From Hyphomonas sp. CY54-11-8 (GTDB taxonomy: Bacteria; Pseudomonadota; Alphaproteobacteria; Caulobacterales; Hyphomonadaceae), in contig NZ_AWFD01000001.1 in assembly GCF_000682735.1 (NCBI RefSeq), positions 558,001 through 622,000 of the forward strand: 64,000 nucleotides of DNA, given 5' to 3'. The notes under the pieces were generated by a model, which saw only the letters and a list, made by a program, of their open reading frames with translations, did no database searches and was not told the origin of the DNA. Shown piece after piece: positions 1 to 64,000 of the stretch; within the stretch, counting starts at the first letter, position 1; each line of letters begins with the position of its first letter. The translations under genes and the position numbers were made by a program.

Positions 1-2478
1 TTCTGGGGCTGCCTGCTGATCTCCATCGCCGCGGCCAGCGTGGCGCTCGCCTGGCCGAAGGCCTCCGGCGCGCCGGGACCGATCCTGCTGATCGCCATGG
101 GCTCGGGTGGCCTCGTCTTCCTGCTGTGGACCGTCCGCGGGGCAGGGCGCATGCTGGGCCTCTTCCCGGAGAAAGGTTCCGCGATCCGCGCCGCGCAGGC
201 CAGCCAGCCGCGCTTCGGCTGGATCGAGGCGCTGGACGAAAGCGTGCTGATCGCAGACCAGGGCGGCGCCCCGGTGGCGGCGAACACCGCGTACAAGGAT
301 CTCACCAGCATGGCGCTGATGGTCAGCCAGGGCGACAATGCGCCGGTGACCGTGGACCGCCTGTTCGGCGCGAGCCCGGGCCTCGCCGCGCCGGTCTACC
401 GCCTGTCCAAGGATGCCAAGGCCGGCATGGCACGCCGCGAAGTGTTGCCGCCGATCACGATCGGCCCGGAGCAGGTGCCGGCCCAGTACGAAATCTCTGT
501 CTCTCCGCTGCCGCGCGGCAAGGTGCTCTGGCGCATCCGCCCGATCGCAGGCGAGCGCGAGGCGACCGGGGCAGCCGACCTGAAGTCGCTTTATGTCGAA
601 GACGCGCCGATGGGCTTCTTCGCCGCCCGTCCCGACGGCACGATCACTTATGCGAACTCCTGGTTGCGCGACACGCTCGGCCTGCCGGAGTCGGCGCGCA
701 ATGTCCGGATTGACGACATCATGCGCCCGGAATTCGTGAAGATGCTGTCGCGCGACCGCAAGACCGGCCTGCCGGGCCGGGTCGATGTCCAGATCCGCGG
801 CCGCGACGGAATCGAGATCCCGGTTCATGCCATCACCACCTGGTCGGGCCGCGGCGCCGAAGCTGCCGGCCGCACGATCCTGCTGCCGAGCGCGCAGATG
901 CTGAATGGCGGCGAGGAGCGTTTCGCCCTGACCGGCTCGCGCCCGCCGCGCCCGGATGGCGACCCGATGTTCGACGATGCGCCCTTCGGCGCGGTCCGCC
1001 TGCAGGGCGATAGCGTTCAGGGGGCGATCATTCTCGACGCCAACCGCGCGCTGATGGAAATGACCGGTGGCCAGGCAGCGCCCGGCGGCCAGTTCGCGGC
1101 CATGTTCCAGGCCGAAGACGGCGAGGATGCGCTTTCCAGCGTGCTTGTGGATGCGATCGACAAGCCGGTCGGCCTGAAGCTTGCCGGCAAGGATCCGCGC
1201 CACGTCAACGTGTTCGTCGCCCTTGATGGCAATGGCCGCCCGTCGGTCGCCTACGTCATGGACATCACAGACCAGCGCCAGTTGGAGATCCGCCTCGCGC
1301 ATGGCGAAAAGATGCAGGCCATCGGCCAACTCGCCGGCGGCGTGGCACACGACTTCAACAACGTCCTGCAGGGCATCATCCTCAACAATGAGGAACTGAT
1401 GGTGCGCCACCCGCTGGGCGATCCGTCCTATTCGAACCTCCAGTCCATCAACGAGTTCGCGATGCGGGCGAAGGAACTGGTGAAGATGCTGCTCGCCTAT
1501 GCGCGCCAGCAGACTTTCAAGCGCGAGATCTTCGCGGTGCCGGACTTCCTCAGCGAATTCTCGATCCTCCTGCGCCAGTTGCTGGACGAGCGGATCGAGC
1601 TGGAAGTCGTGCATGGTCGCGATGTGCCGCACATCAAGGCCGACAAGAACCAGCTGGAAAACGCGATCCTCAACCTCGCCACCAATGCGCGCGATGCGAT
1701 GCTGAGCCACAAGAATGGCGGCAAGCTGACGATCCGCACCGCGCGAGCGACCGGCGCCGATGCCCACGCCAAGGGCTTCAAGTTCGTCGAGGACGGCGAG
1801 TATATGCTGATCGAGGTGGAAGACACAGGCCACGGCATGTCGAAGGATGTGATGGAAAAGATCTTCCAGCCCTTCTTCACCACCAAGGAAGCCGGCGTCG
1901 GCACGGGCCTCGGCCTTGCCACCGTCTACGGCATCATCAAACAGTCCGGCGGTTATGTCTGCACGACGTCGACTGTCGGCAAAGGCACGACCTTCCACAT
2001 CTACCTGCCGGCCCTGAAGGCAGAAGAAGTGCCGGCCCCGGTCGAGGCAACGGCTGCCGACAAGGCGGCGGCCCGCCCGATGGATATTTCCGGACGCGGA
2101 CGGATCCTCCTCATCGAGGACGAGGACGGCGTGCGGGGCATCGCGGCCTCTCTGCTGCGCTCGCGCGGCTATGAAGTCGAAGAGGCCTGCGATGGCGAGG
2201 AAGCCATGGAGATTCTCGAAGACAATCCGCAAAGCTTCGACCTGGTCATCTCCGACGTGGTCATGCCGGGCAAGGATGGGCCGACCCTCATCCGTGAGGC
2301 GAAAGACCTGCTGGGCCATGCCCGCGTGATCTTCATCTCCGGCTATGCCGAGCGCGATATCGCCCAGCAGCTGGACGACGACCGCGCCGTCTCCTTTCTG
2401 CCAAAGCCCTTCACAGTTCGTCAGCTGGCTGAACGCGTGAAGCAGGAACTCGGCAGCCCCAGCAAGGAAGCCGCCTGA
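1..2478 (+). CDS. cckA: Hybrid sensor histidine kinase CckA, 5' end outside the window
   Basis: Bifunctional kinase/phosphatase at the top of the CckA-ChpT-CtrA/CpdR phosphorelay that controls cell cycle and flagellar genes in alphaproteobacteria. The frame is open from base 1, so the true start lies upstream; the first in-window start codon is GTG at 40. Two hydrophobic segments lie at the N-terminus (about bases 1-150), then PAS-like sensor regions (about 590-900 and 970-1270). The phosphoacceptor box GGVAHDFNN has its His codon at 1348. The ATPase domain has an N box (NLATNARDAM) and a GTGLGLATVYGI G2 box near 1900. A C-terminal receiver begins near 2101, with the acceptor Asp in LVISDVVMPG at 2254 and the conserved Lys in FLPKPF. 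The domain order fits CckA closely. A TrmO-like gene follows 26 bases downstream. Confidence 0.93.
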   Translation, partial: FWGCLLISIAAASVALAWPKASGAPGPILLIAMGSGGLVFLLWTVRGAGRMLGLFPEKGSAIRAAQASQPRFGWIEALDESVLIADQGGAPVAANTAYKDLTSMALMVSQGDNAPVTVDRLFGASPGLAAPVYRLSKDAKAGMARREVLPPITIGPEQVPAQYEISVSPLPRGKVLWRIRPIAGEREATGAADLKSLYVEDAPMGFFAARPDGTITYANSWLRDTLGLPESARNVRIDDIMRPEFVKMLSRDRKTGLPGRVDVQIRGRDGIEIPVHAITTWSGRGAEAAGRTILLPSAQMLNGGEERFALTGSRPPRPDGDPMFDDAPFGAVRLQGDSVQGAIILDANRALMEMTGGQAAPGGQFAAMFQAEDGEDALSSVLVDAIDKPVGLKLAGKDPRHVNVFVALDGNGRPSVAYVMDITDQRQLEIRLAHGEKMQAIGQLAGGVAHDFNNVLQGIILNNEELMVRHPLGDPSYSNLQSINEFAMRAKELVKMLLAYARQQTFKREIFAVPDFLSEFSILLRQLLDERIELEVVHGRDVPHIKADKNQLENAILNLATNARDAMLSHKNGGKLTIRTARATGADAHAKGFKFVEDGEYMLIEVEDTGHGMSKDVMEKIFQPFFTTKEAGVGTGLGLATVYGIIKQSGGYVCTTSTVGKGTTFHIYLPALKAEEVPAPVEATAADKAAARPMDISGRGRILLIEDEDGVRGIAASLLRSRGYEVEEACDGEEAMEILEDNPQSFDLVISDVVMPGKDGPTLIREAKDLLGHARVIFISGYAERDIAQQLDDDRAVSFLPKPFTVRQLAERVKQELGSPSKEAA

Positions 2479-2504
2479 AAGGAAGCCGAGGAGGAGAGGG
2501 TGAC

Positions 2505-2972
2505 ATGAGCCAGGCTTTCACCCTCCGCCCGATCGGTACGGTTTCTTCCACGCGCGACACGCCAATCGATGATGACTGGGATGCCATTCCGGCCCATATC
2601 GATCTCGATCCCGAGCAGTTTGACGAAGAGGCCCTGATGGGCCTCGACGCCTTTTCGCACTGCGAGATCCTCTTCCTGTTCGACCGGGTGCCGGACGAGA
2701 AGATCGAAACCGGTGCGCGCCACCCGCGGGGCAGGGAAGACTGGCCCCGCATCGGCATCTTCGCCCAGCGCGGCAAGAACCGGCCGAACCGGATCGGCCT
2801 CACCACCTGCCGCATCGTCTCCGCCGACGGATTGCGCCTGACGCTGACTGGCCTCGACGCCATCGACGGTACGCCGGTGCTGGACATCAAGCCCGTCATG
2901 TCCGGCTTTGCGCCGCGCGGCGATTTCCACGAACCCGTCTGGGCGAAGGAAATCATGGCAGGGTACTGGTAG
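2505..2972 (+). CDS. TrmO/TsaA-like SAM-dependent tRNA methyltransferase
   Basis: A 155-residue protein of the UPF0066 family. Characterised members (TrmO) methylate N6-threonylcarbamoyladenosine at position 37 of tRNA. The family signature is visible as GIFAQRGKNRPNRIGL near residues 85-100, followed by LDGTPVLDIKP-like sequence (here LDAIDGTPVLDIKP). The ATG at 2505 has a purine-rich site (GAGGAGAG) just upstream. It lies 26 bases after cckA and may be cotranscribed with it. The length fits a single-domain TrmO without the C-terminal extension. The family assignment is firm; the exact substrate is inferred. Confidence 0.85.
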   Translation: MSQAFTLRPIGTVSSTRDTPIDDDWDAIPAHIDLDPEQFDEEALMGLDAFSHCEILFLFDRVPDEKIETGARHPRGREDWPRIGIFAQRGKNRPNRIGLTTCRIVSADGLRLTLTGLDAIDGTPVLDIKPVMSGFAPRGDFHEPVWAKEIMAGYW

Positions 2973-3050
2973 ATCACGCTATCGGGAGTGCCATTGACGA
3001 TCGTCCGGACGAGGCGCATCGTTTGATGCCTGTTGAAAACAGGTGCCGAT

Positions 3051-3317
3051 ATGAAACTGAATCCAAACAGATTATTCGTCGCCGTTGCCATAGCCATTGC
3101 GGTTGCGTGGCTGATCTGCACGGCGCTGGTCGGGATCGCCCCGAGCGGCATGATGTCCCTCAGCGGGCATATGATGCACACAAATCTCCATGGCATGGCC
3201 TGGTCGATGAACCCCACCGGAATCATTGCCGGGCTCTTTGTGTGGAGTCTTTCGGGCGGCGCACTCGCCTGGCTGATCGCGACGCTCTACAATTATTTCG
3301 GCCGGAGTGACGGCTGA
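3051..3317 (+). CDS. Small two-helix membrane protein (DUF5676-like)
   Basis: An 88-residue protein starting at ATG 3051; an in-frame TTG at 3033 is a weaker choice. Two hydrophobic stretches are visible (about residues 7-27 and 53-77), separated by a Met/His-rich loop (MMSLSGHMMHTNLHGM). The composition resembles the DUF5676 small membrane proteins often found near metal-related genes; this assignment is from memory of the family pattern. No function can be stated. A repeated segment begins directly after its stop codon. Confidence 0.6.
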   Translation: MKLNPNRLFVAVAIAIAVAWLICTALVGIAPSGMMSLSGHMMHTNLHGMAWSMNPTGIIAGLFVWSLSGGALAWLIATLYNYFGRSDG

Positions 3318-3391
3318 AGTCTTTGCCAGCACGTGCGGCGCCCGTGACGGCACTTTGTGTGCAGGCTGAATTATCCGGAAGAGGTCCCGCG

Positions 3392-3690
3392 TCAGGTTTT
3401 GGGCAGGGGCAGGTTTGCGGCAAGAGCTGGCCGGCCTGGATTTTGCGGCAGGCCGTCGCAATGAATGCGCAGCGGCGCGCGAAGCGATGCGTAAGCCGGC
3501 GTGAACGCCGACCCGTCGCACGCCGCCGCGAGACGGCTGCTGGCATTCACGCGCGGCTTCAGCCAGTCGTTCGCCGCCTTGTCTTTCAGGCCGAAGTGAA
3601 TGCAGGTCAGGAATACCCGTCCATTCGGGGTGATGCTCCACCAATACCGCGCATCCTGCCCATAGGCCGCCCGCACCGCGACGCGGAAGC
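3392..3690 (-). pseudogene. Truncated copy 1 of a repeated conserved hypothetical ORF
   Basis: The minus-strand reading frame encodes AVRAAYGQDARYW, then ITPNGRVFLTCIHFGLKD and KAANDWLKPR, and later RLAAACDG, PAYA and LPLPKT before a stop at 3392. The same blocks, in the same order, occur in a second copy at 23296-23591. Bases 3551-3690 match that copy with only about two differences, while the 3' part of the frame has diverged at DNA level but keeps the protein blocks. The upstream (N-terminal) part is lost where a trbL fragment begins at 3691. No known family is recognised. Confidence 0.5.
3551..3690. repeat. 140-bp near-identical repeat, copy 1 (partner 23452-23591)
   Basis: By eye this segment matches 23452-23591 in the same orientation, with differences at only about two positions. 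Weaker similarity extends left to about 3322, just after the stop of the preceding gene. The match stops abruptly at 3690, where trbL sequence begins, so this end is a recombination junction. The rest of 3318-3550 holds the 3' part of the truncated ORF and no other gene. Confidence 0.85.
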
Positions 3691-4044
3691 GCCTCGACCG
3701 CCTACAGCATGGGAAACGCCGCTGCTGGCGGCGGCGCATCAGGTGTCGCCGCGGGTCTCGCCAGCGTCGGAAAAGCCGGCGTCGGCGCAGCGACGAACCC
3801 GCTTCGCCGTTCAATGAGCGAAAGCTACCGCTCCGGCGCGCGCGCCGCCTTCGAAGCGACCGGCGGCAAGTTCAGCAATAGCCCCGAGCCCGCCACGTCG
3901 ACGAACGACGGACCGCCGGCCTGGGCGCGCCGCATGAAACAACAGCAAACCCTTCACCACGGCGCCGCCGTCGCAGCTCATGCCGTTCGCTCCGGCGACC
4001 ATGGCGGCGGCGGGACCGCTGTCAGCCTTTCGGAGAAATCATGA
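3691..4044 (+). pseudogene. trbL: trbL 3' fragment (conjugal transfer inner-membrane protein)
   Basis: The frame is open from the junction at 3691 and encodes the Gly/Ala-rich tail typical of TrbL (VirB6-type) proteins: PLRRSMSESYRSGARAAFEATGG, then DGPPAWARRMKQQQTLHHG and AAHAVRSGDHGGGG before the stop. Full-length TrbL is several hundred residues with multiple membrane helices; only about 117 C-terminal residues remain, so the protein is almost certainly non-functional. The stop overlaps the trbF start (ATGA), the usual trb operon arrangement. An internal ATG at 3709 could start a short product, but no function is expected. Confidence 0.82.
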
Positions 4045-4727
4045 TCTTCCGTCGCCCGAGCGTTCGTTATTCCAAGACCCCCGAGCCCGTCACGCCGTAT
4101 CAGAAGGCCGCACAGGTCTGGGACGAGCGCATCGGGTCCGCCCGCGTGCAAGCCAGAAACTGGCGGGTAATGGCGTTCGGCTCGTTGCTGCTCTCAGGCG
4201 GGCTCAGCGCCGCTCTGGTCTGGCAATCCACGCAAGGGACGATCACGCCCTATGTTGTCGAGGTGGACAGGCTTGGCGCGGCGCAAGCGGTGGCGCCCGC
4301 CACCGCGGACTTCCGTCCAACCGATCCGCAAATCGCATACCACCTCTCGCGCTTTATCGAGAATGTGCGCCAAATCCCCGCCGATCCCATCGTGCTGCGC
4401 CAGAACTGGCTGCACGCGTATGATTTCACGACCGACAAGGGCGCGCTGGCGCTCAATGACTACGCCAGGGTGAACGATCCTTTCGCCAAGGTCGGCGACA
4501 CGCAGATCTCGATCGAAGTCTCCAGCGTTATCCGCGCCTCCGAGAGCAGCTTCCGCATCGCCTGGATCGAGCGCCGTTACGCCAACGGACAGCTCGCCGC
4601 GACCGAACGCTGGACCGCCATTCTCACCATCGTTCTGCAACAGCCGCGCGACGCCGAGCGCCTGCGCAAAAACCCGCTCGGCATCTTCGTCAACGCCATC
4701 AACTGGTCCCGGGAGTCCGCCCAATGA
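4041..4727 (+). CDS. trbF: Conjugal transfer protein TrbF (VirB8-like)
   Basis: A 228-residue bitopic inner-membrane component of the trb type IV secretion system, the VirB8 counterpart. The sequence shows a cytoplasmic start (RPSVRYSKTPEPVTPYQKAAQVWDERIG), one membrane helix at about residues 35-55, and a periplasmic domain with TPYVVEVDRLG and WTAILTIVLQQPRDAERLRKNPLGIFV near the C-terminus, all typical of TrbF. The start overlaps the trbL stop and the end overlaps trbG by four bases. With trbB-E, trbJ and most of trbL absent, it is probably a relic, although the frame is intact. Confidence 0.92.
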   Translation: MIFRRPSVRYSKTPEPVTPYQKAAQVWDERIGSARVQARNWRVMAFGSLLLSGGLSAALVWQSTQGTITPYVVEVDRLGAAQAVAPATADFRPTDPQIAYHLSRFIENVRQIPADPIVLRQNWLHAYDFTTDKGALALNDYARVNDPFAKVGDTQISIEVSSVIRASESSFRIAWIERRYANGQLAATERWTAILTIVLQQPRDAERLRKNPLGIFVNAINWSRESAQ

Positions 4728-5761
4728 TAAAAACACTTCGCCTGAACAAAGCCTCCATGACGGTGCTTCTCGCCGCGACCGCGCTCTCGGGATGCTCGAC
4801 ATTCAAGCCGCCTGAGATCGCTTACGACACCCCTCCGATCGAAGCTACGCTTCTTCCTGAACCGGAGCGTCCGGTACGGATCGTCGAGCGCACCAGTCCC
4901 TTGCCGCTGCCCGGTCAACTCAAGCCGATCAATGGGGGAGACCGGGCGCCGGAATCTGCCGATCCCGCCGAACGGGTGAACGAAGCGAACGCCGCCGCCC
5001 GGATGGAGCCGGTACGCGACGGCTTCATCAACGCCGTACAACTCTATCCCTATAACGAGGGTGCGCTCTATCAGGTTTACGCATCGCCGGGGCAGATCAC
5101 CGATATCGCCCTGCAGCCCGGAGAGAGCCTAGTTGGCTCCGGGCCGATCGCGGCCGGCGACACGGCGCGCTGGATCATCGGCGACACCCAGAGCGGTGCA
5201 GGCGACAGCCAGCGGATCCACATCCTGGTCAAACCGACGCGACCGGATCTTCAGACCAACCTCGTCATCAATACGGATCGGCGGACCTATCATCTCGAAC
5301 TGAGAGCGAACCCGTCCGCCTACATGGCGTCCGTCTCCTGGACCTATGCCGAAGACGCCTTGATCGCGCTCAGGCGGCGCAACGCCGAGGCGGAAGCAGC
5401 CTTCCCGATCGGACGCGACGTGGCGCTCGACTCCTTGCGCTTCCGCTACCGGATCGAGGGCGACCGCGCGCCCTGGCGGCCGCTTCGCGCCTTCGACGAT
5501 GGGCGGCAGGTCTTCATCGAGTTCCCGCGCGGGATCGGTCAGGGGGAAATGCCGCCGCTCTTCGTCATCGGACCGGAAGGCGAAGGCCAGCTCGTCAACT
5601 ACCGTATCGCCCGCAACTACATGATCGTCGATCGGCTTTTCGCCGCCGCCGAACTGCGTCTCGGTGACAGGCAGAAACGTGTGCGGATCGTCCGTACCGA
5701 CGGGGTGAGCCGCAACGCCCCTACCGCGTCACGTCCTCGCGCCGTGGGGCCGCGCAAATGA
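4724..5761 (+). CDS. trbG: Conjugal transfer protein TrbG (VirB9-like lipoprotein)
   Basis: A 345-residue outer-membrane-complex component of the trb conjugation channel. The N-terminus has a signal peptide ending in a lipobox (ATALSGC). The VirB9/CagX domain is seen as GALYQVYASPGQITDIALQPGE, RTYHLELRANPSAYMASVSW and the C-terminal block FDDGRQVFIEFP through VNYRIARNYMIVDRLFAAAELRLG. It overlaps trbF and trbI by ATGA-type junctions, so the genes form one translationally coupled unit. The frame is intact and of normal length. Confidence 0.92.
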   Translation: MIKTLRLNKASMTVLLAATALSGCSTFKPPEIAYDTPPIEATLLPEPERPVRIVERTSPLPLPGQLKPINGGDRAPESADPAERVNEANAAARMEPVRDGFINAVQLYPYNEGALYQVYASPGQITDIALQPGESLVGSGPIAAGDTARWIIGDTQSGAGDSQRIHILVKPTRPDLQTNLVINTDRRTYHLELRANPSAYMASVSWTYAEDALIALRRRNAEAEAAFPIGRDVALDSLRFRYRIEGDRAPWRPLRAFDDGRQVFIEFPRGIGQGEMPPLFVIGPEGEGQLVNYRIARNYMIVDRLFAAAELRLGDRQKRVRIVRTDGVSRNAPTASRPRAVGPRK

Positions 5762-6936
5762 GCGAGGATAGAGAACCCCGTGAGGACAAAAGGATCGCCG
5801 CCTCCTTGCGGCTGCGCGCCGATCCGCCAAGGGTCATGCGGCTATCGCGTCGCACGCTGACGGTTCTTGGCGCGGCCAGCGGACTCGGTCTCGGCGCCAT
5901 CCTGATTGTGGCTCTGCAAGATCGCAAACCGGCCGATGGACCGACGGAGCTCTATTCGACCGAGCGCATCCAGGCAGCCGAAGGTCTGTCGCGCCTTCCG
6001 ACCGACTATACACGCATACCTCGACTTGGACCGCCACTGCCCGGTGAGCTCGGGCGGCCGATCCTGTCAGCTCAACAACGCGGTCAGCCTGTGCCGGCGG
6101 TCGTCACTGCGCCTGCCGTCGATCCTGACGAACAGCGCCGGTTGCAAGAATTGGAGGCCGCCCGGCTCAGTCGCCTTTTCGCCGAAGCCAAGACCTCCAC
6201 CAGCGGACCCCAGCAAAATTCGACCGCAGTTTCTCCGACACCATCCGGCGCCGGATCATTCTTTCCCGCGAGTGCAACCGGCGTCACGCCAGACGCCACG
6301 GACAGACAGGAAGCCTTCCTCGACGAACCCGTTGAGCGCCGAACGACCGCCGCGGATCGACTCGTCGACCCTCCAAGCCCTTATGTCGTGCAAGCCGGAG
6401 CGGTCGTTCCGGCGGCCCTCGTGACCGGCCTGCGATCCGATCTTCCCGGCCAGATCACCGCGCAGGTGACGTCCAATGTCTATGACAGCCCGACCGGACG
6501 GTTCCTGCTGATCCCCCAAGGGGCGCGCCTCATCGGTGAATACGACAGCCGCGTCGCTTTCGGGCAAAGCCGCGTGCTGCTGGCCTGGACACGGTTGATC
6601 CTGCCCAATGGGCGCTCCATCGTTCTCGAACGCCAGCCCGGCGCCGACGAAGCGGGCTATGCCGGGCTGGAAGACGGCGTCAACAACCACTGGGGTCGGC
6701 TATTCATGGCGGCTGGGCTCGCCACCGTCCTGAACATCGGTGTGGAACTGGGCGCCGATGACGACGACGACATCGCCCGTGCCATTCGTGAGGGAACCCA
6801 GGACACAATCGGGCGCGCCGGGGACGAGATCGTCCGCCGTCAGATTTCCATCCCGCCGACCTTGACGATTCGCCCCGGTTTTCCGGTCCGCGTCATGGTC
6901 ACGCGCGACCTCATCCTCGAACCCTATCGGAATTGA
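5758..6936 (+). CDS. trbI: Conjugal transfer protein TrbI (VirB10-like)
   Basis: A 392-residue VirB10 homologue that spans from the inner to the outer membrane in type IV secretion. After a short cytoplasmic part, a membrane helix lies at about residues 30-52, followed by a Pro-rich spacer. The C-terminal domain carries the typical blocks PYVVQAGAVVPAALVTGL, PGQITAQVTSNVYDSPTG, LLIPQGARLIGEYDS and PGFPVRVMVTRDLILEPY. It overlaps trbG by ATGA and is followed within three bases by a DUF2274 gene, the arrangement seen in ICE-borne trb clusters. Confidence 0.93.
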   Translation: MSEDREPREDKRIAASLRLRADPPRVMRLSRRTLTVLGAASGLGLGAILIVALQDRKPADGPTELYSTERIQAAEGLSRLPTDYTRIPRLGPPLPGELGRPILSAQQRGQPVPAVVTAPAVDPDEQRRLQELEAARLSRLFAEAKTSTSGPQQNSTAVSPTPSGAGSFFPASATGVTPDATDRQEAFLDEPVERRTTAADRLVDPPSPYVVQAGAVVPAALVTGLRSDLPGQITAQVTSNVYDSPTGRFLLIPQGARLIGEYDSRVAFGQSRVLLAWTRLILPNGRSIVLERQPGADEAGYAGLEDGVNNHWGRLFMAAGLATVLNIGVELGADDDDDIARAIREGTQDTIGRAGDEIVRRQISIPPTLTIRPGFPVRVMVTRDLILEPYRN

Positions 6937-6939
6937 TCC

Positions 6940-7200
6940 ATGAGCAAACTAAAACTGGGCGCTATCCCAGACAACAAACCTGTCAAGCTGAGCATTGAAT
7001 TGCCAGCAGACGTGCATCGCGATCTTGTCGCCTATGCTGATGTGCTGGCCTGCGAGACTGGGCAGAAGAACGAAGCCGGAAAGCTTATCGCGCCTATGTT
7101 GGCGCGGTTCATGGCCACGGATCGCGGTTTTGCGAAACTTCGGAAAGAGAGGAGGCAGCCCCCTTCGCATGAACCCGCGCCAAACTCAAAAAACGCCTGA
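6940..7200 (+). CDS. DUF2274 family protein of the trb cluster
   Basis: An 86-residue protein that matches the DUF2274 pattern: KLKLGAIPDNKPVKLSIELPA, then VHRDLVAYADVLA and KLIAPMLARFMATDRGFAK. This small family typically ends trb operons of integrative conjugative elements and looks like a ribbon-helix-helix-type protein, but its role is not established. The last part of the gene overlaps, tail to tail, the 3' end of the minus-strand LysR gene by 92 bases. The overlap falls after the conserved core, so the tail may have been altered when the neighbouring DNA was joined. Confidence 0.82.
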   Translation: MSKLKLGAIPDNKPVKLSIELPADVHRDLVAYADVLACETGQKNEAGKLIAPMLARFMATDRGFAKLRKERRQPPSHEPAPNSKNA

Positions 7201-8050
7201 GCGCCGGATTGTCATTCTCGGGTCGCCAAACCAAGGAGAACGGTATGCGCTCGTCTGCCTCACCAATCCGAACAAATGTCACATTCGGATATGAGACTCC
7301 GCGCCAATGATCGGCGATGAGGCTGATACCGAGCCCAAGTCCAACTAAGGTCATGATTCCTTCGTGTCCGAGCCGGTGCCATTGCAAACTGACGGGTTTG
7401 CCAAGATCGGATATTCGGCGGTGGATGTAGTCGTGGATGTCCTGACCGGCCTCGCGTTTGCTGACGAGATAAGTTTCGTCTTCGACATCGGTCCAGGTAA
7501 GCTGCGTCTTCACGGCCAAATGCGAATTGGACGGCACAGCAAGATAAGTTCTTTCCTCGTCGAGGACCATCGTGTCACCGATTGCTAGAGAATTGGTCCC
7601 TGTGGCGATGAAGACGTCGATCTCACGATGATTCAGCAAGCTGAGAAGTTCGCCGCGCTCTGCCTCAGTAAAGCTCAGGTGGACGTCCGGGTGACCAAGC
7701 AAAAACTCTTCGATGACGCATCGAAGAGTTCCTCTTGATAACGAGGCGATTAGTCCGATCCGCAACTCTCCGGTTTTGGCTTCCCCCACACTGCGCGCCA
7801 TGTCCCATGCTGCACTCAGGTCATTCAAGATGCCACGCGCTCGTCCCACAAATACACGTCCCGCAAGGGTCAGCCTCGCTCCACTCCGACGCCGTTCGAA
7901 CAGCGAAACCCCAATCCTGTCCTCCACTCGAGCCACCCGACGGGAAATAGCAGGTTGACCAATGCCAAGTCGAAGGGCCGACTTGCGGAAGCTGCCTGTT
8001 TCCGCGACGGTCTCAATCGCTTTGAGGTCCAAAACAGAGAGGCGTTGCAT
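7109..8050 (-). CDS. LysR-family transcriptional regulator
   Basis: A 313-residue regulator. The N-terminal winged helix-turn-helix is clear (LKAIETVAETGSFRKSALRLGIGQPAISRRVARVEDRIGVSLFER), and the C-terminal periplasmic-binding-like effector domain runs from about residue 90 (GELRIGLIASLSRGTLR). It lies 105 bases beyond the GST gene on the same strand. A role in regulating the adjacent detoxification genes is possible but not shown. Its 3' end runs 92 bases into the DUF2274 gene. Codon use looks less GC-biased than in the core genes, in keeping with acquired DNA. Confidence 0.9.
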   Translation of the reverse strand: MQRLSVLDLKAIETVAETGSFRKSALRLGIGQPAISRRVARVEDRIGVSLFERRRSGARLTLAGRVFVGRARGILNDLSAAWDMARSVGEAKTGELRIGLIASLSRGTLRCVIEEFLLGHPDVHLSFTEAERGELLSLLNHREIDVFIATGTNSLAIGDTMVLDEERTYLAVPSNSHLAVKTQLTWTDVEDETYLVSKREAGQDIHDYIHRRISDLGKPVSLQWHRLGHEGIMTLVGLGLGISLIADHWRGVSYPNVTFVRIGEADERIPFSLVWRPENDNPALRRFLSLARVHAKGAASSLSEVSQNRDPWP

Positions 8051-8155
8051 TCGAGTTCTCAGGTCCTAGAAATTTCGGCGGCGCTTGCTCCTAATCTCGA
8101 TCACCACGGAAGGCCGCAGGAACAATTCGGGTATCTCGCAACCTCGAAAAAGAGA

Positions 8156-8866
8156 CTATGGCTTAACTTGGGACTCCAACCCGGCAGTTGCGCGATGTCT
8201 ACCTTCATTCGTCCGCATGAGCGAAGATAGGTATGAGTTCCGCCGAAGTAGAAATGCGCGCAGCAGAGATGGATAGTCTTCGCCAACGGCCTTCTCAACG
8301 CTATCTCTGCTACAGAGCGCTTGCCTCCAACGGTCGATCTTGGGAAGGTCGGTTAGGATGCCGAAGGCGCCAATCTCTTCGAACACGTTGAAATACCGGA
8401 AGACCGGGCCGAATACGACATCGACGAGACCGAACCTGTCGCCGGCAAAGTAAGGTCCTGCTTCAAGTTCTGCTTCCACCCGTCTGAACTTCTCATGCAG
8501 AACCGCAATTTTCGCGTCGAATACTCCCTCGTCGGATGCCGAATAGAAGCCCGCGATGTCGTTGAGGACGGCTGAGCCGAACTCCATCCAAGCCCTGTGG
8601 CGTGCCCGTTCGAGGGCGTCATGGGGATGGAGCGGATTGGGTTGTGTCTCTTCTAGATATTCGAGGATCACCGCAGATTCGAAGATCGGGACCTCGCCCT
8701 TCAGTAGCACCGGCGTCTTGCCCAAAGGCGACACTGCGAGGAACCAGTCAGGCTTGTTCGCGAGGTCAATGTAAGTCCGCTCAAACCTGACCTTTTTCTC
8801 CGCAAGCGAGATCGCCGCGCGCTGAACGTATGGGCAAAGCGTGTGACTTATCAAATGCAGGCTCAT
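8156..8866 (-). CDS. Glutathione S-transferase family protein
   Basis: A 236-residue GST-like protein. The N-terminal thioredoxin-fold domain is seen in LISHTLCPYVQRAAISLAEKKVRFERTYIDL, with a CPYV active-site-like motif, then the cis-Pro in GKTPVLL and the glutathione-binding FESAVILEYLEE. The helical C-terminal domain includes FGLVDVVFGPVFRYF. The ATG overlaps the stop of the Rieske-like gene (ATGA), so it is the third gene of a doxX-rieske-gst operon. Omega or beta class glutathionyl chemistry on quinones or electrophiles is plausible. The C-terminal tail after about residue 205 is unusual and may be extra sequence. Confidence 0.88.
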   Translation of the reverse strand: MSLHLISHTLCPYVQRAAISLAEKKVRFERTYIDLANKPDWFLAVSPLGKTPVLLKGEVPIFESAVILEYLEETQPNPLHPHDALERARHRAWMEFGSAVLNDIAGFYSASDEGVFDAKIAVLHEKFRRVEAELEAGPYFAGDRFGLVDVVFGPVFRYFNVFEEIGAFGILTDLPKIDRWRQALCSRDSVEKAVGEDYPSLLRAFLLRRNSYLSSLMRTNEGRHRATAGLESQVKP

Positions 8867-9183
8867 GGTGTCTCTCCCCAGACGTACAGCAGTTCCTCAC
8901 CCTCGATCCTTGTTGGCGGTAACATTAGGTGGGTACCCGCTCCCGCCGGCGCCGGGCCGTCGAGCCTTTGTCCATTGGTCGTGTCGAACCGCGCGCCTTG
9001 CCACGGGCAGACGAACGCTCCATCCTTGCACTCCAGCGGTCCCCCGAGGTGAAGGCACGCGTTTGCTGATGCGCAGATCCGGACATCCACGCGCCAGACC
9101 TGGACCTCCCGGCCAAAGTCCGGGAAGACCCGCGCCCTCTCCTTCCGGCGGCACGTCGCCGGTCTTGCAGAAGGGAATTTCAT
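8863..9183 (-). CDS. Rieske-like [2Fe-2S] protein with a compensated double frameshift
   Basis: A 106-residue NirD/Rieske-type ferredoxin-like protein. The ATG at 9183 overlaps the doxX stop (ATGA). The cluster motif region reads ACLHLGGPLECKDGAFVCPWQGARFD. The first Cys-x-His pair is intact, but the second reads Cys-Pro-Trp-Gln, so the usual fourth ligand His is Gln. Residues 5-15 (SARPATCRRKE) look wrong for the family, whereas the next frame over the same bases reads PFCKTGDVPPEGEGA, which is family-like. A one-base loss after codon 4 and a two-base loss near codon 16 would explain this and restore the frame. Both ATGA couplings are kept. Whether it binds a cluster is uncertain. Confidence 0.7.
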   Translation of the reverse strand: MKFPSARPATCRRKERARVFPDFGREVQVWRVDVRICASANACLHLGGPLECKDGAFVCPWQGARFDTTNGQRLDGPAPAGAGTHLMLPPTRIEGEELLYVWGETP

Positions 9184-9623
9184 GATTCAACCGTTCCTTT
9201 CCCGGTGTGTCCAATCCAGTTAGGCGTGACAGAGGGACTGAGCGCGAACCGGCCGTCACCCAGAAGCCCTTGCGCAACGGCGAGCAAAGTCAGGTAGGCC
9301 GGATACTCCCAGCCACCGTTCTCGTACCCAAACATCCAGCCATTGCCGAAATGAGCCCATGTCGCCCCTGCGAGAATGGGCACGGTCGCTAGCGCGACCC
9401 ACCGCGTCTGTACACCGAGGACCAGAAGGACGCCGGCAACCGCCTCTGTGGCGAAAATTACGTAAGCGAGCCAGCCGGGCAGCCCAATTGAAACGAAGAA
9501 TTGGGCTGTGCCGGCCAGTGTGAAGATGAAGAGCTTCAGGAGCAGGCTGTGGGCTAGGAACATGATCCCGAGCGCCACGCGGAGCAGGAAAGCGCCGGTC
9601 TGGTTGAGTTGGTGCTGTGACAT
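9180..9623 (-). CDS. DoxX family membrane protein
   Basis: A 147-residue protein starting at ATG 9623; a GTG at 9629 is an alternative. Four hydrophobic segments are visible (about residues 10-30, 45-68, 75-95 and 108-125). The family blocks include LLRVALGIMFLAHSLLL, FVSIGLPGWLAYVIFATEAVAGVLLVLG and WAHFGNGWMF. DoxX/DoxD proteins are membrane partners in thiol or quinone redox chemistry. It is the first gene of the doxX-rieske-gst operon, with two palindromic operators in its upstream region shared with the divergent MarR gene. Confidence 0.88.
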   Translation of the reverse strand: MSQHQLNQTGAFLLRVALGIMFLAHSLLLKLFIFTLAGTAQFFVSIGLPGWLAYVIFATEAVAGVLLVLGVQTRWVALATVPILAGATWAHFGNGWMFGYENGGWEYPAYLTLLAVAQGLLGDGRFALSPSVTPNWIGHTGKGTVES

Positions 9624-9642
9624 GGACACACTCCGTTGATAG

Positions 9643-9654
9643 ATGCAATTGCAT
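9643..9654. promoter_or_regulatory. MarR-type operator palindrome, site 1
   Basis: A perfect 12-base palindrome ATGCAATTGCAT lies 20 bases upstream of the doxX start codon. It recurs 49 bases away at 9692. Inference: a binding site for the divergent MarR regulator. Confidence 0.7.
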
Positions 9655-9690
9655 TCACTTTAAGCATGATCACCGCGCGCCGTCAAGGTT

Positions 9691-9704
9691 GATGCAATTG
9701 CATC
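9691..9704. promoter_or_regulatory. MarR-type operator palindrome, site 2
   Basis: A perfect 14-base palindrome GATGCAATTGCATC lies 19 bases upstream of the MarR gene start at 9724. The 12-base core is identical to site 1. The pair flanks the divergent promoter region, which fits repression of both transcripts. Confidence 0.72.
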
Positions 9705-9723
9705 GATATGGCATGATTAGTTT

Positions 9724-10152
9724 ATGAGTGAACCTAATAGAGCGACCCAAGCTGCCTGGGCGGCTTTGATATCAACCAGCCGCAAGCTGCTGGAAGCGGT
9801 TGAGGCTGCCCTCAAATCGGCCGGACATCCGCCGCTTTCATGGTATGATGCATTACTTGAACTTGAGAAGGCAGGCCCAGAAGGCCTGCGCCCGTTTGAA
9901 CTCAAGAACCGACTTCTGCTGCCTCAATACGGCACGTCGAGACTGTTGGACCGCATGGTGAAGGCAGGATTGGTGAAGCGGCAGGATTGTGAGGGCGACG
10001 GCCGCGGGCAGATCGTCGTTATATCAGAACAGGGGCGATCCATCCGGCGGGCTATGTGGCCCATCTATGCCCGGGTCCTATCCGACGCAATCGGATCGAA
10101 GTTGACAACTAAAGAAGCAATGAAGCTTACGAGGTTACTGTCGGCGCTATAG
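9724..10152 (+). CDS. MarR-family transcriptional regulator
   Basis: A 142-residue winged-helix regulator. The core shows LSWYDALLELEKAGPEGLRPFELKNRLLLPQYGTSRLLDRMVKAGLVKRQDCEGDGRGQIVVISEQG, the typical MarR recognition helix and wing. It is transcribed divergently from the doxX-rieske-gst operon, and two copies of a perfect palindrome lie in the shared upstream region. It probably represses that operon and itself, responding to a phenolic or quinone-type ligand. The ligand is a guess from the family. Confidence 0.88.
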   Translation: MSEPNRATQAAWAALISTSRKLLEAVEAALKSAGHPPLSWYDALLELEKAGPEGLRPFELKNRLLLPQYGTSRLLDRMVKAGLVKRQDCEGDGRGQIVVISEQGRSIRRAMWPIYARVLSDAIGSKLTTKEAMKLTRLLSAL

Positions 10153-10382
10153 CTGCGGCATTCGGCTTCGTTGGATCGTCCGGAAGTCAACGTCATTTCG
10201 AAAGCCGCATTCACGGCTTCCCTTGATCCTACACACGTTCGAACTGGGAAATGTCCCCTAGAATGATTGGCAATCCAACCATTGGCGTTAGAATCCTCCT
10301 CGCCAACGTTCGGTCACATTGCGGCGAGCCGTTTCGTAGTTAGCCCCGATAGAAAACTAAGTCTTTGCAATTCGACGGAAAA

Positions 10383-10459
10383 TGGCGCACCCGACAGGAT
10401 TCGAACCTGTGGCCTTCGCCTTCGGAGGGCGACGCTCTATCCAGCTGAGCTACGGGTGC
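10383..10459 (-). tRNA. tRNA-Arg (anticodon CCG)
   Basis: The reverse complement folds as a full cloverleaf: acceptor GCACCCG/CGGGTGC, D arm GCTCAGCTGGATAGAGC, anticodon stem TCGCC/GGCGA around the loop CTCCGAA (anticodon CCG), T arm ACAGG TTCGAAT CCTGT, discriminator G and an encoded CCA at 10385-10383. It decodes CGG. A 5'-half copy of a related tRNA lies 135 bases further right, in the same orientation. Confidence 0.95.
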
Positions 10460-10473
10460 ATACCGTTCGCGAG

Positions 10474-10494
10474 ATGCTTACGCCATGCTTACGC
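10474..10494. repeat. Two short direct repeats beside the tRNA
   Basis: The ten-base word ATGCTTACGC occurs at 10474-10483 and again at 10485-10494, between the complete tRNA-Arg and the tRNA half copy. Such spaced repeats can be arm-type integrase sites; this is only a suggestion. Confidence 0.4.
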
Positions 10495-10594
10495 GAGATT
10501 TTCGTCGGCCTGAAGAGCGAACCCGACATCCGCTCAAACCGTTGTTTAGTCACTTCTTTCTTCCAACACCAACAACCATCGCCAGACTTGACAT

Positions 10595-10638
10595 CCGCCT
10601 TCGGAGGGCAGCGCTCTATCCAGCTGAGCTATGGGTGC
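10595..10638 (-). pseudogene. 5'-half copy of tRNA-Arg(CCG), likely attachment-site scar
   Basis: The reverse complement reads as the acceptor 5' strand, D arm and complete anticodon arm of a tRNA-Arg(CCG), then departs just after the anticodon stem. It differs from the complete tRNA at several positions (acceptor GCACCCA, anticodon stem CTGCC), so it is another allele and not a fresh duplicate. No T arm or 3' acceptor follows. This is the pattern expected at the border of an element that recombined in a tRNA gene. Confidence 0.8.
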
Positions 10639-10780
10639 CAAGCCGAGGCCGGTGAATAAGCCAAGCTGCGCGACAGCGCAATGCCGCAGTGCGGCTGGCA
10701 GCGGCTGCAGTTGCGGTGCTTTCCCGGAACGCAGGCCCGGTCTAGGGTATCGGCTGGCGGGGTAGAAGAGGTGTTTCTCC

Positions 10781-11782
10781 ATGAAGCGAACAGGTTGGGC
10801 GGCAGCGGTTATGATGCTGGCTATGGCTGGCTGCGGCGAAAGCGGTACCGTCGAAAGCAAGCCGGGAACACCTGTAGACCGGTCGTCGGAAGCCGAACGG
10901 GCCGAGCTGAAGGCAAGGCAAGAGGCGCTTTATGAAGAGGCCCTGGCGGCTGCCAAGGCGAGCCGCGGCGCCGGCGAGCCGGCCGTCTGGACGCTCGCTG
11001 ATGAGGATACCACCATCCACATCATGGGCACGGTCCATTTCCTGCGGCCGGAGCTCGATTGGCGCTCCGACAAGATTGATATCGCGCTGGCAGAAGCCGA
11101 TACGCTGGTCTTCGAGGCCGATGTGTCGAGCCCGGATGCCGCCAGCGAGATGATGGCTTTCGTTTCCAGCCACGCCCTGTTCACCGATGGCCGCCAGCTG
11201 ACCAGCCTGCTGGACGAGGCAGAAACCGAGGAACTCAAAGCCGCGCTCGACTATCTTGGCTTTCCCCTTGGCGCCATGGAGACATTCAGGCCCTGGTATG
11301 CGGCCGTGAACCTGTCCGTTCTGCAGATGCAGAAGGATGGCTTCGATCCGAACGCCGGCGTGGAGCAGGTGCTGGAGCGCGAAGGCAAGGCTGCCGGCAA
11401 GGACTTCGCCTATCTCGAAACCATCGAGGAACAGCTTGGCCGGTTCGCCAACCTGCCGGACGATGAGCAGGTCGACTTCCTGATTTCTTCTGCTGAATCG
11501 GTGGAGGAGGGGAGCGAGATGCTGGATGTCCTGGTTGATGAATGGGAGGACGGTGATGTCGCGGGTCTCGCCGCGTTGATGTCCAATCCCGAAATGATGG
11601 GGTCGGAAGCCATTTATGATGCGCTTCTGAAAGAACGGAACCAGGACTGGGTCCCGAAAGTCGAGGCGATGCTGGACGAACCCGGCACAGTGCTGATCGC
11701 TGTCGGTGCAGGGCACCTTGCCGGTAAGGACAGCGTGATCGAGCTTCTGCGTGCCCAAGGGTATGAAGTGGCGGGCCCCTGA
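10781..11782 (+). CDS. TraB/GumN family lipoprotein
   Basis: A 333-residue protein with a lipoprotein signal (MKRTGWAAAVMMLAMAGC, lipobox AMAGC). The TraB/GumN domain is seen in WTLADEDTTIHIMGTVHFLRPELDW, ADTLVFEADVSSPDA, GFPLGAMETFRPWYAAV and the C-terminal VLIAVGAGHLAGKDSVIELLRAQGYEV. This family includes eukaryotic Tiki metalloproteases; the conserved GTVHFL His and GAGHL are present. The substrate is not known for bacterial members. It probably resumes the core chromosome after the island. Confidence 0.85.
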   Translation: MKRTGWAAAVMMLAMAGCGESGTVESKPGTPVDRSSEAERAELKARQEALYEEALAAAKASRGAGEPAVWTLADEDTTIHIMGTVHFLRPELDWRSDKIDIALAEADTLVFEADVSSPDAASEMMAFVSSHALFTDGRQLTSLLDEAETEELKAALDYLGFPLGAMETFRPWYAAVNLSVLQMQKDGFDPNAGVEQVLEREGKAAGKDFAYLETIEEQLGRFANLPDDEQVDFLISSAESVEEGSEMLDVLVDEWEDGDVAGLAALMSNPEMMGSEAIYDALLKERNQDWVPKVEAMLDEPGTVLIAVGAGHLAGKDSVIELLRAQGYEVAGP

Positions 11783-11787
11783 CGCTG

Positions 11788-11808
11788 GACAAGTGTGAAA
11801 CACTTGTC
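11788..11808 (+). terminator. Hairpin after the TraB/GumN gene
   Basis: A perfect 9-bp stem (GACAAGTGT / ACACTTGTC) with a GAA loop begins five bases after the stop codon. No T-run follows, so it may be a non-canonical terminator or an mRNA-stabilising hairpin. Confidence 0.5.
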
Positions 11809-12139
11809 GGAAGACTCTCTAATACGCCGCCTGGCAGCTGTGATCCCAGCCCGTGAGTGCAATCCAGGGTGGCGCAGGTGGTGCTTCATTCGGTCAGGTG
11901 CCGAATGCTCCTCCGGCGCTTTAATCTGTCCTGTTTCGGGACCCGTCCGGTTTCCGGTTTCCATGCCAAATGTTCATGGATCGACCATGCCTTCCAGACT
12001 TTCGCATTTACCTGGACGTCCAACCCCTGAACCGCTCAAATGTGACAGCCAAGCGGATCAATCTAGGGAATTTTCATAAACAAACCCTAGCTCGAAACTT
12101 GCATATGAAATACACACCCTCCCGGAGTAAGGATCAGCG
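11809..12139. other. Intergenic region before the polysaccharide locus
   Basis: About 330 bases without a convincing gene. A short inverted repeat CTAGGG/CCCTAG lies near 12062-12091, and the stretch 12040-12125 is AT-rich compared with its surroundings, so the promoter of the downstream operon is probably here. No clear -35/-10 pair could be chosen. Confidence 0.4.
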
Positions 12140-12619
12140 ATGCCAATTTCGCAAAATGTAACGCTGCAGGGCGAGGTCACGATACATCATCCCGATTTGG
12201 TCAACCTTTACGGATGTACGGTTGGTGACGGGTCGAAGATCGGGGCGTTCGTCGAAATTCAAAAAGGGGCAGCTGTCGGGGAGCGGTGCAAGATATCTTC
12301 GCATTCATTTGTCTGCGAAGGGGTGACGATTGAGGACGAAGTCTTCGTTGGGCATGGTGTCATGTTCACAAATGACCGTTTTCCTCGCGCGACCAACCCG
12401 GATGGGTCTGCGCAGACGGATGCTGACTGGACGCTCGAACTGACGCGGGTAAAGCGCAGGGCCTCCGTCGGGTCGAATGCGACGATCGTGTGCGGCGTTA
12501 CAATCGGGGAGGGGGCATTGGTGGCGGCAGGTGCGGTCGTTATCAGGGATGTTCCGGATTATGCAATTGTGGCTGGGGTGCCAGCAAAGGTGGTGGGTGA
12601 TGTCCGTGAAAATGGATGA
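12140..12619 (+). CDS. WbpD-like sugar N-acetyltransferase (left-handed beta helix)
   Basis: A 159-residue hexapeptide-repeat acyltransferase. Repeats run through most of the protein ([88 protein letters not shown]) and it ends with [13 protein letters not shown]. WbpD/WlbB proteins acetylate the 3-amino group of UDP-GlcNAc3N-uronate; the adjacent WbpB- and WbpE-like genes support this role. A good ribosome site (GGAGTAAGG) precedes ATG 12140. The stop overlaps the next gene. Confidence 0.85.
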
Positions 12620-13733
12620 AAAAATCAAAGAAGCGTCCGGAGAACCGGGTGCCGCGAAGGCGAAAACCGCGACAGACGGTGAAGCGAACAAGGGGAAGAA
12701 GTCCGTGTTGAATATTGGTGTTATCGGTTACGGCTATTGGGGGCCGAACCTTGTCCGCAACTTTTCCGAATTGGATGAAGCGCGCGTTCACACAGTCGCA
12801 GACCTTAATCCGAAAGTGCTGGACATTGTTGCCAAGCGATACCCGGCGACCAAAACGACGACCGACACGATGGCAATGATCCATGACCCGGAGATTGATG
12901 CCATCGCAATTGCAACGCCTGTTTCGACACATTTTTCGCTGGCTCTGGCGGCTCTCCGGGCGGGCAAACATGTCTGGCTGGAAAAGCCGATGACGGAAAC
13001 CTCTCTGCAGGCCCGCGCGCTGGTTGACGAAGCCGAAAAGCGCGGCCTGACTTTGCACATCGACCACACCTTCATCTATACGGGTCCGGTGGTTAAGATG
13101 CGCGAGCTTGTTCAGTCAAACACACTCGGCAAGTCGCTCTATTATGACTCGACGCGAGTCAATCTTGGCCTGTTCCAGCGTGATGTGAATGTCATCTCCG
13201 ACCTGGCTGTCCATGACTTCTCAATCCTGGATTATGTGTTCGGGGAGCATCCCGTTGCCGTCTCTGCTTCGGGCATCAATCATTATCCGGGTACACCGGA
13301 AAACCTCGCTTTCATTACGCTGTTTTACGATTCCGGTTTCATTGCACACGTCAACGTGTCGTGGCTCGCGCCTGTGAAGGTTCGCAACATTCTGATCGGT
13401 GGCACCGAGAAGATGATCACGTTCGACGAACTCCAGCCTTCCGAAAAGCTGAAGATCTACGACAAGGGCGTGTCCTTTACGGATGATCCCAAGCAGATTC
13501 ACGAGATGCGCGTCGGCTACCGGACAGGAGACATGTGGGCGCCAAAAGTCGATAATGTCGAAGCATTGCGTGTCGAAGCCCAACATTTCTGCGACTGCGT
13601 CGCCACAGGAAAATCCTCTATTTCCGACGGCCAGTTCGGTCTGCGGATGGTCGAAGTCATTGAAGCCGCTACGAGTTCCATGCGGGGGCGCGGCGAAACT
13701 GTTCATCTTTCCCGCAATGGAGCGAGCAAGTGA
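12600..13733 (+). CDS. WbpB/WlbA-like Gfo/Idh/MocA oxidoreductase
   Basis: An NAD-dependent sugar dehydrogenase. The Rossmann motif [17 protein letters not shown] lies near the N-terminus, [16 protein letters not shown] carries the conserved EKP, and [12 protein letters not shown] plus [15 protein letters not shown] form the substrate domain. WlbA/WbpB oxidise C3 of UDP-GlcNAc-uronate. ATG 12600 overlaps the previous gene; ATG 12612 is a second option. The first 35 residues are a Lys/Glu/Ala-rich leader absent from typical members. The end overlaps the aminotransferase gene by four bases. Confidence 0.88.
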
Positions 13734-14845
13734 TCCCGTTTGTTGACCTGAAAGCCCAGTACCAGTCGATCAAGGAAGAAGTTGATCAGGCGGTTCTGAA
13801 GACGCTTGAGAATTGCTCTTTTGTCCTCGGCCCGGATGTCGCGGCGCTTGAGACGGACTTTGCCGATTATTGCGAAAACGAGTTCGCGATCGGCGTGAAC
13901 AGTGGCACCAGCGCCTTGCACCTGGGCCTGTTGGCAGCTGGAATTGGACCCGGTGACGAAGTGATCACGGTACCGCATACCTTCATCGCGTCGGCATCGG
14001 CAATTCACTATACCGGGGCGAAAGTCGTCTTCTGTGACATCGACCCGGTCACCTTCACGATGGACCCGGCCGCACTTGAAGCGGCCATTACACCACGCAC
14101 GAAAGCGATTGTGCCGGTTCATCTGTATGGCCAGATGGCTGACATGGACCCGATCATGGAGGTCGCCAGAAAGCATGGCCTGATCGTGATGGAAGATGCG
14201 GCACAATCTCACGGTGCCGAATACAAAGGCCGCCGGGCTGGCTCTATTGGAGACCTTGCCGGGTTCTCTTTCTATCCCGGAAAAAACATGGGTGCTGCAG
14301 GGGAGGCCGGCATGACAGTCACCGGCAATGCAGCGATTGACGAGAAGGTCCGTATGCTGCGTGACTGGGGTGCCAAGCAGAAATACCATCACGAGATCAT
14401 CGGTTACAATATGCGGATGGAAGGTATCCAGGGGGCCGTCCTGCGCGTGAAGATGAAGTATATCGAGACGTGGACCGAGCAGCGCCGCGAAGCCGCGAAA
14501 CGTTATCGTGACCTGTTTGCAGGTACTGGTGTTCAGATCCCGGCTGAAGCGGAAGACCGCCGTCACGTCTACCATGTCTACGCGATCCGCACACCGGATC
14601 GTCAGCGCTGGATTGAGGAATTGACCAAGGCCGGGGTATCGACGGGCATTCATTACCCGTTCCCGCTTCATGAATTGAAGGCATTTGAGTTTCTTGGTTA
14701 CAAACACGGCCAGTTCCCGCATGCGGAAATGGCAGCTGCGGAAGTCCTGTCTTTGCCGATGTTCCCGGAACTTACGGCCGATCAGCAGGAAGTCGTTGCA
14801 AACGCAGTGATTCGCCTGCAGCAGGAAACAGCAGCAAACGTCTGA
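13730..14845 (+). CDS. WbpE-like DegT/DnrJ/EryC1 sugar aminotransferase
   Basis: A 371-residue PLP-dependent aminotransferase that would install the C3 amino group on a UDP-sugar. Visible motifs are [18 protein letters not shown] at the N-terminus, [50 protein letters not shown], and the PLP lysine in FSFYPGKNMGAAGEAG. It overlaps the WbpB-like gene, and with the WbpD-like gene it forms the set for a 2,3-diacetamido uronic acid sugar. The 6-dehydrogenase (WbpA) needed for the pathway is not in the window. Confidence 0.9.
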   Translation: MIPFVDLKAQYQSIKEEVDQAVLKTLENCSFVLGPDVAALETDFADYCENEFAIGVNSGTSALHLGLLAAGIGPGDEVITVPHTFIASASAIHYTGAKVVFCDIDPVTFTMDPAALEAAITPRTKAIVPVHLYGQMADMDPIMEVARKHGLIVMEDAAQSHGAEYKGRRAGSIGDLAGFSFYPGKNMGAAGEAGMTVTGNAAIDEKVRMLRDWGAKQKYHHEIIGYNMRMEGIQGAVLRVKMKYIETWTEQRREAAKRYRDLFAGTGVQIPAEAEDRRHVYHVYAIRTPDRQRWIEELTKAGVSTGIHYPFPLHELKAFEFLGYKHGQFPHAEMAAAEVLSLPMFPELTADQQEVVANAVIRLQQETAANV

Positions 14846-14909
14846 ACCAGATACGGCTCGAACGGCGCCGCCCGCGCTGGCCACCAATCAATGACAAGGC
14901 ACAAGACCA

Positions 14910-15887
14910 ATGAACCTAAAGGGTGCGAAAATCCTTGTAACTGGTGGATGCGGCCTCATCGGCTCAACCACTATTGATCAGCTTCTCGCGAACGAAAACC
15001 CGGAAAAGATTGTCATCTTCGACAACCTTGTCCGCGGTTCCATGCGCAATGTTCAGGAGATCCTGAAGGATGACCGTGTCGAGCTCGTCAAAGGCGATAT
15101 CCGGGACCAGGCGGCCATAGAATCGGCAACAGCGGGCATGGACGCCGTCATCCATATGGCAGCTATACGCATCACGGCTTGCGCCGCTGAGCCGCGTGAA
15201 GCCATGGAAGTCATGTGCGACGGCACCTACAATGTTGTTGAGGCGGCACAGAAGGCCGGCGTGAAGAAAGTGCTCGCCGCGTCATCGGCCTCCATTCTCG
15301 GCATGGCTGACACCTTTCCGACGACGGAAGAGCACCACCCTTACAATAACCGCACCTGGTACGGCGCATCCAAGATGATGCTCGAAGGCCTGCTGCGTTC
15401 CTTTAATGACATGTACGGCCTCGACTATGTCGCGATGCGCTACTTCAACGTCTACGGCCCCCGTATGGATATCCATGGCAAGTATACGGAAGTCCTTGTG
15501 CGCTGGATGCAGCGGATCGAGCAGGGTACGCCGCCGCTCATTCTCGGCGATGGCTCCACATCCATGGATTTCATCTACATCGAAGACCTGGCGCGAGCGA
15601 ATGTTCTGGCCCTGAAGTCAGATGCATCGGACGAAGTCTTCAATGTCGCGTCAGGCGTCGAAACCAATCTCAACGGCCTCGCAGCCTCACTGATGCAGGT
15701 CATGGGGGCTGATCCGTCCATGGTTCCGGAATATGGCCCAGAGCGCAGCGTGAACCCTGTTGCCCGGCGTCTGGCCGATACGTCGAAGGCGGAGCGTATG
15801 CTGGGCTTCAAGGCCGAAGTGGATCTGGAAGAGGGTCTGCGCCGCCTGGTCACCTGGTGGCGGGCGAACAAGGACATGTTTGAATGA
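14910..15887 (+). CDS. NAD-dependent nucleotide-sugar epimerase/dehydratase (extended SDR)
   Basis: A 325-residue extended short-chain dehydrogenase. The cofactor motif is [13 protein letters not shown] near residues 8-20, the acidic cofactor residue follows in IVIFDNL, and the active site is the YxxxK motif in [13 protein letters not shown]. The later block [10 protein letters not shown] is typical of sugar epimerases. The exact sugar substrate cannot be told from the sequence. It lies 64 bases after the WbpE-like gene and overlaps the next aminotransferase by four bases. Confidence 0.87.
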
Positions 15888-17020
15888 TCCCGATCATCAA
15901 ACCCCTGATGGGCCAGGAAGAGGCTGATGCGGCATCCCGTGTCATCCTTTCCGGCTGGGTCACTCAGGGGCCTGAAGTTGCCGCCTTCGAAAGCGAATTC
16001 GCAGGCTATATGGGCGCCGAGCATGCCGTTGCTGTGTCAAACTGCACGACCGGTCTGCATCTGGCCCTGCTTGCCGCGGGTGTCGGCCCGGGCGACGAAG
16101 TCATCACGGTCAGCCACTCCTATATCGCCACGGCCAACTCGGTAAAATACTGCGGCGCCGAGCCCGTCTTCATCGATGTTGAACCGGCGACCTGCAACAT
16201 GGATCCCGCCCTCATCGAACCGGCCATTACAGCCAAAACCAAGGCGATTCTTCTGGTTCACCAGATGGGCATGCCAGCGGACCTGTCGGCGATCGTCGCA
16301 ATTGCCCGAAAGCACAATCTATTCGTCATTGAGGACGCCGCCTGCGCAGCAGGTGCGGAAATCCTGTGGAATGGGGAGTGGGAGAAGGTCGGGCGTTGCC
16401 GCGGAGACGCTGCTGTCTTCTCGTTCCATCCGCGCAAGGTCCTGTCTACCGGCGACGGCGGCATGATCACAACGCCCCATACGGACTGGGCGGCCAAGTG
16501 CCGGCTCTTGCGCCAGCATGGCATGAGTGTGCCGGACACGGTGCGGCACAAGGCGAATTCAGTGATTTTCGAAAATCACTCCATTCTCGGTTATAATTAC
16601 CGCATGACAGACATTCAGGCCGCCGTCGGGCGGGAACAGCTCAAGCGCCTGCCGGTTGTCGTTCAGCGCCGCCGCGAAATTGCGGACAAATACAAACGCC
16701 ATCTGGCCGATGCCCAATGGATCGGCTTGCCAGAAGAGCCCATCTGGGCGCGTTCCAATTGGCAGAGCTTTTCGGTGCGTATTCCAGGCACTTGCGACCA
16801 GCGTGCGGTGATGCAGGCCATGCTCGACAAGCAGATCTCCACCCGGCGCGGCATCATGTGCGCCCACCGGGAAGAGGTGTATTCGTCGGCGCCCTTGCGG
16901 GCCCCGCTGCCAAATTCCGAAGCCTGCCAGGACAAGCGCATCATCCTTCCCCTCTACCATCAGATGACGGATGACGAAATCCAGACCGTGGCGACCGCAC
17001 TTATCGATGCGACAAGTTAG
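15884..17020 (+). CDS. Second DegT/DnrJ/EryC1-family sugar aminotransferase
   Basis: A 378-residue PLP enzyme distinct from the WbpE-like one. It shows [77 protein letters not shown] and the PLP lysine in [15 protein letters not shown]. Its start overlaps the SDR gene, so the two probably work in sequence on one nucleotide sugar: the SDR makes a keto sugar or epimer and this enzyme aminates it. The product could be a 4-amino sugar; that is inference. Confidence 0.88.
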
Positions 17021-17294
17021 GGTGATGTGCCCGTTTCGCCGATAGAATTGGCCTCATTTCTTTTGTCGTGTGACTGAAACGGCCGTATTGGCTCTGGTGC
17101 GCGATTCTGGCAATTGGGGAATTTTCGGGCTTCCAACCACTTATGGAGATGTGTGAGTATTGCTCGTCTGCCCCTGACCTGCGCTGTTCTGTTCGAGATA
17201 TGGTGACGACAAGCCGAGCGCTTCGGGGCGATTTGAAACTGTGCTGGTGCTCGTCCGGCCTGGAACAAGCTAAACGATAAAGGCCAACCTCTTT

Positions 17295-18374
17295 ATGCCC
17301 GCCGAGAATCTGCCAACAGTCGATGTGGTTATCCCTTGCTACAACTATGCCCACTATCTGGAGCGTTGCATCCAGTCGGTCATTCAGCAGGAAAACGTGA
17401 TCATCCGGGCCTTGATCGTGGACGACTGCTCGCCGGACAATACAGAAGAGGTCGGGCGGCGGCTGGCGGCAGAGCATCCGCAGGTCGAATACATCCGGAA
17501 TGAGACCAACAAAGGGCTCGTGGGCACGTCCAATGTCGGGCTGATGGGATGGGCGACCGCGAAGTACTCCATCTGGCTCTCAGCAGATGATCTGCTGTGT
17601 GAGGGTGCCGTATCCCGGGCCGCGCGGATTATGGACGCGCATCCCAATGTCGGCATGGTCTACGGGCTTGCCCGGGTCTTTTCGAACGACAGCGACATCA
17701 AAGAGGAAAGGCTTCCTGATCCGGTCGAATACCAGGTGATTCCCGGTTACGCTTATATCGACCGGTGCTGTGATTCCTGGTGCCCGACGGCCTCGCCGAG
17801 CGCAATGGTTCGCACCTCGGTTCAACAACAGCTTGGCGGGCTTGATCCCAATTTGCCTGCTACCTGCGATGTGGAGATCTGGATGAGAATTTCCACGGTC
17901 GCTGATGTTGGCGTGCTCAACACGGTGCAGGCATTCTATCGCCGCCATGAAAGCAACATGTCTTCGGGCTTTACGTATCGCCCTTTGAGTGACCTGAGAG
18001 AGCAGTATGAGGCGCTCAGCATAATTCTGAACGTCCATGGCGCCAATCTGCCGAAGGCGGCTGAATGGAAAAAGGTCTCGACTGATCGTCTCCTTGAAGA
18101 ATCCGCCTGGCTTGCCGGGATGGCGCTTGAGCGTGGAGATGACAAGGGCGTGGAAATCTGCACTGATTTTGCCAAGGAGATCAGCCCGGATTGGCAAAAG
18201 GCGCAGGCCTGGAAGCGATTTGAGATCAAGCGCAAGCTCGGTAAGCGAGTCCTGACAGGTTTGCGAAAGCTGACTGGAAAGCAGCGCAAGCTTGAGCCTC
18301 ACAATCCGTTCAATCCCGGTGAGACATTCGGCTGGCTGCCAGATCCGAAAATCGCTGAACGGCAGGTACTCTGA
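17295..18374 (+). CDS. Family 2 glycosyltransferase
   Basis: A 359-residue GT-A glycosyltransferase. The N-terminal fold is clear: VDVVIPCYNYAHYLERCIQSVIQQ, then LIVDDCSPDNTEEV and an SADDLL metal-binding DxD-like motif near residue 96. The C-terminal 150 residues are helical and basic. ATG 17295 follows a 274-base gap that holds no clear gene. It is likely a cytoplasmic enzyme adding a sugar to a lipid-linked surface glycan. Donor and acceptor are unknown. Confidence 0.87.
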   Translation: MPAENLPTVDVVIPCYNYAHYLERCIQSVIQQENVIIRALIVDDCSPDNTEEVGRRLAAEHPQVEYIRNETNKGLVGTSNVGLMGWATAKYSIWLSADDLLCEGAVSRAARIMDAHPNVGMVYGLARVFSNDSDIKEERLPDPVEYQVIPGYAYIDRCCDSWCPTASPSAMVRTSVQQQLGGLDPNLPATCDVEIWMRISTVADVGVLNTVQAFYRRHESNMSSGFTYRPLSDLREQYEALSIILNVHGANLPKAAEWKKVSTDRLLEESAWLAGMALERGDDKGVEICTDFAKEISPDWQKAQAWKRFEIKRKLGKRVLTGLRKLTGKQRKLEPHNPFNPGETFGWLPDPKIAERQVL

Positions 18375-18392
18375 GCCCAGTATTCTGGGGCC

Positions 18393-19403
18393 TCACTCTG
18401 CCGCGGCAAGTTCGCGTGCGCGCGCCAGGGCCTCTTCGGGAGTGTCTGCCCAATGTATCGTGCTGTAGCTGCGACTTGAATATTCCCACACGGCGCGGTT
18501 TTTCCCGAACCGATCCGGAAGCAGGACGCAGGGCTGGCCCCGCAACGCCGCCAGCACATGGGGGTGCAGCCGGTCGGTGACCAGCACCTTGCCCTCATCC
18601 ATCAGTCTGCGCCCGGTCTCCATCACATGCCGGGTGATGCCCCGATAGGATGCGCCGACCATGGCATTGGCGGGTTTGTACAGGGCCGGGAATTGCCTGC
18701 GAAACTTCATGCTGGCGCGTGCGGCCAAAACGCTTGCCGACCCCGTGCCGAGTTCGGGCCAGTCGAACACATGGACATTTCCAGGAACCGAGGTGCCCAT
18801 CCCTTCCTGATCGTCCCGCGCGAGCCAGATGATATCGTGTTCCGGCCTGCCGCTTCCACGTGATTGCGGCGGCAACATGAAGGTCGAATCGTGGCTCGTC
18901 ACGACAGATATGTGAGCGGGGAAGACCTCTTGCGCCGACGCGCCGCTGACCGGATCGCGGGCCATCATGATAACATCGTCATGGTCTCCGAAGATGGTGG
19001 CGGCCGCCTGCCGGTCTTCCTCATCCACGAACAGCATGGTCGATGGCAGGGAGATCAGCCTGTTGTGCGGACACGCCTGCGCCACCGTCCGCTTGACCTC
19101 CGCATGGCCGGGCCAGAGCCGCGAAACCGTTACCCCTCCGATAAACAGGATGACACCTTCCTCGCCGATGGCCCGCTTCATCGCGGCAAGGTCGAAGTCC
19201 CACTCATGCGCGACATAGGCCGGATGGGACCGGTTTTCGGCCAGGTAGTTCGAGATGGCGAGCCACATCATGTGATTGCCGACATTGCCGTCCAGCGGAA
19301 ACTGGAGGATCGCGACCGGGCGGCCTTCCGGAATGTATGTGTCCAGGATGGCAGTGACTTCGCCGGTCTGCGTCTGCAGCAGCGCAAAATCTTCTGCGGG
19401 CAT
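18393..19403 (-). CDS. Polysaccharide pyruvyl transferase family protein
   Basis: About 336 residues from ATG 19403; a GTG at 19418 is also possible. The family pattern appears in VAILQFPLDGNVGNHMMWLAISNYL, GVILFIGGVTVSRLWPGH, the block around VVTSHDSTFMLP, and the C-terminal VLVTDRLHPHVLAALRGQPCVLLPD, which is diagnostic for ExoV/PssM-like proteins. They transfer pyruvate from PEP as a ketal onto sugars, adding a negative charge. It is convergent with the GT2 gene and follows the flippase gene on the minus strand. Confidence 0.82.
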   Translation of the reverse strand: MPAEDFALLQTQTGEVTAILDTYIPEGRPVAILQFPLDGNVGNHMMWLAISNYLAENRSHPAYVAHEWDFDLAAMKRAIGEEGVILFIGGVTVSRLWPGHAEVKRTVAQACPHNRLISLPSTMLFVDEEDRQAAATIFGDHDDVIMMARDPVSGASAQEVFPAHISVVTSHDSTFMLPPQSRGSGRPEHDIIWLARDDQEGMGTSVPGNVHVFDWPELGTGSASVLAARASMKFRRQFPALYKPANAMVGASYRGITRHVMETGRRLMDEGKVLVTDRLHPHVLAALRGQPCVLLPDRFGKNRAVWEYSSRSYSTIHWADTPEEALARARELAAAE

Positions 19404-19458
19404 GTGCTGTCGGGTCACGCGGGGCTGGCTCCGGGTTTGAGGATCTGGTGCAGGACGT

Positions 19459-20970
19459 TCATACGGAATTGGAATGTTCAGGTTTGTCGGCGGTGACGTG
19501 CCGGGATTGCAACCGTCTCTGCAGGAACTGGAACATCTCCATAGCCTCCTGTTCGGGGCCTGCCGGACGGCCGGACCAGAGCCAGAGCATGGCGGTGATG
19601 CCGAAATAGGTGATGGCGCCGGCAAATACCAGGCACGCAATTTCCAGCAGGTTCGACCCGTCCACACCGAGACTTTCCAGTCCCCATACTGTCAGTACCA
19701 TGGCCAGTGTCGCAGTGAGCGCACGCGCGCTGTTCCGTACTTGCCGAATAAGCGATGCCTGCACCAGCATCCGGGCCAGATACATGTCGAGCATGACGCC
19801 GAACAAGCCGCTGACACACCGGGCCAGCAACAGGCCAAGAAGACCGCCTGAGAACAGGCCGGCAAAGATCAACGGGTACCGCACCAGCAGGTTCACGACG
19901 TCTCGCTTGAACAGCATGCGCGTGCGGGCCACACCCATCGCAAGCGGGGTCAGCGGCATGGAGAAAGCGTGCAGCGCAAATATCGTGCTCAGGATCTGGA
20001 TCACCAGCGCGGCGGATGACCATTCCGGCCCCATGACCAGATGGACCAGCGGCTCGGCAACAAGCGCAAATCCGACGCCCACAGGCAACGCGACTGCGAC
20101 CAGGAGACGCTGCGCCCGGTAATACATGTCCCTCAGGCGGGGCTTGTCATCCTGCGCCTTGGAGAACGCGGGAAAGAGTACATAGGAAAGGGGAGTGGTG
20201 GATTCCCTCACCGGCAGCGACGCGAGATTGTCCCCGACCGTGTACTGGCCGAGAGACGACGTGCCGAGCACGCCGCCGACGATCAGCTGGTCGGCCCGGT
20301 AGTTGATGGCATTGAAGCCGGAGCTCAGGGCCAGCCAGCTGGAGAAGGAGAAGAGGTTCCGCCAGTGGATCAGGGAGAAGCGGGGCAGGTAGGGGATCAG
20401 GAGATAGGACAGGAGGGTGCCGGTGAGCTGGGCGGCCAGCAATCCGAATACGATTGCCCAATAAGTGCGGAAAAGCACGGCGATGGTGATGGCAACGATC
20501 AGGCCGGCAAGCTTGTTGGCCAGTTCGACGAACATTTCCTGATGGAAGGACAGTCGTCGGCGGAACTCCACCATCTTCGGGTTCACCATGCCGGTGACCA
20601 GCGAGGTAAACGCAAGCGCGTAGGTAATCAGGACCAGCCGTTTGTCACCAAATACGATGGCGATGACATGCGCTGAGCAGAACAGGATAGCGGCAACGAT
20701 CAGGGCCCGCATGACGTTCAGCGTCCATGCCGTATCGAAGTGTTTGCGCTTCGGGTCCGGATGCTGGATCAGGGCCGAGGCGAGAGACAGTTCCGTAAAG
20801 GCGTTGACGATCGTGAAGACGATGGTGGCGATGGCAACAAGGCCGAAATCGGAAGGCGTCAACAGCCGGGCGAGGACCAGCGTGTTGGCAGCGCCCAGCA
20901 GATTGATGAAGACGCGGATACCTGCGGTCCAGAGCGATCCGATCGCCAGACGTCCACGCACACCTTCCAC
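19459..20970 (-). CDS. Wzx-like polysaccharide flippase (MOP superfamily)
   Basis: A 503-residue polytopic membrane protein with about 12-14 hydrophobic segments. The N-terminus RLAIGSLWTAGIRVFINLLGAANTLVLARLLTPSDFGLVAIATIV is typical of the lipopolysaccharide/O-antigen flippase and WzxC/MviN-type families. It would move lipid-linked oligosaccharide units across the inner membrane. It is the first of two minus-strand genes, with the pyruvyl transferase downstream after a 55-base gap. Its upstream neighbour (deacetylase) is on the same strand, 131 bases away. Confidence 0.88.
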   Translation of the reverse strand: MEGVRGRLAIGSLWTAGIRVFINLLGAANTLVLARLLTPSDFGLVAIATIVFTIVNAFTELSLASALIQHPDPKRKHFDTAWTLNVMRALIVAAILFCSAHVIAIVFGDKRLVLITYALAFTSLVTGMVNPKMVEFRRRLSFHQEMFVELANKLAGLIVAITIAVLFRTYWAIVFGLLAAQLTGTLLSYLLIPYLPRFSLIHWRNLFSFSSWLALSSGFNAINYRADQLIVGGVLGTSSLGQYTVGDNLASLPVRESTTPLSYVLFPAFSKAQDDKPRLRDMYYRAQRLLVAVALPVGVGFALVAEPLVHLVMGPEWSSAALVIQILSTIFALHAFSMPLTPLAMGVARTRMLFKRDVVNLLVRYPLIFAGLFSGGLLGLLLARCVSGLFGVMLDMYLARMLVQASLIRQVRNSARALTATLAMVLTVWGLESLGVDGSNLLEIACLVFAGAITYFGITAMLWLWSGRPAGPEQEAMEMFQFLQRRLQSRHVTADKPEHSNSV

Positions 20971-21101
20971 TGAATATCCTCCAAAAGACTTTACTCTGTA
21001 TGTCGCGTGCCACCGGAGTTTGATCGACGGGGCGCGGCGGGGTTTGTTGATGTGACTCCGGCGGTCTCAGGCAGGTGCCTGCAGGCCGGGATCCGGGAGG
21101 C

Positions 21102-21923
21102 TCAGAACCATTCCTCCCACCGGTCAAACTTGCCTTTCAGGATCGCCCGGAAAATGAATTCGTGATCAAATTTGGTAACGAAGGTTCTCGCGACCGTATC
21201 GGTGGGGCGCGTTTCTTCTGCCTGTGCAAAGATGGTCGAATACCCCGCTTCAAGCGCGATGTCATGCGCCGTCTTCGTCCAGTTGCCCGACTGTCCGAAG
21301 GGGATGGCGAAGGAGTCCGGGGGAATGCCGAGGCGCTTCTGGAAAAGCTCCCGCGAGCCGGCGAGCTCATCGATGATCTGGTCCCGGCCAATCGTCTGGA
21401 ACTGCGGGTGGGTGGCGGAATGGCTGCCCATCTCCGCACCCTCCTTCATCAGGGTTTCGATTTCGCGCCAGGAGAGGAACGTATCGTCGTCGTGGCCCTG
21501 GCATTCTTCCGACCATCCGGAGACCGGGAAGAAGGTCCACGGAATATTGTAGTCTTTCAGGATCGGTGCGGCCTGGGTCAGGACGGTTTTCAGCCCGTCG
21601 TCGAACGTGATGGCGAGATCCTTTTCCCCGCCGCCCGTCCGCACGATTTCGGATGCGGGCACAAACCGGAAGCCTGCGTTCAGCGCCTGTTCGATCTGAT
21701 TGCGAAACATCGCCGGGGTCACATCATTGACGCCCCAGTCTTCCTGCCCGATCGAGTGGTAGCAGAGAATGCGCCCGATATAGCGCCGCCGGGCCTGGCC
21801 GACAGCCGCCAGGACATGGCGTTCACAGCAGGTGCGCGCGGTTGCCAGATTGTGGCGGCTAAGACCGACCCTGTTCAGTCCGCCGACCAGGCCTCGGCGG
21901 AGTAATTGTGTGGCATTCGCCAT
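21102..21923 (-). CDS. Polysaccharide deacetylase family protein (NodB domain)
   Basis: A 273-residue protein starting at ATG 21923. The NodB/CE4 motifs are ILCYHSIG, the metal site LAITFDDGLKTV and the His pair MGSHSATHPQFQ, followed by FAIPFGQSGNW. Such enzymes remove N- or O-acetyl groups from glycans. No clear signal peptide is seen, so it may act in the cytoplasm, or the N-terminal basic stretch may be a membrane anchor. Together with the acyltransferase next door it could tailor acetylation of the surface polysaccharide. Confidence 0.87.
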   Translation of the reverse strand: MANATQLLRRGLVGGLNRVGLSRHNLATARTCCERHVLAAVGQARRRYIGRILCYHSIGQEDWGVNDVTPAMFRNQIEQALNAGFRFVPASEIVRTGGGEKDLAITFDDGLKTVLTQAAPILKDYNIPWTFFPVSGWSEECQGHDDDTFLSWREIETLMKEGAEMGSHSATHPQFQTIGRDQIIDELAGSRELFQKRLGIPPDSFAIPFGQSGNWTKTAHDIALEAGYSTIFAQAEETRPTDTVARTFVTKFDHEFIFRAILKGKFDRWEEWF

Positions 21924-22157
21924 TTTAGAGCCTTCCGCGGTTTGGCCAGCCGGCACCCCGGCGCCAAGCCGGATATGACGGGCCGGATATGACCAGTCCG
22001 GTTGCAATTTCCATGCTATTGGTAGCAAGTTTGGCGGGACTGGTACATTTCTTGAGGATGAGGAACTTGGTCGCGGGGCACGGGTCACTCATCGTGTTCC
22101 AATCGTAGAATTTCCGGCGAAGGCAGAAGCCTTGCCGGTCAAGGCGGGGAACCGGTG

Positions 22158-23252
22158 ATGGGGGCAGGGCAATCGAAGGAGCGACTGGTCCTGCTGGATG
22201 GCATGCGGGGCATTGCAGCATTCGCTGTCATTGTGGACCATGTGCCTTCCGAACCGCTTCGACAGCTCCTGTCCGGCCGGTACTTGGCCGTCGACTTTTT
22301 CTTCGTGCTGAGCGGGCTCGTCCTGGCCATGGCCTATAGCGACATGGTGAAGGACCGGGCCGGAGTGGCGCGCTTTTTCAAGCTGCGGATTATCCGGCTT
22401 TATCCGCTTTACCTGCTCGGTCTGATGATCGGCATGGCGGTGACCCTCGCTTTTGCCTTGAGAGGCTGGGGCGAAGTGGAGCCCGGAAGTTTCGTGCCGT
22501 CGGCCATTTCAGGCGTTCTGTTCCTGCCATCGCCCAGCACGTTGGGTGCGGTGCCGCCGAATGATGCCCTGTTTCCCTTTGACGGACCGGCATGGTCGCT
22601 GTTCTTCGAACTCGTCGCGAATGCGGCCTGGGCGATCGGCGCATTGCTGGTGGGCGCCCGGCTGAGGCTTGGCTTCCTGGCGATCTGCGCCGTCTGGGTC
22701 GGCGTGTCCGTGTTCCATGCAGACCTGCTCGGCGCAGGCTGGCTCTGGTCGGACTTTGATGTCGGGCTCTCCCGCGTGCTGTTTTCCTTCTTTTGCGGGG
22801 TGGCGATTCACGACCTTCTGGCCTGGCGCCGGATCGGGAAAGTCCCGGTCCTCCTGCCGCTCGCCCTGTTCCTTTTCATCCTCGCTTTCCCGGCGCCGGA
22901 CGCCTATCGGCGCGGGTTCGATGTTTTCGCCACGCTGGTCCTGATCCCGGTGACGGTTTACCTGGCGGCGCAGGCCAGCATCTGGCGGGTCGCGGACGGC
23001 GCCTGCCGCTGGCTGGGGCAGGTCTCTTACGGGGTCTATATCTTGCACGTACCGCTCTTCATGGGGGCGGGCGTTGTGCTCGCCAAGCTTGGCACGGGGC
23101 AGACCTTCAATGTGGTCTTCATGGCCGTGTTTGCGGCCTTGGTTACACACGCCGCCACGGTTTTCTATGAGGTTCCGCTTCAGCGTTGGCTGAAGAAAAC
23201 CTTTGTGGGGTCAAGGGACAGCGCCCTTCGCCAGCACGTGCAACGCCCGTAA
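22158..23252 (+). CDS. Membrane-bound acyltransferase, family 3 (OafA-like)
   Basis: About 364 residues starting at ATG 22158 (GTG 22155 is adjacent). The N-terminus has the family signature LVLLDGMRGIAAFAVIVDHV and VDFFFVLSGLVLAMAY, with about ten membrane helices, and later GQVSYGVYILHVPLF near the C-terminus. These enzymes transfer acetyl or other acyl groups to surface sugars. It is divergent from the deacetylase gene. The last few codons run into the start of a repeated segment (from about 23225), so the C-terminal tail may be repeat-derived. Confidence 0.88.
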   Translation: MGAGQSKERLVLLDGMRGIAAFAVIVDHVPSEPLRQLLSGRYLAVDFFFVLSGLVLAMAYSDMVKDRAGVARFFKLRIIRLYPLYLLGLMIGMAVTLAFALRGWGEVEPGSFVPSAISGVLFLPSPSTLGAVPPNDALFPFDGPAWSLFFELVANAAWAIGALLVGARLRLGFLAICAVWVGVSVFHADLLGAGWLWSDFDVGLSRVLFSFFCGVAIHDLLAWRRIGKVPVLLPLALFLFILAFPAPDAYRRGFDVFATLVLIPVTVYLAAQASIWRVADGACRWLGQVSYGVYILHVPLFMGAGVVLAKLGTGQTFNVVFMAVFAALVTHAATVFYEVPLQRWLKKTFVGSRDSALRQHVQRP

Positions 23253-23295
23253 AGGCGCTTGGAAGGAAAACTGGTTTTCAGGATCAGACCCCGCG

Positions 23296-23577
23296 TCAGG
23301 TTTCCGGCAAGGGGAGGGCACCCGCCCAGGCCGGCAGGCGCGTGGCAGCCGCGAAGCCGGCGTGCGCGTCCGGGTGGCCGCAAAATTGCGCATAGGCAGG
23401 CATGGCCGCGCGTCCATCGCAGGCGGCAGCGAGGCGGTCATTGAAATGCTCGCGCGGCTTCAGCCAGTCGTTCGCCGCCTTGTCTTTCAAGCCGAAGTGA
23501 ATGCAGGTCAGGAATACCCGTCCATTCGGGGTGATGCTGCACCAATACCGCGCATCCTGCCCATAGGCCGCCCGCAC
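23296..23577 (-). CDS. Conserved hypothetical ORF, copy 2 of a repeated family
   Basis: The minus-strand frame encodes RAAYGQDARYW, ITPNGRVFLTCIHFGLKD, KAANDWLKPR, then RLAAACDG, PAYA and LPLPET. The same blocks occur in the truncated copy at 3392-3690. Between copies the 3' part has diverged in DNA while the protein blocks and the stop position are kept, which suggests real coding. The frame stays open upstream of the GTG at 23577, and homology extends three or more codons further, so the true start is unresolved. The family is not recognised. It carries several Cys, Trp and His residues but no catalytic motif I can name. Confidence 0.45.
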   Translation of the reverse strand: MRAAYGQDARYWCSITPNGRVFLTCIHFGLKDKAANDWLKPREHFNDRLAAACDGRAAMPAYAQFCGHPDAHAGFAAATRLPAWAGALPLPET

Positions 23578-23591
23578 CGCGACGCGGAAGC
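23452..23591. repeat. 140-bp near-identical repeat, copy 2 (partner 3551-3690)
   Basis: Same orientation as copy 1, with about two differences over 140 bases. Weaker similarity continues left to about 23225, inside the last codons of the acyltransferase gene. To the right the two copies part completely at 23591/3690. Confidence 0.85.
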
Positions 23592-23640
23592 AGCTGGCAC
23601 CAGACCAGCGGCCAGATGCAGACGAGATGCGGCGGGAAGG

Positions 23641-23811
23641 CTTCGGGAGGCTGCAGGAACGACATGCTGCCCAATATACATCCGGATACGGAGGTGTCGG
23701 ATGGAATTGCTTTCACGGCATTGATTGCGGCAGGATCAGATGGCTGAAGTGGTGGATGGCTTTCCATATGCGTCATCCCCGGCCGCCCAGCGGTCTGGGG
23801 ACCCGTCTCCC
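23641..23811. repeat. 171-bp tandem repeat, unit 1
   Basis: Starts at the word CTTCGGGAG and repeats at 23812 with a period of 171 bases and only a handful of differences (for example GGATACGG against GGACACGG, and CACGGCATTG against CGCGGCAATG). It contains the word CGTCATCCCCGGCCG at 23771. No long frame is convincing here; frames run through both units only because 171 is a multiple of three. Confidence 0.9.
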
Positions 23812-23982
23812 CTTCGGGAGACTGCAGGAACGACATGCTGCCCAATATACATCCGGACACGGAGGTGTCGGATGGAATTGCTTTCGCGGCAATGATTGCG
23901 GCAGGATCAGATGGCTGAAGTGGTGGATCGCTTTCCATATGCGTCATCCCCGGCCGCCCAGCGGTCTGGGGACCCGTCTCCG
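23812..23982. repeat. 171-bp tandem repeat, unit 2
   Basis: Second copy of the 171-base unit. Similarity ends near 23981 after the shared words around CCGTCTCC. The CGTCATCCCCGGCCG word recurs at 23942. A reverse-complement partner of this word lies at 24054-24070. Confidence 0.9.
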
Positions 23983-24053
23983 GACGATGCCCCGGGCACG
24001 TCATGGAATGACGCACATGCCGCGTCTTTCAGAGATGGGTGCCCAGATGGCTT

Positions 24054-24070
24054 GGCGGCCGGGGATGACG
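24054..24070. repeat. Inverted partner of the CGTCATCCCCGGCCG word
   Basis: GGCGGCCGGGGATGACG is the reverse complement of the word in each 171-base unit (23771-23787 and 23942-23958). It thus closes a roughly 130-base inverted-repeat-bounded segment with unit 2. This resembles REP/MITE-type intergenic elements. Confidence 0.6.
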
Positions 24071-24104
24071 CCTGAGGGGGATACCGCATGACCAAACCGG
24101 ACCG

Positions 24105-24165
24105 CGCCATGATCATGGACAACGACCCATGATCATACCGGACTATAACGGACTAAACCGGATCA
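24105..24165. repeat. Short gene-end repeat, copy A (partner 28149-28200)
   Basis: The segment ends with CATGATCATACCGGACTATA, then a second CGGACTA and CCGGA word, and is clearly related to 28149-28200. Its right end overlaps the stop codon of the minus-strand hydrolase gene. Confidence 0.65.
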
Positions 24166-24897
24166 GCCCTTCGCCCAGAGCGCTTTCAGGACGCCTGCAA
24201 ACTGCTCGGCCCGTTCAGCACAGGCCCAGTGGCCCGCGCCATTTTCGACATGGAGCGGGACATTGTGGTTCTTCGAGAACCGTTCGGCGACGGAGAGGTC
24301 GACATAGGGGTCGGTCTCTCCCCAGAAGAGCTGGCCGGGACTGGGCAGGTTCGCAAGGTCGCTGACCCATGGGCCCGAGAAGCGCAGGCCAATGGCGGAG
24401 CGGTAGAGCTTCAGGATCGACTGGCGCATCGTCTTGTCTATCAGCGGCACTTCCTCCTTCGCGAGGTCTGCCGGCATGCCGCCCTGGACGAGGGAGGCTT
24501 CGAGGCGCGGCTTGTTGCGCATGTTCAGCATGACAAATTCGCCCATCAGGGGCGTTGCCCACATGCGCGCTGTCTGGTGGCCGCGATACTCCGGGTCGAT
24601 CACGGCATTGGTGACACACCATGTGCGGATCAGGTCCGGCCGGAGGCTGGCGATGCGCAGCGAGAGGAGCGCGCCCCAGTCGTGGCCGACAAGGTCAATC
24701 TTCTGCCCTAGCTTCTCGATCTCTCCGATCAGGTGCGCGGTATAGGCATCCTTGGTACAGGAAAAGCCCTTCGGCAGGGGTGTGCCGAAGCCGGGCAGTG
24801 CAGGCGCGAAATACTCAGACGGCTGAAGGCCGAGCGCCGCGACGAGCGGCTTCCAGAGGTGGGGCGTATCCGGTACGCCGTGGATGAAGACTTTCAT
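24163..24897 (-). CDS. Alpha/beta-fold hydrolase (haloalkane dehalogenase/epoxide hydrolase-like)
   Basis: A 244-residue hydrolase. The oxyanion-hole motif is FIHGVPDTPHLW near the N-terminus. The nucleophile elbow is VGHDWGALLSL, so the nucleophile is Asp, which points to a dehalogenase or epoxide hydrolase rather than an esterase. A C-terminal catalytic His is in GAGHWACAE. The cap region lies around residues 120-180. ATG 24897 has the next gene (HAD phosphatase) only three bases upstream, so both are probably cotranscribed. Substrate unknown. Confidence 0.85.
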   Translation of the reverse strand: MKVFIHGVPDTPHLWKPLVAALGLQPSEYFAPALPGFGTPLPKGFSCTKDAYTAHLIGEIEKLGQKIDLVGHDWGALLSLRIASLRPDLIRTWCVTNAVIDPEYRGHQTARMWATPLMGEFVMLNMRNKPRLEASLVQGGMPADLAKEEVPLIDKTMRQSILKLYRSAIGLRFSGPWVSDLANLPSPGQLFWGETDPYVDLSVAERFSKNHNVPLHVENGAGHWACAERAEQFAGVLKALWAKG

Positions 24898-24900
24898 GGC

Positions 24901-25821
24901 CTATTCCTCTGCAGGTGGAGGAGCAGGCGGGGGCGCCCAGTCCGTTTCGGGCGGGAACACCTCTTCCATCGATCCGGCCAGCGACGGGCCGTAAACCGGG
25001 TTCGGCAGGATGAACCAGCCATTGCCCCACATCGGGTCGAAGGCCGGGGCGGCGGTCAGCGCCTTGCGCTCCGGCGGGGTGAGCGCCTTGTCATTGAAGA
25101 GGTCGGCGATGTCGCCCAGCTGGTCACCCGCCAGGGCGATGACGCAGTAATCGTCAGAGATCATGTAGCGGCGCCCGTCCTTGCCACTGCCTCCGGGGGC
25201 GTCGCCGCGCAGGTAAAGTGTCCGGCCGTGGGCGAACTCGCCGAGGCCGGCGGATTTCAGCGTGTCGGCGGAACCCTGGATGTTCGCATTGGAGCGGTTC
25301 GTGTTGACGATGATCTCCACCCCAGCATCACGGATGCGCTTGAAAGCATCCTTCACGCCGGGAATGGCGACCGCCTTGCCCGAGCCGGTTTTTTCCCATT
25401 CGTCCCAGATGGCGGGATCGAAGCCGACACCGATCCGGGTGAAATAGCCCATGGAGCCGAGGTTCCAGATCAGCGTCTCGTCGGCATCGAAGACGGCGGC
25501 GAGCGGCTGGTCGGCATCGCAGGCCAGGAAGTCGGCCGCCTCGGCCGTCGCGCCAGGCGCCAGCACGACGCTGGTATTCGGGCGGTTCGCGGCCTTCGCC
25601 GCGACATAGGACGCGATGGCGTTCCAGTCCTGCTTCAGCGCGATGCGGGATTCCGCCGAGCCATAGAGCCATTGCTGGCCCTGGGTGGGGGCGGCAGGGG
25701 CCGGTTCCGGGGCCGTCTCGATCACCTTTACGATGACCTTTTCCGTTGGGGCAGGCTCCGGTGGAGCGGTCTGGCAGGCGGCGAGAAAGGCGATGGTACT
25801 GAGGAGAATGCGATGTTTCAT
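24901..25821 (-). CDS. HAD-family acid phosphatase, lipoprotein
   Basis: About 306 residues from ATG 25821. The N-terminus MKHRILLSTIAFLAAC has a lipobox, followed by a Pro/Glu-rich linker. The HAD nucleophile motif is AAVFDADETLIWN, with motif II in EIIVNTNRSN and motif III/IV in the region YMISDDYCVIALAGDQLGDIAD. It matches the class of secreted acid phosphatases related to lipoprotein e(P4) (5'-nucleotidase). It probably releases phosphate from nucleotides in the periplasm or at the outer membrane. Confidence 0.87.
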   Translation of the reverse strand: MKHRILLSTIAFLAACQTAPPEPAPTEKVIVKVIETAPEPAPAAPTQGQQWLYGSAESRIALKQDWNAIASYVAAKAANRPNTSVVLAPGATAEAADFLACDADQPLAAVFDADETLIWNLGSMGYFTRIGVGFDPAIWDEWEKTGSGKAVAIPGVKDAFKRIRDAGVEIIVNTNRSNANIQGSADTLKSAGLGEFAHGRTLYLRGDAPGGSGKDGRRYMISDDYCVIALAGDQLGDIADLFNDKALTPPERKALTAAPAFDPMWGNGWFILPNPVYGPSLAGSMEEVFPPETDWAPPPAPPPAEE

Positions 25822-25963
25822 GGCGCATTTGTCCTTCAATCCGGCGGAGAAGTCTATCGCGCTCTCGCGACAATGGGCCGGGAAGGTTCCCTTTCGTCAC
25901 TCTTGCCGGGGCGGGCCCGTTCGGCCATGGATATTGGCAAACCGTGACCGGAGGAGACGATCC

Positions 25964-26953
25964 ATGAAAACCAAGATCACTGAAATGTTCGGCATCGAAC
26001 GCCCCATCGTCCAGGGCGGCATGCACTATGTCGGCTTTGCCGAAATGGCAGCCGCTGTGTCCAATGCCGGCGGCCTCGGGATCATCACTGCGCTGACGCA
26101 GAAGACCCCGGCGGACCTCGCCAACGAGATCGCCCGCTGCAAGGACATGACCGACAAGCCGTTCGGCGTGAACATCACCTTCCTGCCTTCAACCACGCCG
26201 CCGGACTATCCGGGCATCGTCGAGGCCGTGATCAAGGGCGGCGTCAAAGTGGTGGAAACCGCCGGCAATAACCCGTCCGCGGTTCTGCCCGCGCTTCAGG
26301 GCGCCGGCATCAAGGTGATCCACAAATGTACCGCCGTGCGCCACGCTCTGAAGGCCCAGTCGATCGGCTGCGATGCCGTTTCAGTCGACGGCTTCGAATG
26401 CGGCGGCCACCCGGGCGAAGACGATGTGCCGAACTTCATCCTGCTGCCGCGCGCAGCCGATGAGCTGGAAATCCCGTTCATCTCTTCCGGCGGCATGGCC
26501 GATGGCCGCTCGCTGGTCGCCTCGCTCGCCATGGGCGCGCAGGGCATGAACATGGGCACGCGCTTCATCGCCACGAAGGAAGCGCCGGTGCACGAGAACG
26601 TGAAACAGGCCATCGTTGCCGCGTCCGAGCTCGACACGCGCCTCGTCATGCGCCCGCTGCGCAACACCGAACGTGTGCTGAACAATGCCGGCGTCGAGCG
26701 ACTGCTGGCAAAAGAGAAGGAACTCGGTTCCAACATCAAGTTCGAGGATATCATCGCCGAAGTCGCCGGTGTCTATCCGAAAATCATGGTGGAAGGCGAA
26801 ATGGATGCGGGCGCCTGGAGCTGCGGCATGGTCGCAGGCCTGATCCACGACATCCCGACTGTCCAGGAACTGATGGACCGGATCATGAAGGAAGCCGAAG
26901 ACATCATCTCCGGCACGCTCGCCGGCATGCTGGCAGGCAAGGTTCCGGCCTGA
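25964..26953 (+). CDS. Nitronate monooxygenase / NAD(P)H-dependent flavin oxidoreductase
   Basis: A 329-residue FMN TIM-barrel enzyme of the 2-nitropropane dioxygenase family. Visible blocks: FGIERPIVQGGMHYVGFAEMAAAVSNAGGLGII, FGVNITFLP, VSVDGFECGGHPGEDDV with the catalytic His, PFISSGGMADGRSLVASLAMGAQGMNMGTRF. ATG 25964 has a strong ribosome site (GGAGGAG). The same frame is open upstream, but nothing there is family-like. It oxidises nitronates, or acts as an enoyl/quinone-type reductase in some members. Substrate not determined. Confidence 0.9.
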   Translation: MKTKITEMFGIERPIVQGGMHYVGFAEMAAAVSNAGGLGIITALTQKTPADLANEIARCKDMTDKPFGVNITFLPSTTPPDYPGIVEAVIKGGVKVVETAGNNPSAVLPALQGAGIKVIHKCTAVRHALKAQSIGCDAVSVDGFECGGHPGEDDVPNFILLPRAADELEIPFISSGGMADGRSLVASLAMGAQGMNMGTRFIATKEAPVHENVKQAIVAASELDTRLVMRPLRNTERVLNNAGVERLLAKEKELGSNIKFEDIIAEVAGVYPKIMVEGEMDAGAWSCGMVAGLIHDIPTVQELMDRIMKEAEDIISGTLAGMLAGKVPA

Positions 26954-26958
26954 TCCGC

Positions 26959-27405
26959 ATGGGGTGGGGAAAATTGAAAACATCCGCCAGCCTGCTGGCC
27001 GGGCTCGCACTTGCGACCTGTGCCAGCACGCCGGTGGAGGAACCGGCCAGACAGACAGACAACGTGCTTGCCATGTGTCAGAAGATGACCGCTGATGATG
27101 CGGGCCTGACCGAGCGATTGGCCCGGGACGGCGCTGACCTCGATGATTTCTGCGCCTGCTTCGTCACCGTAGAGGCCGGTCTCGACGGGGAAACGCGTCT
27201 CCAAACAATTGCGCTGATGACGAAGATCATCGAGATGCGGGACGGGACAGATCTCACCACCGAGGATGTCGCCGAACTGATTGAGGATGATCGGGACGGC
27301 AGCCTCTATGGCTTTCCGGAAGAATTCCTGAAACAGGGCGCTCAACCGCTTGAGGATTCGCTGACCAAGGCGAGGCGAAACCCGGAGAGTTGCCGCGCGT
27401 CCTAG
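26959..27405 (+). CDS. Hypothetical lipoprotein with four later cysteines
   Basis: A 148-residue protein with a signal peptide and lipobox (ASLLAGLALATC). The mature part has Cys residues in LAMCQKM, DDFCACF and near the C-terminus (ESCRAS), which could form disulfides, and is otherwise acidic and helical. No family is recognised. It starts five bases after the flavoenzyme stop and may be cotranscribed. Its end overlaps the convergent selD remnant by four bases. Confidence 0.7.
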   Translation: MGWGKLKTSASLLAGLALATCASTPVEEPARQTDNVLAMCQKMTADDAGLTERLARDGADLDDFCACFVTVEAGLDGETRLQTIALMTKIIEMRDGTDLTTEDVAELIEDDRDGSLYGFPEEFLKQGAQPLEDSLTKARRNPESCRAS

Positions 27406-28091
27406 ACGACGCTCACGCCCGGTGCGCCAGCTTCTACCCGCCCGACAATGGCGGCGCCGTCATGGCCGTGGCGTGCGAAAAGGGCGAGCACATCGCCTGC
27501 CGCATCCGGCGCGCAGGAGACGAGCAGGCCGCCGCTTGTCTGCGGGTCGCAGAGCAGGTCGCGCTCGGTCTCTGACATCTCGCCGCTGACCATGTGTTTC
27601 ACTGAGTCCCAGTTGCGGCCCGAGGCGCCGGTCCTCACGCCGTCTTCGGCAAGTTGCCGCGCGCCGTCGAACATGGGTACCTTCGCCTTCTCGATCACCA
27701 GCGACACGCCTGCGCCGCGCGCCATTTCGCTGCCATGGCCGAGGAGGCCGAAGCCCGTCACGTCCGTGGCGGCGTGCACGCCGTCCATGGAGGAAAGGTC
27801 CGTACCCGGCGTGTTGAGGCGTGTCGTTGAGGCGATCATTTCCTCATAGTGCGCGGGTTCCAGGATCTCCCGCTTCAGGGCCGCGGAATAGATGCCGATG
27901 CCGAGCGGCTTGCCGAGGATCAGCACGTCACCTGCTTTTGCATTCGAGTTCATCAGGATGCGGGCCGGGTCGACAAGTCCCATGGCGACGAGGCCATAAA
28001 TCGGTTCGGCCGCGTCGATGGAATGCCCGCCCGCGATAGGCGCGCCGGCCGTCTCCGCAACCGATTGCCCGCCTGCGAGGATGGCGCGGAT
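27402..28091 (-). pseudogene. selD: selD, 5'-truncated (selenide, water dikinase)
   Basis: The frame encodes the C-terminal two thirds of SelD: ILAGGQSVAETAG, IAGGHSIDAAEPIYGLVAMG, LILGKPLGIGIYSAALK, DVTGFGLLGHGSEMARGAG, and DLLCDPQTSGGLLVS. Family members are about 340 residues; about 229 remain. An in-frame TGA (28092-28094) lies directly before the first conserved residue, and the N-terminal Cys/Sec loop, the catalytic Lys and the first ATP-binding segment are missing. It cannot make selenophosphate as it stands. A short internal product from ATG 27983 would lack the active site. Confidence 0.88.
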
Positions 28092-28148
28092 TCAGCCATC
28101 GGGCGTGACGCGGGTGGGGAATGATCAACAGAGGGCAAAATCCGGCTA

Positions 28149-28200
28149 CGCCATGACCACGCATGACCATACCGGACTATAGGCGACTAGGCCGGACTTA
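28149..28200. repeat. Short gene-end repeat, copy B (partner 24105-24165)
   Basis: Contains CATGACCATACCGGACTATA, then CGACTA and GCCGGACTTAG, matching copy A at roughly four of five bases. Its right end supplies the TAA stop of the minus-strand phosphatase gene. It lies between that gene and the broken end of selD. Confidence 0.65.
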
Positions 28201-29007
28201 GACCGCGGCGGGCTCGAGCAGGGCGAGGGCCTGGTCCATGAGAGCGTCGCTGGCCGTGCACAGGACCTGTCCGCCGAGGCTGGCGGGGGCGCCGGTCCAG
28301 TCTGTCGCGTGGCCGCCTGCGCCGGTGATCACCGGGATCAGGGCCGCGACGTCCCAGGCCTGAAGGCCGGTCTCCGCCACCAGATGCACGGTGCCCCCGG
28401 CAAGGCGGGCATAGGCATAGGCATCGAGGCCGTAGCGCGCGAGGCGTGAGGCGCCGCGAAGCTCTGACCATGCCTGCTGTTCCGGGCCTGTCAGGATGAA
28501 CGGGTCGGTCGTGGAGATCACGGCTTCCGACAGCGACGGGATGTCCGACACTCTCAGCGGGCTGCGTCCGCCGGGCGTCTGCAGCACCGCGCCGCCCGGC
28601 CAGCCGATATAGCGCTCGCCCAGAACCGGCTGGTCGATCACGCCGATCACGGGGAAGCCCAGCGGGTCCACCAGAGAGATCAGCGTGGTCCAGACCGGCA
28701 GGCCGGCGACGAAGGCGCGTGTGCCATCGACCGGGTCGAGCACCCAGCGCCAACCGGAAGAGGAGGGAGACTCTCCGAATTCTTCGCCGGTGATGCCGTG
28801 CTGCGGGCGTTCCTGGGCAATGATGTCGCGCATGGCCTTTTCGGCGGCGCGGTCTGCCTCGGTCACCGGGTCGTAGGACTGACCGGCGGCGGCTTTGTTG
28901 TCGATGCTGTTGAGTGCACGAAAATGCGGCCGGATCGCTGACCAGGCCGCATCGGCAAGACGATTCGCGAGCGCGAGATCTTCGTCGAGATTGAAATCAG
29001 GGCTCAT
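28198..29007 (-). CDS. Inositol monophosphatase-family enzyme, HisN-like histidinol-phosphatase
   Basis: About 269 residues from ATG 29007 (an upstream start at 29043 is less likely). Metal and substrate motifs are DPVTEADRAAEKAMRD, GITGEEFGE, the diagnostic WVLDPVDGTRAFVAGLPVW, and the C-terminal GLQAWDVAALIPVITGAGG. The DPVDGTRAF form is usual for the HisN branch (histidinol-phosphate phosphatase), but other IMPase substrates cannot be excluded. The extreme 3' end lies in a repeated element. Confidence 0.87.
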   Translation of the reverse strand: MSPDFNLDEDLALANRLADAAWSAIRPHFRALNSIDNKAAAGQSYDPVTEADRAAEKAMRDIIAQERPQHGITGEEFGESPSSSGWRWVLDPVDGTRAFVAGLPVWTTLISLVDPLGFPVIGVIDQPVLGERYIGWPGGAVLQTPGGRSPLRVSDIPSLSEAVISTTDPFILTGPEQQAWSELRGASRLARYGLDAYAYARLAGGTVHLVAETGLQAWDVAALIPVITGAGGHATDWTGAPASLGGQVLCTASDALMDQALALLEPAAV

Positions 29008-29064
29008 GCGACCAGCTAGGCCCCAAGCAGCCCGGCCGGTCAAGCATGTAAAAGTAAAGCCGGA

Positions 29065-29460
29065 TCAGGCGGCGCCGTGACCGGATGTGTCGCCTTCAAG
29101 CGCCTTTGCCAGTTCCAGCAGCCGACGGCGCGGACGCTCGTCGAGGCGGTAATAGGCGCGGACCAGCTCCAGCGTTTCTTTCTGGCTGAGGATATCGCTT
29201 TCGAGGCGCTCGGCATCGTTTGCAGCATCCGGTGCGCCGCTGGCGGGCATGCCGTCGAAGAAATACTGGACCGACACGTTCATCGCCTTGGCCAGTTCGA
29301 AGAGGCGCGACGCCGTGATACGGTTGGCACCGCACTCGTATTTCTGGATCTGCTGGAAGCGCACGCCCACCTGGGTCGCTAGGTCTTGCTGGGTCATGCC
29401 CAGCAGACGGCGGCGGCGGCGAAGGCGTTTGCCAACGTGCAGGTCTGTTTCATCAGCCAT
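29065..29460 (-). CDS. XRE/Cro-type helix-turn-helix regulator
   Basis: A 131-residue protein starting at ATG 29460. The HTH domain is VGKRLRRRRRLLGMTQQDLATQVGVRFQQIQKYECGANRITASRLFELAKAMNVSVQYFF, followed by a helical tail ending in RPRRRLLELAKALEGD. Similar proteins are widely conserved in alphaproteobacteria, next to varied genes. Target genes are unknown. The upstream leader on the minus strand carries a hairpin CTGCCC/GGGCAG (29554-29573). Confidence 0.85.
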   Translation of the reverse strand: MADETDLHVGKRLRRRRRLLGMTQQDLATQVGVRFQQIQKYECGANRITASRLFELAKAMNVSVQYFFDGMPASGAPDAANDAERLESDILSQKETLELVRAYYRLDERPRRRLLELAKALEGDTSGHGAA

Positions 29461-29608
29461 GTGTTTACTCCGGGCGGTCTCTGCATGGGACAGGAGGTGT
29501 CCCGTTTCGGTGTTTGCAGCGAACGTCTCGCAAACGGTGTGCCGGGAGGCATGACTGCCCAAATCCCGGGCAGTTTTATGAAAGTTCATACCTGCGGCAG
29601 CCTGTCCC

Positions 29609-29637
29609 TTGCTCGTTTGTGCATCGCAGCATAAATC
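29609..29637 (+). promoter_or_regulatory. Possible promoter of the small RNA candidate
   Basis: TTGCTC at 29609-29614 and TAAATC at 29632-29637 are spaced by 17 bases and resemble sigma70-type -35/-10 boxes. Transcription would begin just at or before the first hairpin of the candidate RNA at 29640. Confidence 0.35.
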
Positions 29638-29639
29638 TG

Positions 29640-29720
29640 GTCTTGCACTTCGGTGCAGACGCCTCTGGCGTTTCCTCCCTTTGACTTCAAGGCCGCGCTT
29701 CACAGCGCGGCCCTTTTTTT
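29640..29720 (+). ncRNA. Candidate small RNA with three hairpins and intrinsic terminator
   Basis: About 80 bases with no reading frame. Hairpin 1 (29640-29660) is GTC-T-TGCAC, a TTCG tetraloop, GTGCA-GAC. Hairpin 2 (29659-29671) is ACGCC-TCT-GGCGT, overlapping the end of hairpin 1 by two bases. A single-stranded, pyrimidine-rich stretch TTTCCTCCCT follows (29671-29680), which could pair with a ribosome-binding site. A strong intrinsic terminator closes the unit. No plus-strand gene precedes this terminator, so it must belong to an RNA starting in this gap. The family is not identified. Confidence 0.6.
29691..29720 (+). terminator. Intrinsic terminator of the small RNA candidate
   Basis: A perfect 9-bp stem GGCCGCGCT / AGCGCGGCC with a TCAC loop is followed by C and seven T residues. 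This is the clearest rho-independent terminator on the plus strand of the window. Confidence 0.9.
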
Positions 29721-29943
29721 GTTCAAAGCCTATTTTCACTGTTTTTATTTGAATTTTACCGGAATTTTCAGGCGGTTTGCCTGAGTTCCACAGCCCAGAC
29801 AGGCGTGGTGGACATTCCGGCCCGCCGAATGCGGCTGTTAACCACGAAACCGGATGCCGTCCCGGAATTCTATTTGAGCCGTGCAAAGCTGCCATGCCAG
29901 GTTGCATGGGCGGTTTTTCGCAAAAACGGGCGTAGGTGAAAAA
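29721..29943. other. Gap between the small RNA candidate and the amidohydrolase gene
   Basis: No gene is seen. A bulged hairpin GCCATGC/GCATGGGC followed by GGTTTTT lies at about 29890-29918 on the plus strand and could be a second, weaker terminator. A short hairpin AGGTG/CACCT overlaps the stop of the minus-strand gene near 29944. Confidence 0.35.
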
Positions 29944-30849
29944 TTACACCTTTGGCAGAATCAGCGCCGTATCCAGCAAATTGGAGATGACAACCTCAAT
30001 GGCCCCGGCGACGTCGTCAAACCGGTCGAGGCGCTCGACGGAATGCTCATCCATGTACAGCCCGCGATTGATCTCGATCTGGAGGGCGTGGACGCCGCGC
30101 CGAGGCTTGCCATAGCGCCTTGTCGTGTAGCCGCCGGCATAGGGCGCGTTGCGCGCCACGCTGAAACCAAGTTCACGGAAGGCCCGTTCGGCGCGGCTGG
30201 TCAGGCGCGGATCGCAGGAGGCGCCGAACCGGTCCCCCAAGACAATGTCGGCCAGCGCGCGGCGGCCCGGCTGGACGGACGGCATGGAATGGCAGTCGAT
30301 CAGCACCGCATGGCCATGGATATCCCTGAGGGCGGCGAGTTCGTCGCCAAGGCAGGCATGATAGGCATCGTGAATGTGGCGGAGGCGGGCCTCGCCTTCG
30401 TCGGGGGTCAACCTGCGGCTGTAAATCTCGACCCCGCCGGCGGCGACACGGGGCAGGCAGCCAAGGCCGGCCTCGACCCGGGCCGTCGGCATCCCGCAGG
30501 CGCGCGGCGGCGGGCCGTCGAACATGGAGGCGTCGAGCTCCCGCGGGTCGCGATTGAGGTCGGCGACCGAGCGGCCGTACCGCGCAGCCAGCAGGCTCGC
30601 CCCTGCATCCGGCGCAGACCCGAACAATTCTTCGATGAAGGCATCTTCGGTGCGGCGCAGATCCATCACCGGAACCCTCAGCACTTCCAGCATGCTTTCA
30701 GGATATAGAGAGCCGGAATGCGGGGAGGCGAACAGGAAAGGCGCCTGCGGTCCGGCCGGCCGGGTCAGCGTGTAGGGCGGCTCGAAACTCTCCGCCCCAA
30801 ACGGGCCGGTCCTGACCGGTAAAGGGGAAAGGGGCGGGGTCGGGCGCAT
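29944..30849 (-). CDS. N-formylglutamate amidohydrolase family protein
   Basis: About 301 residues from ATG 30849. Family blocks are LFASPHSGSLYP with a metal-ligand His, DLNRDPRELDASMFDGP, VLIDCHSMPS, and the C-terminal RRGVHALQIEINRGLYMDE. The enzyme family hydrolyses N-formyl-L-glutamate in histidine breakdown, but no other hut genes are nearby. Divergence from cpdR at this spot is a conserved neighbourhood in many alphaproteobacteria (family knowledge), which suggests a separate role linked to that locus. Confidence 0.88.
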   Translation of the reverse strand: MRPTPPLSPLPVRTGPFGAESFEPPYTLTRPAGPQAPFLFASPHSGSLYPESMLEVLRVPVMDLRRTEDAFIEELFGSAPDAGASLLAARYGRSVADLNRDPRELDASMFDGPPPRACGMPTARVEAGLGCLPRVAAGGVEIYSRRLTPDEGEARLRHIHDAYHACLGDELAALRDIHGHAVLIDCHSMPSVQPGRRALADIVLGDRFGASCDPRLTSRAERAFRELGFSVARNAPYAGGYTTRRYGKPRRGVHALQIEINRGLYMDEHSVERLDRFDDVAGAIEVVISNLLDTALILPKV

Positions 30850-31010
30850 CGCACCTATCGTTTGCCTGTTCGTGGCAAGGTCAAGCCCCTCACGGCGTCT
30901 TGGGCAGCGGCAAGGTAAAAAAGACAGGCCAAATTTCGCAAAATTCACCCATGATTTACCCGGATCACTGTTTATGCTTAGGCTTGTAGGACGGACGAAG
31001 GGGGCCCCGG

Positions 31011-31370
31011 GTGACCAAGATCCTGTTGGCTGAAGATGATGATTCCATGCGCGCCTTCCTGGCCGCGGCGCTGCGCCGTGCCAGCCATGAGGTGCAGGAC
31101 TATGCGGACGGCGAAACGGCGCTGGCCGCGCTGGAGCGTGAAGTCTTCGACCTTTTGCTGACCGACATTGTGATGCCGGGCCTCGATGGCATTGAACTCG
31201 CCCGCCGCGGCGCGGAGCTCGACCCGGCCATGAAGATCGTCTTCATCACAGGTTTTGCCGCTGTGGCACTGTCGTCCGGCTCGCCAACGCCGGCGGGGGC
31301 AAAAGTGCTGTCGAAGCCGTTCCACCTCCGCGAAATCGTCGAGGAAGTCGACAAGGTGATGGCCGCCTGA
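31011..31370 (+). CDS. cpdR: CpdR-type single-domain response regulator
   Basis: A 119-residue receiver with no output domain. Acidic residues EDDD lie at positions 8-11, the phosphoacceptor is Asp52 in LLLTDIVMPG, Thr in VFITGFAA, and the conserved Lys in VLSKPFHLREIVEEV. In Caulobacter, unphosphorylated CpdR primes ClpXP to degrade CtrA and others, and CckA-ChpT controls its phosphorylation. The GTG start at 31011 is the only sensible one. It ends in Ala-Ala. Divergent from the amidohydrolase gene and in the same window as cckA. Confidence 0.9.
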   Translation: MTKILLAEDDDSMRAFLAAALRRASHEVQDYADGETALAALEREVFDLLLTDIVMPGLDGIELARRGAELDPAMKIVFITGFAAVALSSGSPTPAGAKVLSKPFHLREIVEEVDKVMAA

Positions 31371-31443
31371 GGGCCGGCGTTTCCGGAAATCGGCCCTGAA
31401 AACGACTTGGCCCGGTCTTGAAACCGGGCATTTTCATACCCAT

Positions 31444-31476
31444 CGTTACAATATTGGTGAGGCCAATATCGTAACG
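31444..31476. promoter_or_regulatory. TetR-type operator upstream of the TetR gene
   Basis: An inverted repeat with 14-base arms, CGTTACAATATTGG and CCAATATCGTAACG, matches at 13 of 14 positions around a 5-base centre. It lies 18 bases before the TetR gene start, so it probably covers its promoter and serves autoregulation. Confidence 0.82.
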
Positions 31477-31493
31477 CATGGAGAAAATGCCCC

Positions 31494-32159
31494 ATGGCCG
31501 AGACTATCCCCACACCCCGCCGCGGGCGCCCTCGCAGTTTCGATGCGCACGAAGTGCTGCAGCAGGTTCAGGACGCCTTCTGGAAAGGCGGCTTCGAGGG
31601 CACGTCCATCGACGACCTGACCGGCGCGACGGGCCTCAACCGACCGAGCCTCTATGGCGCCTTCGGCGACAAGCATGCGCTCTACCTTCAGGCCCTGCGG
31701 CAATACCGTGAGTCCACGCTGGACGCAGGCCGGCAGATCCTGGAAGACGCGCCGACCCTGCGCACCGCGCTGGAGGATATCTACCGCGCCGCCATCCGTA
31801 TTTACATGGGAGATGATGACGGCCGTGGCTGTTTCGTTTCCAGCACGGCGCCGCCTGAAGCGGTGCACGATACGTCCGTCCGGCGGGAACTCTCTGCCAT
31901 GAATGACGGCTTGGATGGCCATTTCGAAGCCCGCATTGCCCGCGCCCAGGCGGAAGGGGAGGTGTGCACCGCCCTGCCGCCGGACGAGGCGGCACGCATC
32001 GCGTCTGCCGTGCTGCATTCCCTGTCTGTCCGTGCGCGGGCAGGGGCCTCGAAACGGGCACTGCACGCGCTTGCGCAAAGCGCCGTGGACCTGCTGGCGA
32101 AGGCGCCGGAAACAGGGAGTGAATCCGGGAGCGAACCCGGCAACAGCACAGGTGGCTGA
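31494..32159 (+). CDS. TetR-family transcriptional regulator
   Basis: A 221-residue regulator. The N-terminal HTH is RGRPRSFDAHEVLQQVQDAFWKGGFEGTSIDDLTGATGLNRPSLYGAFGDKHALYLQAL, the pattern of the AcrR/YcdC-like group. The C-terminal ligand domain includes a Cys in GRGCFVSSTA. A strong inverted repeat lies just upstream. No partner gene is adjacent on either strand: tRNA-Val follows and cpdR precedes. Its regulon therefore may be only itself or distant genes. Confidence 0.9.
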   Translation: MAETIPTPRRGRPRSFDAHEVLQQVQDAFWKGGFEGTSIDDLTGATGLNRPSLYGAFGDKHALYLQALRQYRESTLDAGRQILEDAPTLRTALEDIYRAAIRIYMGDDDGRGCFVSSTAPPEAVHDTSVRRELSAMNDGLDGHFEARIARAQAEGEVCTALPPDEAARIASAVLHSLSVRARAGASKRALHALAQSAVDLLAKAPETGSESGSEPGNSTGG

Positions 32160-32165
32160 AGACGC

Positions 32166-32195
32166 TTGACGCAGGCGCGCCGATTGTCCATTACC
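32166..32195 (+). promoter_or_regulatory. Possible tRNA-Val promoter
   Basis: TTGACG at 32166 and CATTAC about 17 bases later resemble sigma70 -35/-10 boxes upstream of tRNA-Val. The -10 box is a weak match. Confidence 0.35.
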
Positions 32196-32228
32196 CACGC
32201 TTCCTGACGGGGCAAACAGCTCCCGGAC

Positions 32229-32303
<75 letters not shown>

Positions 32304-32404
32304 TTCTCTCTGAAAATCTGGTTTGATAGCCCGGCAGGGGCTGCATCCGTATTTCGCGTTGACGCCCTGGCGATCAGCGCTTCTGCAATTCCCAGATCCC
32401 GGAC

Positions 32405-32431
32405 AATAAAAAACCCTGCCGAAGCAGGGTT
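32405..32431 (-). terminator. Intrinsic terminator of tRNA-Leu
   Basis: On the minus strand an 8-bp stem AACCCTGC / GCAGGGTT with a TTCG loop is followed by a T-run. It begins right after the tRNA CCA end. Confidence 0.9.
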
Positions 32432-32516
32432 TGGTGCCCAGAAGAGGACTCGAACCTCCACGCCTTGCGGCACACGGACCTGAACCGTGCGCGTCTACCA
32501 ATTCCGCCATCTGGGC
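32432..32516 (-). tRNA. tRNA-Leu (anticodon CAG)
   Basis: The reverse complement folds as a class II tRNA: acceptor GCCCAGA/TCTGGGC, D arm with GGCGGAATTGGTAGACGC, anticodon stem CACGG/CCGTG around TTCAGGT (anticodon CAG), variable arm TGCCGCAAGGCGT, T arm GGAGG TTCGAGT CCTCT, and encoded CCA. It decodes CUG. A TTGACG at 32559-32564 (minus) with TTATAC 15 bases on may be its promoter, with short spacing. Confidence 0.96.
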
Positions 32517-32564
32517 ACAGGATTGGAAGGCGCGGATGTATAAGCCCGCGGCGCTGTCGTCAAC

Positions 32565-32841
32565 GGGGAATCCCAGCCTTCATCAGCTTTGTTTCCGTCA
32601 TGGGGCTTGTCGCGGGGCCGTTGCCCGCGGGGGCGGGGTAACCGCACGTCTTCGGCCTGACTCTATTATATGGTGCAGGACCTTCCGGGGTGCGGCGCCG
32701 GGCGAAGGCGTGACCCGCATGGAAAGCGGCGCAATGGCTGTCATATTTATGGGCGAAGCAGCTTTTCGGTCAAGAATCCGCCATGTGGAGGTTGGGTCCG
32801 GGGCCGGAGCGGCCTAAATGAGACTCAACAGGAAAGAACCG
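32565..32841. other. Gap before the trehalose genes
   Basis: No gene is supported. The stretch is GC-rich with a short AT-rich word (TCTATTATATGG at about 32661-32672) that could be a promoter -10 region for the otsA operon. Confidence 0.35.
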
Positions 32842-34263
32842 ATGACAAGCGCCAACGCAGACACATCGGCCAAGCCTTCCGGGCGTCTGGTCGCCATATC
32901 CAACCGCACGGCTGCGGGCAGCGAGAGCAAGGCAGGCGGGCTCGCCGTAGCCCTCTGGGAAACTCTGGTTGAGACCAAGGGGCTGTGGATCGGCTGGTCG
33001 GGCCGGGTGCTGGATTTTGAAACCGCGCGGGTCAACTATGTCGAGGAGGAGGGGGTCCAGTTCGCGCTGAGCGACCTCTCACGCCGGCAGTATGACGGGT
33101 TCTATCTGGCCTATGCGAACTCGGTGTTGTGGCCGGTCATGCACAACCGGATCGACCTGGCGGTGTTCGAAGCAGACACGTATCGCAGCTACCGGTCCGT
33201 CAATGAGAAGTTTGCCCGGATCACGGTTCAGGAAGCCCGGCCGGAAGATTTCGTCTGGGTACATGATTATCATTTCTTCCTGCTCGGCCGGATGATGCGC
33301 CAGCGCGGCTGGCAGGGGCGCCTTGGCTGGTTCCTTCACATTCCATTCCCCGCGCCGGAGGCCTTCCGGGCCATCCCGCAGCACAGGGAACTGGGCGAGG
33401 CCATGTGCGCCTATGATGTGGTGGGTGTGCAGACCGGCAAGGACTTCTACAATCTGGCACGTTATCTCGAAGAGGAGTTCGGTGCAGAGGAATTGCCCGA
33501 TGGCCGTTTCCAGGTCGGCGAACGAACCGTCCGCCTGCTGCATTGTCCGATCGGGATTGATGTCGATGCCTTTGTCGAAGCGTCGACATGCGAAGACGCG
33601 CAGCTCGCTGCGTCAAAGCTCGACAGGTTCCTGGGCAACCGGCAGCTGGTGCTCGGCGTTGACCGGATGGATTATTCCAAGGGCCTGATCCAGCGCTTCG
33701 AAGGCATGGCGGAACTGTTTGACCGGCATCCGGATGTACACGGGCATATTTCCTTCACCCAGATTGCGCCACCTTCGCGCTCGGTTGTCGAAGGTTACCA
33801 GCAATTGCGCCAGCAGCTGGATGAATTGTCCGGCCGGATCAATGGCGATTATGGCGACCTCGACTGGATTCCCATTCGCTATCTCGCGCGGGGCTATGAC
33901 CGCGATGAGATCGCAGGGCTTTATCGGGCGGCGAAAGTGTGCCTCGTCACGCCGCTGCAGGACGGCATGAACCTGGTAGCCAAGGAATTCATCGCGGCGC
34001 AGGACCCAGAGGATCCCGGTGTGCTGGTCCTGTCCCAGTTTGCCGGCGCGGCCGAGCAGATGGGGGAAGCCCTGATCGTCAATCCCTACGATTCCGGCGC
34101 GATTGCTGAAGCCGTCTACAAGGCCATCCATATGCCGCTGGAGGAGCGTCAGGCCCGCTGGCGGACCCTGATGGATGGCATCCAGGCGCAGGATCTGATC
34201 TGGTGGCGGGAGCGGTTCCTGAACGCTGTTCCGGCCGATGCTGAGGTGCCGGTACTTTCATGA
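32842..34263 (+). CDS. otsA: Trehalose-6-phosphate synthase
   Basis: About 473 residues of a GT20 glycosyltransferase that joins UDP-glucose and glucose-6-phosphate. Motifs: [11 protein letters not shown] at the N-terminus, [55 protein letters not shown] and [23 protein letters not shown] 32842 has AGGAAAG upstream; ATG 32818 is in frame but has poorer context. The end overlaps otsB by ATGA, so otsA-otsB-GH15 is a coupled operon for trehalose production and glucan turnover. Confidence 0.95.
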
Positions 34264-34991
34264 CAGAACAGATCATCGCGCCGCCGCCGCTGACCGCGGG
34301 CGATGCGCTATTTCTAGATTTTGACGGAACGCTGGCCGGGCTACAGGACGATCCCGATACGGTGTTTCTGGCGGCCGGCATGGATAACGTCCTGGAGGCG
34401 ATTGGCCGCCGGCTGGAAGGGGCGTTGGCGATCTTGTCCGGCCGTGATGCAGGTGATCTCGCGCGCCGGGTGCCGGGCGGGCTGTGGCGGATCGGCAATC
34501 ATGGCCTGATCCCGCTGGCGCCGAATGCAGACCCGCCGGAAGACCGCGCTGCAGCGCCGGATGCGGTGCGCGGCGTGATCGAAAAGATCAGCGCGATGTT
34601 TCATGGCACACGTGTCGAGACCAAAGGCCCGGTGCTGGCCCTGCATTACCGGCAGGCGCCGGGAGCGGTGGACGACCTTGGCAATGCGCTGGCCGAGGCC
34701 GGCCTGTCAGGCGCGGGATACCGGATCCAGCATGGCAAGTTCGTCTTCGAGGCAAAGCCTGAAGATGCCAACAAGGGCCGCGCTCTGGCCCGAATGATGC
34801 AGGAAGTGCCCTTTTCCGGGCGGCGCCCGGTCATGATTGGTGACGACACGACCGACGAAGATGCTTTCCGGGCTGCGAACAGCCTGGGCGGGTTGACGGT
34901 CAAGGTCGGCGCGGGCGACACCCTCGCCCGGTACCGGCTGAAAGATGTCGATGCCGTGCATGCGTATCTGAAGGAGCTGGCTGGGACATGA
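34260..34991 (+). CDS. otsB: Trehalose-6-phosphate phosphatase
   Basis: A 243-residue HAD-fold phosphatase that dephosphorylates trehalose-6-phosphate. Motif I is ALFLDFDGTLAG, motif II is ALAILSGRDAGDLARR with GNHGL following, and motif IV is PVMIGDDTTDEDAF. The start overlaps the otsA stop and the end overlaps the GH15 start, both ATGA. Length and motif order are normal. Confidence 0.95.
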   Translation: MTEQIIAPPPLTAGDALFLDFDGTLAGLQDDPDTVFLAAGMDNVLEAIGRRLEGALAILSGRDAGDLARRVPGGLWRIGNHGLIPLAPNADPPEDRAAAPDAVRGVIEKISAMFHGTRVETKGPVLALHYRQAPGAVDDLGNALAEAGLSGAGYRIQHGKFVFEAKPEDANKGRALARMMQEVPFSGRRPVMIGDDTTDEDAFRAANSLGGLTVKVGAGDTLARYRLKDVDAVHAYLKELAGT

Positions 34992-36757
34992 GCGGACTGG
35001 ACCTTGGCATTGTGGGCAATGGCACGATTGCCGCCCTGATCAATTCACGTGGCGATTATCAATGGTCCTGCCTGCCGCGGTTCGATGGCCAGCCGGTGTT
35101 CAACCAGCTTCTGGGCGGCGGCGGTGCCTTTTCCGTCTGGATGGAAGACCTCGTCTCGCGCACCCAGGCCTACGACCACAACAGCGCCATCCTGCGGACG
35201 CGCCTCGAATCCCGTGATGGCGCCATCGTGGAAATCGTCGATTTTGCCCCGCGATTCGAGAATCAGGGGCGGATGTTCCGTCCGGCGGCGCTGGTGCGCC
35301 GGTTCCGGGTTCTGGCGGGCACGCCGCGGATGCGGATCACGCTGACCCCGGAAACCGACTGGGGCGGGCGCAAGCTGAAGCCGGTCAGGGGCGTCAACCA
35401 TGTCCGCTTCGTGGATGAGGAACTTGCCTTCCGCGTCACCACGGATGCGCCGGTCTCCTATATCCTGTCGGGGACCAGCTTCATTCTGGACCGGGAGGCC
35501 GCTTTCATTCTGGGAGCGGACGAATCCCTGTCCGATCATCCGGAGGTCATTGCGCGCGACTGGGAAGAGAGGACCCGCCTCTACTGGAAGCGTTGGGCCC
35601 GTAGCCTGGCAGTGCCGTTCGAATGGCAGCAGGCCGTGATCCGTGCCGCAATTACGCTGAAGCTCTGCGTCTACGAGGAAACCGGCGGCATCGTCGCGGC
35701 CCTCACGACCTCCGTCCCGGAACATGAAGGCTCGGAGCGGAACTGGGACTACCGCTATTGCTGGATCCGGGACGCGTATTTCACGGTCACCGCGCTGAAC
35801 CGGCTGTCCGGCATGGGGACGCTGGAGCACTATATGCGCTGGGTACGGAACATCGTGGCTCAGTCGAAAGGCGGCCATATCCAGCCGGTTTACGGGATCG
35901 GGCTGGAAGCGGACCTGACAGAGGATTTTGCCAGGGAGCTTCCCGGCTATCGCGGCATGGGGCCAGTCCGTGTCGGCAACCAGGCGGCTGAGCACGTCCA
36001 GCATGATGTCTATGGTCAGGTTGTCCTGGGCGTTGCGCAGAGTTTCTTCGATACGCGCCTCATGAAACGGCCCGGCCTGACGGAATTCGAGCAGCTGGAG
36101 CCGGTGGGCGAGCGCGCCTTCGCCGTGCATGACACGCCGGATGCCGGCATCTGGGAATTCCGTACGATTGCCCATGTGCACACGTCTTCCGCGATCATGT
36201 GCTGGGCGGCCTGTGACCGGCTGGCGAAGATAGCCGCGCATCTGGGGCTGCCCGCGCGGGCGGATTACTGGCGCGAGCGGGCCGACATCATTCACGGGAC
36301 CATCCTGGAGAAGGCCTGGAATGAGGACATTGGTGCGTTCACCGCGGCCTTTGGCGGGGAAGACCTTGATGCGTCTGTCCTGCTGATGGCGGAGATCGGT
36401 TTCATCGCGGCAGACGACCCGCGCTATGTGTCTACCGTGCAGGTGATCAACCGGGACCTGCGCGAAGGCGACCATGTCTATCGCTACAAGGTGACCGACG
36501 ATTTCGGGAAGCCGAAAACCGCCTTTACCGCCTGTACTTTCTGGTTGGTGGATGCCCTGCACCGGATCGGCGAGACCGAGGAAGCGCGGCGCGTCTTCGA
36601 AGCGCTGCTGGCGGCCCGCAACCATCTGGGCCTCTTGTCAGAGGATGTCGATACCGACACCGGAGAGCTGTGGGGGAACTTCCCGCAGACCTATTGCATG
36701 GTCGGCATCATCAATTCGGCAGCCTTGCTTTCACGGCCCTGGAGCCAGGCGATGTAG
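34988..36757 (+). CDS. Glycoside hydrolase family 15 protein (glucoamylase/trehalase-like)
   Basis: A 589-residue cytoplasmic GH15 protein. The N-terminal beta-sandwich domain includes LGIVGNGTIAALINSRGDYQWSCLPRFDG, and the (alpha/alpha)6 barrel has RNWDYRYCWIRDAYFTV with catalytic-type acid residues, and QTYCMVGIINSAALLSR at the end. Some bacterial GH15 enzymes cleave trehalose, others glucans. Coupling to otsAB suggests trehalose or related glucosides as substrate; this is inference. Confidence 0.9.
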   Translation: MSGLDLGIVGNGTIAALINSRGDYQWSCLPRFDGQPVFNQLLGGGGAFSVWMEDLVSRTQAYDHNSAILRTRLESRDGAIVEIVDFAPRFENQGRMFRPAALVRRFRVLAGTPRMRITLTPETDWGGRKLKPVRGVNHVRFVDEELAFRVTTDAPVSYILSGTSFILDREAAFILGADESLSDHPEVIARDWEERTRLYWKRWARSLAVPFEWQQAVIRAAITLKLCVYEETGGIVAALTTSVPEHEGSERNWDYRYCWIRDAYFTVTALNRLSGMGTLEHYMRWVRNIVAQSKGGHIQPVYGIGLEADLTEDFARELPGYRGMGPVRVGNQAAEHVQHDVYGQVVLGVAQSFFDTRLMKRPGLTEFEQLEPVGERAFAVHDTPDAGIWEFRTIAHVHTSSAIMCWAACDRLAKIAAHLGLPARADYWRERADIIHGTILEKAWNEDIGAFTAAFGGEDLDASVLLMAEIGFIAADDPRYVSTVQVINRDLREGDHVYRYKVTDDFGKPKTAFTACTFWLVDALHRIGETEEARRVFEALLAARNHLGLLSEDVDTDTGELWGNFPQTYCMVGIINSAALLSRPWSQAM

Positions 36758-36761
36758 GCCG

Positions 36762-36780
36762 TCTGCCCAATTTTTGGGCA
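36762..36780 (+). terminator. Hairpin between GH15 and ATP-grasp genes
   Basis: CTGCCC and GGGCAG form a 6-bp stem around AATTTTT, five bases after the GH15 stop. No T-run follows. It may separate the trehalose operon from the Anbu operon or act as an attenuator. Confidence 0.4.
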
Positions 36781-36883
36781 GCGCTGGTGCGGCTTTCTTC
36801 AATGCGGGGCGACCTCAGCAGGGCACAGCTATGCCTGATAGCACGCCTTGACCGGGCACAGCCTTGCGTGCGTTGTTGTGATT

Positions 36884-38317
36884 ATGGGAGAGGCACCTCA
36901 ATTCTTTGATGAAATGGACGGGTTCGACGGAATCGTGCGCGAACCTTATTCGGCATATTCGGACTGGCTGCAGGAGATGAGCCGTCCGGCCCTTCTGAAG
37001 AAGTCCGCTGAAGCGCAGGCCTTCTTCCGGCGTACCGGCATCACGTTCAATGTCTATGGCGAAGCCGAAGCGGACGAGCGCCTGATCCCGTTTGACCTGA
37101 TCCCGCGCATCATCGGAGCGGGGGAGTGGGCGAACCTGGTTCGCGGGATCGAGCAGCGGGTGAAGGCCATCAATGCCTTCCTGCACGACATCTATCACCG
37201 GCAGGAGATTATCCGCGCGGGCCGGGTGCCCGAACGCCTGATCCGTGAGAACGACGCCTTCCTGCCGCGCATGATCGGCATGGACCCGCCTGGCGGCATC
37301 TACACACACATTGTGGGTGTGGATCTGGTGCGGACCGGGCCGAACGAATTCTTCGTGCTGGAGGACAATGCCCGCACGCCGAGCGGTGTTTCCTACATGC
37401 TGGAAAACCGCGAGACGATGCTGAAGATGTTCCCGGAACTCTTCTCGCACATCCGGGTGCAGCCGGTTCAGCAATACCCGACCATGTTGCGCCGGTCCCT
37501 GGAGCGGTGCGGGCCGCCTGCGGCAGATGGCAACCGGCCGACTGTGGCTGTGCTGACGCCGGGCATCCATAACTCGGCCTATTTCGAACACGCCTTCCTC
37601 GCAGACCAGATGGGGGTCGAGCTGGTGGAAGGGCACGACCTGCGGGTCACCGATGGGCGTATCGCGATGCGGACGACCCGGGGGTATGAACCTGTGGACG
37701 TCATCTATCGCCGGATCGATGATGACTTCCTCGACCCATTGAATTTCCGCTCGGACTCCTTGCTGGGTGTCGCGGGCATCTTCGACATTTACCGTTCAGG
37801 CGGGATCACGATCGCCAATGCTCCGGGCACGGGCATCGCCGACGACAAGGCGATTTACTCCTACATGCCGGAGATCGTCGAATTCTACACGGGCCAGAAG
37901 CCGATCCTGCAGAACGTGCCGACCTGGCGATGTGCAGAAAAGGATGCGCTGGCTTACGTTCTGGACAATCTGGAAGAACTGGTCGTGAAGGAAGTCCACG
38001 GGTCAGGCGGATATGGCATGCTGGTCGGTCCCGCAGCCAGCAAGGCGGAGCTCAGGGCCTTCCGCGCCAAGCTGACCGCGAAGCCGGAAAACTATATCGC
38101 CCAGCCGACGCTGGCCCTGTCAACCGTCCCTGTGCTGACAAAATCAGGTCTTGCCCCGCGTCACGTTGATCTGCGCCCATTCGTGCTCGTCTCCCCGGAA
38201 GGAGTGGAGGTGACGCCCGGCGGGCTGACGCGCGTGGCCATGAAGAAAGGCTCCCTGGTGGTGAACTCCAGCCAGGGGGGCGGAACCAAGGACACCTGGG
38301 TCCTGAAGGGGGATTAG
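36884..38317 (+). CDS. Circularly permuted type 2 ATP-grasp ligase
   Basis: About 477 residues from ATG 36884. Blocks typical of the family: RLIPFDLIPRIIGAGEWANLVRGIEQRVKAINAFLHDIYH, LIRENDAFLPRM, FFVLEDNARTPSGVSYMLENRE, DVIYRRIDDDFLDPL, and VVKEVHGSGGYGMLVGP plus DLRPFVLVSPEGVEVTPGGLTRVA. Comparative studies predict such proteins to make peptide or amide bonds on unknown substrates, in a conserved cluster with alpha-E, transglutaminase and Anbu genes, as here. It is five bases from the alpha-E gene. Confidence 0.92.
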   Translation: MGEAPQFFDEMDGFDGIVREPYSAYSDWLQEMSRPALLKKSAEAQAFFRRTGITFNVYGEAEADERLIPFDLIPRIIGAGEWANLVRGIEQRVKAINAFLHDIYHRQEIIRAGRVPERLIRENDAFLPRMIGMDPPGGIYTHIVGVDLVRTGPNEFFVLEDNARTPSGVSYMLENRETMLKMFPELFSHIRVQPVQQYPTMLRRSLERCGPPAADGNRPTVAVLTPGIHNSAYFEHAFLADQMGVELVEGHDLRVTDGRIAMRTTRGYEPVDVIYRRIDDDFLDPLNFRSDSLLGVAGIFDIYRSGGITIANAPGTGIADDKAIYSYMPEIVEFYTGQKPILQNVPTWRCAEKDALAYVLDNLEELVVKEVHGSGGYGMLVGPAASKAELRAFRAKLTAKPENYIAQPTLALSTVPVLTKSGLAPRHVDLRPFVLVSPEGVEVTPGGLTRVAMKKGSLVVNSSQGGGTKDTWVLKGD

Positions 38318-38322
38318 AGGTG

Positions 38323-39264
38323 ATGCTGGGTCGCACAGCCGCTGGCCTCTTCTGGCTGGCCCGTTATCTGGAGAGGGCGGAGAATACCTCGCGCCTGGCC
38401 GAGGCAGGGTTTCGCCTCGCGCTCACCCGGGCCGAGTCCGATACGGAAGAATGGCGGTCCGTCATTACGACGGCTGGTTGCCAGCAGAGCTATCTGGAAA
38501 AGCACGAGACGATCCGGTCGGACAAGATTTTGGACTTCATCCTGCGCGACAAGGAAAATCCCAACAGCGTGTTGTGTGCCTTCCATACCGCGCGCGAGAA
38601 TGCGCGGATGACACGGACAGCGCTGACGCGGGAAGTGTGGGAAGCGATCAATGATGCCTGGATGAGCGTACGCGATGCCCTGCGCCGTCCGATCCCGGAA
38701 CGCGACTTGCCGGAAATCCTGTCACTGGTGCGCCGGCAGGGGGCACAGGTCCGCGGCGCGATCACCGGCACGATGCTGCGCAATGATATCTACAATTTCA
38801 TCCAGATCGGCACATTGGTGGAGCGGGCTGACAACACGTCCCGTATTCTGGATACGAAGTATTATGTGCTGTTGCCGTCCAGCGCATCGATCGGGTCCTC
38901 GCTCGACAATGTGCAGTGGGAAATGATCCTCCGCTCAGCCTCCGCAGAGCGCAGCTTCTACTGGCTGCATGGTGGAACCGTCAGCCCGCCAGCCATCGCA
39001 GATTTTCTGATCTTTGATGCGCGTCTGCCGCGGTCTCTGGCATTCTGCTATGATATGATCACGGAATATCTCGGCAGGCTTGCCGAGGAGTATGGCGAAA
39101 GCACGCCGGCACATGAGTTGGCGATTCGGCAGGAAAACCGGCTGACAGCCTTGAACATTGCGCGGGTCTTTGAGGAGGGGCTCCACGAATTCCTTACCAG
39201 CTTCATGGCGCAGAATGCGGCGTTCTCCGCCCAGATCGAAACCGATTACAGGTTCAATGAATAG
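38323..39264 (+). CDS. Alpha-E domain protein
   Basis: About 313 residues, almost all helical. The N-terminus MLGRTAAGLFWLARYLERAENTSRLAEAGF is the family signature, and the family's second block is TGTMLRNDIYNFIQIGTLVERADNTSRILDTKYY. ATG 38323 fits the family start better than GTG 38320. Known only as the constant partner of circularly permuted ATP-grasp proteins; biochemical role unknown. It is separated from its neighbours by three to five bases. Confidence 0.92.
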   Translation: MLGRTAAGLFWLARYLERAENTSRLAEAGFRLALTRAESDTEEWRSVITTAGCQQSYLEKHETIRSDKILDFILRDKENPNSVLCAFHTARENARMTRTALTREVWEAINDAWMSVRDALRRPIPERDLPEILSLVRRQGAQVRGAITGTMLRNDIYNFIQIGTLVERADNTSRILDTKYYVLLPSSASIGSSLDNVQWEMILRSASAERSFYWLHGGTVSPPAIADFLIFDARLPRSLAFCYDMITEYLGRLAEEYGESTPAHELAIRQENRLTALNIARVFEEGLHEFLTSFMAQNAAFSAQIETDYRFNE

Positions 39265-39267
39265 GCC

Positions 39268-40071
39268 ATGAGACTCCGCATCGATCATACTACCGTCTAC
39301 AATTACGAGACAGCGTCGAGCTACGCGCTGCAGCAGGTGCGCAAACGTCCTCATGATACGGATGCGCAGACGGTCATTTCCTGGGATCTCGTCCTGGAAG
39401 GGGCCAAGAGCGAGGCGAGATATATGGACCATCATGGCAACCATGTCGAACTCGTCTCCATGGAACCGGGAGCAAAGCGCGTCTCGATCTCCTGCCAGGG
39501 TGAAGTGGAAACACGGGACACGGCGGGCATACTGACTAGCAACCGGATGGTGCCGCCCCTCTGGCTCTATCGCCGGTTCACCCCGTTGACAAAGGTGGGG
39601 AAGGGCGTGCGTGGACTCGTTGCCGAACTTGGCAAGGATCCGGAACTCAATCTCGAAACCCTACATGCCCTGATGAACCTGATCGCAGACTCGGTCGTCT
39701 ATGACATTGAACCGACAGGGCCGAACACTTCAGCCGAGGAAGCCCTCGAACTTGGTCATGGCGTTTGCCAGGACCATGCGCACATTTTTGCGGCAGCTGC
39801 GCGGCTGATGGGTTTCCCGGCCCGGTATGTCGGCGGATACATGATGATGCTGGACCGAGTGGATCAGGAAGCAGGCCATGCCTGGGCGGAAGCCTGGGTC
39901 GAGGGGCTCGGCTGGGTCGGATTTGATGCAGCCAACAGGGTTTGTCCCGACGAACGGTACATTCAGGTTGCAACCGGCCTCGACTACCGCGAAGCTGGCC
40001 CACTGACAGGGGTGATGTATGGCGGCGAGCAGGAGGTGCTGTCCGTCAATGTCCAGGTCCAACAACAATAA
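39268..40071 (+). CDS. Transglutaminase-like cysteine peptidase
   Basis: A 267-residue protein. N-terminal beta domain MRLRIDHTTVYNYETASSYALQQVRKRPHD, then the papain-like core: GHGVCQDHAHIFAAAARLMGFPARYVGGYM with the catalytic Cys, AGHAWAEAWVEGLGWVGFDAAN with the catalytic His and Asp. All three residues of the triad are present, so it is likely active, probably cleaving amide bonds made by the ligase of the same operon. No signal peptide is seen. Confidence 0.92.
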   Translation: MRLRIDHTTVYNYETASSYALQQVRKRPHDTDAQTVISWDLVLEGAKSEARYMDHHGNHVELVSMEPGAKRVSISCQGEVETRDTAGILTSNRMVPPLWLYRRFTPLTKVGKGVRGLVAELGKDPELNLETLHALMNLIADSVVYDIEPTGPNTSAEEALELGHGVCQDHAHIFAAAARLMGFPARYVGGYMMMLDRVDQEAGHAWAEAWVEGLGWVGFDAANRVCPDERYIQVATGLDYREAGPLTGVMYGGEQEVLSVNVQVQQQ

Positions 40072-40092
40072 ACGGGTCCGAAGAGGTTCGAA

Positions 40093-40830
40093 GTGACATA
40101 TTGCGTGGCGATGCGGCTCAACGCGGGGCTCATCTTCATGTCAGACACGCGCACGAATGCGGGTGTCGACAACATTTCCAGGTTCCGGAAGATGTTCACC
40201 TGGGAGGAGCCGGGCGAGCGGGTGATTACCGTTCTGACAGCCGGGAACCTTGCGACATCCCAGGCTGTGATCAGTCTTCTCGACGAGCGGACCAAGGCGC
40301 CGCATGAACGCCGGCCCAGCCTGCTGGAAGCGCCGACCATGTTCCAGGTCGCCAACATCATCGGTGACACGCTCAAGGAAGTGATCAAGACCCAGAAGAT
40401 GACCGGCCCGGAATCGGAGGCCGACTATGGCGCAACGATGATCGTGGGCGGGCAGATCACCGGCATCGAGCCGCGCCTGTTCATGATCTATCCGGAAGGC
40501 AATTTTATCGAGGCGAGCGAGGAGACACCCTTCTTCCAGATTGGTGAAACCAAATATGGCCGGCCAATCCTGCTGCGCGCCTATGACGCCGGCATGAGTT
40601 TCGAGGAAGCGATCAAGCTTCTGTACGTCTCCTTCGACTCGACCCTGAAGGCGAACCTGTCGGTCGGTATGCCGCTTGACCTTCAGGTCGTGGAGCAGGG
40701 CGCCCTGAAGGTGACGCATCGCCGCCGTATCGAAGAGGATGATCCTTACTTCCAGACCGTTTCGAACAGCTGGGGAGACGCGCTGAAGCTGGCCTTCAAG
40801 TCTTTGCCGGATTTCTCGTTTACAGACTGA
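40093..40830 (+). CDS. Anbu proteasome-related peptidase
   Basis: A 245-residue Ntn-hydrolase related to HslV and 20S beta subunits. GTG 40093 gives M-T-Y-C, so removal of the first residue exposes the nucleophile Thr. Further blocks: MRLNAGLIFMSDTRTNAGVDNISRFRKMF, DYGATMIVGGQITGIEPRLFMIYPEGNFI, TPFFQIGETKYGRPIL, and SVGMPLDLQVV. Anbu (ancestral beta subunit) forms ring assemblies and is always found with these neighbours. Its substrates are unknown; degradation of peptides tagged by the ATP-grasp ligase is a hypothesis. Confidence 0.93.
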   Translation: MTYCVAMRLNAGLIFMSDTRTNAGVDNISRFRKMFTWEEPGERVITVLTAGNLATSQAVISLLDERTKAPHERRPSLLEAPTMFQVANIIGDTLKEVIKTQKMTGPESEADYGATMIVGGQITGIEPRLFMIYPEGNFIEASEETPFFQIGETKYGRPILLRAYDAGMSFEEAIKLLYVSFDSTLKANLSVGMPLDLQVVEQGALKVTHRRRIEEDDPYFQTVSNSWGDALKLAFKSLPDFSFTD

Positions 40831-40834
40831 CGGA

Positions 40835-41800
40835 TCAGACCAGCACGTGGTCCGGTACGTGCTCCCGGTAGAGCTTCTTGCCGAGCTCGACGCGCTGTTC
40901 TGCATTGAGCCCTTCGGTGTCGGCCTTCATGCAGGCCTCGATGAGCGGACGCACACCCATTCTGTTTGCCACCTGAATGGCGAGGCCGGGACGGGCGTTC
41001 AGCTCCAGGAGCATCGGGCCCTTTCCCTTGTCGAGCACAATGTCGGCACCGAGATAACCAAGGCCGGTCACGTCATAGGCTTTGGCGGCCATCAGCAGCA
41101 TCTCATCCCAATGCGGCACTGAGATATTGCTGAGCGGGTTGGCCGTATCCGGATGGATGTCGGTCGTCTTGCCTTTTTGCATGCCATAGAGGGTCCGGCC
41201 GGTGACGAGGTCCAGGCCGACGCCGACTCCACCCTTGTGAAGGTTTGCCTTGCCGTCCGACTCCGCTGTCGGCAGCCGTACCATTGCGACAAAGGGAATG
41301 CCACGCAGCACGATGATGCGAATGTCCGGCACCCCACCGAAACTGATCGGGTCGAACACATCGTCGAACTTCACCCGGTATTCGATCATGGCGATGTCGG
41401 GCTGGCCCGACAGGGAATACATGCCTGACAGGATATTGTTGACGTGGAATTTCAGGTCTTCGAGCAATGCACGCTGGCCATTGGAGCGCCGCCAGCCACC
41501 GCGCATCGGCCCGAGGATCACCTGGATGCCATTGCCCTGCGACCCATTGGCCGGCTTGATGACGCAGCCGTCTGGATGATTGAGCAGGGTTTCGAGTTTG
41601 CGCATTTCCGCCGGGCTGCGGATGAGGCCGTAGAGTTCGGGCGTCTGGATGCCGGCGGCATTGGCCAGGCGCTTGGTTTCCGTCTTGTCGTCGACCAGGC
41701 GCATCAGGCGCCGCGGATTATAGTCGTTGATGAGACGGAGGTTCCGCTCATTGATGCCGAGCACGCCGGCCCGGCGAAGGCCAAGCCACGTCTTGATCAT
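40835..41800 (-). CDS. RimK-like alpha-L-glutamate ligase homologue
   Basis: A 321-residue ATP-grasp enzyme. Blocks: LGINERNLRLINDYNPRRLMRLVDDKTETKRLANAAGI, CVIKPANGSQGNGIQVILG for ATP binding, GVPDIRIIVLRGIPFVAMVRLP, and LGADIVLDKGKGPMLLELNARPGLAIQVAN with metal-binding residues. Family members are predicted to ligate Glu or similar amino acids to peptides. The gene overlaps the upstream membrane-protein gene by ATGA and ends four bases from the convergent Anbu gene. Confidence 0.9.
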   Translation of the reverse strand: MIKTWLGLRRAGVLGINERNLRLINDYNPRRLMRLVDDKTETKRLANAAGIQTPELYGLIRSPAEMRKLETLLNHPDGCVIKPANGSQGNGIQVILGPMRGGWRRSNGQRALLEDLKFHVNNILSGMYSLSGQPDIAMIEYRVKFDDVFDPISFGGVPDIRIIVLRGIPFVAMVRLPTAESDGKANLHKGGVGVGLDLVTGRTLYGMQKGKTTDIHPDTANPLSNISVPHWDEMLLMAAKAYDVTGLGYLGADIVLDKGKGPMLLELNARPGLAIQVANRMGVRPLIEACMKADTEGLNAEQRVELGKKLYREHVPDHVLV

Positions 41801-43335
41801 TTCGGTTCGGCTTCCTTGGCGAGCTCCCGGAAGCGCCGGATCTCACTCAGCCTCAGGCCGGTATACTTGCCCATCAGCAGGCAGGCCGCCATCAGGACGA
41901 GAAGAAGTTCAGGGAAATTGAACAGCAGGAACTCAATATGCTTGTTCGTCATCACCAGGTAGGAGAGCGAGGCCACAAGCATCGAGCCTGCGCCGGCCTT
42001 GATGGCATCTTCCGGTGAATACTCTTCCCACATGATCGACATGCGTTCGATCGTCATGGTCAGGATGACCATCGGGAACAGCGAGATCGAAAGTCCCATC
42101 CGCATGTTGGCGCTGTTGAACATCTGCGCGATCACCGCCATGCAGATCACAATGAAGATCAGCACCACAGCCAGCCTCGGAACAAGCAATAATCGGAGCT
42201 TCTCAAGATAGAAGCGCATGGCCAGGCCAAGCGCGACGAGCAGGGTGAACAGGATCAGGCCGTTCAGCAGGGCTGTCTCACGGAACGCGATGCCGATCAG
42301 GATCGGCATGAAGGTTCCGAGCGTTTCGATGCCGATGAACTGGCGCATGAAGACGAGCAGCACGATGCCGGCCGGAATGGTGATCAGCACCTGATAGACG
42401 AGCTGTGTGGTGACGGGCAGCCGGTCGAAGCTGAACAGTTCGACCGGTGTGCGGTCAGCCCGCGCCGCCTTGCGCATAACGTCAGAGGCCGAGGAGTCGA
42501 TCGGCTGGATCGAGACCTGCGGTTCGAAGTCGAACACACCGTCGGCGCGGATCATTTCCTCGGTGCCATACCAGATGGTGAAGAACTCTTTCGGATCGGA
42601 ACCGATGAAGTAGCGCTTGTCGCGCCCGTCGACATGGTACTCCAGCCAGTGCTGCACTTCCGTGCGGCGACGGGCTTCGTCGAGGTAAACGCCATTGGCG
42701 ACCCGCGCGCGGATCCCCTGGCTCTGAAGCGCCTCTGCGGCAAGTGTCAGACGGTCGAGCGGCGGCGGCAGGACGGGCAGAAGCGCCTCGATCTCGTCGG
42801 CGTCCTTCTGGACGAAGATTTCCTGCAGGATCAGCTCAGCGAGCGAGTCATCATCGGCAGAGCGGCGGCGCATGTCGGAAGACCAGACGAGAAAGGCCTG
42901 CCGCTCGAGGTCATTGAGGGATTCCGGTGGGGCGCGGTCAGCCGGTCGGTGCATTTCAGCGGGCAGGGGAGAGCGCTGGGTTTCCCCTTCGAGACGCGCG
43001 CGGTAGCGCAGCACCTTGCGGTCGTTGGGATAGCGATAGGTCCAGATCGCCTTGCGGCCATTGTCGTCGTCGGTTTCCAGGCGCAGCCCGAAGGCGCCGT
43101 TGTAATACTGTTCCTGCGAAACCCTGCGCGTATCGCTGTTGGACGGGACAAAGGTCTCGATCCGCACCGGCTGGTTGGCGGTATCAAAGTCGAGATAGAT
43201 TTCGAAATCCCAGGTTGTCGTCTGGGTGCCCGGCGTGAGCGGGTAGTTGTACTGGAACACCTTGATGCCGAAGATCGTCAGCGCGATCGCGGTCAGCACA
43301 AAGGCCAGAAGACGGGTGTGAAAAGTGCTAGTCAC
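41797..43335 (-). CDS. Seven-helix membrane protein with inactive transglutaminase domain (UUP1 family)
   Basis: About 512 residues from GTG 43335, whose start overlaps the stop of the protease gene. A first membrane helix (about residues 8-28) leads to a large outside domain that resembles transglutaminases but has no recognisable catalytic Cys/His arrangement, then a C-terminal bundle of about seven helices (LITIPAGIVLLVFMRQFIGIETLGTFMPILIGIAF onward). The family occurs with RimK-like ligases and retropepsin-like proteases, exactly as here, and probably moves or senses peptide-like compounds. Confidence 0.88.
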   Translation of the reverse strand: MTSTFHTRLLAFVLTAIALTIFGIKVFQYNYPLTPGTQTTTWDFEIYLDFDTANQPVRIETFVPSNSDTRRVSQEQYYNGAFGLRLETDDDNGRKAIWTYRYPNDRKVLRYRARLEGETQRSPLPAEMHRPADRAPPESLNDLERQAFLVWSSDMRRRSADDDSLAELILQEIFVQKDADEIEALLPVLPPPLDRLTLAAEALQSQGIRARVANGVYLDEARRRTEVQHWLEYHVDGRDKRYFIGSDPKEFFTIWYGTEEMIRADGVFDFEPQVSIQPIDSSASDVMRKAARADRTPVELFSFDRLPVTTQLVYQVLITIPAGIVLLVFMRQFIGIETLGTFMPILIGIAFRETALLNGLILFTLLVALGLAMRFYLEKLRLLLVPRLAVVLIFIVICMAVIAQMFNSANMRMGLSISLFPMVILTMTIERMSIMWEEYSPEDAIKAGAGSMLVASLSYLVMTNKHIEFLLFNFPELLLVLMAACLLMGKYTGLRLSEIRRFRELAKEAEPK

Positions 43336-43852
43336 GCTCAGGTACGTTACATTCGTCGTCGGCAATGAAAGTCGATGCGGAATCGACAAGAACGCGGGAC
43401 GCGAGGAATTCGCGGCCGATCAGGATGTCGTATTCAAAGTCCTCCCGGTCGGCAAGATTGACTTCAGCCAGACCGCGAACGCCGCCCACACAGATGGGAA
43501 GGTGAATCACGGGCCGCCGGATGGTGCCGCCTGTCTTCAGTTTGATCAGGGCGAAACGGCGGACGTCCTGATCGTAGCGAACGGTGCGGCCGTTCTTGCC
43601 GCGCAGCCGGAAAGTCACCCAGTCATCCTTACCGGATTTCTTGTACACCTTCACATCGCGACCATAGACCGAGGAGGAGTCAGCGCCGGTATCAAGTTTC
43701 CCTTTCATTTCAAGGCCTAACTTGCCGACGTGAACGTCTTCGACATAGCCCAGAACTGTCATGTCATCGCGCCCTTCGCGTTCGGCCATGGCAGGTGCAG
43801 GCACCAGCGCCATAACGAGTGCGGCACAGATTGGCAGTCTCAACAGTTTCAC
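43328..43852 (-). CDS. RimK-associated retropepsin-like protease (DUF785 family)
   Basis: About 174 residues from GTG 43852, with a signal peptide (LLRLPICAALVMALVPAPAMA). The aspartic-protease-like motif is KGKLDTGADSSSVYG, followed by FRLRGKNGRTVRYDQDVRR and the C-terminal DILIGREFLASRVLVDSAS. These proteins are annotated as ATP-dependent zinc proteases by homology but look like single-domain retropepsins. First gene of the minus-strand ligase operon. Periplasmic location is predicted, unlike many family members. Confidence 0.87.
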   Translation of the reverse strand: MKLLRLPICAALVMALVPAPAMAEREGRDDMTVLGYVEDVHVGKLGLEMKGKLDTGADSSSVYGRDVKVYKKSGKDDWVTFRLRGKNGRTVRYDQDVRRFALIKLKTGGTIRRPVIHLPICVGGVRGLAEVNLADREDFEYDILIGREFLASRVLVDSASTFIADDECNVPERD

Positions 43853-44059
43853 GGGGGACCCCCTCCTTCCTGAGCTGTCGCGCGGCAGTCGGCTTAGCAT
43901 GTGGATGCGTGGTGCGATAGACACTCCACTCGGCGCGCAGGGGCGGCACAAACACCAGATTCGTGGCGAAAAATGGACGAGGGAAGATGATCAGCAGTCC
44001 GCTGCGCCTGCCGTTCCGCTTCTCGCGCGACAAAGAGGCTCTGCAGGCCTTATCCGCGC

Positions 44060-45343
44060 TCAGGCGGAAACGGGGAAAACCGGCCAGGTGTCGAGGATCG
44101 CGCCGTCTTCATAGACGGCAATGTCTCCGAATTGCAGGAAGACCGCTTCGCTCTGTTGCGGGCGGAGGAAAACGAACTCGTCCGTCTGGATGGACAGTTC
44201 AGGCCCGCCATTCAGCATTTCCTGGTTCGAGGAACGTCCGAACGTCTTGTTGTACTCCAAACCGGGCGGATCGACCGGGTCGGCAAGCCAATGACCGCCA
44301 TGGATGAAGACGGTCTTCTTCGAATTGGGATTCCACGCAGAGGCAGTTCCGCTCGCAAACTCAAGGCCCGGCAGGCGGGTCTTGTCGAACGATTTGATGA
44401 CCGGTGTCGCGATAAAGCTGGCTGGTTGGTGCGGTTCCAGAAGTTCCGTGTCGAAATGCGTCGGTTTCACCAGGCAGGACCCTGCGGACACCTCATTCGC
44501 GATATCGGTGGACTGGTAGTAGCGATAGGTCGGGCTACCGGCTGCGTTCCGGGTCAGGCCCGCCATTTGGTCACCGCCGATCAGCGTGGCCGCCTGTTCC
44601 AGGGCGGAGGTGTAGGTGTTCCACGCGCCTTTCAGCGCCTTGTCCCGCCAGCCAAGCGCGGTCGGCAGGGAAGGGATGTGCGGCTCATAGCCCATGAAAC
44701 CCTTGAATTCGAGATTTGGGTCCGCCTTGATCGCTTCGATGGTGGCACCAAGGGCAGGCCCCGGCTCAAAGCCGCCGCGGTGCAGGCCGACGTCGAGCTC
44801 GAGGACAATCTTCAGGGGCCGGCCGATGTCCGACGCGAGCGCGGCATATTGCTGAAGCCGCTCCGGCGTATCGATCAGCCATTCGATATTGTCCGCTGCT
44901 GCGCTGGCATGTGCGGGAAGCGTCTCGAAATAGTGACGGGCGGCGCGCACCGGAAGAGGCTTGCCCACCAGTTGGCTTGCATCCGGCATGTCGACGGAGA
45001 GCTGGGACAACATGGGCTGGTTGAACGTCATCAACCGGTTGGTGCCGGAAAGATCGCGGATATGAGACAGCAGTCCGATGGAGGGAAGGGATTTCGCAAC
45101 GATGCGGTAGCCCATGCCCGCGGGCAGGTGCGTCTTCAGGGTTCTGACATTATCCGAGAGACGCTTCCTGTCGATCACGAGCGTTGGCCAGGCGATGCCG
45201 GCGCCGATCAGGGCAGCCTGAACGCTGAGAAAGTACGGATCGCGCGGCCCACTATGGTCGTGAGGCTTGTTCATCAGGACGGCTCCTCCGGCAGCGACGG
45301 CGGCGCCGCCAAGAAACAGGGTACGGCGCGAAAGTTCAGGCAT
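44060..45343 (-). CDS. Tat-exported DSD1/alanine-racemase-like PLP enzyme
   Basis: About 427 residues from ATG 45343. A twin-Arg signal (LSRRTLFLGGAAVAAGGAVLM) is present. The fold-type III PLP barrel is seen in WPTLVIDRKRLSDNVRTLKTHLPAGMGYRIVAKSLPS, whose Lys is the likely PLP anchor, then VLELDVGLHRGGF, FKGFMGYEPHIPS and a C-terminal GHWLADP. Related enzymes are D-threonine aldolases and D-serine dehydratases. A periplasmic, Tat-exported member is unusual. The start overlaps the stop of the lactone oxidase gene. Confidence 0.82.
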   Translation of the reverse strand: MPELSRRTLFLGGAAVAAGGAVLMNKPHDHSGPRDPYFLSVQAALIGAGIAWPTLVIDRKRLSDNVRTLKTHLPAGMGYRIVAKSLPSIGLLSHIRDLSGTNRLMTFNQPMLSQLSVDMPDASQLVGKPLPVRAARHYFETLPAHASAAADNIEWLIDTPERLQQYAALASDIGRPLKIVLELDVGLHRGGFEPGPALGATIEAIKADPNLEFKGFMGYEPHIPSLPTALGWRDKALKGAWNTYTSALEQAATLIGGDQMAGLTRNAAGSPTYRYYQSTDIANEVSAGSCLVKPTHFDTELLEPHQPASFIATPVIKSFDKTRLPGLEFASGTASAWNPNSKKTVFIHGGHWLADPVDPPGLEYNKTFGRSSNQEMLNGGPELSIQTDEFVFLRPQQSEAVFLQFGDIAVYEDGAILDTWPVFPVSA

Positions 45344-46760
45344 CGAAGTCCACTCCGAACAGGTGTGCAAGGTGCGGGTTCAGAAATTTCCCTTCCGGAT
45401 CGAGGGCGGCGCGCAGGTCAAGGAAGTTCTGGAATTCCGGATAGAGCGCGATCAGGTCTTCCTTTCCGAGGGAATGCAGCTTGCCCCAGTGCGGACGTCC
45501 GCCATGGGCACGGTGAATGGGTTCCAGCGTGGAGAAGAAATAGTCGTAGGGCTCGTCCACAGCGGCATGCGTGGCAATCGACATGCGTGGACCGTCATTG
45601 AACGGGCTGAGCCACGCATTGTCAGGTGCCGTGATCCGGATTTCCATCGGGAAGAAAGTGTCGTTGCGGGATTCCAGCGCCGCGATGATCTCCCGCAGGC
45701 AGGCGAGGCCGTTCTCAAGCGGAATGTGGTATTCCATCTCGTTGAACTTGGTTGGCCGCGCGGTGGCAAGCAGCTTCCAGTAAGCGTCTGAACTTTCCTC
45801 GATCTGGCCCTTCGGCAGGCTTCCGGCGGCGATGCGCCGGCGCAGCCAGGATGACCAGCCGAACACGTCGCGCAGTTCCTTGAGACCTGCCAGCGTGTCT
45901 TCGTCTTCGTCGGAAACCCGGCCGGTTACCTCGCCATCGAAAATATCGTGCGAGATCCCGGCAGCATACCCTGTGAACGGGAAGTAGTAGAATTCGAAAT
46001 TCCGGTGTTGTTCCGAAAGATCCATCACGCGGTCGAGCAGCGTGTCCAGCTGTTCCACCCAGACCCGGCGTTTCAGATTGTAGGACGGCACGCATTTCAG
46101 CGTGTACTGAGTGATGACCCCCAATGCGCCGAGCGAAACCTGGCCGGCGGAGAACAAATCCGGGTCCGAAGCGGCGGTTACATCGCGGGCGGTGCCGTCT
46201 GCCGTGACGATCCGGAAGCCTTCGATGTGTGCGTGCAGGGGCTTGAGCATCCGGCCTGTGCCATGGGTGGAGGTCGAAAATGATCCCGCGAGGGTTTGCA
46301 CATCGACATCTGGCAGGTTCAGAAGCGCGAGACCGGCGGCGTCCAGTTCACGCGCTGCCTGGCGAATTCGTGTGCCAGCCCCGAACGTGGCCATTCCAGT
46401 TGCTGTGTCAGACGAAACCAGTCCTGAAAAGCGGCTGGCATCCACGATCAAATGTTCTGAGGGGACGAGACCGGTGAAGGAGTGTCCGCTGCCGACAGGG
46501 CGCACGCGGCGTGCTTCGGCGAGTGCGCTTGCAAGGTCAGCTTCGGTGGCTGGTACTGCGATTTGACTTGGTGTGGATCGCTGTATGCCGGACCAGTTGG
46601 ACCAGGCCACTTCACCTTCCGGGGCAGGGGGCAGGTCCGGGCTGTATCCGTCGCGCTTGAAATCCTTCATGCTCCAGCTTGCATACTGGACGCCGGGAAT
46701 GGCGACGGCGGCAGCGAGCCCGGCCGATCCGAGCAGAATGGCGCGCCGGGTGGTGCTCAT
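45336..46760 (-). CDS. Tat-exported FAD-linked sugar-lactone oxidase (ALO/GULO-like)
   Basis: About 474 residues from ATG 46760. A Tat signal MSTTRRAILLGSAGLAAAVAIPG precedes a VAO-type FAD domain: SQIAVPATEADLASALAEARRVRPVGSGHSFTGLV, LPDVDVQTLAGSFSTSTHGTG, and GALGVITQYTLKCVP. The C-terminal domain ends with HWGKLHSLGKEDLIALYPEFQNFLDLRAALDPEGKFLNPHLAHLFG, typical of D-arabinono-1,4-lactone oxidases. The coupled cytochrome c gene suggests that electrons go to the respiratory chain instead of oxygen. Confidence 0.87.
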   Translation of the reverse strand: MSTTRRAILLGSAGLAAAVAIPGVQYASWSMKDFKRDGYSPDLPPAPEGEVAWSNWSGIQRSTPSQIAVPATEADLASALAEARRVRPVGSGHSFTGLVPSEHLIVDASRFSGLVSSDTATGMATFGAGTRIRQAARELDAAGLALLNLPDVDVQTLAGSFSTSTHGTGRMLKPLHAHIEGFRIVTADGTARDVTAASDPDLFSAGQVSLGALGVITQYTLKCVPSYNLKRRVWVEQLDTLLDRVMDLSEQHRNFEFYYFPFTGYAAGISHDIFDGEVTGRVSDEDEDTLAGLKELRDVFGWSSWLRRRIAAGSLPKGQIEESSDAYWKLLATARPTKFNEMEYHIPLENGLACLREIIAALESRNDTFFPMEIRITAPDNAWLSPFNDGPRMSIATHAAVDEPYDYFFSTLEPIHRAHGGRPHWGKLHSLGKEDLIALYPEFQNFLDLRAALDPEGKFLNPHLAHLFGVDFDA

Positions 46761-47143
46761 GACTGGCCCTCCGTTGCCATGAATTCGATGAGTGACTTGA
46801 AATCGTCGTCTGTGCAGTCCGGGCAGTACCCCATGGCGGGCATCGTACCGCGGCCGGAGTGAATCGAGGTCAGCAAACCGTCCATTCCACGCTGCTCGAA
46901 CCGCATTTCCCACGCCGCCGAGTGGCCGGTCAGCGGGGCGCCCAGTCCATTCAGGGCATGGCAGGCCCGGCAGGACCGGTCATAGATGGCGGCGAGACCG
47001 GCATCTGCTGGGACCATGGTTTCGGCGAGGGCGATGTGAGCGGCGTCGGGTTCGACGATTTCCGGCGCGGCGATCTCTTCCGCCCCCCGGGAACAGGCAC
47101 ACATACATGCCAGCACCAGCGTCGCTGTGAAAGTCCTCACCAT
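46757..47143 (-). CDS. Exported c-type cytochrome
   Basis: About 128 residues from ATG 47143, with a signal peptide (VRTFTATLVLACMCAC), possibly a lipoprotein. The haem site is SCRACHALNG and a distal Met may be in TMPAMGYCP. Its stop overlaps the start of the lactone oxidase gene (ATGA), so it is the first gene of the three-gene operon and probably the oxidase's electron acceptor. A short inverted repeat (47179-47194) lies upstream. Confidence 0.85.
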   Translation of the reverse strand: MVRTFTATLVLACMCACSRGAEEIAAPEIVEPDAAHIALAETMVPADAGLAAIYDRSCRACHALNGLGAPLTGHSAAWEMRFEQRGMDGLLTSIHSGRGTMPAMGYCPDCTDDDFKSLIEFMATEGQS

Positions 47144-47178
47144 TTGTCTCCCCCGTCCGTTGCCCGGATCGTGTTTTA

Positions 47179-47194
47179 GATAGCTAATGCTATC
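47179..47194. promoter_or_regulatory. Inverted repeat upstream of the cytochrome gene
   Basis: GATAGC-TAAT-GCTATC is a perfect 6-base inverted repeat, 36 bases before the cytochrome start and in an AT-rich patch. It could be an operator. Confidence 0.4.
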
Positions 47195-47246
47195 ATTACA
47201 GGACACATCAAAATGAGTCTATCGTGGAAAGAACAGACAATCGAAT

Positions 47247-47867
47247 CTATTCGTTTCTGGAGGAATTCCGGACGTCTTCATTCATGGCAGCAAGGCGGAG
47301 ACTGACCTCGTAGGCCTTCTTGGTCTCCATGCCAGCGAGAATCATGCCGGCCTGTTCGGAGCGCATGAGACGCAGGAAGCCGGCTGCAAAGTCGGAATCC
47401 ATCTGGTTGAAGATCGACGCCGCCTGGTCCGGTTTCATCGTGCCGTACATGCGCGCCAGATGATCCATATCATCATTCGAGGCGTCCTGGAGCTGGCCCC
47501 ACCGGTCCTGAAGCGTTGCTTCGACTGCCTGAAGATCGGACGCACGGCGGTCCAGTTCCTGCTGGCGTGCGAGCAGTTCCAGCTCGAGCTCCTGCAAGGC
47601 AGCCTGTTGTTCTTTCAGTTTTTTCTGGTCATCCGCCAGAAGCGCAGCGGTCTCGGCGGTAAAACAGACCTGGTCGATCTGTTTGGTCCCTGCCACAATC
47701 GGCGCGGGCGCCGGAGTGTGGTCCCCGGCTTCCGTGGGATGGGCCGTCTTCTGCGGGCTCTCTGCAATCGCCAGATTGCTGGGCAGGAACCTGACGGCGG
47801 CACCCAGTGTGAACAGGAATCCCAGGGTAAGCAGGACATAGGATCGGCTGTTGTTGAGAGACTTCAT
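47247..47867 (-). CDS. motE: MotE-like flagellar protein
   Basis: A 206-residue exported protein. It has one N-terminal membrane helix (SYVLLTLGFLFTLGAAVRFL), a Pro-rich linker, a long coiled coil (about residues 78-125, QKKLKEQQAALQELELELLARQQELDRRA), and an MgtE-N-like domain (MYGTMKPDQAASIFNQMDSDFAAGFLRLMRSEQAGMILAGME). MotE stabilises the periplasmic stator part MotC in rhizobia, and similar proteins occur in other alphaproteobacterial flagellar loci. It follows the DUF6468 gene on the minus strand. Confidence 0.82.
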   Translation of the reverse strand: MKSLNNSRSYVLLTLGFLFTLGAAVRFLPSNLAIAESPQKTAHPTEAGDHTPAPAPIVAGTKQIDQVCFTAETAALLADDQKKLKEQQAALQELELELLARQQELDRRASDLQAVEATLQDRWGQLQDASNDDMDHLARMYGTMKPDQAASIFNQMDSDFAAGFLRLMRSEQAGMILAGMETKKAYEVSLRLAAMNEDVRNSSRNE

Positions 47868-47897
47868 GGCAGGCTACCCGTTTCGTCTTCTGCGAGG

Positions 47898-48362
47898 TCA
47901 GCGCCCGGTGGTCTGGGCGAGGGGGCGATAGTCTTCGTCGGCGTCTTCAGTCATTTCACGCATGTCCTGCATGACGCGGTTCATTTCCATGATGCGGGTC
48001 TTGGACTGGTCGAGGATGATCCGCATCATCGTGCTGAGTTCGGCCTGAGAGGCCGTCACCTGGTCGACGGCGTCCTTCTGTGTCGCTTCAAGGGACGCTT
48101 TCAGCTTTTCCAGCCGGGCGCAGGTCTGTTTTGCGTCCTCCAACTGCATTGCGAGGCGCGCAGCCATTTCGCCGACATGGGAACGTGTTTCCTTGGTCGA
48201 GCTGGACATGGCTGCAATCGATTTGGACATGGCCATGATGGTTGCGCCGAGTCCGTCGCGCGTATCCTGCAGGGCTTTCAGCCGGCGGTTCAGCACGAAA
48301 CAATACACACAGGCGGCGAAGGACACGAGGATGATGGCGATGTCGGTGGCTTCAATCGGCAT
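47898..48362 (-). CDS. DUF6468 flagellar-locus protein
   Basis: About 154 residues from ATG 48362 (48371 is also in frame). A single N-terminal membrane helix (IAIILVSFAACVYCFVLNRRLKAL) is followed by a long coiled coil through most of the protein. The family sits between fliL and motE genes in alphaproteobacterial flagellar loci; its function is not known. The overlap with fliL and the short gap to motE show one operon. Confidence 0.75.
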   Translation of the reverse strand: MPIEATDIAIILVSFAACVYCFVLNRRLKALQDTRDGLGATIMAMSKSIAAMSSSTKETRSHVGEMAARLAMQLEDAKQTCARLEKLKASLEATQKDAVDQVTASQAELSTMMRIILDQSKTRIMEMNRVMQDMREMTEDADEDYRPLAQTTGR

Positions 48363-48367
48363 GGGGC

Positions 48368-48895
48368 TCACCTCAGCAGGAATTCTGTGATCAGGACGCC
48401 TTCGGAAACACCGCCGCCCAGCACCAGTTCAGAGCGGCGGCTGAGCTGTTCGCGCATGTGGGCGTAGAAATCGGGGTTTTCGAAATCGCTGAGTTCGACG
48501 GAACGCAGATAGTTGGTAAATGCATCGATCAGCACGGGTTCGGCTTTGGTAACCATACCCGCACCGCTGTTATCGGTGACAATGGAGACCTTCATCTTCA
48601 GATAGCGTGTTGCCGGCTCGCTTCCGATCGTGATCAGGATGTCCTGCAGTTCCACATAGGTCTGGTCTTGTTGCGCGATGGGTTCGAGCGCTGGGCCGGT
48701 ATCGACCACCGGACAGGCTGGGCCCGTCGGTGGATCGGAGGCCAGGACATAGACGGTTGCGAAAGAGCTGGTCATGGCGCCCACAGCAAGGATCGCCATG
48801 CCGACGAACCCGCCACCCGACTTCTTCCCGCTGGTCTGCGCACCGCCGTCCGCGGCTTGGTCGCCAGCTTTCGCAGCATCTTTTTTTGCCATCAA
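48368..48895 (-). CDS. fliL: Flagellar basal-body-associated protein FliL
   Basis: A 175-residue protein with a cytoplasmic N-terminus, one membrane helix (VGMAILAVGAMTSSFATVYVLA) and the FliL periplasmic domain: YVELQDILITIGSEPATRYLKMKVSIVTD, then VLIDAFTNYLRSVELSDFENPDFYAHMREQLSRRSELVLG and ending in VLITEFLLR. FliL supports stator function. It is divergent from fliF, sharing a 125-base region with TTAA-type boxes. Confidence 0.92.
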   Translation of the reverse strand: MMAKKDAAKAGDQAADGGAQTSGKKSGGGFVGMAILAVGAMTSSFATVYVLASDPPTGPACPVVDTGPALEPIAQQDQTYVELQDILITIGSEPATRYLKMKVSIVTDNSGAGMVTKAEPVLIDAFTNYLRSVELSDFENPDFYAHMREQLSRRSELVLGGGVSEGVLITEFLLR

Positions 48896-48944
48896 CTTCC
48901 CGGCTATCCCAAGACTCCCGATGCTCCTTAAACAAGGCTTCGGG

Positions 48945-48984
48945 TAAAGGAACCGTTAATGATTTTCGGCCAGATATTAACCAT
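48945..48984. promoter_or_regulatory. CtrA-like boxes between fliL and fliF
   Basis: TAAA-N7-TTAA at 48945-48959 differs by one base from the CtrA full site TTAA-N7-TTAA, and TTAACCAT at 48977-48984 matches the reported CtrA half site. Another TTAA lies at 48928. The region serves both fliL and fliF. CtrA control is inferred. Confidence 0.5.
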
Positions 48985-49020
48985 TCCAACGATCCGCCCC
49001 GATACGGGAAGACCTGATTC

Positions 49021-50532
49021 ATGAATTTCATTGCCAATCTTCGCGCCCTGCCTGTCAGCCGGCAAATCATGCTCGCTGTCGCCATGCTGGGCGTCATCGG
49101 AATCATGAGTTTCATGGTGCAAGGGGCGATGAAACAGCCGATGGGACTGCTATATTCCGGACTCGACGCTTCCGTCACGGGTGAGATCATCGATGAGCTC
49201 GACAAGCGCGGCACGCGCTACGAAATCAAGGGCGATGCGATCCTGGTGCCGCAGAAAGACCGCGATTCGGTCCGGTTCGCGCTCGCCCGGGACGGGCTGC
49301 CGAAACAGTCGGTTCAGGGTTACGAACTTCTGGACAACGTAAACGGGTTTTCCGTCACGTCGGAGATGTACAATGCTGCGTATTGGCGTGCCAAGGAAGG
49401 CGAACTGACGCGCACCATCCTTGCCGTTCCGGGAATCCAGTCGGCACGGGTCCATATCGGCGCAAGCCTGCGTTCGGGGTTCGCACGGTCTGATCCGGCG
49501 CAGACGGCTTCGGTAACGCTGTCGTCTGCACATAACCTGACGAGCAGTCAGGCACAGGGCATCCAGTACCTGGTTGCTCTGGCAGTCTCCGGACTGAGCC
49601 CGGACGAGGTCGCCGTGATCGATCTCAACAAAGGTATTCTGGCCGGGCCAGGCGTTGCATCCGCAGAGCAATCGGGCGTTCAGGCGGAAACCGAGGAATC
49701 GCAGCTGGAGCAGAAAATCCTGCGCCTGCTTGAGGCGCGTGTCGGCGCCGGTAATGCGCGGGTGTCTGTGTCTGTCGATGTCAGTCACGAACGCCAGCGG
49801 ACTTCCGCGGTGACGTATGATCCTGACTCTCGGGTCGTCCGGTCACGCACAACAGGCGATGTGGCGGAGACCAGCGGCGGCACCTCCGGCGCGCTTACTG
49901 TATCCAGTAATCTCCCGCAGGGGAGCGCACCGGCCGGTAGCCAGAGCAACAGCACGGTCAAGAATTCCTCTGAGTCTGTCTCCTATGAGATCAACGAAAC
50001 CCGCACGGAAACCGAACGCCTGCCGGGGCAGGTGGAGCGGATTTCGGTCGCGGTTCTCGTGAATGACCAGGTGCTCGGACTGGATCCTGCCGCACCGGAC
50101 GCCGCGACGGTCAATGACCAGATGGTTGCCAATTTCCGCCAGCTCGTGACATCCGCCGTGGGGCTCGATGTGGGCCGGGGAGATAACCTGACCGTGGAAT
50201 TCATGCCTTTCCAGGCCGCGCCCGTTGAGGAACTCGCCACCGCGCCGAGCATGATGGACCAGTTGATGGAGCGCTACCTCTGGTCCGGCATCCAGATCCT
50301 CGTTCTGGGACTTGTGGTCATCGTCCTGGCCCTCGGCGTGATCCGGCCGATGATGAAGCAGCCGAAGACGAATGCTTTGTCTTTGGATGATCATGAGCCA
50401 GGTAGCCTGGATGCGATTGCGGCCGACCCGTTCGTCTCCCTGAAAGACTATGCATCCGAACGCCAGGACGATGCTGCGGCTATCCTGCAGGAATGGCTCG
50501 ATGAAGACCGGAAGTTTGCTGTGAATGAGTAA
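49021..50532 (+). CDS. fliF: Flagellar MS-ring protein FliF
   Basis: A 503-residue MS-ring protein with two membrane helices (about residues 17-38 and 417-440). The secretin-like ring domains show GLLYSGLDASVTGEIIDELDKRGTRYEI, VQGYELLDNVNGFSVTSEMYNAAYWRAKEGELTRTI and the RVSVSVDVSHERQRTSAVTYDP block, with YEINETRTETERLPGQVERISVAVLVND in the beta collar. The C-terminal tail that binds FliG is acidic (DYASERQDDAAAILQEWLDEDRKFA). First gene of fliF-fliH-fliN-fliP-fliG. Confidence 0.95.
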   Translation: MNFIANLRALPVSRQIMLAVAMLGVIGIMSFMVQGAMKQPMGLLYSGLDASVTGEIIDELDKRGTRYEIKGDAILVPQKDRDSVRFALARDGLPKQSVQGYELLDNVNGFSVTSEMYNAAYWRAKEGELTRTILAVPGIQSARVHIGASLRSGFARSDPAQTASVTLSSAHNLTSSQAQGIQYLVALAVSGLSPDEVAVIDLNKGILAGPGVASAEQSGVQAETEESQLEQKILRLLEARVGAGNARVSVSVDVSHERQRTSAVTYDPDSRVVRSRTTGDVAETSGGTSGALTVSSNLPQGSAPAGSQSNSTVKNSSESVSYEINETRTETERLPGQVERISVAVLVNDQVLGLDPAAPDAATVNDQMVANFRQLVTSAVGLDVGRGDNLTVEFMPFQAAPVEELATAPSMMDQLMERYLWSGIQILVLGLVVIVLALGVIRPMMKQPKTNALSLDDHEPGSLDAIAADPFVSLKDYASERQDDAAAILQEWLDEDRKFAVNE

Positions 50533-51127
50533 CGCGCTTCTCTCCAACCTGCCGCGTTTCGACAGGGATGATCAGACGCATCCTGCCGAGCAGTTGAAAC
50601 GCATGCTGGGCCAGATGCAGGCAGCTGCCGCACGGCCTGCGGCTGCACCGCCGCAACAGGACGTGTCGGAAGCGGAAGAGGAATTGACGCCTCCCGAAGA
50701 CCTGGGGCCATCGCTCGCGGAAGTCGAAAGTCTCGTCGCGCAGCTTTCCTCTGCACTGACCCGGATTGAGGGCGAGGCGCGGGATCAGTCCATGCAGGTC
50801 ACGCAGGCACTCGCAGCACGCCTTTTCCCGGAATTGTCGCGGCAGTTTCTGGCCGACGAGATTGCCCGGCACCTTCCGGTTCTTGTGCCGGCTTCGGTGC
50901 CGTCACTTGAGATCCGTGCCCGGCAGGCCATGCTGGACAAGCTTGAACCCATCATCGCGAGCGAGTCGTCTCTGGCTGGCCGCTGCAAGTTGGCGCCTGC
51001 AACGTCGCAGGATGAGACGCGTGTGCTTGTCTCGTGGAAGACCGGCGGCGTGACATTTGATTTCGAGGGTCTGCTGGCTGCGTGCCTCGCCCATCTGGAC
51101 CCCTCCCACACAATGATCGAGGAGTAG
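50525..51127 (+). CDS. FliH-like flagellar export protein
   Basis: A 200-residue cytoplasmic protein that overlaps fliF by eight bases. It has a Pro/Ala/Glu-rich N-terminal half, and a C-terminal domain with LAARLFPELSRQFLADEIARHLPVLVPASVPSLEIRARQAMLDKLEP, which resembles FliH/FlbE stator-like regulators of the export ATPase. The sequence is divergent, so the call rests on length, layout and position between fliF and fliN. Confidence 0.7.
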   Translation: MSNALLSNLPRFDRDDQTHPAEQLKRMLGQMQAAAARPAAAPPQQDVSEAEEELTPPEDLGPSLAEVESLVAQLSSALTRIEGEARDQSMQVTQALAARLFPELSRQFLADEIARHLPVLVPASVPSLEIRARQAMLDKLEPIIASESSLAGRCKLAPATSQDETRVLVSWKTGGVTFDFEGLLAACLAHLDPSHTMIEE

Positions 51128-51131
51128 ACCC

Positions 51132-51455
51132 ATGGCCGTCCCTATGGAAGCCGAACCCAAATCGCCTGAGGTCGAGCGTCGTGACCCGTCTTCAGCAAAC
51201 CAGCATCGCCGGACGATTTTCAGTGTTCCGGTCACTGTAACCGTTTCGATCGGGCAGGCACGTCTCAGCGTGTCGGAAATCCTTGATTTGCAGCCGGAAT
51301 CAATTGTTCCGCTTACGTCTCGTATCGAGGACCCGGTGGACCTCACGATCGACAACAAGGTCATCGCGAAAGGTGAGCTTGTGGAAACGGAAGATGGTTC
51401 GCTCGGCGTGAAAATTACGGAGATACCGGAGCAATCCTACGATGATCTGGGCTAG
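51132..51455 (+). CDS. fliN: Flagellar motor switch protein FliN
   Basis: A 107-residue protein with a disordered N-terminus and a full SpoA domain: IFSVPVTVTVSIGQARLSVSEILDLQPESIVPLTSRIEDPVDLTIDNKVIAKGELVETEDGSLGVKITEI. FliN forms the lower C-ring and takes part in export. The end overlaps fliP by 14 bases in another frame. Confidence 0.92.
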   Translation: MAVPMEAEPKSPEVERRDPSSANQHRRTIFSVPVTVTVSIGQARLSVSEILDLQPESIVPLTSRIEDPVDLTIDNKVIAKGELVETEDGSLGVKITEIPEQSYDDLG

Positions 51456-52227
51456 GGCAGGGGGCATTTTCCTCCGCTTCAGCATTCTGATGATGCTTGC
51501 CGTGGTGGGCGTTTCGCTCGCCGCGCATGCGCAAGGTGCGCCGCAGCTGGACCCGGTTCCCAGCCTGAATGATGTCCTGAACGGAAATGGCCAGGGCGGG
51601 CTCAGCCGCTCTGTGATCCAGCTCTTCCTGCTGGTGTCGGTACTCAGCCTGGTGCCGGCGATCGCCATGATGGTGACCTGCCTGCCATTCATGGTGATCG
51701 TCTTTTCGTTCATGCGTCAGGCTGTCGGTGTCCAGCAGGCGCCGCCCAACATGATGATCATGGCGCTGGCCATGTTCCTGACCTTTTTCGTCATGGAACC
51801 GGTTTTCACCAATGCGTGGGACAATGGCATTTCCCCTTACATGGATGGCGTACTGACCGAAGAGCAGGCCTGGGTAATGACCACGGACCCGTTCCGGACC
51901 TTCATGACCAACCGGACCGAACCGGAAACCCTTTACGTGCTGAGCGATGCCCTGAACCGGCCGCTCGCCGAGGGTGAAGCGCCGTCTTTTCCTCTGCTCG
52001 CGACCGGTTTCATGCTGTCGGAGGTCAAACATGCCTTCCAGATCGGCTTTGTCATATTCCTGCCATTCATGGTGATCGACCTCGTTGTAGCCTCGGTGCT
52101 GATGGCGGTCGGCATGATGATGGTGCCACCCACTGTGGTTTCGTTGCCGTTCAAGCTCGGATTTTTTGTTCTGGCAGACGGCTGGCTTAAGATTACAGAA
52201 GCCATTTTGCGCGGATATGCAGGATGA
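51442..52227 (+). CDS. fliP: Flagellar export gate protein FliP
   Basis: A 261-residue export-gate component. A cleavable signal-like N-terminus (RFSILMMLAVVGVSLAAHAQG) is followed by LPFMVIVFSFMRQAVGVQQAPPNMMIMALAMFLTFFVMEPVF, SEVKHAFQIGFVIFLPFMVIDLVVASVLMAVGMMMVPP and FFVLADGWLKITE, all FliP signatures. It overlaps fliN at the start and fliG at the end (ATGA). Confidence 0.96.
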   Translation: MIWARAGGIFLRFSILMMLAVVGVSLAAHAQGAPQLDPVPSLNDVLNGNGQGGLSRSVIQLFLLVSVLSLVPAIAMMVTCLPFMVIVFSFMRQAVGVQQAPPNMMIMALAMFLTFFVMEPVFTNAWDNGISPYMDGVLTEEQAWVMTTDPFRTFMTNRTEPETLYVLSDALNRPLAEGEAPSFPLLATGFMLSEVKHAFQIGFVIFLPFMVIDLVVASVLMAVGMMMVPPTVVSLPFKLGFFVLADGWLKITEAILRGYAG

Positions 52228-53336
52228 GCTCTGCCCGAACTGCCTCCAACGTGGAAAGCCTTCCAGCGCGCCGCGCGCAAAAAATGGGTGTGGCGCCGCC
52301 TCAGCCGGCACCGATCAGTTCTGCCCAGCGCGCTGCGGTGATCATCGCCTTGCTGGGGGAGAGCGCCGCCAAGCCGATTGTTGAAAAGCTGGACGATGCC
52401 GCGCTGGCCAAGGTCGCTTCCGCGCTTGAAAACCTGTCCATGCTGACCCGCGATGAACTGGTCGACATCGTCATGGATTTCATAGCCCATCTTCGCAAGA
52501 CAAATGGCGCGATGCGCGGAGGCCGGACACGTGCCAAGGAAGTCTTGTCCAGCGTGGTCGACTCCAATCGCCTGAGCCTGATCTACAAGGACGACACTTC
52601 AGAAGCGGCTGATGACGAGGATGAGGAACAGCTCAGCGTATGGGAACGCCTGGAGCGCAAGGATCCGAAACAGGTTGCAACTTACCTTTCGCGCCTGTCG
52701 CCCAATTTGATCGCTCTGATTCTGCAGAAGCTCGACGTGTCCGTCTCGTCAGAAGTTCTGGGCCATATGGAAGGCGATAAGCTGGGACCGATGATCGGCC
52801 ACATGGTCGAGCCGCGAAAGACCGATCCGGGCGTCGACCAGGTGCTTGGCCGCATGGTCGAGATGGAATTTCTCAACGCCGTTCAGGAAGAAACCGAGGA
52901 AGCGGGCAACAATCTGGCCTCTGTCGGGGAGCTGCTGAGCCTCATCTCGACGGAAAAGCGTGACAGCCTTGTCGCGTTTCTCCGCTCCAAGCATCAGGAC
53001 AAGCTGGAAGGCATCGAGAAATCGATCTTCACGATCGAAGGTCTGCCGGACCTGCTGCCGAAGAATGCCGTGCCGGTCGTGTTCCGCGAAGTGGATCAGT
53101 CATTCCTGCTGAAGCTCCTCAGCACGCTTCAGGGCAGCAACAGTGCCGTCTCGGATTACCTGCTCGGGAATATTTCGTCGCGGATGGCAGATCAGTATCG
53201 TGACGACCTTGGCGGCATGAAGCCTCTGGAACCAGCAGCCGCCGAGACGGTCCAGCGGGAATTCCTCAATGCCCTGATGGGCCTCAAGCGGCGTGGCCTG
53301 ATCGTGCTTGAGCGCAGCGCAGAACAGGACGCCTGA
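52224..53336 (+). CDS. fliG: Flagellar motor switch protein FliG
   Basis: A 370-residue protein with an N-terminal 30-residue extension. The N domain has AAVIIALLGESAAKPIVEKLDDAALAKVASALENL; the middle domain VWERLERKDPKQVATYLSRLSPNLIALILQKL holds the armadillo motif, with DPKQ in place of the usual EHPQ. The torque domain ends with LGNISSRMADQYRDDLGGMKPL. It overlaps fliP. In many bacteria fliG directly follows fliF; here it closes the operon. Confidence 0.93.
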   Translation: MSSARTASNVESLPARRAQKMGVAPPQPAPISSAQRAAVIIALLGESAAKPIVEKLDDAALAKVASALENLSMLTRDELVDIVMDFIAHLRKTNGAMRGGRTRAKEVLSSVVDSNRLSLIYKDDTSEAADDEDEEQLSVWERLERKDPKQVATYLSRLSPNLIALILQKLDVSVSSEVLGHMEGDKLGPMIGHMVEPRKTDPGVDQVLGRMVEMEFLNAVQEETEEAGNNLASVGELLSLISTEKRDSLVAFLRSKHQDKLEGIEKSIFTIEGLPDLLPKNAVPVVFREVDQSFLLKLLSTLQGSNSAVSDYLLGNISSRMADQYRDDLGGMKPLEPAAAETVQREFLNALMGLKRRGLIVLERSAEQDA

Positions 53337-53348
53337 CGCGTCCTGTTC
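53322..53348. terminator. Strong hairpin at the end of fliG
   Basis: GAACAGGACGC and GCGTCCTGTTC form a perfect 11-bp stem around CTGAC, which contains the fliG stop codon. It lies between convergent fliG and flgI. No T-run follows on either strand, so it may act as a bidirectional block or a 3'-end stabiliser. Confidence 0.6.
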
Positions 53349-53370
53349 TCAACCGGCCCTAGTCACACCT

Positions 53371-54474
53371 TTATCGGATCACCAGTTCAGCGTGGATGGC
53401 GCCTGCCGTCTTCATGGAGCGGATGATATCTGCCATTTCCTGCGGTGTGACGCCGAGGGCGTTCAGACCAGAGATCAGTTCCGACAGCGTCACATTCGGC
53501 TGGAGCAGGGCAATATTGCCGCTACCCGTCTGACCGATGGAGATTTCGGATCGCGGAAGCACCTGCGTTTCTCCGCGGGAGAATGGCCCGGGCTGAGACG
53601 CGACCGGCGTCTCTGATATCTTGATCGAGATATTGCCCTGCGCAATCGCAACGCGGGAGATGGTGACATCGTCGCCCATCACGATCGTTCCGGATTTCTC
53701 GTCAATGACGATACGGGCCGGGGCGTTGACCGGCACGGTCAGGTTCTCGATTTCTGCCAGCAGACGGGCAGGGGAGACCTGGAGTGAAGCAAAGTTGAGT
53801 TCCACGGTTCCGGGGTCGCGCATGAAGGCGATCGGACTGCCGACCCGGCCATTGATGACATCCTCGATCCGCGCCGCCGTGGTAAAATCCGGGCTGCGGA
53901 GCGCCAGGGTCAGGTGGTCGCGCTGGTTGAAGTCATAAGCGAGTTCCCGTTCCACGCGGGCACCGTTGGGAACTGCGCCGGTCGTCGGAGTGCCGCGCGT
54001 TTCGCGCGCGCCCGCTGCCTGGACATCGATGCCGCTGACGATGATCGCGCCCTGCGCCACGGCGTAGACTTCATTGTCCGCGCCCTTGAGCGGCGTAAGG
54101 ATCAGCGTCCCGCCCTCGAGGCTTTTCGCATCACCGATGGAGGCGACAGTGACATCGACGCTGGATCCGGACCGGGAGAAGGAGGGCAACGTGGCCGTAA
54201 CGAGCACGGCAGCAACGTTCTTCGGCTTGATCTCTTCACCCTGAACGTTCACGCCCAGGCGCTCCAGCATGTAGGAGAGGGAGTCTTCGGTGAAAGGGGA
54301 GTTCTTCACCGTATCGCCGGTGCCATTGAGTCCGACAACGATACCATAGCCGACCAGATCGTTCTGGCGAATCCCTTCTACATCCACGATATCGCGGATG
54401 CGGGTTTCAGCACTGGCGGAGAAAGCCAGGGTTACTGCTGAAAAAGCTGCGAGGATCAGGGCGGTCCATTTCAT
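53371..54474 (-). CDS. flgI: Flagellar P-ring protein FlgI
   Basis: A 367-residue periplasmic P-ring protein with a signal peptide (KWTALILAAFSAVTLAFSASA). Signatures: RIRDIVDVEGIRQNDLVGYGIVVGLNGTGDTVKNSPFTEDSLSYMLERLGV, NVAAVLVTATLPSFSRSGSSVDVTVASIGDAKSLEGGTLILTPLKGADNEVYAVAQG, and GLNALGVTPQEMADIIRSMKTAGAIHAELVIR at the C-terminus. Last gene of the minus-strand motB-flgE-flgK-flgL-flgI unit, four bases after flgL. Confidence 0.97.
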   Translation of the reverse strand: MKWTALILAAFSAVTLAFSASAETRIRDIVDVEGIRQNDLVGYGIVVGLNGTGDTVKNSPFTEDSLSYMLERLGVNVQGEEIKPKNVAAVLVTATLPSFSRSGSSVDVTVASIGDAKSLEGGTLILTPLKGADNEVYAVAQGAIIVSGIDVQAAGARETRGTPTTGAVPNGARVERELAYDFNQRDHLTLALRSPDFTTAARIEDVINGRVGSPIAFMRDPGTVELNFASLQVSPARLLAEIENLTVPVNAPARIVIDEKSGTIVMGDDVTISRVAIAQGNISIKISETPVASQPGPFSRGETQVLPRSEISIGQTGSGNIALLQPNVTLSELISGLNALGVTPQEMADIIRSMKTAGAIHAELVIR

Positions 54475-54478
54475 GGCA

Positions 54479-55456
54479 CTACCTCATAAAGTTCAGCAGG
54501 CTGAGATTGGCCAGCCGTGCAGTAAGTGTGTAGGAGGCTTCGAGACCGGTTTCGAGCTGCTTCAGTTCCGAAGCCGCTTCATATTGGTCCCTTGCCGTCA
54601 TCTGATTGAAAGCGTGCGTGAGGACGGTTTCCTCAACATCGAGCGCGCTTTTCGAAGACTCGATCTGCGCCTGAAGAATGCCGCGCTCTGCGCGGGCAAT
54701 CGTCAGAGCTGCCTGACCGTCCGCCAGCGTATCGGTTGCCTGAATGAGGGCATCACTGTTGCCGTCGAAAAGGGCAAGTGTTTCGTCGGCCCCGGACAGC
54801 GCGAGAACGGCCAGCCCCCAGACAGTCTTGGTGATCTCAGGGTCGGTGCCTGTCACACTTGCCGGATCGGAGGCTGTCGCAGTGCCGGAATAGATATCGG
54901 CCTGCCAGCCGCTGCCTGGCGTGTTGAAATAGGCATCCATCTGCGTCGCGAAGTCCGCGGCATCGGTCGCGGAGGCCGCCATGGCACGGACATCGTCCAG
55001 AAATGCGTCCACGTCACTCATCGGCTTGGTGTTGGTGGCGTCGCCAGAAAACAGATAGCGTTCGCCATGACGCGTATTGAGGATGGAGAATGTTGAGGCA
55101 ATGGCCGCTTTCGCGTCGCGTACAACCGCTTCCCTTGCGGTAAAATCCTCAGAGCCGAGCGCGGCTTTCATGCGAACGCCGAGTTGACCGATATTGTCAT
55201 CGATTGCTGTCAGAGACTGCTGGATGATGTCCAGCCTGGTCTCCTTGAGGGTCAGCTGGGTCCGCTCGTTCGTGACATCGTCGATTGCTTTCTGTCCGAG
55301 CATGGCCTTGCCAATACGACCGGACAGATGCGCGGTCATGTCCTTGTAGCGGCCTGTGACGGCTTCCTCGGATGTCGTGTCGATGCGTTCGCGCAGGCGA
55401 ACAACCGTCTCACTGAGACCGGATGAGATGTTGTGGATGGGAAGGCTCAGGCGCAT
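54479..55456 (-). CDS. flgL: Flagellar hook-filament junction protein FlgL
   Basis: A 325-residue flagellin-related protein. The N-terminal helix SGLSETVVRLRERIDTTSEEAVTGRYKDMTAHLSGRIG and the C-terminal helix ERGILQAQIESSKSALDVEETVLTHAFNQMTARDQYEAASELKQLETGLEASYTLTARLANLSLLNFM frame a variable middle with RHGERYLFSGDATNTKPM. The position right after flgK supports FlgL rather than flagellin. Confidence 0.9.
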   Translation of the reverse strand: MRLSLPIHNISSGLSETVVRLRERIDTTSEEAVTGRYKDMTAHLSGRIGKAMLGQKAIDDVTNERTQLTLKETRLDIIQQSLTAIDDNIGQLGVRMKAALGSEDFTAREAVVRDAKAAIASTFSILNTRHGERYLFSGDATNTKPMSDVDAFLDDVRAMAASATDAADFATQMDAYFNTPGSGWQADIYSGTATASDPASVTGTDPEITKTVWGLAVLALSGADETLALFDGNSDALIQATDTLADGQAALTIARAERGILQAQIESSKSALDVEETVLTHAFNQMTARDQYEAASELKQLETGLEASYTLTARLANLSLLNFMR

Positions 55457-55460
55457 GTCA

Positions 55461-56909
55461 TCAGATCTCCATCAGCCGGTCGATCATGTTGCTGGCAATT
55501 TCAATCACCCGTGCATTGGCGGCATAGGCCTGCTCGATGATCAGAAGATCCTGCATCTGCTGGTCGACATCGACGCCCGTCTCGGAAATTTCTGCTTCCG
55601 CCATGATGCTGTACTGCGATGATGTCGACGAGAGGACTGCTTCATGGCTTACTCGCTTCTGTCCGGTCGTGGATGCAAACTGGGCAAGAAGCTCGCTGGA
55701 AGAATAACTACCTTGAAACCCTCCCATATTCATTGGGCGGACGGTTGTGACTGCGTCCAGCATGTTCTGCAGGATGGTCGCATTCCCTGAAGCGCCCTCG
55801 CTGATTGCCCCGATACCGTCCCGCAAACGCCACATGCTGCCGCCCTGGCTAGGGTCGATGGCCGGGTTCAGTGCCAGGCGCCCTGCAAGACCTGGATCGC
55901 CGGAGCCGTCGGAGTCCACGAACAATCCTTGCGCACCCGGCGTTTTCGTCGGATCGATTGCATCGTCCGAAAGGCGGGCAATCAGATCGCCCGCAAGAGT
56001 GTCCAGCTGGTCACTGAACGCGGGAAGGTCGGTATCGCGCAGCGTGAACAGCGCGCCAAACATGCCGCTTGAAACAGCGCCATACGAAGACGTGCCGGGC
56101 GTGATGGATATGCCCCCGACGCTCAACCCGGAGAGGCCGCCACTTGCCAGTGTCTGCGAAGGGCCAAACACGGTCGATGGCGTGAATTCAATCTCTTTGG
56201 CGGTCGTTTGCAGAAGGTAGACACCTTCCTGCGTGACGATATCGATGCCGCCACTCTGGCGCGGTACGGTTTGTATCGGCAAGTAGTCGGAAATCTGGTC
56301 GAGCAGGCGTCCCCGTTCGTCGATCAGCGCGGCCGCCTGGCTGCTGGTGCGGTCAATCCGGGCGATCTTTCCGTTGAGTTCCTCAATGCCCTTCAAGGCG
56401 GCATTCACTGTGTCTACGCCGATTGCGATTTCGTGGTCAGTTTCCGCGCGAAGGGACGTGGCGAAATCGGAAAGGGCATTGAATTCCTTGACGAGGGAAC
56501 TGGCCGCCTGAAGCGTCGCGGTCATATCCGAGCCGGACTCGGGCGATATGGCGAGATTGGACAGGGCGCTCTCGAAGTTCGAAAACAGGCCGAAAAGTCC
56601 GGATCCGTCGGCCGTATTTCCGACGCGGGCAGAGATGGTGCTCCAGGTCGATGCGAACAGGTCCGCCTGTGAAAGGTCGCTTCCGAGAGACCTGCGTTCG
56701 GCAGACAAGGCCTCGTCACCGGCCCGGGTGATGCCAACGGAGCGGACCCCTGCGCTGTTCCCGCCGAGGATGTTCTCCGCCACAACGAGCGAACGGCGGA
56801 CATAGCCCGCCGTCGTCGAATTCGAGACGTTCGTGGCGACGACGTCGGCCTTCAGACTTGTGATCCGAAGGCCCGATTGTGCCGCCTGGATAGCGCTGGA
56901 TATGGTCAC
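55461..56909 (-). CDS. flgK: Flagellar hook-associated protein FlgK
   Basis: A 482-residue protein. The N-terminal rod/hook helix is SSAIQAAQSGLRITSLKADVVATNVSNSTTAGYVRRSLVVAEN, and the C-terminal helix is VDVDQQMQDLLIIEQAYAANARVIEIASNMIDRLMEI. The middle has the FlgK-like SQADLFASTWSTISARVGNTADGSGLFGLFSNFESALSNLA block. It lies 27 bases from flgE and four from flgL. Confidence 0.94.
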   Translation of the reverse strand: MTISSAIQAAQSGLRITSLKADVVATNVSNSTTAGYVRRSLVVAENILGGNSAGVRSVGITRAGDEALSAERRSLGSDLSQADLFASTWSTISARVGNTADGSGLFGLFSNFESALSNLAISPESGSDMTATLQAASSLVKEFNALSDFATSLRAETDHEIAIGVDTVNAALKGIEELNGKIARIDRTSSQAAALIDERGRLLDQISDYLPIQTVPRQSGGIDIVTQEGVYLLQTTAKEIEFTPSTVFGPSQTLASGGLSGLSVGGISITPGTSSYGAVSSGMFGALFTLRDTDLPAFSDQLDTLAGDLIARLSDDAIDPTKTPGAQGLFVDSDGSGDPGLAGRLALNPAIDPSQGGSMWRLRDGIGAISEGASGNATILQNMLDAVTTVRPMNMGGFQGSYSSSELLAQFASTTGQKRVSHEAVLSSTSSQYSIMAEAEISETGVDVDQQMQDLLIIEQAYAANARVIEIASNMIDRLMEI

Positions 56910-56936
56910 TTACGTGCCGTCCCGTTCAAGCGTGAA

Positions 56937-58241
56937 TTAGCGCTTCAGGTTTGTGGTTTCCTGCAGCATCTCGTCGACGGTCTGGACGATCTTCGCGTTG
57001 GAAGAATAGGCCCGTTGCGTTTCGATGAGATCGGTCAGCTCGGCCGCGATGTCCGTGGTCGACTCCATAAGAGAGTAACCGGAAACAGTTCCGACCGGCC
57101 CAGTGCCGGCATCCCAAAGGTAGAGGCTGCCGGATGAGGACGAAATCGAAAATGCCTGCCCGTCGAGCGCGGTGAGGCCGTTCATGTTCGGGACGTCTCC
57201 CACCGGGATCTGGTAGAGCGTGCGGCGCAGGCCCGTATCATAGACGGCCTGAAGGTAACCGTTCTCATCGATCTCGACCTCTGCGAGGTCGCCCAGCGGG
57301 GCGCCATCCTTGGTCACAGCGGTCGGGGAGTAGGGACCCGCCAGCTGGGTGATGCCGGCGCTGTCGTCCGGGCGGCCTATGAAAATTTCGACTGGGCCGT
57401 GCGCCAGGGTCATCGACAGGCGGCCGGTAGATGCATCGTAAGCGACGCCGCCACCAGCCGTTGCCGTGTCGATCCGCCCGCCATTGGCAGCCGTGTCGTC
57501 AAATACGAGATTGAGATCGCCGATCGATGTAAGCGGGTCACCTGCGCTGTCGAAGAACTGGACATCCCATTCGTTTGAGGAACCACTGCCCGGCACCGAT
57601 GGTGTAAACTCAAGAGTCAAAGTCTGGGCGCGACCAAGATTGTCGAAATACTCGATCGGAAGCAGGTAAGGCTCACCGGAACCGCCGGTATTGGTTGCGT
57701 CGGCTGGCAGGTTGATGCCGAGTTCCATGCTGGTGGTCGGCGAAGCAGTGAACTGTGAGGTTGCGATGTTCACAGGCTCAAGGTTCAGGCCGCTGTTACG
57801 GCTGACATTGCCGATGTCGCCCGAGGAATCTGCAGGCCAGCCCAGAAGGAACATGCCGCTCTGGGTGCGGAGATAACCGTTCTGGTCGGTGTAGAATGAA
57901 CCAGTCGGCAGGAGCATGAGCGAACGTTCCGATGGTACGGCGCCGACGCCGCCCTCATTCGTAACCGGGATCAAGCCGCGGCCTCCGACAGCAATATCGG
58001 TGGCATTACCTGTCCCTGTCAGCGACCCTGTTGCTGCGATATCCTTGTAGGAACTCACCCGGACACCGCCTGCCGCATAGGCAGAGCTGCGTTGCTGGAG
58101 AACCATACTCGAAAAATCGACCTGGCTGCGTTTGTAACCGTAGGTCGACGAGTTGGCGATGTTGTCGGAAATCGTGGAGAGGCGGGCGGAGTTTACATTC
58201 AAACCCATCACCCCTGCATTCAGGGACGAAGAAATGCTCAT
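56937..58241 (-). CDS. flgE: Flagellar hook protein FlgE
   Basis: About 434 residues from ATG 58241, which has a GGAGC ribosome site. The N-terminus is SISSSLNAGVMGLNVNSARLSTISDNIANSSTYGYKRSQVDFSSMV, then VTNEGGVGAVPSERSLMLLPTGSFYTDQNGYLRTQSGMFLLGWP typical of the hook D1 domain, and the C-terminus YSLMESTTDIAAELTDLIETQRAYSSNAKIVQTVDEMLQETTNLKR. It lies 82 bases downstream of motB, with a CtrA-like box between the two. Confidence 0.95.
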   Translation of the reverse strand: MSISSSLNAGVMGLNVNSARLSTISDNIANSSTYGYKRSQVDFSSMVLQQRSSAYAAGGVRVSSYKDIAATGSLTGTGNATDIAVGGRGLIPVTNEGGVGAVPSERSLMLLPTGSFYTDQNGYLRTQSGMFLLGWPADSSGDIGNVSRNSGLNLEPVNIATSQFTASPTTSMELGINLPADATNTGGSGEPYLLPIEYFDNLGRAQTLTLEFTPSVPGSGSSNEWDVQFFDSAGDPLTSIGDLNLVFDDTAANGGRIDTATAGGGVAYDASTGRLSMTLAHGPVEIFIGRPDDSAGITQLAGPYSPTAVTKDGAPLGDLAEVEIDENGYLQAVYDTGLRRTLYQIPVGDVPNMNGLTALDGQAFSISSSSGSLYLWDAGTGPVGTVSGYSLMESTTDIAAELTDLIETQRAYSSNAKIVQTVDEMLQETTNLKR

Positions 58242-58288
58242 GTCGGTTGCTCCTGCAAAGTGACGCAACCATGAGTAATTATTGTTGG

Positions 58289-58303
58289 TTAATGACGAGA
58301 TAA
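58289..58303. promoter_or_regulatory. CtrA-like box upstream of flgE
   Basis: TTAA-N7-ATAA on the plus strand (on the minus strand, TTAT-N7-TTAA) differs by one base from the CtrA consensus. It lies about 50 bases before the flgE start. Another TTAA is at 58310. Confidence 0.5.
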
Positions 58304-58323
58304 CCTCGCTTAACCCTGTAAAT

Positions 58324-59136
58324 TTATTGGGTCAGGATGGTAATCGAAATCCGGCGGTTCTGCGGAGCAGCCGGGTTTTCCGGAACCAGGGGTTCAGAAT
58401 CGGCCTTTCCTGAAACTTCCCGTATACGGTCAGCCGGCATGCCGGAGCGGACCAGGAGGCGGCGGGCCGTGTTGGCTCGGTCGGCAGACAGGTTCCAGTT
58501 GTCGTAGACGGCGGCATTCCTGTAGCTGCGATTGTCCGTGTGACCGACAATCTTGACCTGGTTTTCGAAGCTTTCGAACGATCCGGCGACCTGTCCCATC
58601 AGGTCTGCCAGCAATTCGGACGGATGACTGGAACCGACAGGGAAGAGGGGGGTCTGAGCCGAGTCCGTGATCTCCACCACGATCCCTTCCGGCGACATCT
58701 TGATCAGCATGTGCTCGGAAATCTGGTGCCCGTCTTCGGTAAGACCCTTCTTAAGGTCCTCAAGCTGCGCGGCGATCGCGCGTTCATCGGTTTTGTCTTT
58801 CGTCCCGTGCGAGTCGATGGATTTCGACCGCGATGCGCCAGTCCCCATTTTTGCGTAGGTTTCTTCCGTGAAGATGGACGAGCCATTGAGGCCGTCCGAT
58901 CCGCCACCGGAGATACGGCTGATCGGAATGGTCGGGTTGAAATAGTCGGCAATACCTTTGCGCTGTTCTTCCGTTGTGGCGTTCAGAAGCCACATCAGAA
59001 GGAAGAACGCCATCATCGCGGTCACGAAGTCCGCGTAGGCGACTTTCCAGGCACCGCCATGGTGCCCTTCGCCTTTAACGACCTTCTTCCGCTTGATGAT
59101 CGTCGTGTGAACGACAGGTTGTTGCTTAGTACCCAT
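58324..59136 (-). CDS. motB: Flagellar stator protein MotB
   Basis: A 270-residue stator subunit. The single membrane helix contains the proton-binding Asp in WKVAYADFVTAMMAFFLLMWLLNATTEEQRKGIADYFNP, including the plug helix. The peptidoglycan-binding OmpA-like domain has VKIVGHTDNRSYRNAAVYDNWNLSADRANTARRLLVRSGMPADRIREVSGKADSEPL. Unusually, motB heads the hook operon (before flgE) while motA is on the other strand, separated by the FliM-like gene. Confidence 0.95.
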   Translation of the reverse strand: MGTKQQPVVHTTIIKRKKVVKGEGHHGGAWKVAYADFVTAMMAFFLLMWLLNATTEEQRKGIADYFNPTIPISRISGGGSDGLNGSSIFTEETYAKMGTGASRSKSIDSHGTKDKTDERAIAAQLEDLKKGLTEDGHQISEHMLIKMSPEGIVVEITDSAQTPLFPVGSSHPSELLADLMGQVAGSFESFENQVKIVGHTDNRSYRNAAVYDNWNLSADRANTARRLLVRSGMPADRIREVSGKADSEPLVPENPAAPQNRRISITILTQ

Positions 59137-59299
59137 TAACCCTAACCACTTGAGCCAGTAGGCACTTTCTAACAGACAGCCGTGAAGGAACGCTGCGGAG
59201 TCGATGGTTAACTTGCTCCGGGCTGTTAATGGTTTTTCAACCGGTCACCCACCATCACTGGTTAACGGGACGGTACGTTTTTTTAATAGGTGGCAAACT

Positions 59300-60193
59300 G
59301 TGTCTGCAGTTCTGCGGAAAAAGATCGACGCTGGGGCGGGTATTCCTCCCAGCATCATGCGGTTGCAGCAATTCTGGCTGCAATTGCAGGCCTGCACCCG
59401 GGACTGGGCCGCGGACACTTATGGTATTCTTCCAGATATCACACTGAGCAGCCGCCGTGTTATCAACGGCCAGGAGGCTCAGCAGAAGCTTGACGCGGAA
59501 ACCGGCTTCTATTTTTCAGCCAAGACCTCACCGGGGCTTGCGGGTGTCGCGATGGACGCAGTCGGCGCCATCCGCAATGCATCGGTTCGCATGGACCAGG
59601 ATGCCGAAAGCCTTGGCGACGCGTCACCATTATTTCTGAAGCTTCTGGCAGAGCAGGCAGGCCTGGAGCTTGGCGGGCAGGTCGCCGCCACCGTGATCAA
59701 GACGGGGGAAGGTGTCACCTCCTCAGCTGATCCGGCGGGTGCTATCGGCCGCTTCGATGCGTCCAGCCGTTACCTGCTGGTAGAATTCCAGCTCAAGCTG
59801 GGGGAGGAGGTCTCCTGCATCTGGTTGGCCTTCGCCTTTGAATTCATGCAGCAATTCGCTGTTTCCAGCCAGCGGGCAGCCGCCGAGCAGAAAGCGAATG
59901 CCCGCGGCAACAGTCAGAGGTCACTTAGTAATAGCATCCTTGCATCGACAACGATGCTGGATGCCGTGCTGGATCGTTTGCCCCTGACAATCGGCGAGTG
60001 CGCCAAGCTTGAAGTCGGCACGGTCCTGCCGCTCGCTGGCGCGGATGCCGGCAGGCTCTCCCTGTCGGCGAACACGATCAACGGCAGCGTCGACATCGGG
60101 ACTGGGGAACTTGGCGTCTGGAAGCGCCAGAGGGCGTTGAAACTCAGAACGCCAATTTCAGAGAATTTTGCACAGGAAATCGTGGATTCATAG
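59300..60193 (+). CDS. Divergent FliM-like motor switch protein
   Basis: About 297 residues from GTG 59300, which has AGGTGG eight bases upstream; an ATG at 59204 is in frame but lies among TTAA promoter-like sites. The C-terminal 75 residues form a SpoA-like domain: TTMLDAVLDRLPLTIGECAKLEVGTVLPLAGADAGRLSLSANTINGSVDIGTGELGVWKRQRALKL. The middle is FliM-length but poorly conserved. The usual N-terminal CheY-P-binding motif (LSQxEIDALL) and the GGxG block are not seen. Placement before motA supports a C-ring role. Confidence 0.68.
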   Translation: MSAVLRKKIDAGAGIPPSIMRLQQFWLQLQACTRDWAADTYGILPDITLSSRRVINGQEAQQKLDAETGFYFSAKTSPGLAGVAMDAVGAIRNASVRMDQDAESLGDASPLFLKLLAEQAGLELGGQVAATVIKTGEGVTSSADPAGAIGRFDASSRYLLVEFQLKLGEEVSCIWLAFAFEFMQQFAVSSQRAAAEQKANARGNSQRSLSNSILASTTMLDAVLDRLPLTIGECAKLEVGTVLPLAGADAGRLSLSANTINGSVDIGTGELGVWKRQRALKLRTPISENFAQEIVDS

Positions 60194-60232
60194 CAATCAT
60201 CCGTATCGGGATTGCTAGATGGGAGTTGAGCA

Positions 60233-61099
60233 GTGAATGCAGTTATAGGAATGTTGGTGACGGTTGCCATGGTGTTTGGCGGCTACCTTCTGGCCGGCGG
60301 CAAGATGGAAATCATCACACATGCCCTTCCGTTCGAAGGCATGATGATCGGCGGTGCGGCGCTCGGGGCGTTTCTGGCCGGCAACGATCTGACAACGATC
60401 AAACATACGGTCGGTGACATTGTGTCGGTTTTCAAAGGACCGAAGTGGAAAAAGCAGGATTATCAGGACCTTCTTTGCCTGATGCATGAGCTGCTGAACG
60501 TGCTCAAGCAGAATCCGGTCGATATCGAACCGCACATTGAGGCGCCGAATGAGTCCGAGATTTTTGCGAAGTACCCGAAGATCCTGAAGGACCACTCAGC
60601 CGTCGAGATGATCTGCGATACGATCCGTTCCATGATCATGAACTTCGATAATGTTCATCAGGTCGAGGAATTGCTGGAAGCTCAGCTAGAAGGCCTGCAG
60701 GAGGACAGTCTGCACGGCGCCCACGCGCTGCAGAACATGGCAGATGCGCTGCCAGCACTCGGGATCGTTGCGGCTGTTCTTGGTGTGATCAAGACAATGG
60801 CCGCCATCGACAAGCCGCCGGAAATTCTCGGCGGTATGATTGGCGGTGCGCTTGTCGGGACGTTCCTCGGCGTTTTCCTTGCCTACGGGATCGTCGGGCC
60901 GTTCGCCAACAAGGTGAAGCACAACCGCACAGAAGAGCATTTCTTCTATGCCACGATTGGCGGACTTCTCGTGTCCAACCTCCATCACAATCCGGTCAAC
61001 ATTTCGGTAGAGGTGGCTCGCCGTCACGCGCCGGCGCGGGTTCGCCCGACGTTTGATGATGTCGAGCAGGCAATCCGGGAGCTGAAAAAGGCGGCATGA
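60233..61099 (+). CDS. motA: Flagellar stator protein MotA
   Basis: A 288-residue stator subunit starting at GTG 60233, with TTGAGCAG-type spacing upstream. Four helices: residues 1-22, 33-52, about 170-190 and 200-225. Signatures: GGAALGAFLAGNDLTTIKHTVGDIVSVFKGPKWKKQDYQDLLCLMHELL, LEAQLEGLQEDSLHGAHALQNMADALPALGIVAAVLGVIKTMAAIDKPPEILGGMIGGALVGTFLGVFLAYGIVGPFANK. The charged loop for torque (ES/RPTFDDVEQAIR) is near the end. It overlaps the next gene by four bases. Confidence 0.96.
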   Translation: MNAVIGMLVTVAMVFGGYLLAGGKMEIITHALPFEGMMIGGAALGAFLAGNDLTTIKHTVGDIVSVFKGPKWKKQDYQDLLCLMHELLNVLKQNPVDIEPHIEAPNESEIFAKYPKILKDHSAVEMICDTIRSMIMNFDNVHQVEELLEAQLEGLQEDSLHGAHALQNMADALPALGIVAAVLGVIKTMAAIDKPPEILGGMIGGALVGTFLGVFLAYGIVGPFANKVKHNRTEEHFFYATIGGLLVSNLHHNPVNISVEVARRHAPARVRPTFDDVEQAIRELKKAA

Positions 61100-62847
61100 A
61101 GCGGCTTTGCCTTCTCCTTCTGCTCAGCAGCTGTCTCGCGCCGGTCTCCCTGGCGTTTGAGGACACTGGTGGCGTATCCGGAGTGGAGGAGGGGCAGCCA
61201 ACTCAGCTGACCAGCGAACTGGACCAGTTCGTTCGTGACGCCATTGATGAGGGCCTGTTGACCCCGAAAGGGGAGGCGGAGACGGAGGTTGAGCCTGCAC
61301 TGGAAGAGGTGCTGCCGGCCGGCGTACGTCGGCGCCAGGCGGCGCCCTTTCCGGTCGAGGTTGATTGCGACGGACCATACCCGCTGGATTTCGGCGAGTT
61401 CGTGCGGTTTGACCGGTATCAGCAGATTTACACGTTCCAGGAAAACGCCTCCGGCATGTCCGGTGACGCCGCAGGACTGGACGGTATCCAGCTCGCCAAA
61501 GCCTATCTGGCGCTCGGGCTCTATTCTGAAGCGGGCATGGTGCTGAAGTCGACTCCGGGGCCCGTTGCGGCAGCGTACCGCAAAGTCGCCAGCCTGATGG
61601 AGAACCGGGCCGAGGCTGATGTGGACTATTTCCGCAAACTGTCGGAATGCCGCGAAGAAGCGGGCGTCTGGCTTGGAGCAGCGCTGTTGGCAAGCGATCA
61701 GGACGAAGGTGTCCAAACCTTCAATGAGAACCTGAACGGCTTCCGCAAATTGCCTTTCCGGCTGCGCGCTGATCTGACCGCAATGGTTGTCCCGCAACTG
61801 GATAAGCGCGGCGAGCGGATCCTGCCCGTGAAGCTTCTCGCAGATTTTACGCCGGACCAGGTCGGTGAGGCATCCCAACTGCAGTTCGTCAAAGCGATCA
61901 TCGATCTCGGTGAAAACCGTCCGGATGCAGACAAGACGGTGAGAGCGTTTCTGAGTGAACCTTTGTTTCAGGAGCAGGCGCTGGCGGTGCTTATGCGGCA
62001 CGACAAGCCACTGAGCGATGTGCATGAAGAGATTCTGCTGGGCGAACTGATGAAAAAATTCGGTCAGACCGGCAATGACCGGGAGCTCGCAGCCAGCCTT
62101 CAATATGCATTGCAAGAATTGAGTGGCAGTTCGCATTACCAGCCAATCATGGAACTAGCCGGCATGCCGGCTTTGCAAAACGACGCAGCGCAGACGGAAA
62201 TCCGCCGCCAGTTCGTCAATGGATTGGAGCGCGATCTCGCCAGCGACAATCGGCTGCGTAATCTGGCGGCTATCAACGCACTGGTTTCTGATCCGGGGAT
62301 TCTCGAAGTCGCCCCGGAACGCACAACACTTTACCTATCAGGCGCCACGCTGGCGGTCCGCTTTGGTCTTGTCTCGCTGACGCGCGTTCTGATGAAGCGG
62401 GAAGACGCGGATGACGCCGTGATTGCCGAGCTCGCGAACCTCGAGTTCCGGCGCGGGGACTATGACGCTGTGGCGAACTGGGCGCAGGCCTATCCGAAAA
62501 ATGCCCCGCTGAACCTTCTGGCTGCCGAAAGTGCGATCCGGAAGGGAGATGCGGCGGCCTTGCGTGTTTATGAGCAGCGCATCGACCTGGAGCCGGAAAC
62601 CGTTCTGGCACTCATAGAACTGGATGCGGCGTCCAATCGCTGGCTGGTCTCTGATGCGATCTACGATGTGGCGGCGAACTTAGCCGACCCGGTTCAAAAA
62701 CAGCGCTCAGAAAGAGTGTTCGCCATGCGTCAGGCTGCCAGGGATTTGTCGAAGCCGGCACGGGCAAGGCTGGCGATGTCCAAAGTTGCGTCTGTCCTCG
62801 GCAAGCCGGATCCATCCTCAGAACAAGTCACCGGAGGCGCGCACTAA
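61096..62847 (+). CDS. Large exported helical protein of unknown function in the stator operon
   Basis: A 583-residue protein with a signal peptide (KRLCLLLLLSSCLAPVSLA); LSSC could also be a lipobox. The mature protein starts with an acidic, low-complexity stretch, then many short helical pairs resembling TPR/SEL1-like repeats (for example QLAKAYLALGLYSEAGMVL, AELANLEFRRGDYDAVANWAQAYPKNAPLNLLAAESAIRKGDA). It overlaps motA by four bases and flgF by one, so it is made together with stator and rod proteins. A periplasmic scaffold or stator-associated role is plausible. No family is recognised. Confidence 0.75.
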   Translation: MKRLCLLLLLSSCLAPVSLAFEDTGGVSGVEEGQPTQLTSELDQFVRDAIDEGLLTPKGEAETEVEPALEEVLPAGVRRRQAAPFPVEVDCDGPYPLDFGEFVRFDRYQQIYTFQENASGMSGDAAGLDGIQLAKAYLALGLYSEAGMVLKSTPGPVAAAYRKVASLMENRAEADVDYFRKLSECREEAGVWLGAALLASDQDEGVQTFNENLNGFRKLPFRLRADLTAMVVPQLDKRGERILPVKLLADFTPDQVGEASQLQFVKAIIDLGENRPDADKTVRAFLSEPLFQEQALAVLMRHDKPLSDVHEEILLGELMKKFGQTGNDRELAASLQYALQELSGSSHYQPIMELAGMPALQNDAAQTEIRRQFVNGLERDLASDNRLRNLAAINALVSDPGILEVAPERTTLYLSGATLAVRFGLVSLTRVLMKREDADDAVIAELANLEFRRGDYDAVANWAQAYPKNAPLNLLAAESAIRKGDAAALRVYEQRIDLEPETVLALIELDAASNRWLVSDAIYDVAANLADPVQKQRSERVFAMRQAARDLSKPARARLAMSKVASVLGKPDPSSEQVTGGAH

Positions 62848-63584
62848 TGTCAAACGCCATCTACGCTATGCTCGGACGTCAGCAGGGATTGATGCAGGAA
62901 ATGCAGGTTGTCGCGAACAATCTCGCAAACTCAAGCACCACTGGTTATAAGTCCGACCGCGCCCTGTTCGGAGAGTTTCTTGTTGCTACAGGATCCCAGT
63001 CATCCTCACTCTCCATGGGTGGCCTGGCCGGGCACAGTTTTGCAATGGCGCAAGGGGCGCTCAAGATCACCGGCGGAGAAATGGATCTTGCGATCCAGGG
63101 CGATGGCTTCTTTCTGGTCAACACGGAGCAGGGGCAACGCCTGACCCGGGCCGGCCATTTCCAACTGTCTACGGATGGTCAACTGGTTGACATGAACGGC
63201 AGCGCCGTTCTGAGTTCCGGTGGGACACCCATCAATATTCCTCAAAATGCGAGCGAGATACGCGTTGCTGCAGATGGGACCGTGACAATCAGCGCGGGTG
63301 ATGGCCTGCCGCCACAAGAAGTCGGTCAGATTGGCGTGGTCACCGTCGACGAGGAAGCCACGCTGGTGCGCGACTCAAACTCCTATTTCTCCGCGCCGGA
63401 CGGTCACAGACCGGCGGAAAACAATGAAATTGTCCAGGGTGCATTGGAGCAATCCAATGTGTCTCCTGTCCTTGAGGTCGCGCGCATGATCGAAGTGCAG
63501 CGCGCCTACGAAGCCGGGCAAGCCCTGTTCGAGCGCGAGGATCAGCGCGTTAGCCAGATCATCAGTGCAATTCGTAATGGATAA
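62847..63584 (+). CDS. flgF: Flagellar proximal-rod protein FlgF
   Basis: A 245-residue rod protein. The N-terminus AIYAMLGRQQGLMQEMQVVANNLANSSTTGYKSDRALFGEFLV, the D1 block GEMDLAIQGDGFFLVNTEQGQRLTRAGHFQLSTDGQLVDMNGSAVL, and the C-terminus VQGALEQSNVSPVLEVARMIEVQRAYEAGQALFEREDQRVSQII are all clear. It is followed by flgG after 34 bases with a GGAGCAGG ribosome site. Confidence 0.95.
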   Translation: MSNAIYAMLGRQQGLMQEMQVVANNLANSSTTGYKSDRALFGEFLVATGSQSSSLSMGGLAGHSFAMAQGALKITGGEMDLAIQGDGFFLVNTEQGQRLTRAGHFQLSTDGQLVDMNGSAVLSSGGTPINIPQNASEIRVAADGTVTISAGDGLPPQEVGQIGVVTVDEEATLVRDSNSYFSAPDGHRPAENNEIVQGALEQSNVSPVLEVARMIEVQRAYEAGQALFEREDQRVSQIISAIRNG

Positions 63585-63618
63585 GAAGAAGAGCAGCAGG
63601 TAAGAGAAGGAGCAGGAC

Positions 63619-64000
63619 GTGAAATCTCTACAAATCGCCGCGACAGGGATGGCCGCACAGCAAATGCGGGTCGACGTCATCTCGAACAATATCGCAAACA
63701 TGAGTACCGCAGCCTACCGGCCGCGGTCCGCCGAGTTTTCCGATCTCGTCTATCAGCAATATCTGACGCCGGGCACATCGACCTCCCAGGTCGGAACGCT
63801 TGTCCCAGCAGGGATCCAGATCGGCACCGGGGTTCGTCCGTCCACGGTCTCGATGGAACTGACCCAAGGGGCGTTGAACCCCACGGACGCAGAACTGGAT
63901 CTCGCCATCGACGGTTCGGGATATTTCGAGATCACGCTTCCCTCCGGGGAATCTGCCTACACGCGAGACGGCAAGTTCAATCGCGGGCAGGACGGACAGA
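63619..64000 (+). CDS. flgG: Flagellar distal-rod protein FlgG, 3' end outside the window
   Basis: The GTG start at 63619 has a good ribosome site (GGAGCAGGAC). The 127 visible residues include SLQIAATGMAAQQMRVDVISNNIANMSTAAYRPRSAEFSDLVYQQY, VPAGIQIGTGVRPSTVSMELTQGALNPTDAELDLAIDGSGYFEI and a TRDGKFNR block, all typical of FlgG. The gene runs off the window edge. Confidence 0.95.
   Translation, partial: MKSLQIAATGMAAQQMRVDVISNNIANMSTAAYRPRSAEFSDLVYQQYLTPGTSTSQVGTLVPAGIQIGTGVRPSTVSMELTQGALNPTDAELDLAIDGSGYFEITLPSGESAYTRDGKFNRGQDGQ

Follow-up and report, generated by a model that had tools for sequence, protein, structure and literature searches.

Convergent Anbu and rlo-like operons in one Hyphomonas lineage read best as separate systems inherited as neighbors

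INTRODUCTION

Two sets of genes, each encoding an ATP-grasp protein, a transglutaminase-fold protein, and a peptidase, meet tail to tail in Hyphomonas sp. CY54-11-8. The locus raises the question of whether the two sets work on a common product or are neighbors by descent. We analyzed a 64,000-nucleotide stretch of DNA around the junction (the window) together with related genomes. An operon of ATP-grasp, AlphaE, transglutaminase, and Anbu genes is known from Yersinia bercovieri and Pseudomonas (PMC6376114, PMC5666114), and the set on the other strand resembles rloABC of Pseudomonas aeruginosa, an osmotic-stress operon with a genetic role in which, in the part of the published account consulted, Anbu has no share (PMC12239564). 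Operons of the rlo kind are widely conserved in Gammaproteobacteria (PMC12239564). An earlier note on this DNA had proposed that both sets act on one peptide product, the Anbu set in the cytoplasm and the other at the membrane or in the periplasm.

RESULTS

The convergent operons belong to a 10-gene block.

Open reading frames and Pfam/NCBIfam profile matches confirmed all seven genes at the junction, with the families and places that the earlier note had given them. The plus strand encodes a circularly permuted ATP-grasp protein (36884..38317; PF14403 [CP_ATPgrasp_2], 549 bits; PF04174, 481 bits), an Alpha-E domain protein (38320..39264; PF04168, 293 bits), a transglutaminase-like protein with an intact Cys-His-Asp triad (39268..40071; PF01841 [Transglut_core], 88 bits; PF08379 [Bact_transglu_N], 62 bits), and Anbu, a proteasome-fold Ntn hydrolase (40093..40830; PF00227 [Proteasome], 34 bits). 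On the minus strand, reading outward from the junction, lie homologues of rloC (RimK-like ATP-grasp, 40835..41800; ATPgrasp_ST, 276 bits; TIGR02291, 381 bits against a cut-off of 314), rloB (inactive transglutaminase domain plus seven transmembrane [TM] helices, 41797..43389; PF14402 [7TM_transglut], 288 bits; PF14400 [Transglut_i_TM], 75 bits), and rloA (retropepsin-like peptidase with a signal-like N terminus and a GTG start, 43328..43852; PF05618 [Zn_protease], 83 bits). With the last base of the Anbu stop at 40830 and the end of rloC at 40835, the convergent operons are 4 bp apart, as the earlier note had reported. The operons converge at 19 loci, where the stop-to-stop gap ranged from −4 to 388 bp.

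A trehalose module that the earlier note had not mentioned lies on the plus strand immediately before the Anbu operon. Its first gene, which we take to be otsA (trehalose-6-phosphate synthase) from PF00982 searches of relatives, occupies 32842..34263 in an ORF that opens at 32818. It is followed by an otsB-like ORF (34260..34991), presumably encoding trehalose-6-phosphate phosphatase to judge from its position, which is kept in the block across loci, and by a trehalase-like GH15 glycoside hydrolase (34988..36757; TreH1 model, 289 bits, under its cut-off of 820). Part of Hyphomonas thus carries a 10-gene block: otsA-otsB-GH15, then ATP-grasp-AlphaE-transglutaminase-Anbu, then rloC-rloB-rloA on the opposite strand. 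The order of the whole block was read in 6 plus 12 loci, which come partly from the same genomes, and all 18 RloB-positive Hyphomonas genomes had otsA some 7.2 kb ahead of Anbu.

The Anbu and rlo operons are preceded by different promoter-like elements, as predicted from sequence. A TTGM-N-GTGYGTT element (36848..36874, plus strand) sits 9 bp ahead of the ATP-grasp gene, within a spacer of 126 bp; it precedes this gene in 12 of 15 distinct block genomes and was found upstream of otsA or rloA in none. A CTATCG-N-SRTGBTA element (43895..43920, minus strand) lies upstream of rloA in 14 of the 15, with no second match within those loci. By eye, stand-alone Anbu operons at four loci (L071 and L124 to L126) have an element similar to the first. 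The general stress sigma factor recognizes GGAAC-N15..18-CGTT, and sites of this kind were rejected as a candidate: the window holds 2 matches against 1.96 expected, none of them near the block.

Each operon resembles a system that has already been described.

The Anbu operon matches the described one in its four genes and their order, in the candidate catalytic Thr, Asp, and Lys residues, and in lacking a strong hydrophobic stretch; it differs from the operon as set out in the published sections consulted in that, in part of Hyphomonas, otsA-otsB-GH15 lies upstream and the rlo-like operon downstream (PMC6376114, PMC5666114). Anbu residues T2, D18, and K33, which are the same in all 8 sequences compared, are candidates for the catalytic Thr, Asp, and Lys and correspond to the published candidates Thr1, Asp17, and Lys32/33 (PMC6376114). 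In the part of that report consulted, no peptidase or amidase activity of Yersinia Anbu was detected on the substrates tried (PMC6376114). The transglutaminase residues C167, H204, and D220 were invariant in an alignment of 14 sequences.

The minus-strand operon shares with P. aeruginosa rloABC, as far as the published description was consulted, the order rloA-rloB-rloC, a KLDTGA retropepsin with two arginines 23 residues apart, a 7-TM inactive transglutaminase, and a RimK-like ATP-grasp protein (PMC12239564). RloA K52-L-D54-T-G-A, R113, and R136 were invariant in 11 of 11 sequences and match the DTG active site and the polyglutamate-binding K46, R114, and R137 of P. aeruginosa RloA, a correspondence set by spacing. 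Unlike the P. aeruginosa proteins, RloA and RloB fell under the narrow NCBIfam rlo cut-offs (RloA2, 88.9 of 250 bits; RloA3, 87.6 of 210; RloA1, 81.5 of 280; RloB [NF052267], 287.6 of 900), and we therefore speak of a homologous operon and not of the named orthologue. A Pseudomonas-like RloB (locus L140) showed 29 to 31 percent identity. The RimK/RimB system for glutamylation of ribosomal protein S6, as described in the same source, likewise pairs an ATP-grasp protein and a retropepsin peptidase (PMC12239564), but the RimB model reached just 43.6 of 200 bits, and the operon here also encodes a membrane protein and has a signal-like N terminus.

Translation of RloB probably begins at the GTG near 43335 rather than at the TTG at 43389, because many relatives start at about that point and residues 1 to 19 of the structural model have pLDDT values below 50. 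Kyte-Doolittle hydropathy supported the division of compartments proposed in the earlier note. The Anbu-set proteins had 19-residue maxima of 0.95 to 1.44, with no strong hydrophobic stretch, while RloA had one hydrophobic stretch, at the N terminus from which its secretion was judged, and RloB had several.

The periplasmic domain of RloB is a dead relative of the transglutaminase in the Anbu operon.

One real tie between the two sets is homology. With hhalign, the RloB periplasmic domain aligned to the transglutaminase of the Anbu operon (probability 92, E 6e-7), and 3isr heads both the Foldseek fold matches of RloB and the PDB sequence matches of the transglutaminase. In an alignment of 23 RloB sequences inspected by eye, no Cys-His-Asp triad was seen. 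The RloB profile searched against PDB sequences returned no transglutaminase of the 3isr kind (best match 6g49, E 0.0047), so the tie rests on fold and hhalign. A link between the 7-TM domain and PgsC/CapC-type poly-gamma-glutamate exporters was unsupported: all three significant Foldseek matches were to 3isr, which is transglutaminase-like, and no PgsC/CapC-type family appeared among RloB Pfam/NCBIfam matches up to an E value of 10, a search in which HMMER filters drop most weak matches.

The two sets co-occur no more often than chance and adjoin in one lineage.

RloB and Anbu served as markers in samples of 101 genomes from the family, 385 from the class, and 299 from the phylum. Both were present in 40 family genomes against 43.4 expected, 6 class genomes against 5.5, and 17 phylum genomes against 16.4 (one-sided Fisher p of 0.99, 0.49, and 0.48, with kinship ignored), which is the chance-level co-occurrence that the earlier note had named as evidence against its own proposal. 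Removal of weak Anbu matches and odd RloB architectures left the result unchanged (one-sided p 0.25 to 0.76). In the family minus Hyphomonas, genomes with both were rarer than expected (22 of 63 versus 25.7; two-sided p 0.03, kinship again ignored). Many genomes carry the Anbu set without the rlo set, or the reverse.

Adjacency was confined to one Hyphomonas lineage. The operons were neighbors in 18 of 18 RloB-positive Hyphomonas genomes sampled and in none of the other genomes with both (0/22 in the family, 0/4 in the class, and 0/14 in the phylum, where the sets fell on different contigs of draft assemblies in 15, 2, and 8 genomes and were counted as nonadjacent). The Anbu operon stood alone at the 10 loci read in RloB-negative Hyphomonas.

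Trehalose is tied to osmotic stress. Both trehalose and rlo are linked to this condition, so their shared block may not be chance. A general association of Anbu or rlo with trehalose was rejected: of 80 Anbu-positive genomes, taken one per genus, 40 had PF00982 (the OtsA family), as did 12 of 53 RloB-positive genomes, in none was it linked to the other set, and the nearest pair on one contig lay about 74 kb apart (genome G128). Elsewhere in Hyphomonas, the trehalose module is apart from the Anbu operon (5 trehalose loci and 10 stand-alone Anbu loci). Among the matches listed in a literature search on Hyphomonas and trehalose, nothing concerned the block region.

The block fits a single origin, and in one genome pair its junction is kept at the background level.

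A tree of Anbu plus transglutaminase fits one origin of the block (support 100/100). A gyrB tree agrees weakly (support 72/22), and both trees contain the same two block clades. The junction is kept in all 18 RloB-positive Hyphomonas genomes even though the two clades have different right flanks and also differ over the 1 to 2 kb examined to the left of the block. In a synteny control on one genome pair (G000 versus G084; 462 kb versus 800 kb, counting pairs with both orthologues inside those stretches), 201 of 205 adjacent orthologue pairs were kept, and 192 of 196 once the nine that belong to the block were set aside. In this one pair, the junction shows no stronger retention than other neighboring genes do. 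In the window, otsA is closely preceded by two tRNA genes; at 14 further loci with the block, from 12 distinct genomes, none was found within the 1 to 2 kb that precede otsA.

DISCUSSION

We read the locus as two separate, described systems and a trehalose module that became neighbors once, in the ancestor of one Hyphomonas lineage, and were inherited as a 10-gene block (probability about 0.8). The Anbu-rlo pairing itself appears to be functionally neutral, with no need for the sets to have a product in common. The Anbu operon may be a cytoplasmic amide-ligation and hydrolysis set, in which the ATP-grasp protein would join an amino acid or peptide and the transglutaminase and Anbu would rearrange or cut the product. 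The rlo-like operon would be an envelope system: RloC may make a glutamyl-type chain in the cytoplasm, RloB may hold or carry this chain at the inner membrane, and RloA, once secreted, may trim it. This order follows the conserved residues found here and the published P. aeruginosa genetics, in which a strain that lacks the three RloA proteases is rescued when rloB or rloC is lost as well (PMC12239564).

The shared design of the two sets, with the homology of the RloB domain to the Anbu-operon transglutaminase (hhalign and the common 3isr match), could suggest that they act in series on the same peptide in two compartments. Set against this are co-occurrence no higher than chance in the three samples and rarer than expected in the family minus Hyphomonas, the many genomes with one set and not the other, adjacency in one lineage that one genome pair retains at background level, convergent genes with different promoter-like elements, and an rlo role free of Anbu in the published portion consulted (PMC12239564); the proposal of one product is unsupported, and we consider it highly improbable. 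It is unlikely, though less so, that the trehalose module, Anbu, and rlo were gathered for osmotic or envelope stress, each with its own promoter. Such an island would suit the constant company of otsA, Anbu, and RloB in 18 of 18 genomes and an interior that stays intact beside a changed right flank, but PF00982 is linked to the other set in none of the 80 Anbu-positive and 53 RloB-positive genomes, the trehalose module and Anbu operon are separate in other Hyphomonas, and retention in the one genome pair is at background. The bolder version, in which the Anbu operon works on cytoplasmic glutamyl peptides by the same chemistry as rlo at the membrane and RloB, as a membrane-bound dead relative of the transglutaminase, binds a shared substrate, would be very doubtful.

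That the block passed as a mobile unit from one Hyphomonas clade to the other is likewise quite improbable. The differing flanks and the tRNA genes of the window are what such a unit might leave, but the same two clades appear in the Anbu plus transglutaminase and gyrB trees, and no tRNA gene lies in the short upstream stretch read at the 14 other loci.

Inheritance as neighbors therefore remains our preferred reading: the Anbu and rlo operons are both already described, there is no sign in the genomes sampled that they belong together, and the pairing is thus most readily explained as gene order passed down by descent. What had looked like an attractive clue to the Anbu substrate lacks support and is thereby removed. 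Operons of the rlo kind are now placed in Hyphomonas and other Alphaproteobacteria, and in H. jannaschiana, H. beringensis, H. atlantica, and H. pacifica, where the Anbu and rlo operons lie side by side, the two could be tested together.

Identity of the two operons

The seven genes described in the earlier note are present, and its 4-base gap between the facing genes of the two operons, Anbu and rloC, was confirmed. The plus-strand set encodes a circularly permuted ATP-grasp protein (36884-38317), Alpha-E (38320-39264), a transglutaminase-like protein (39268-40071) and Anbu (40093-40830), and is the Anbu operon of PMC6376114 and PMC5666114. The minus-strand set (rloC, 40835..41800; rloB, 41797..43389; rloA, 43328..43852) is a homologue of the P. 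aeruginosa rloABC operon. A 2025 study of that operon (PMC12239564) reported that P. aeruginosa RloA cleaves polyglutamate in vitro, that the three RloA proteases are required in hypoosmotic medium, and that the triple protease mutant is rescued by loss of rloB or rloC. Since window RloA and RloB do not reach the thresholds of the narrow NCBIfam rlo models (88.9 of 250 bits and 287.6 of 900 bits, respectively) and RloC passes TIGR02291 (381 against 314), the minus set is regarded as a homologous operon of unproven orthology. A limited, nonexhaustive literature search found no paper covering both sets together.

The transglutaminase triad is intact: all 14 sequences compared share C167, H204 and D220. 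Anbu residues T2, D18 and K33 are invariant in 8/8 sequences, and RloA keeps KLDTGA, R113 and R136 in 11/11 and has a hydrophobic, signal-like N terminus. The earlier note called the transglutaminase domain of RloB inactive, and no Cys-His-Asp-type triad was found in RloB when the alignment was inspected by eye. The RloB structure predicted by AlphaFold (mean pLDDT, 79; pTM, 0.55) matched only PDB 3isr at E ≤0.001 (three chains, E 1.7e-8 to 2.7e-7), and 3isr also ranked first when the Anbu-operon transglutaminase was compared with PDB sequences (E 9e-12). Profiles of RloB and of this transglutaminase can be aligned to each other (hhalign probability 92, E 6e-7); the RloB sequence profile alone failed to reach 3isr, its best match being 6g49 (E 0.0047). 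The common match and the direct alignment thus show that the RloB periplasmic domain and the opposite-strand transglutaminase are related, the RloB domain being the inactive one. This tie is homology of parts and not evidence for a common product of the two sets.

Co-occurrence and adjacency

The suggestion that the two sets act together was not borne out by their distribution. With PF14402 as the RloB marker, RloB and Anbu occurred together no more often than expected by chance in three overlapping samples (one-sided Fisher tests, which ignore relatedness): in 40 genomes versus 43.4 expected among 101 Hyphomonadaceae (RloB, 51; Anbu, 86; p 0.99), 6 versus 5.5 among 385 Alphaproteobacteria (19 and 112; p 0.49) and 17 versus 16.4 among 299 Pseudomonadota (48 and 102; p 0.48). 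These counts include odd RloB matches, in frames of 815-854 aa or 374-385 aa, and Anbu matches of <200 bits, of which the class sample had 24 and the phylum sample 2. When such cases were removed, both were present in 35 versus 35.8 expected in the family (only long RloB frames dropped), 15 versus 15.4 in the phylum, and 6 versus 4.3 in the class without weak Anbu matches, or 4 versus 3.4 with odd RloB also dropped (one-sided p 0.25 to 0.76 throughout). Without its 38 Hyphomonas, the family showed slight avoidance (22/63 versus 25.7 expected; two-sided p 0.03).

The 815 to 854 aa frames match PF14402 weakly (140 to 151 bits; sampled genomes G030, G038, G041, G053, G062, G073, G083, G089 and G091 in the family, G319 and G408 in the class) and may represent another 7-TM-domain architecture. 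A weaker Anbu-like group in 23 genomes of the class sample (115 to 144 bits) is possibly the second Anbu subtype.

Adjacency was judged from marker coordinates, with sets on different contigs counted as non-adjacent. The tail-to-tail arrangement was found in 18/18 RloB-positive Hyphomonas. Adjacency was found in 0/22 other family genomes with both sets (15 on different contigs), 0/4 class genomes outside Hyphomonas (2 on different contigs) and 0/14 such phylum genomes (8 on different contigs). One-contig spacing was 284-308 kb in six of those 22 and about 1.2 Mb in G038; the closest spacing among the genomes outside Hyphomonas was about 36 kb, in two tentatively Pseudomonas-like genomes of the phylum sample (G531:C1 and G535:C1). 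Anbu was matched in 19/20 RloB-negative Hyphomonas (the exception being G095), and ots, GH15 and rlo genes were absent beside the Anbu operon in 10 such loci (flanks of about 1 to 9 kb).

A 10-gene block in Hyphomonas

Absent from the earlier note are otsA, otsB and a GH15 hydrolase gene, immediately upstream of the Anbu operon on the same strand. The block order, otsA-otsB-GH15-ATP-grasp-Alpha-E-transglutaminase-Anbu and then, on the opposite strand, rloC-rloB-rloA, was read in 6 fetched loci and 12 named Hyphomonas loci, with three genomes common to both; locus L085 is a 5.5-kb contig covering just rloB to Alpha-E. In 18/18 sampled RloB-positive Hyphomonas, Anbu follows otsA at a distance of about 7.2 kb, and otsA-otsB-GH15 occurs without the rest in some other Hyphomonas (5 loci read). 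Outside the Hyphomonas block, PF00982 was present in 40/80 Anbu-positive genomes (one per genus) and 12/53 RloB-positive genomes (Hyphomonadaceae supplied 10 of these 53), linked in these to neither set.

In the window, tRNA-Val (32229-32303, plus strand) and tRNA-Leu (32432-32516, minus strand) lie just upstream of otsA; no tRNA was found there in 14 other block loci (1 to 2 kb covered). In four Hyphomonas without rlo (loci L128, L129, L131 and L132), the distance between the stand-alone ots module and a tRNA-Phe is about 200 to 230 bp. Some 2 kb ahead of the block in the window is a gene for an N-formylglutamate amidohydrolase family protein (29944-30948, minus strand; PF05013, 223 bits), and a suhB/mmgR-type small RNA is found at 29654-29727 (plus strand; RF00519, 55 bits).

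Two distinct conserved elements suggest that the Anbu and rlo operons are under separate promoters. TTGM-N-GTGYGTT stands 9 or 12 bp ahead of the ATP-grasp start in 15/18 block loci (12/15 distinct genomes), ahead of otsA and rloA in 0/18 each, and at 3 further places in 732 kb, both strands; a similar element was seen by eye ahead of stand-alone Anbu operons in G064, G043, G052 and G078. CTATCG-N-SRTGBTA precedes rloA in 17/18 loci (14/15 genomes), with no other occurrence within these loci. Both motifs were derived from these same sequences, so the counts measure conservation and are not a blind test. The convergent Anbu and rloC genes have a stop-to-stop gap of -4 to 388 bp across 19 loci.

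History of the block

In a tree of Anbu plus transglutaminase (38 rows), the 18 block members group with support of 100/100. A gyrB tree (30 rows, 13 block) divides the block genomes into two clades that match those of the first tree, and joins these clades with weak support (72/22). The right flank carries alanine-racemase-like and flagellar genes in the first clade and PfaD/PUFA-synthase-like genes in the second (e.g., L065 12846-18999 and L066 13221-18662), the names in both being partly by eye. Genes for alanine-racemase-domain and D-arabinono-lactone-oxidase-like proteins (44060-46763, minus strand), next after rloA in the window and the first clade, were not found in the second-clade flanks read, and in G084 the flagellar genes are about 200 kb away from the block. 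On the left, second-clade flanks had no match to window probe genes within 1 to 2 kb.

Gene order was compared for one pair, 462 kb of the window's own genome versus 800 kb of G084, counting pairs with both orthologues in the fetched stretches and gaps of up to 1.5 kb. Adjacent pairs were still adjacent in 201/205 cases (192/196 minus the block's nine pairs), as were 121/124 pairs on opposite strands or with gaps of >80 bp (118/121 without the block). Since background pairs are retained almost completely, retention of the Anbu-rloC junction is ordinary at this distance. Overall, the gene anatomy of the earlier note stands, and its interpretation is supported only in part: these are two known systems, brought side by side once in one Hyphomonas lineage.
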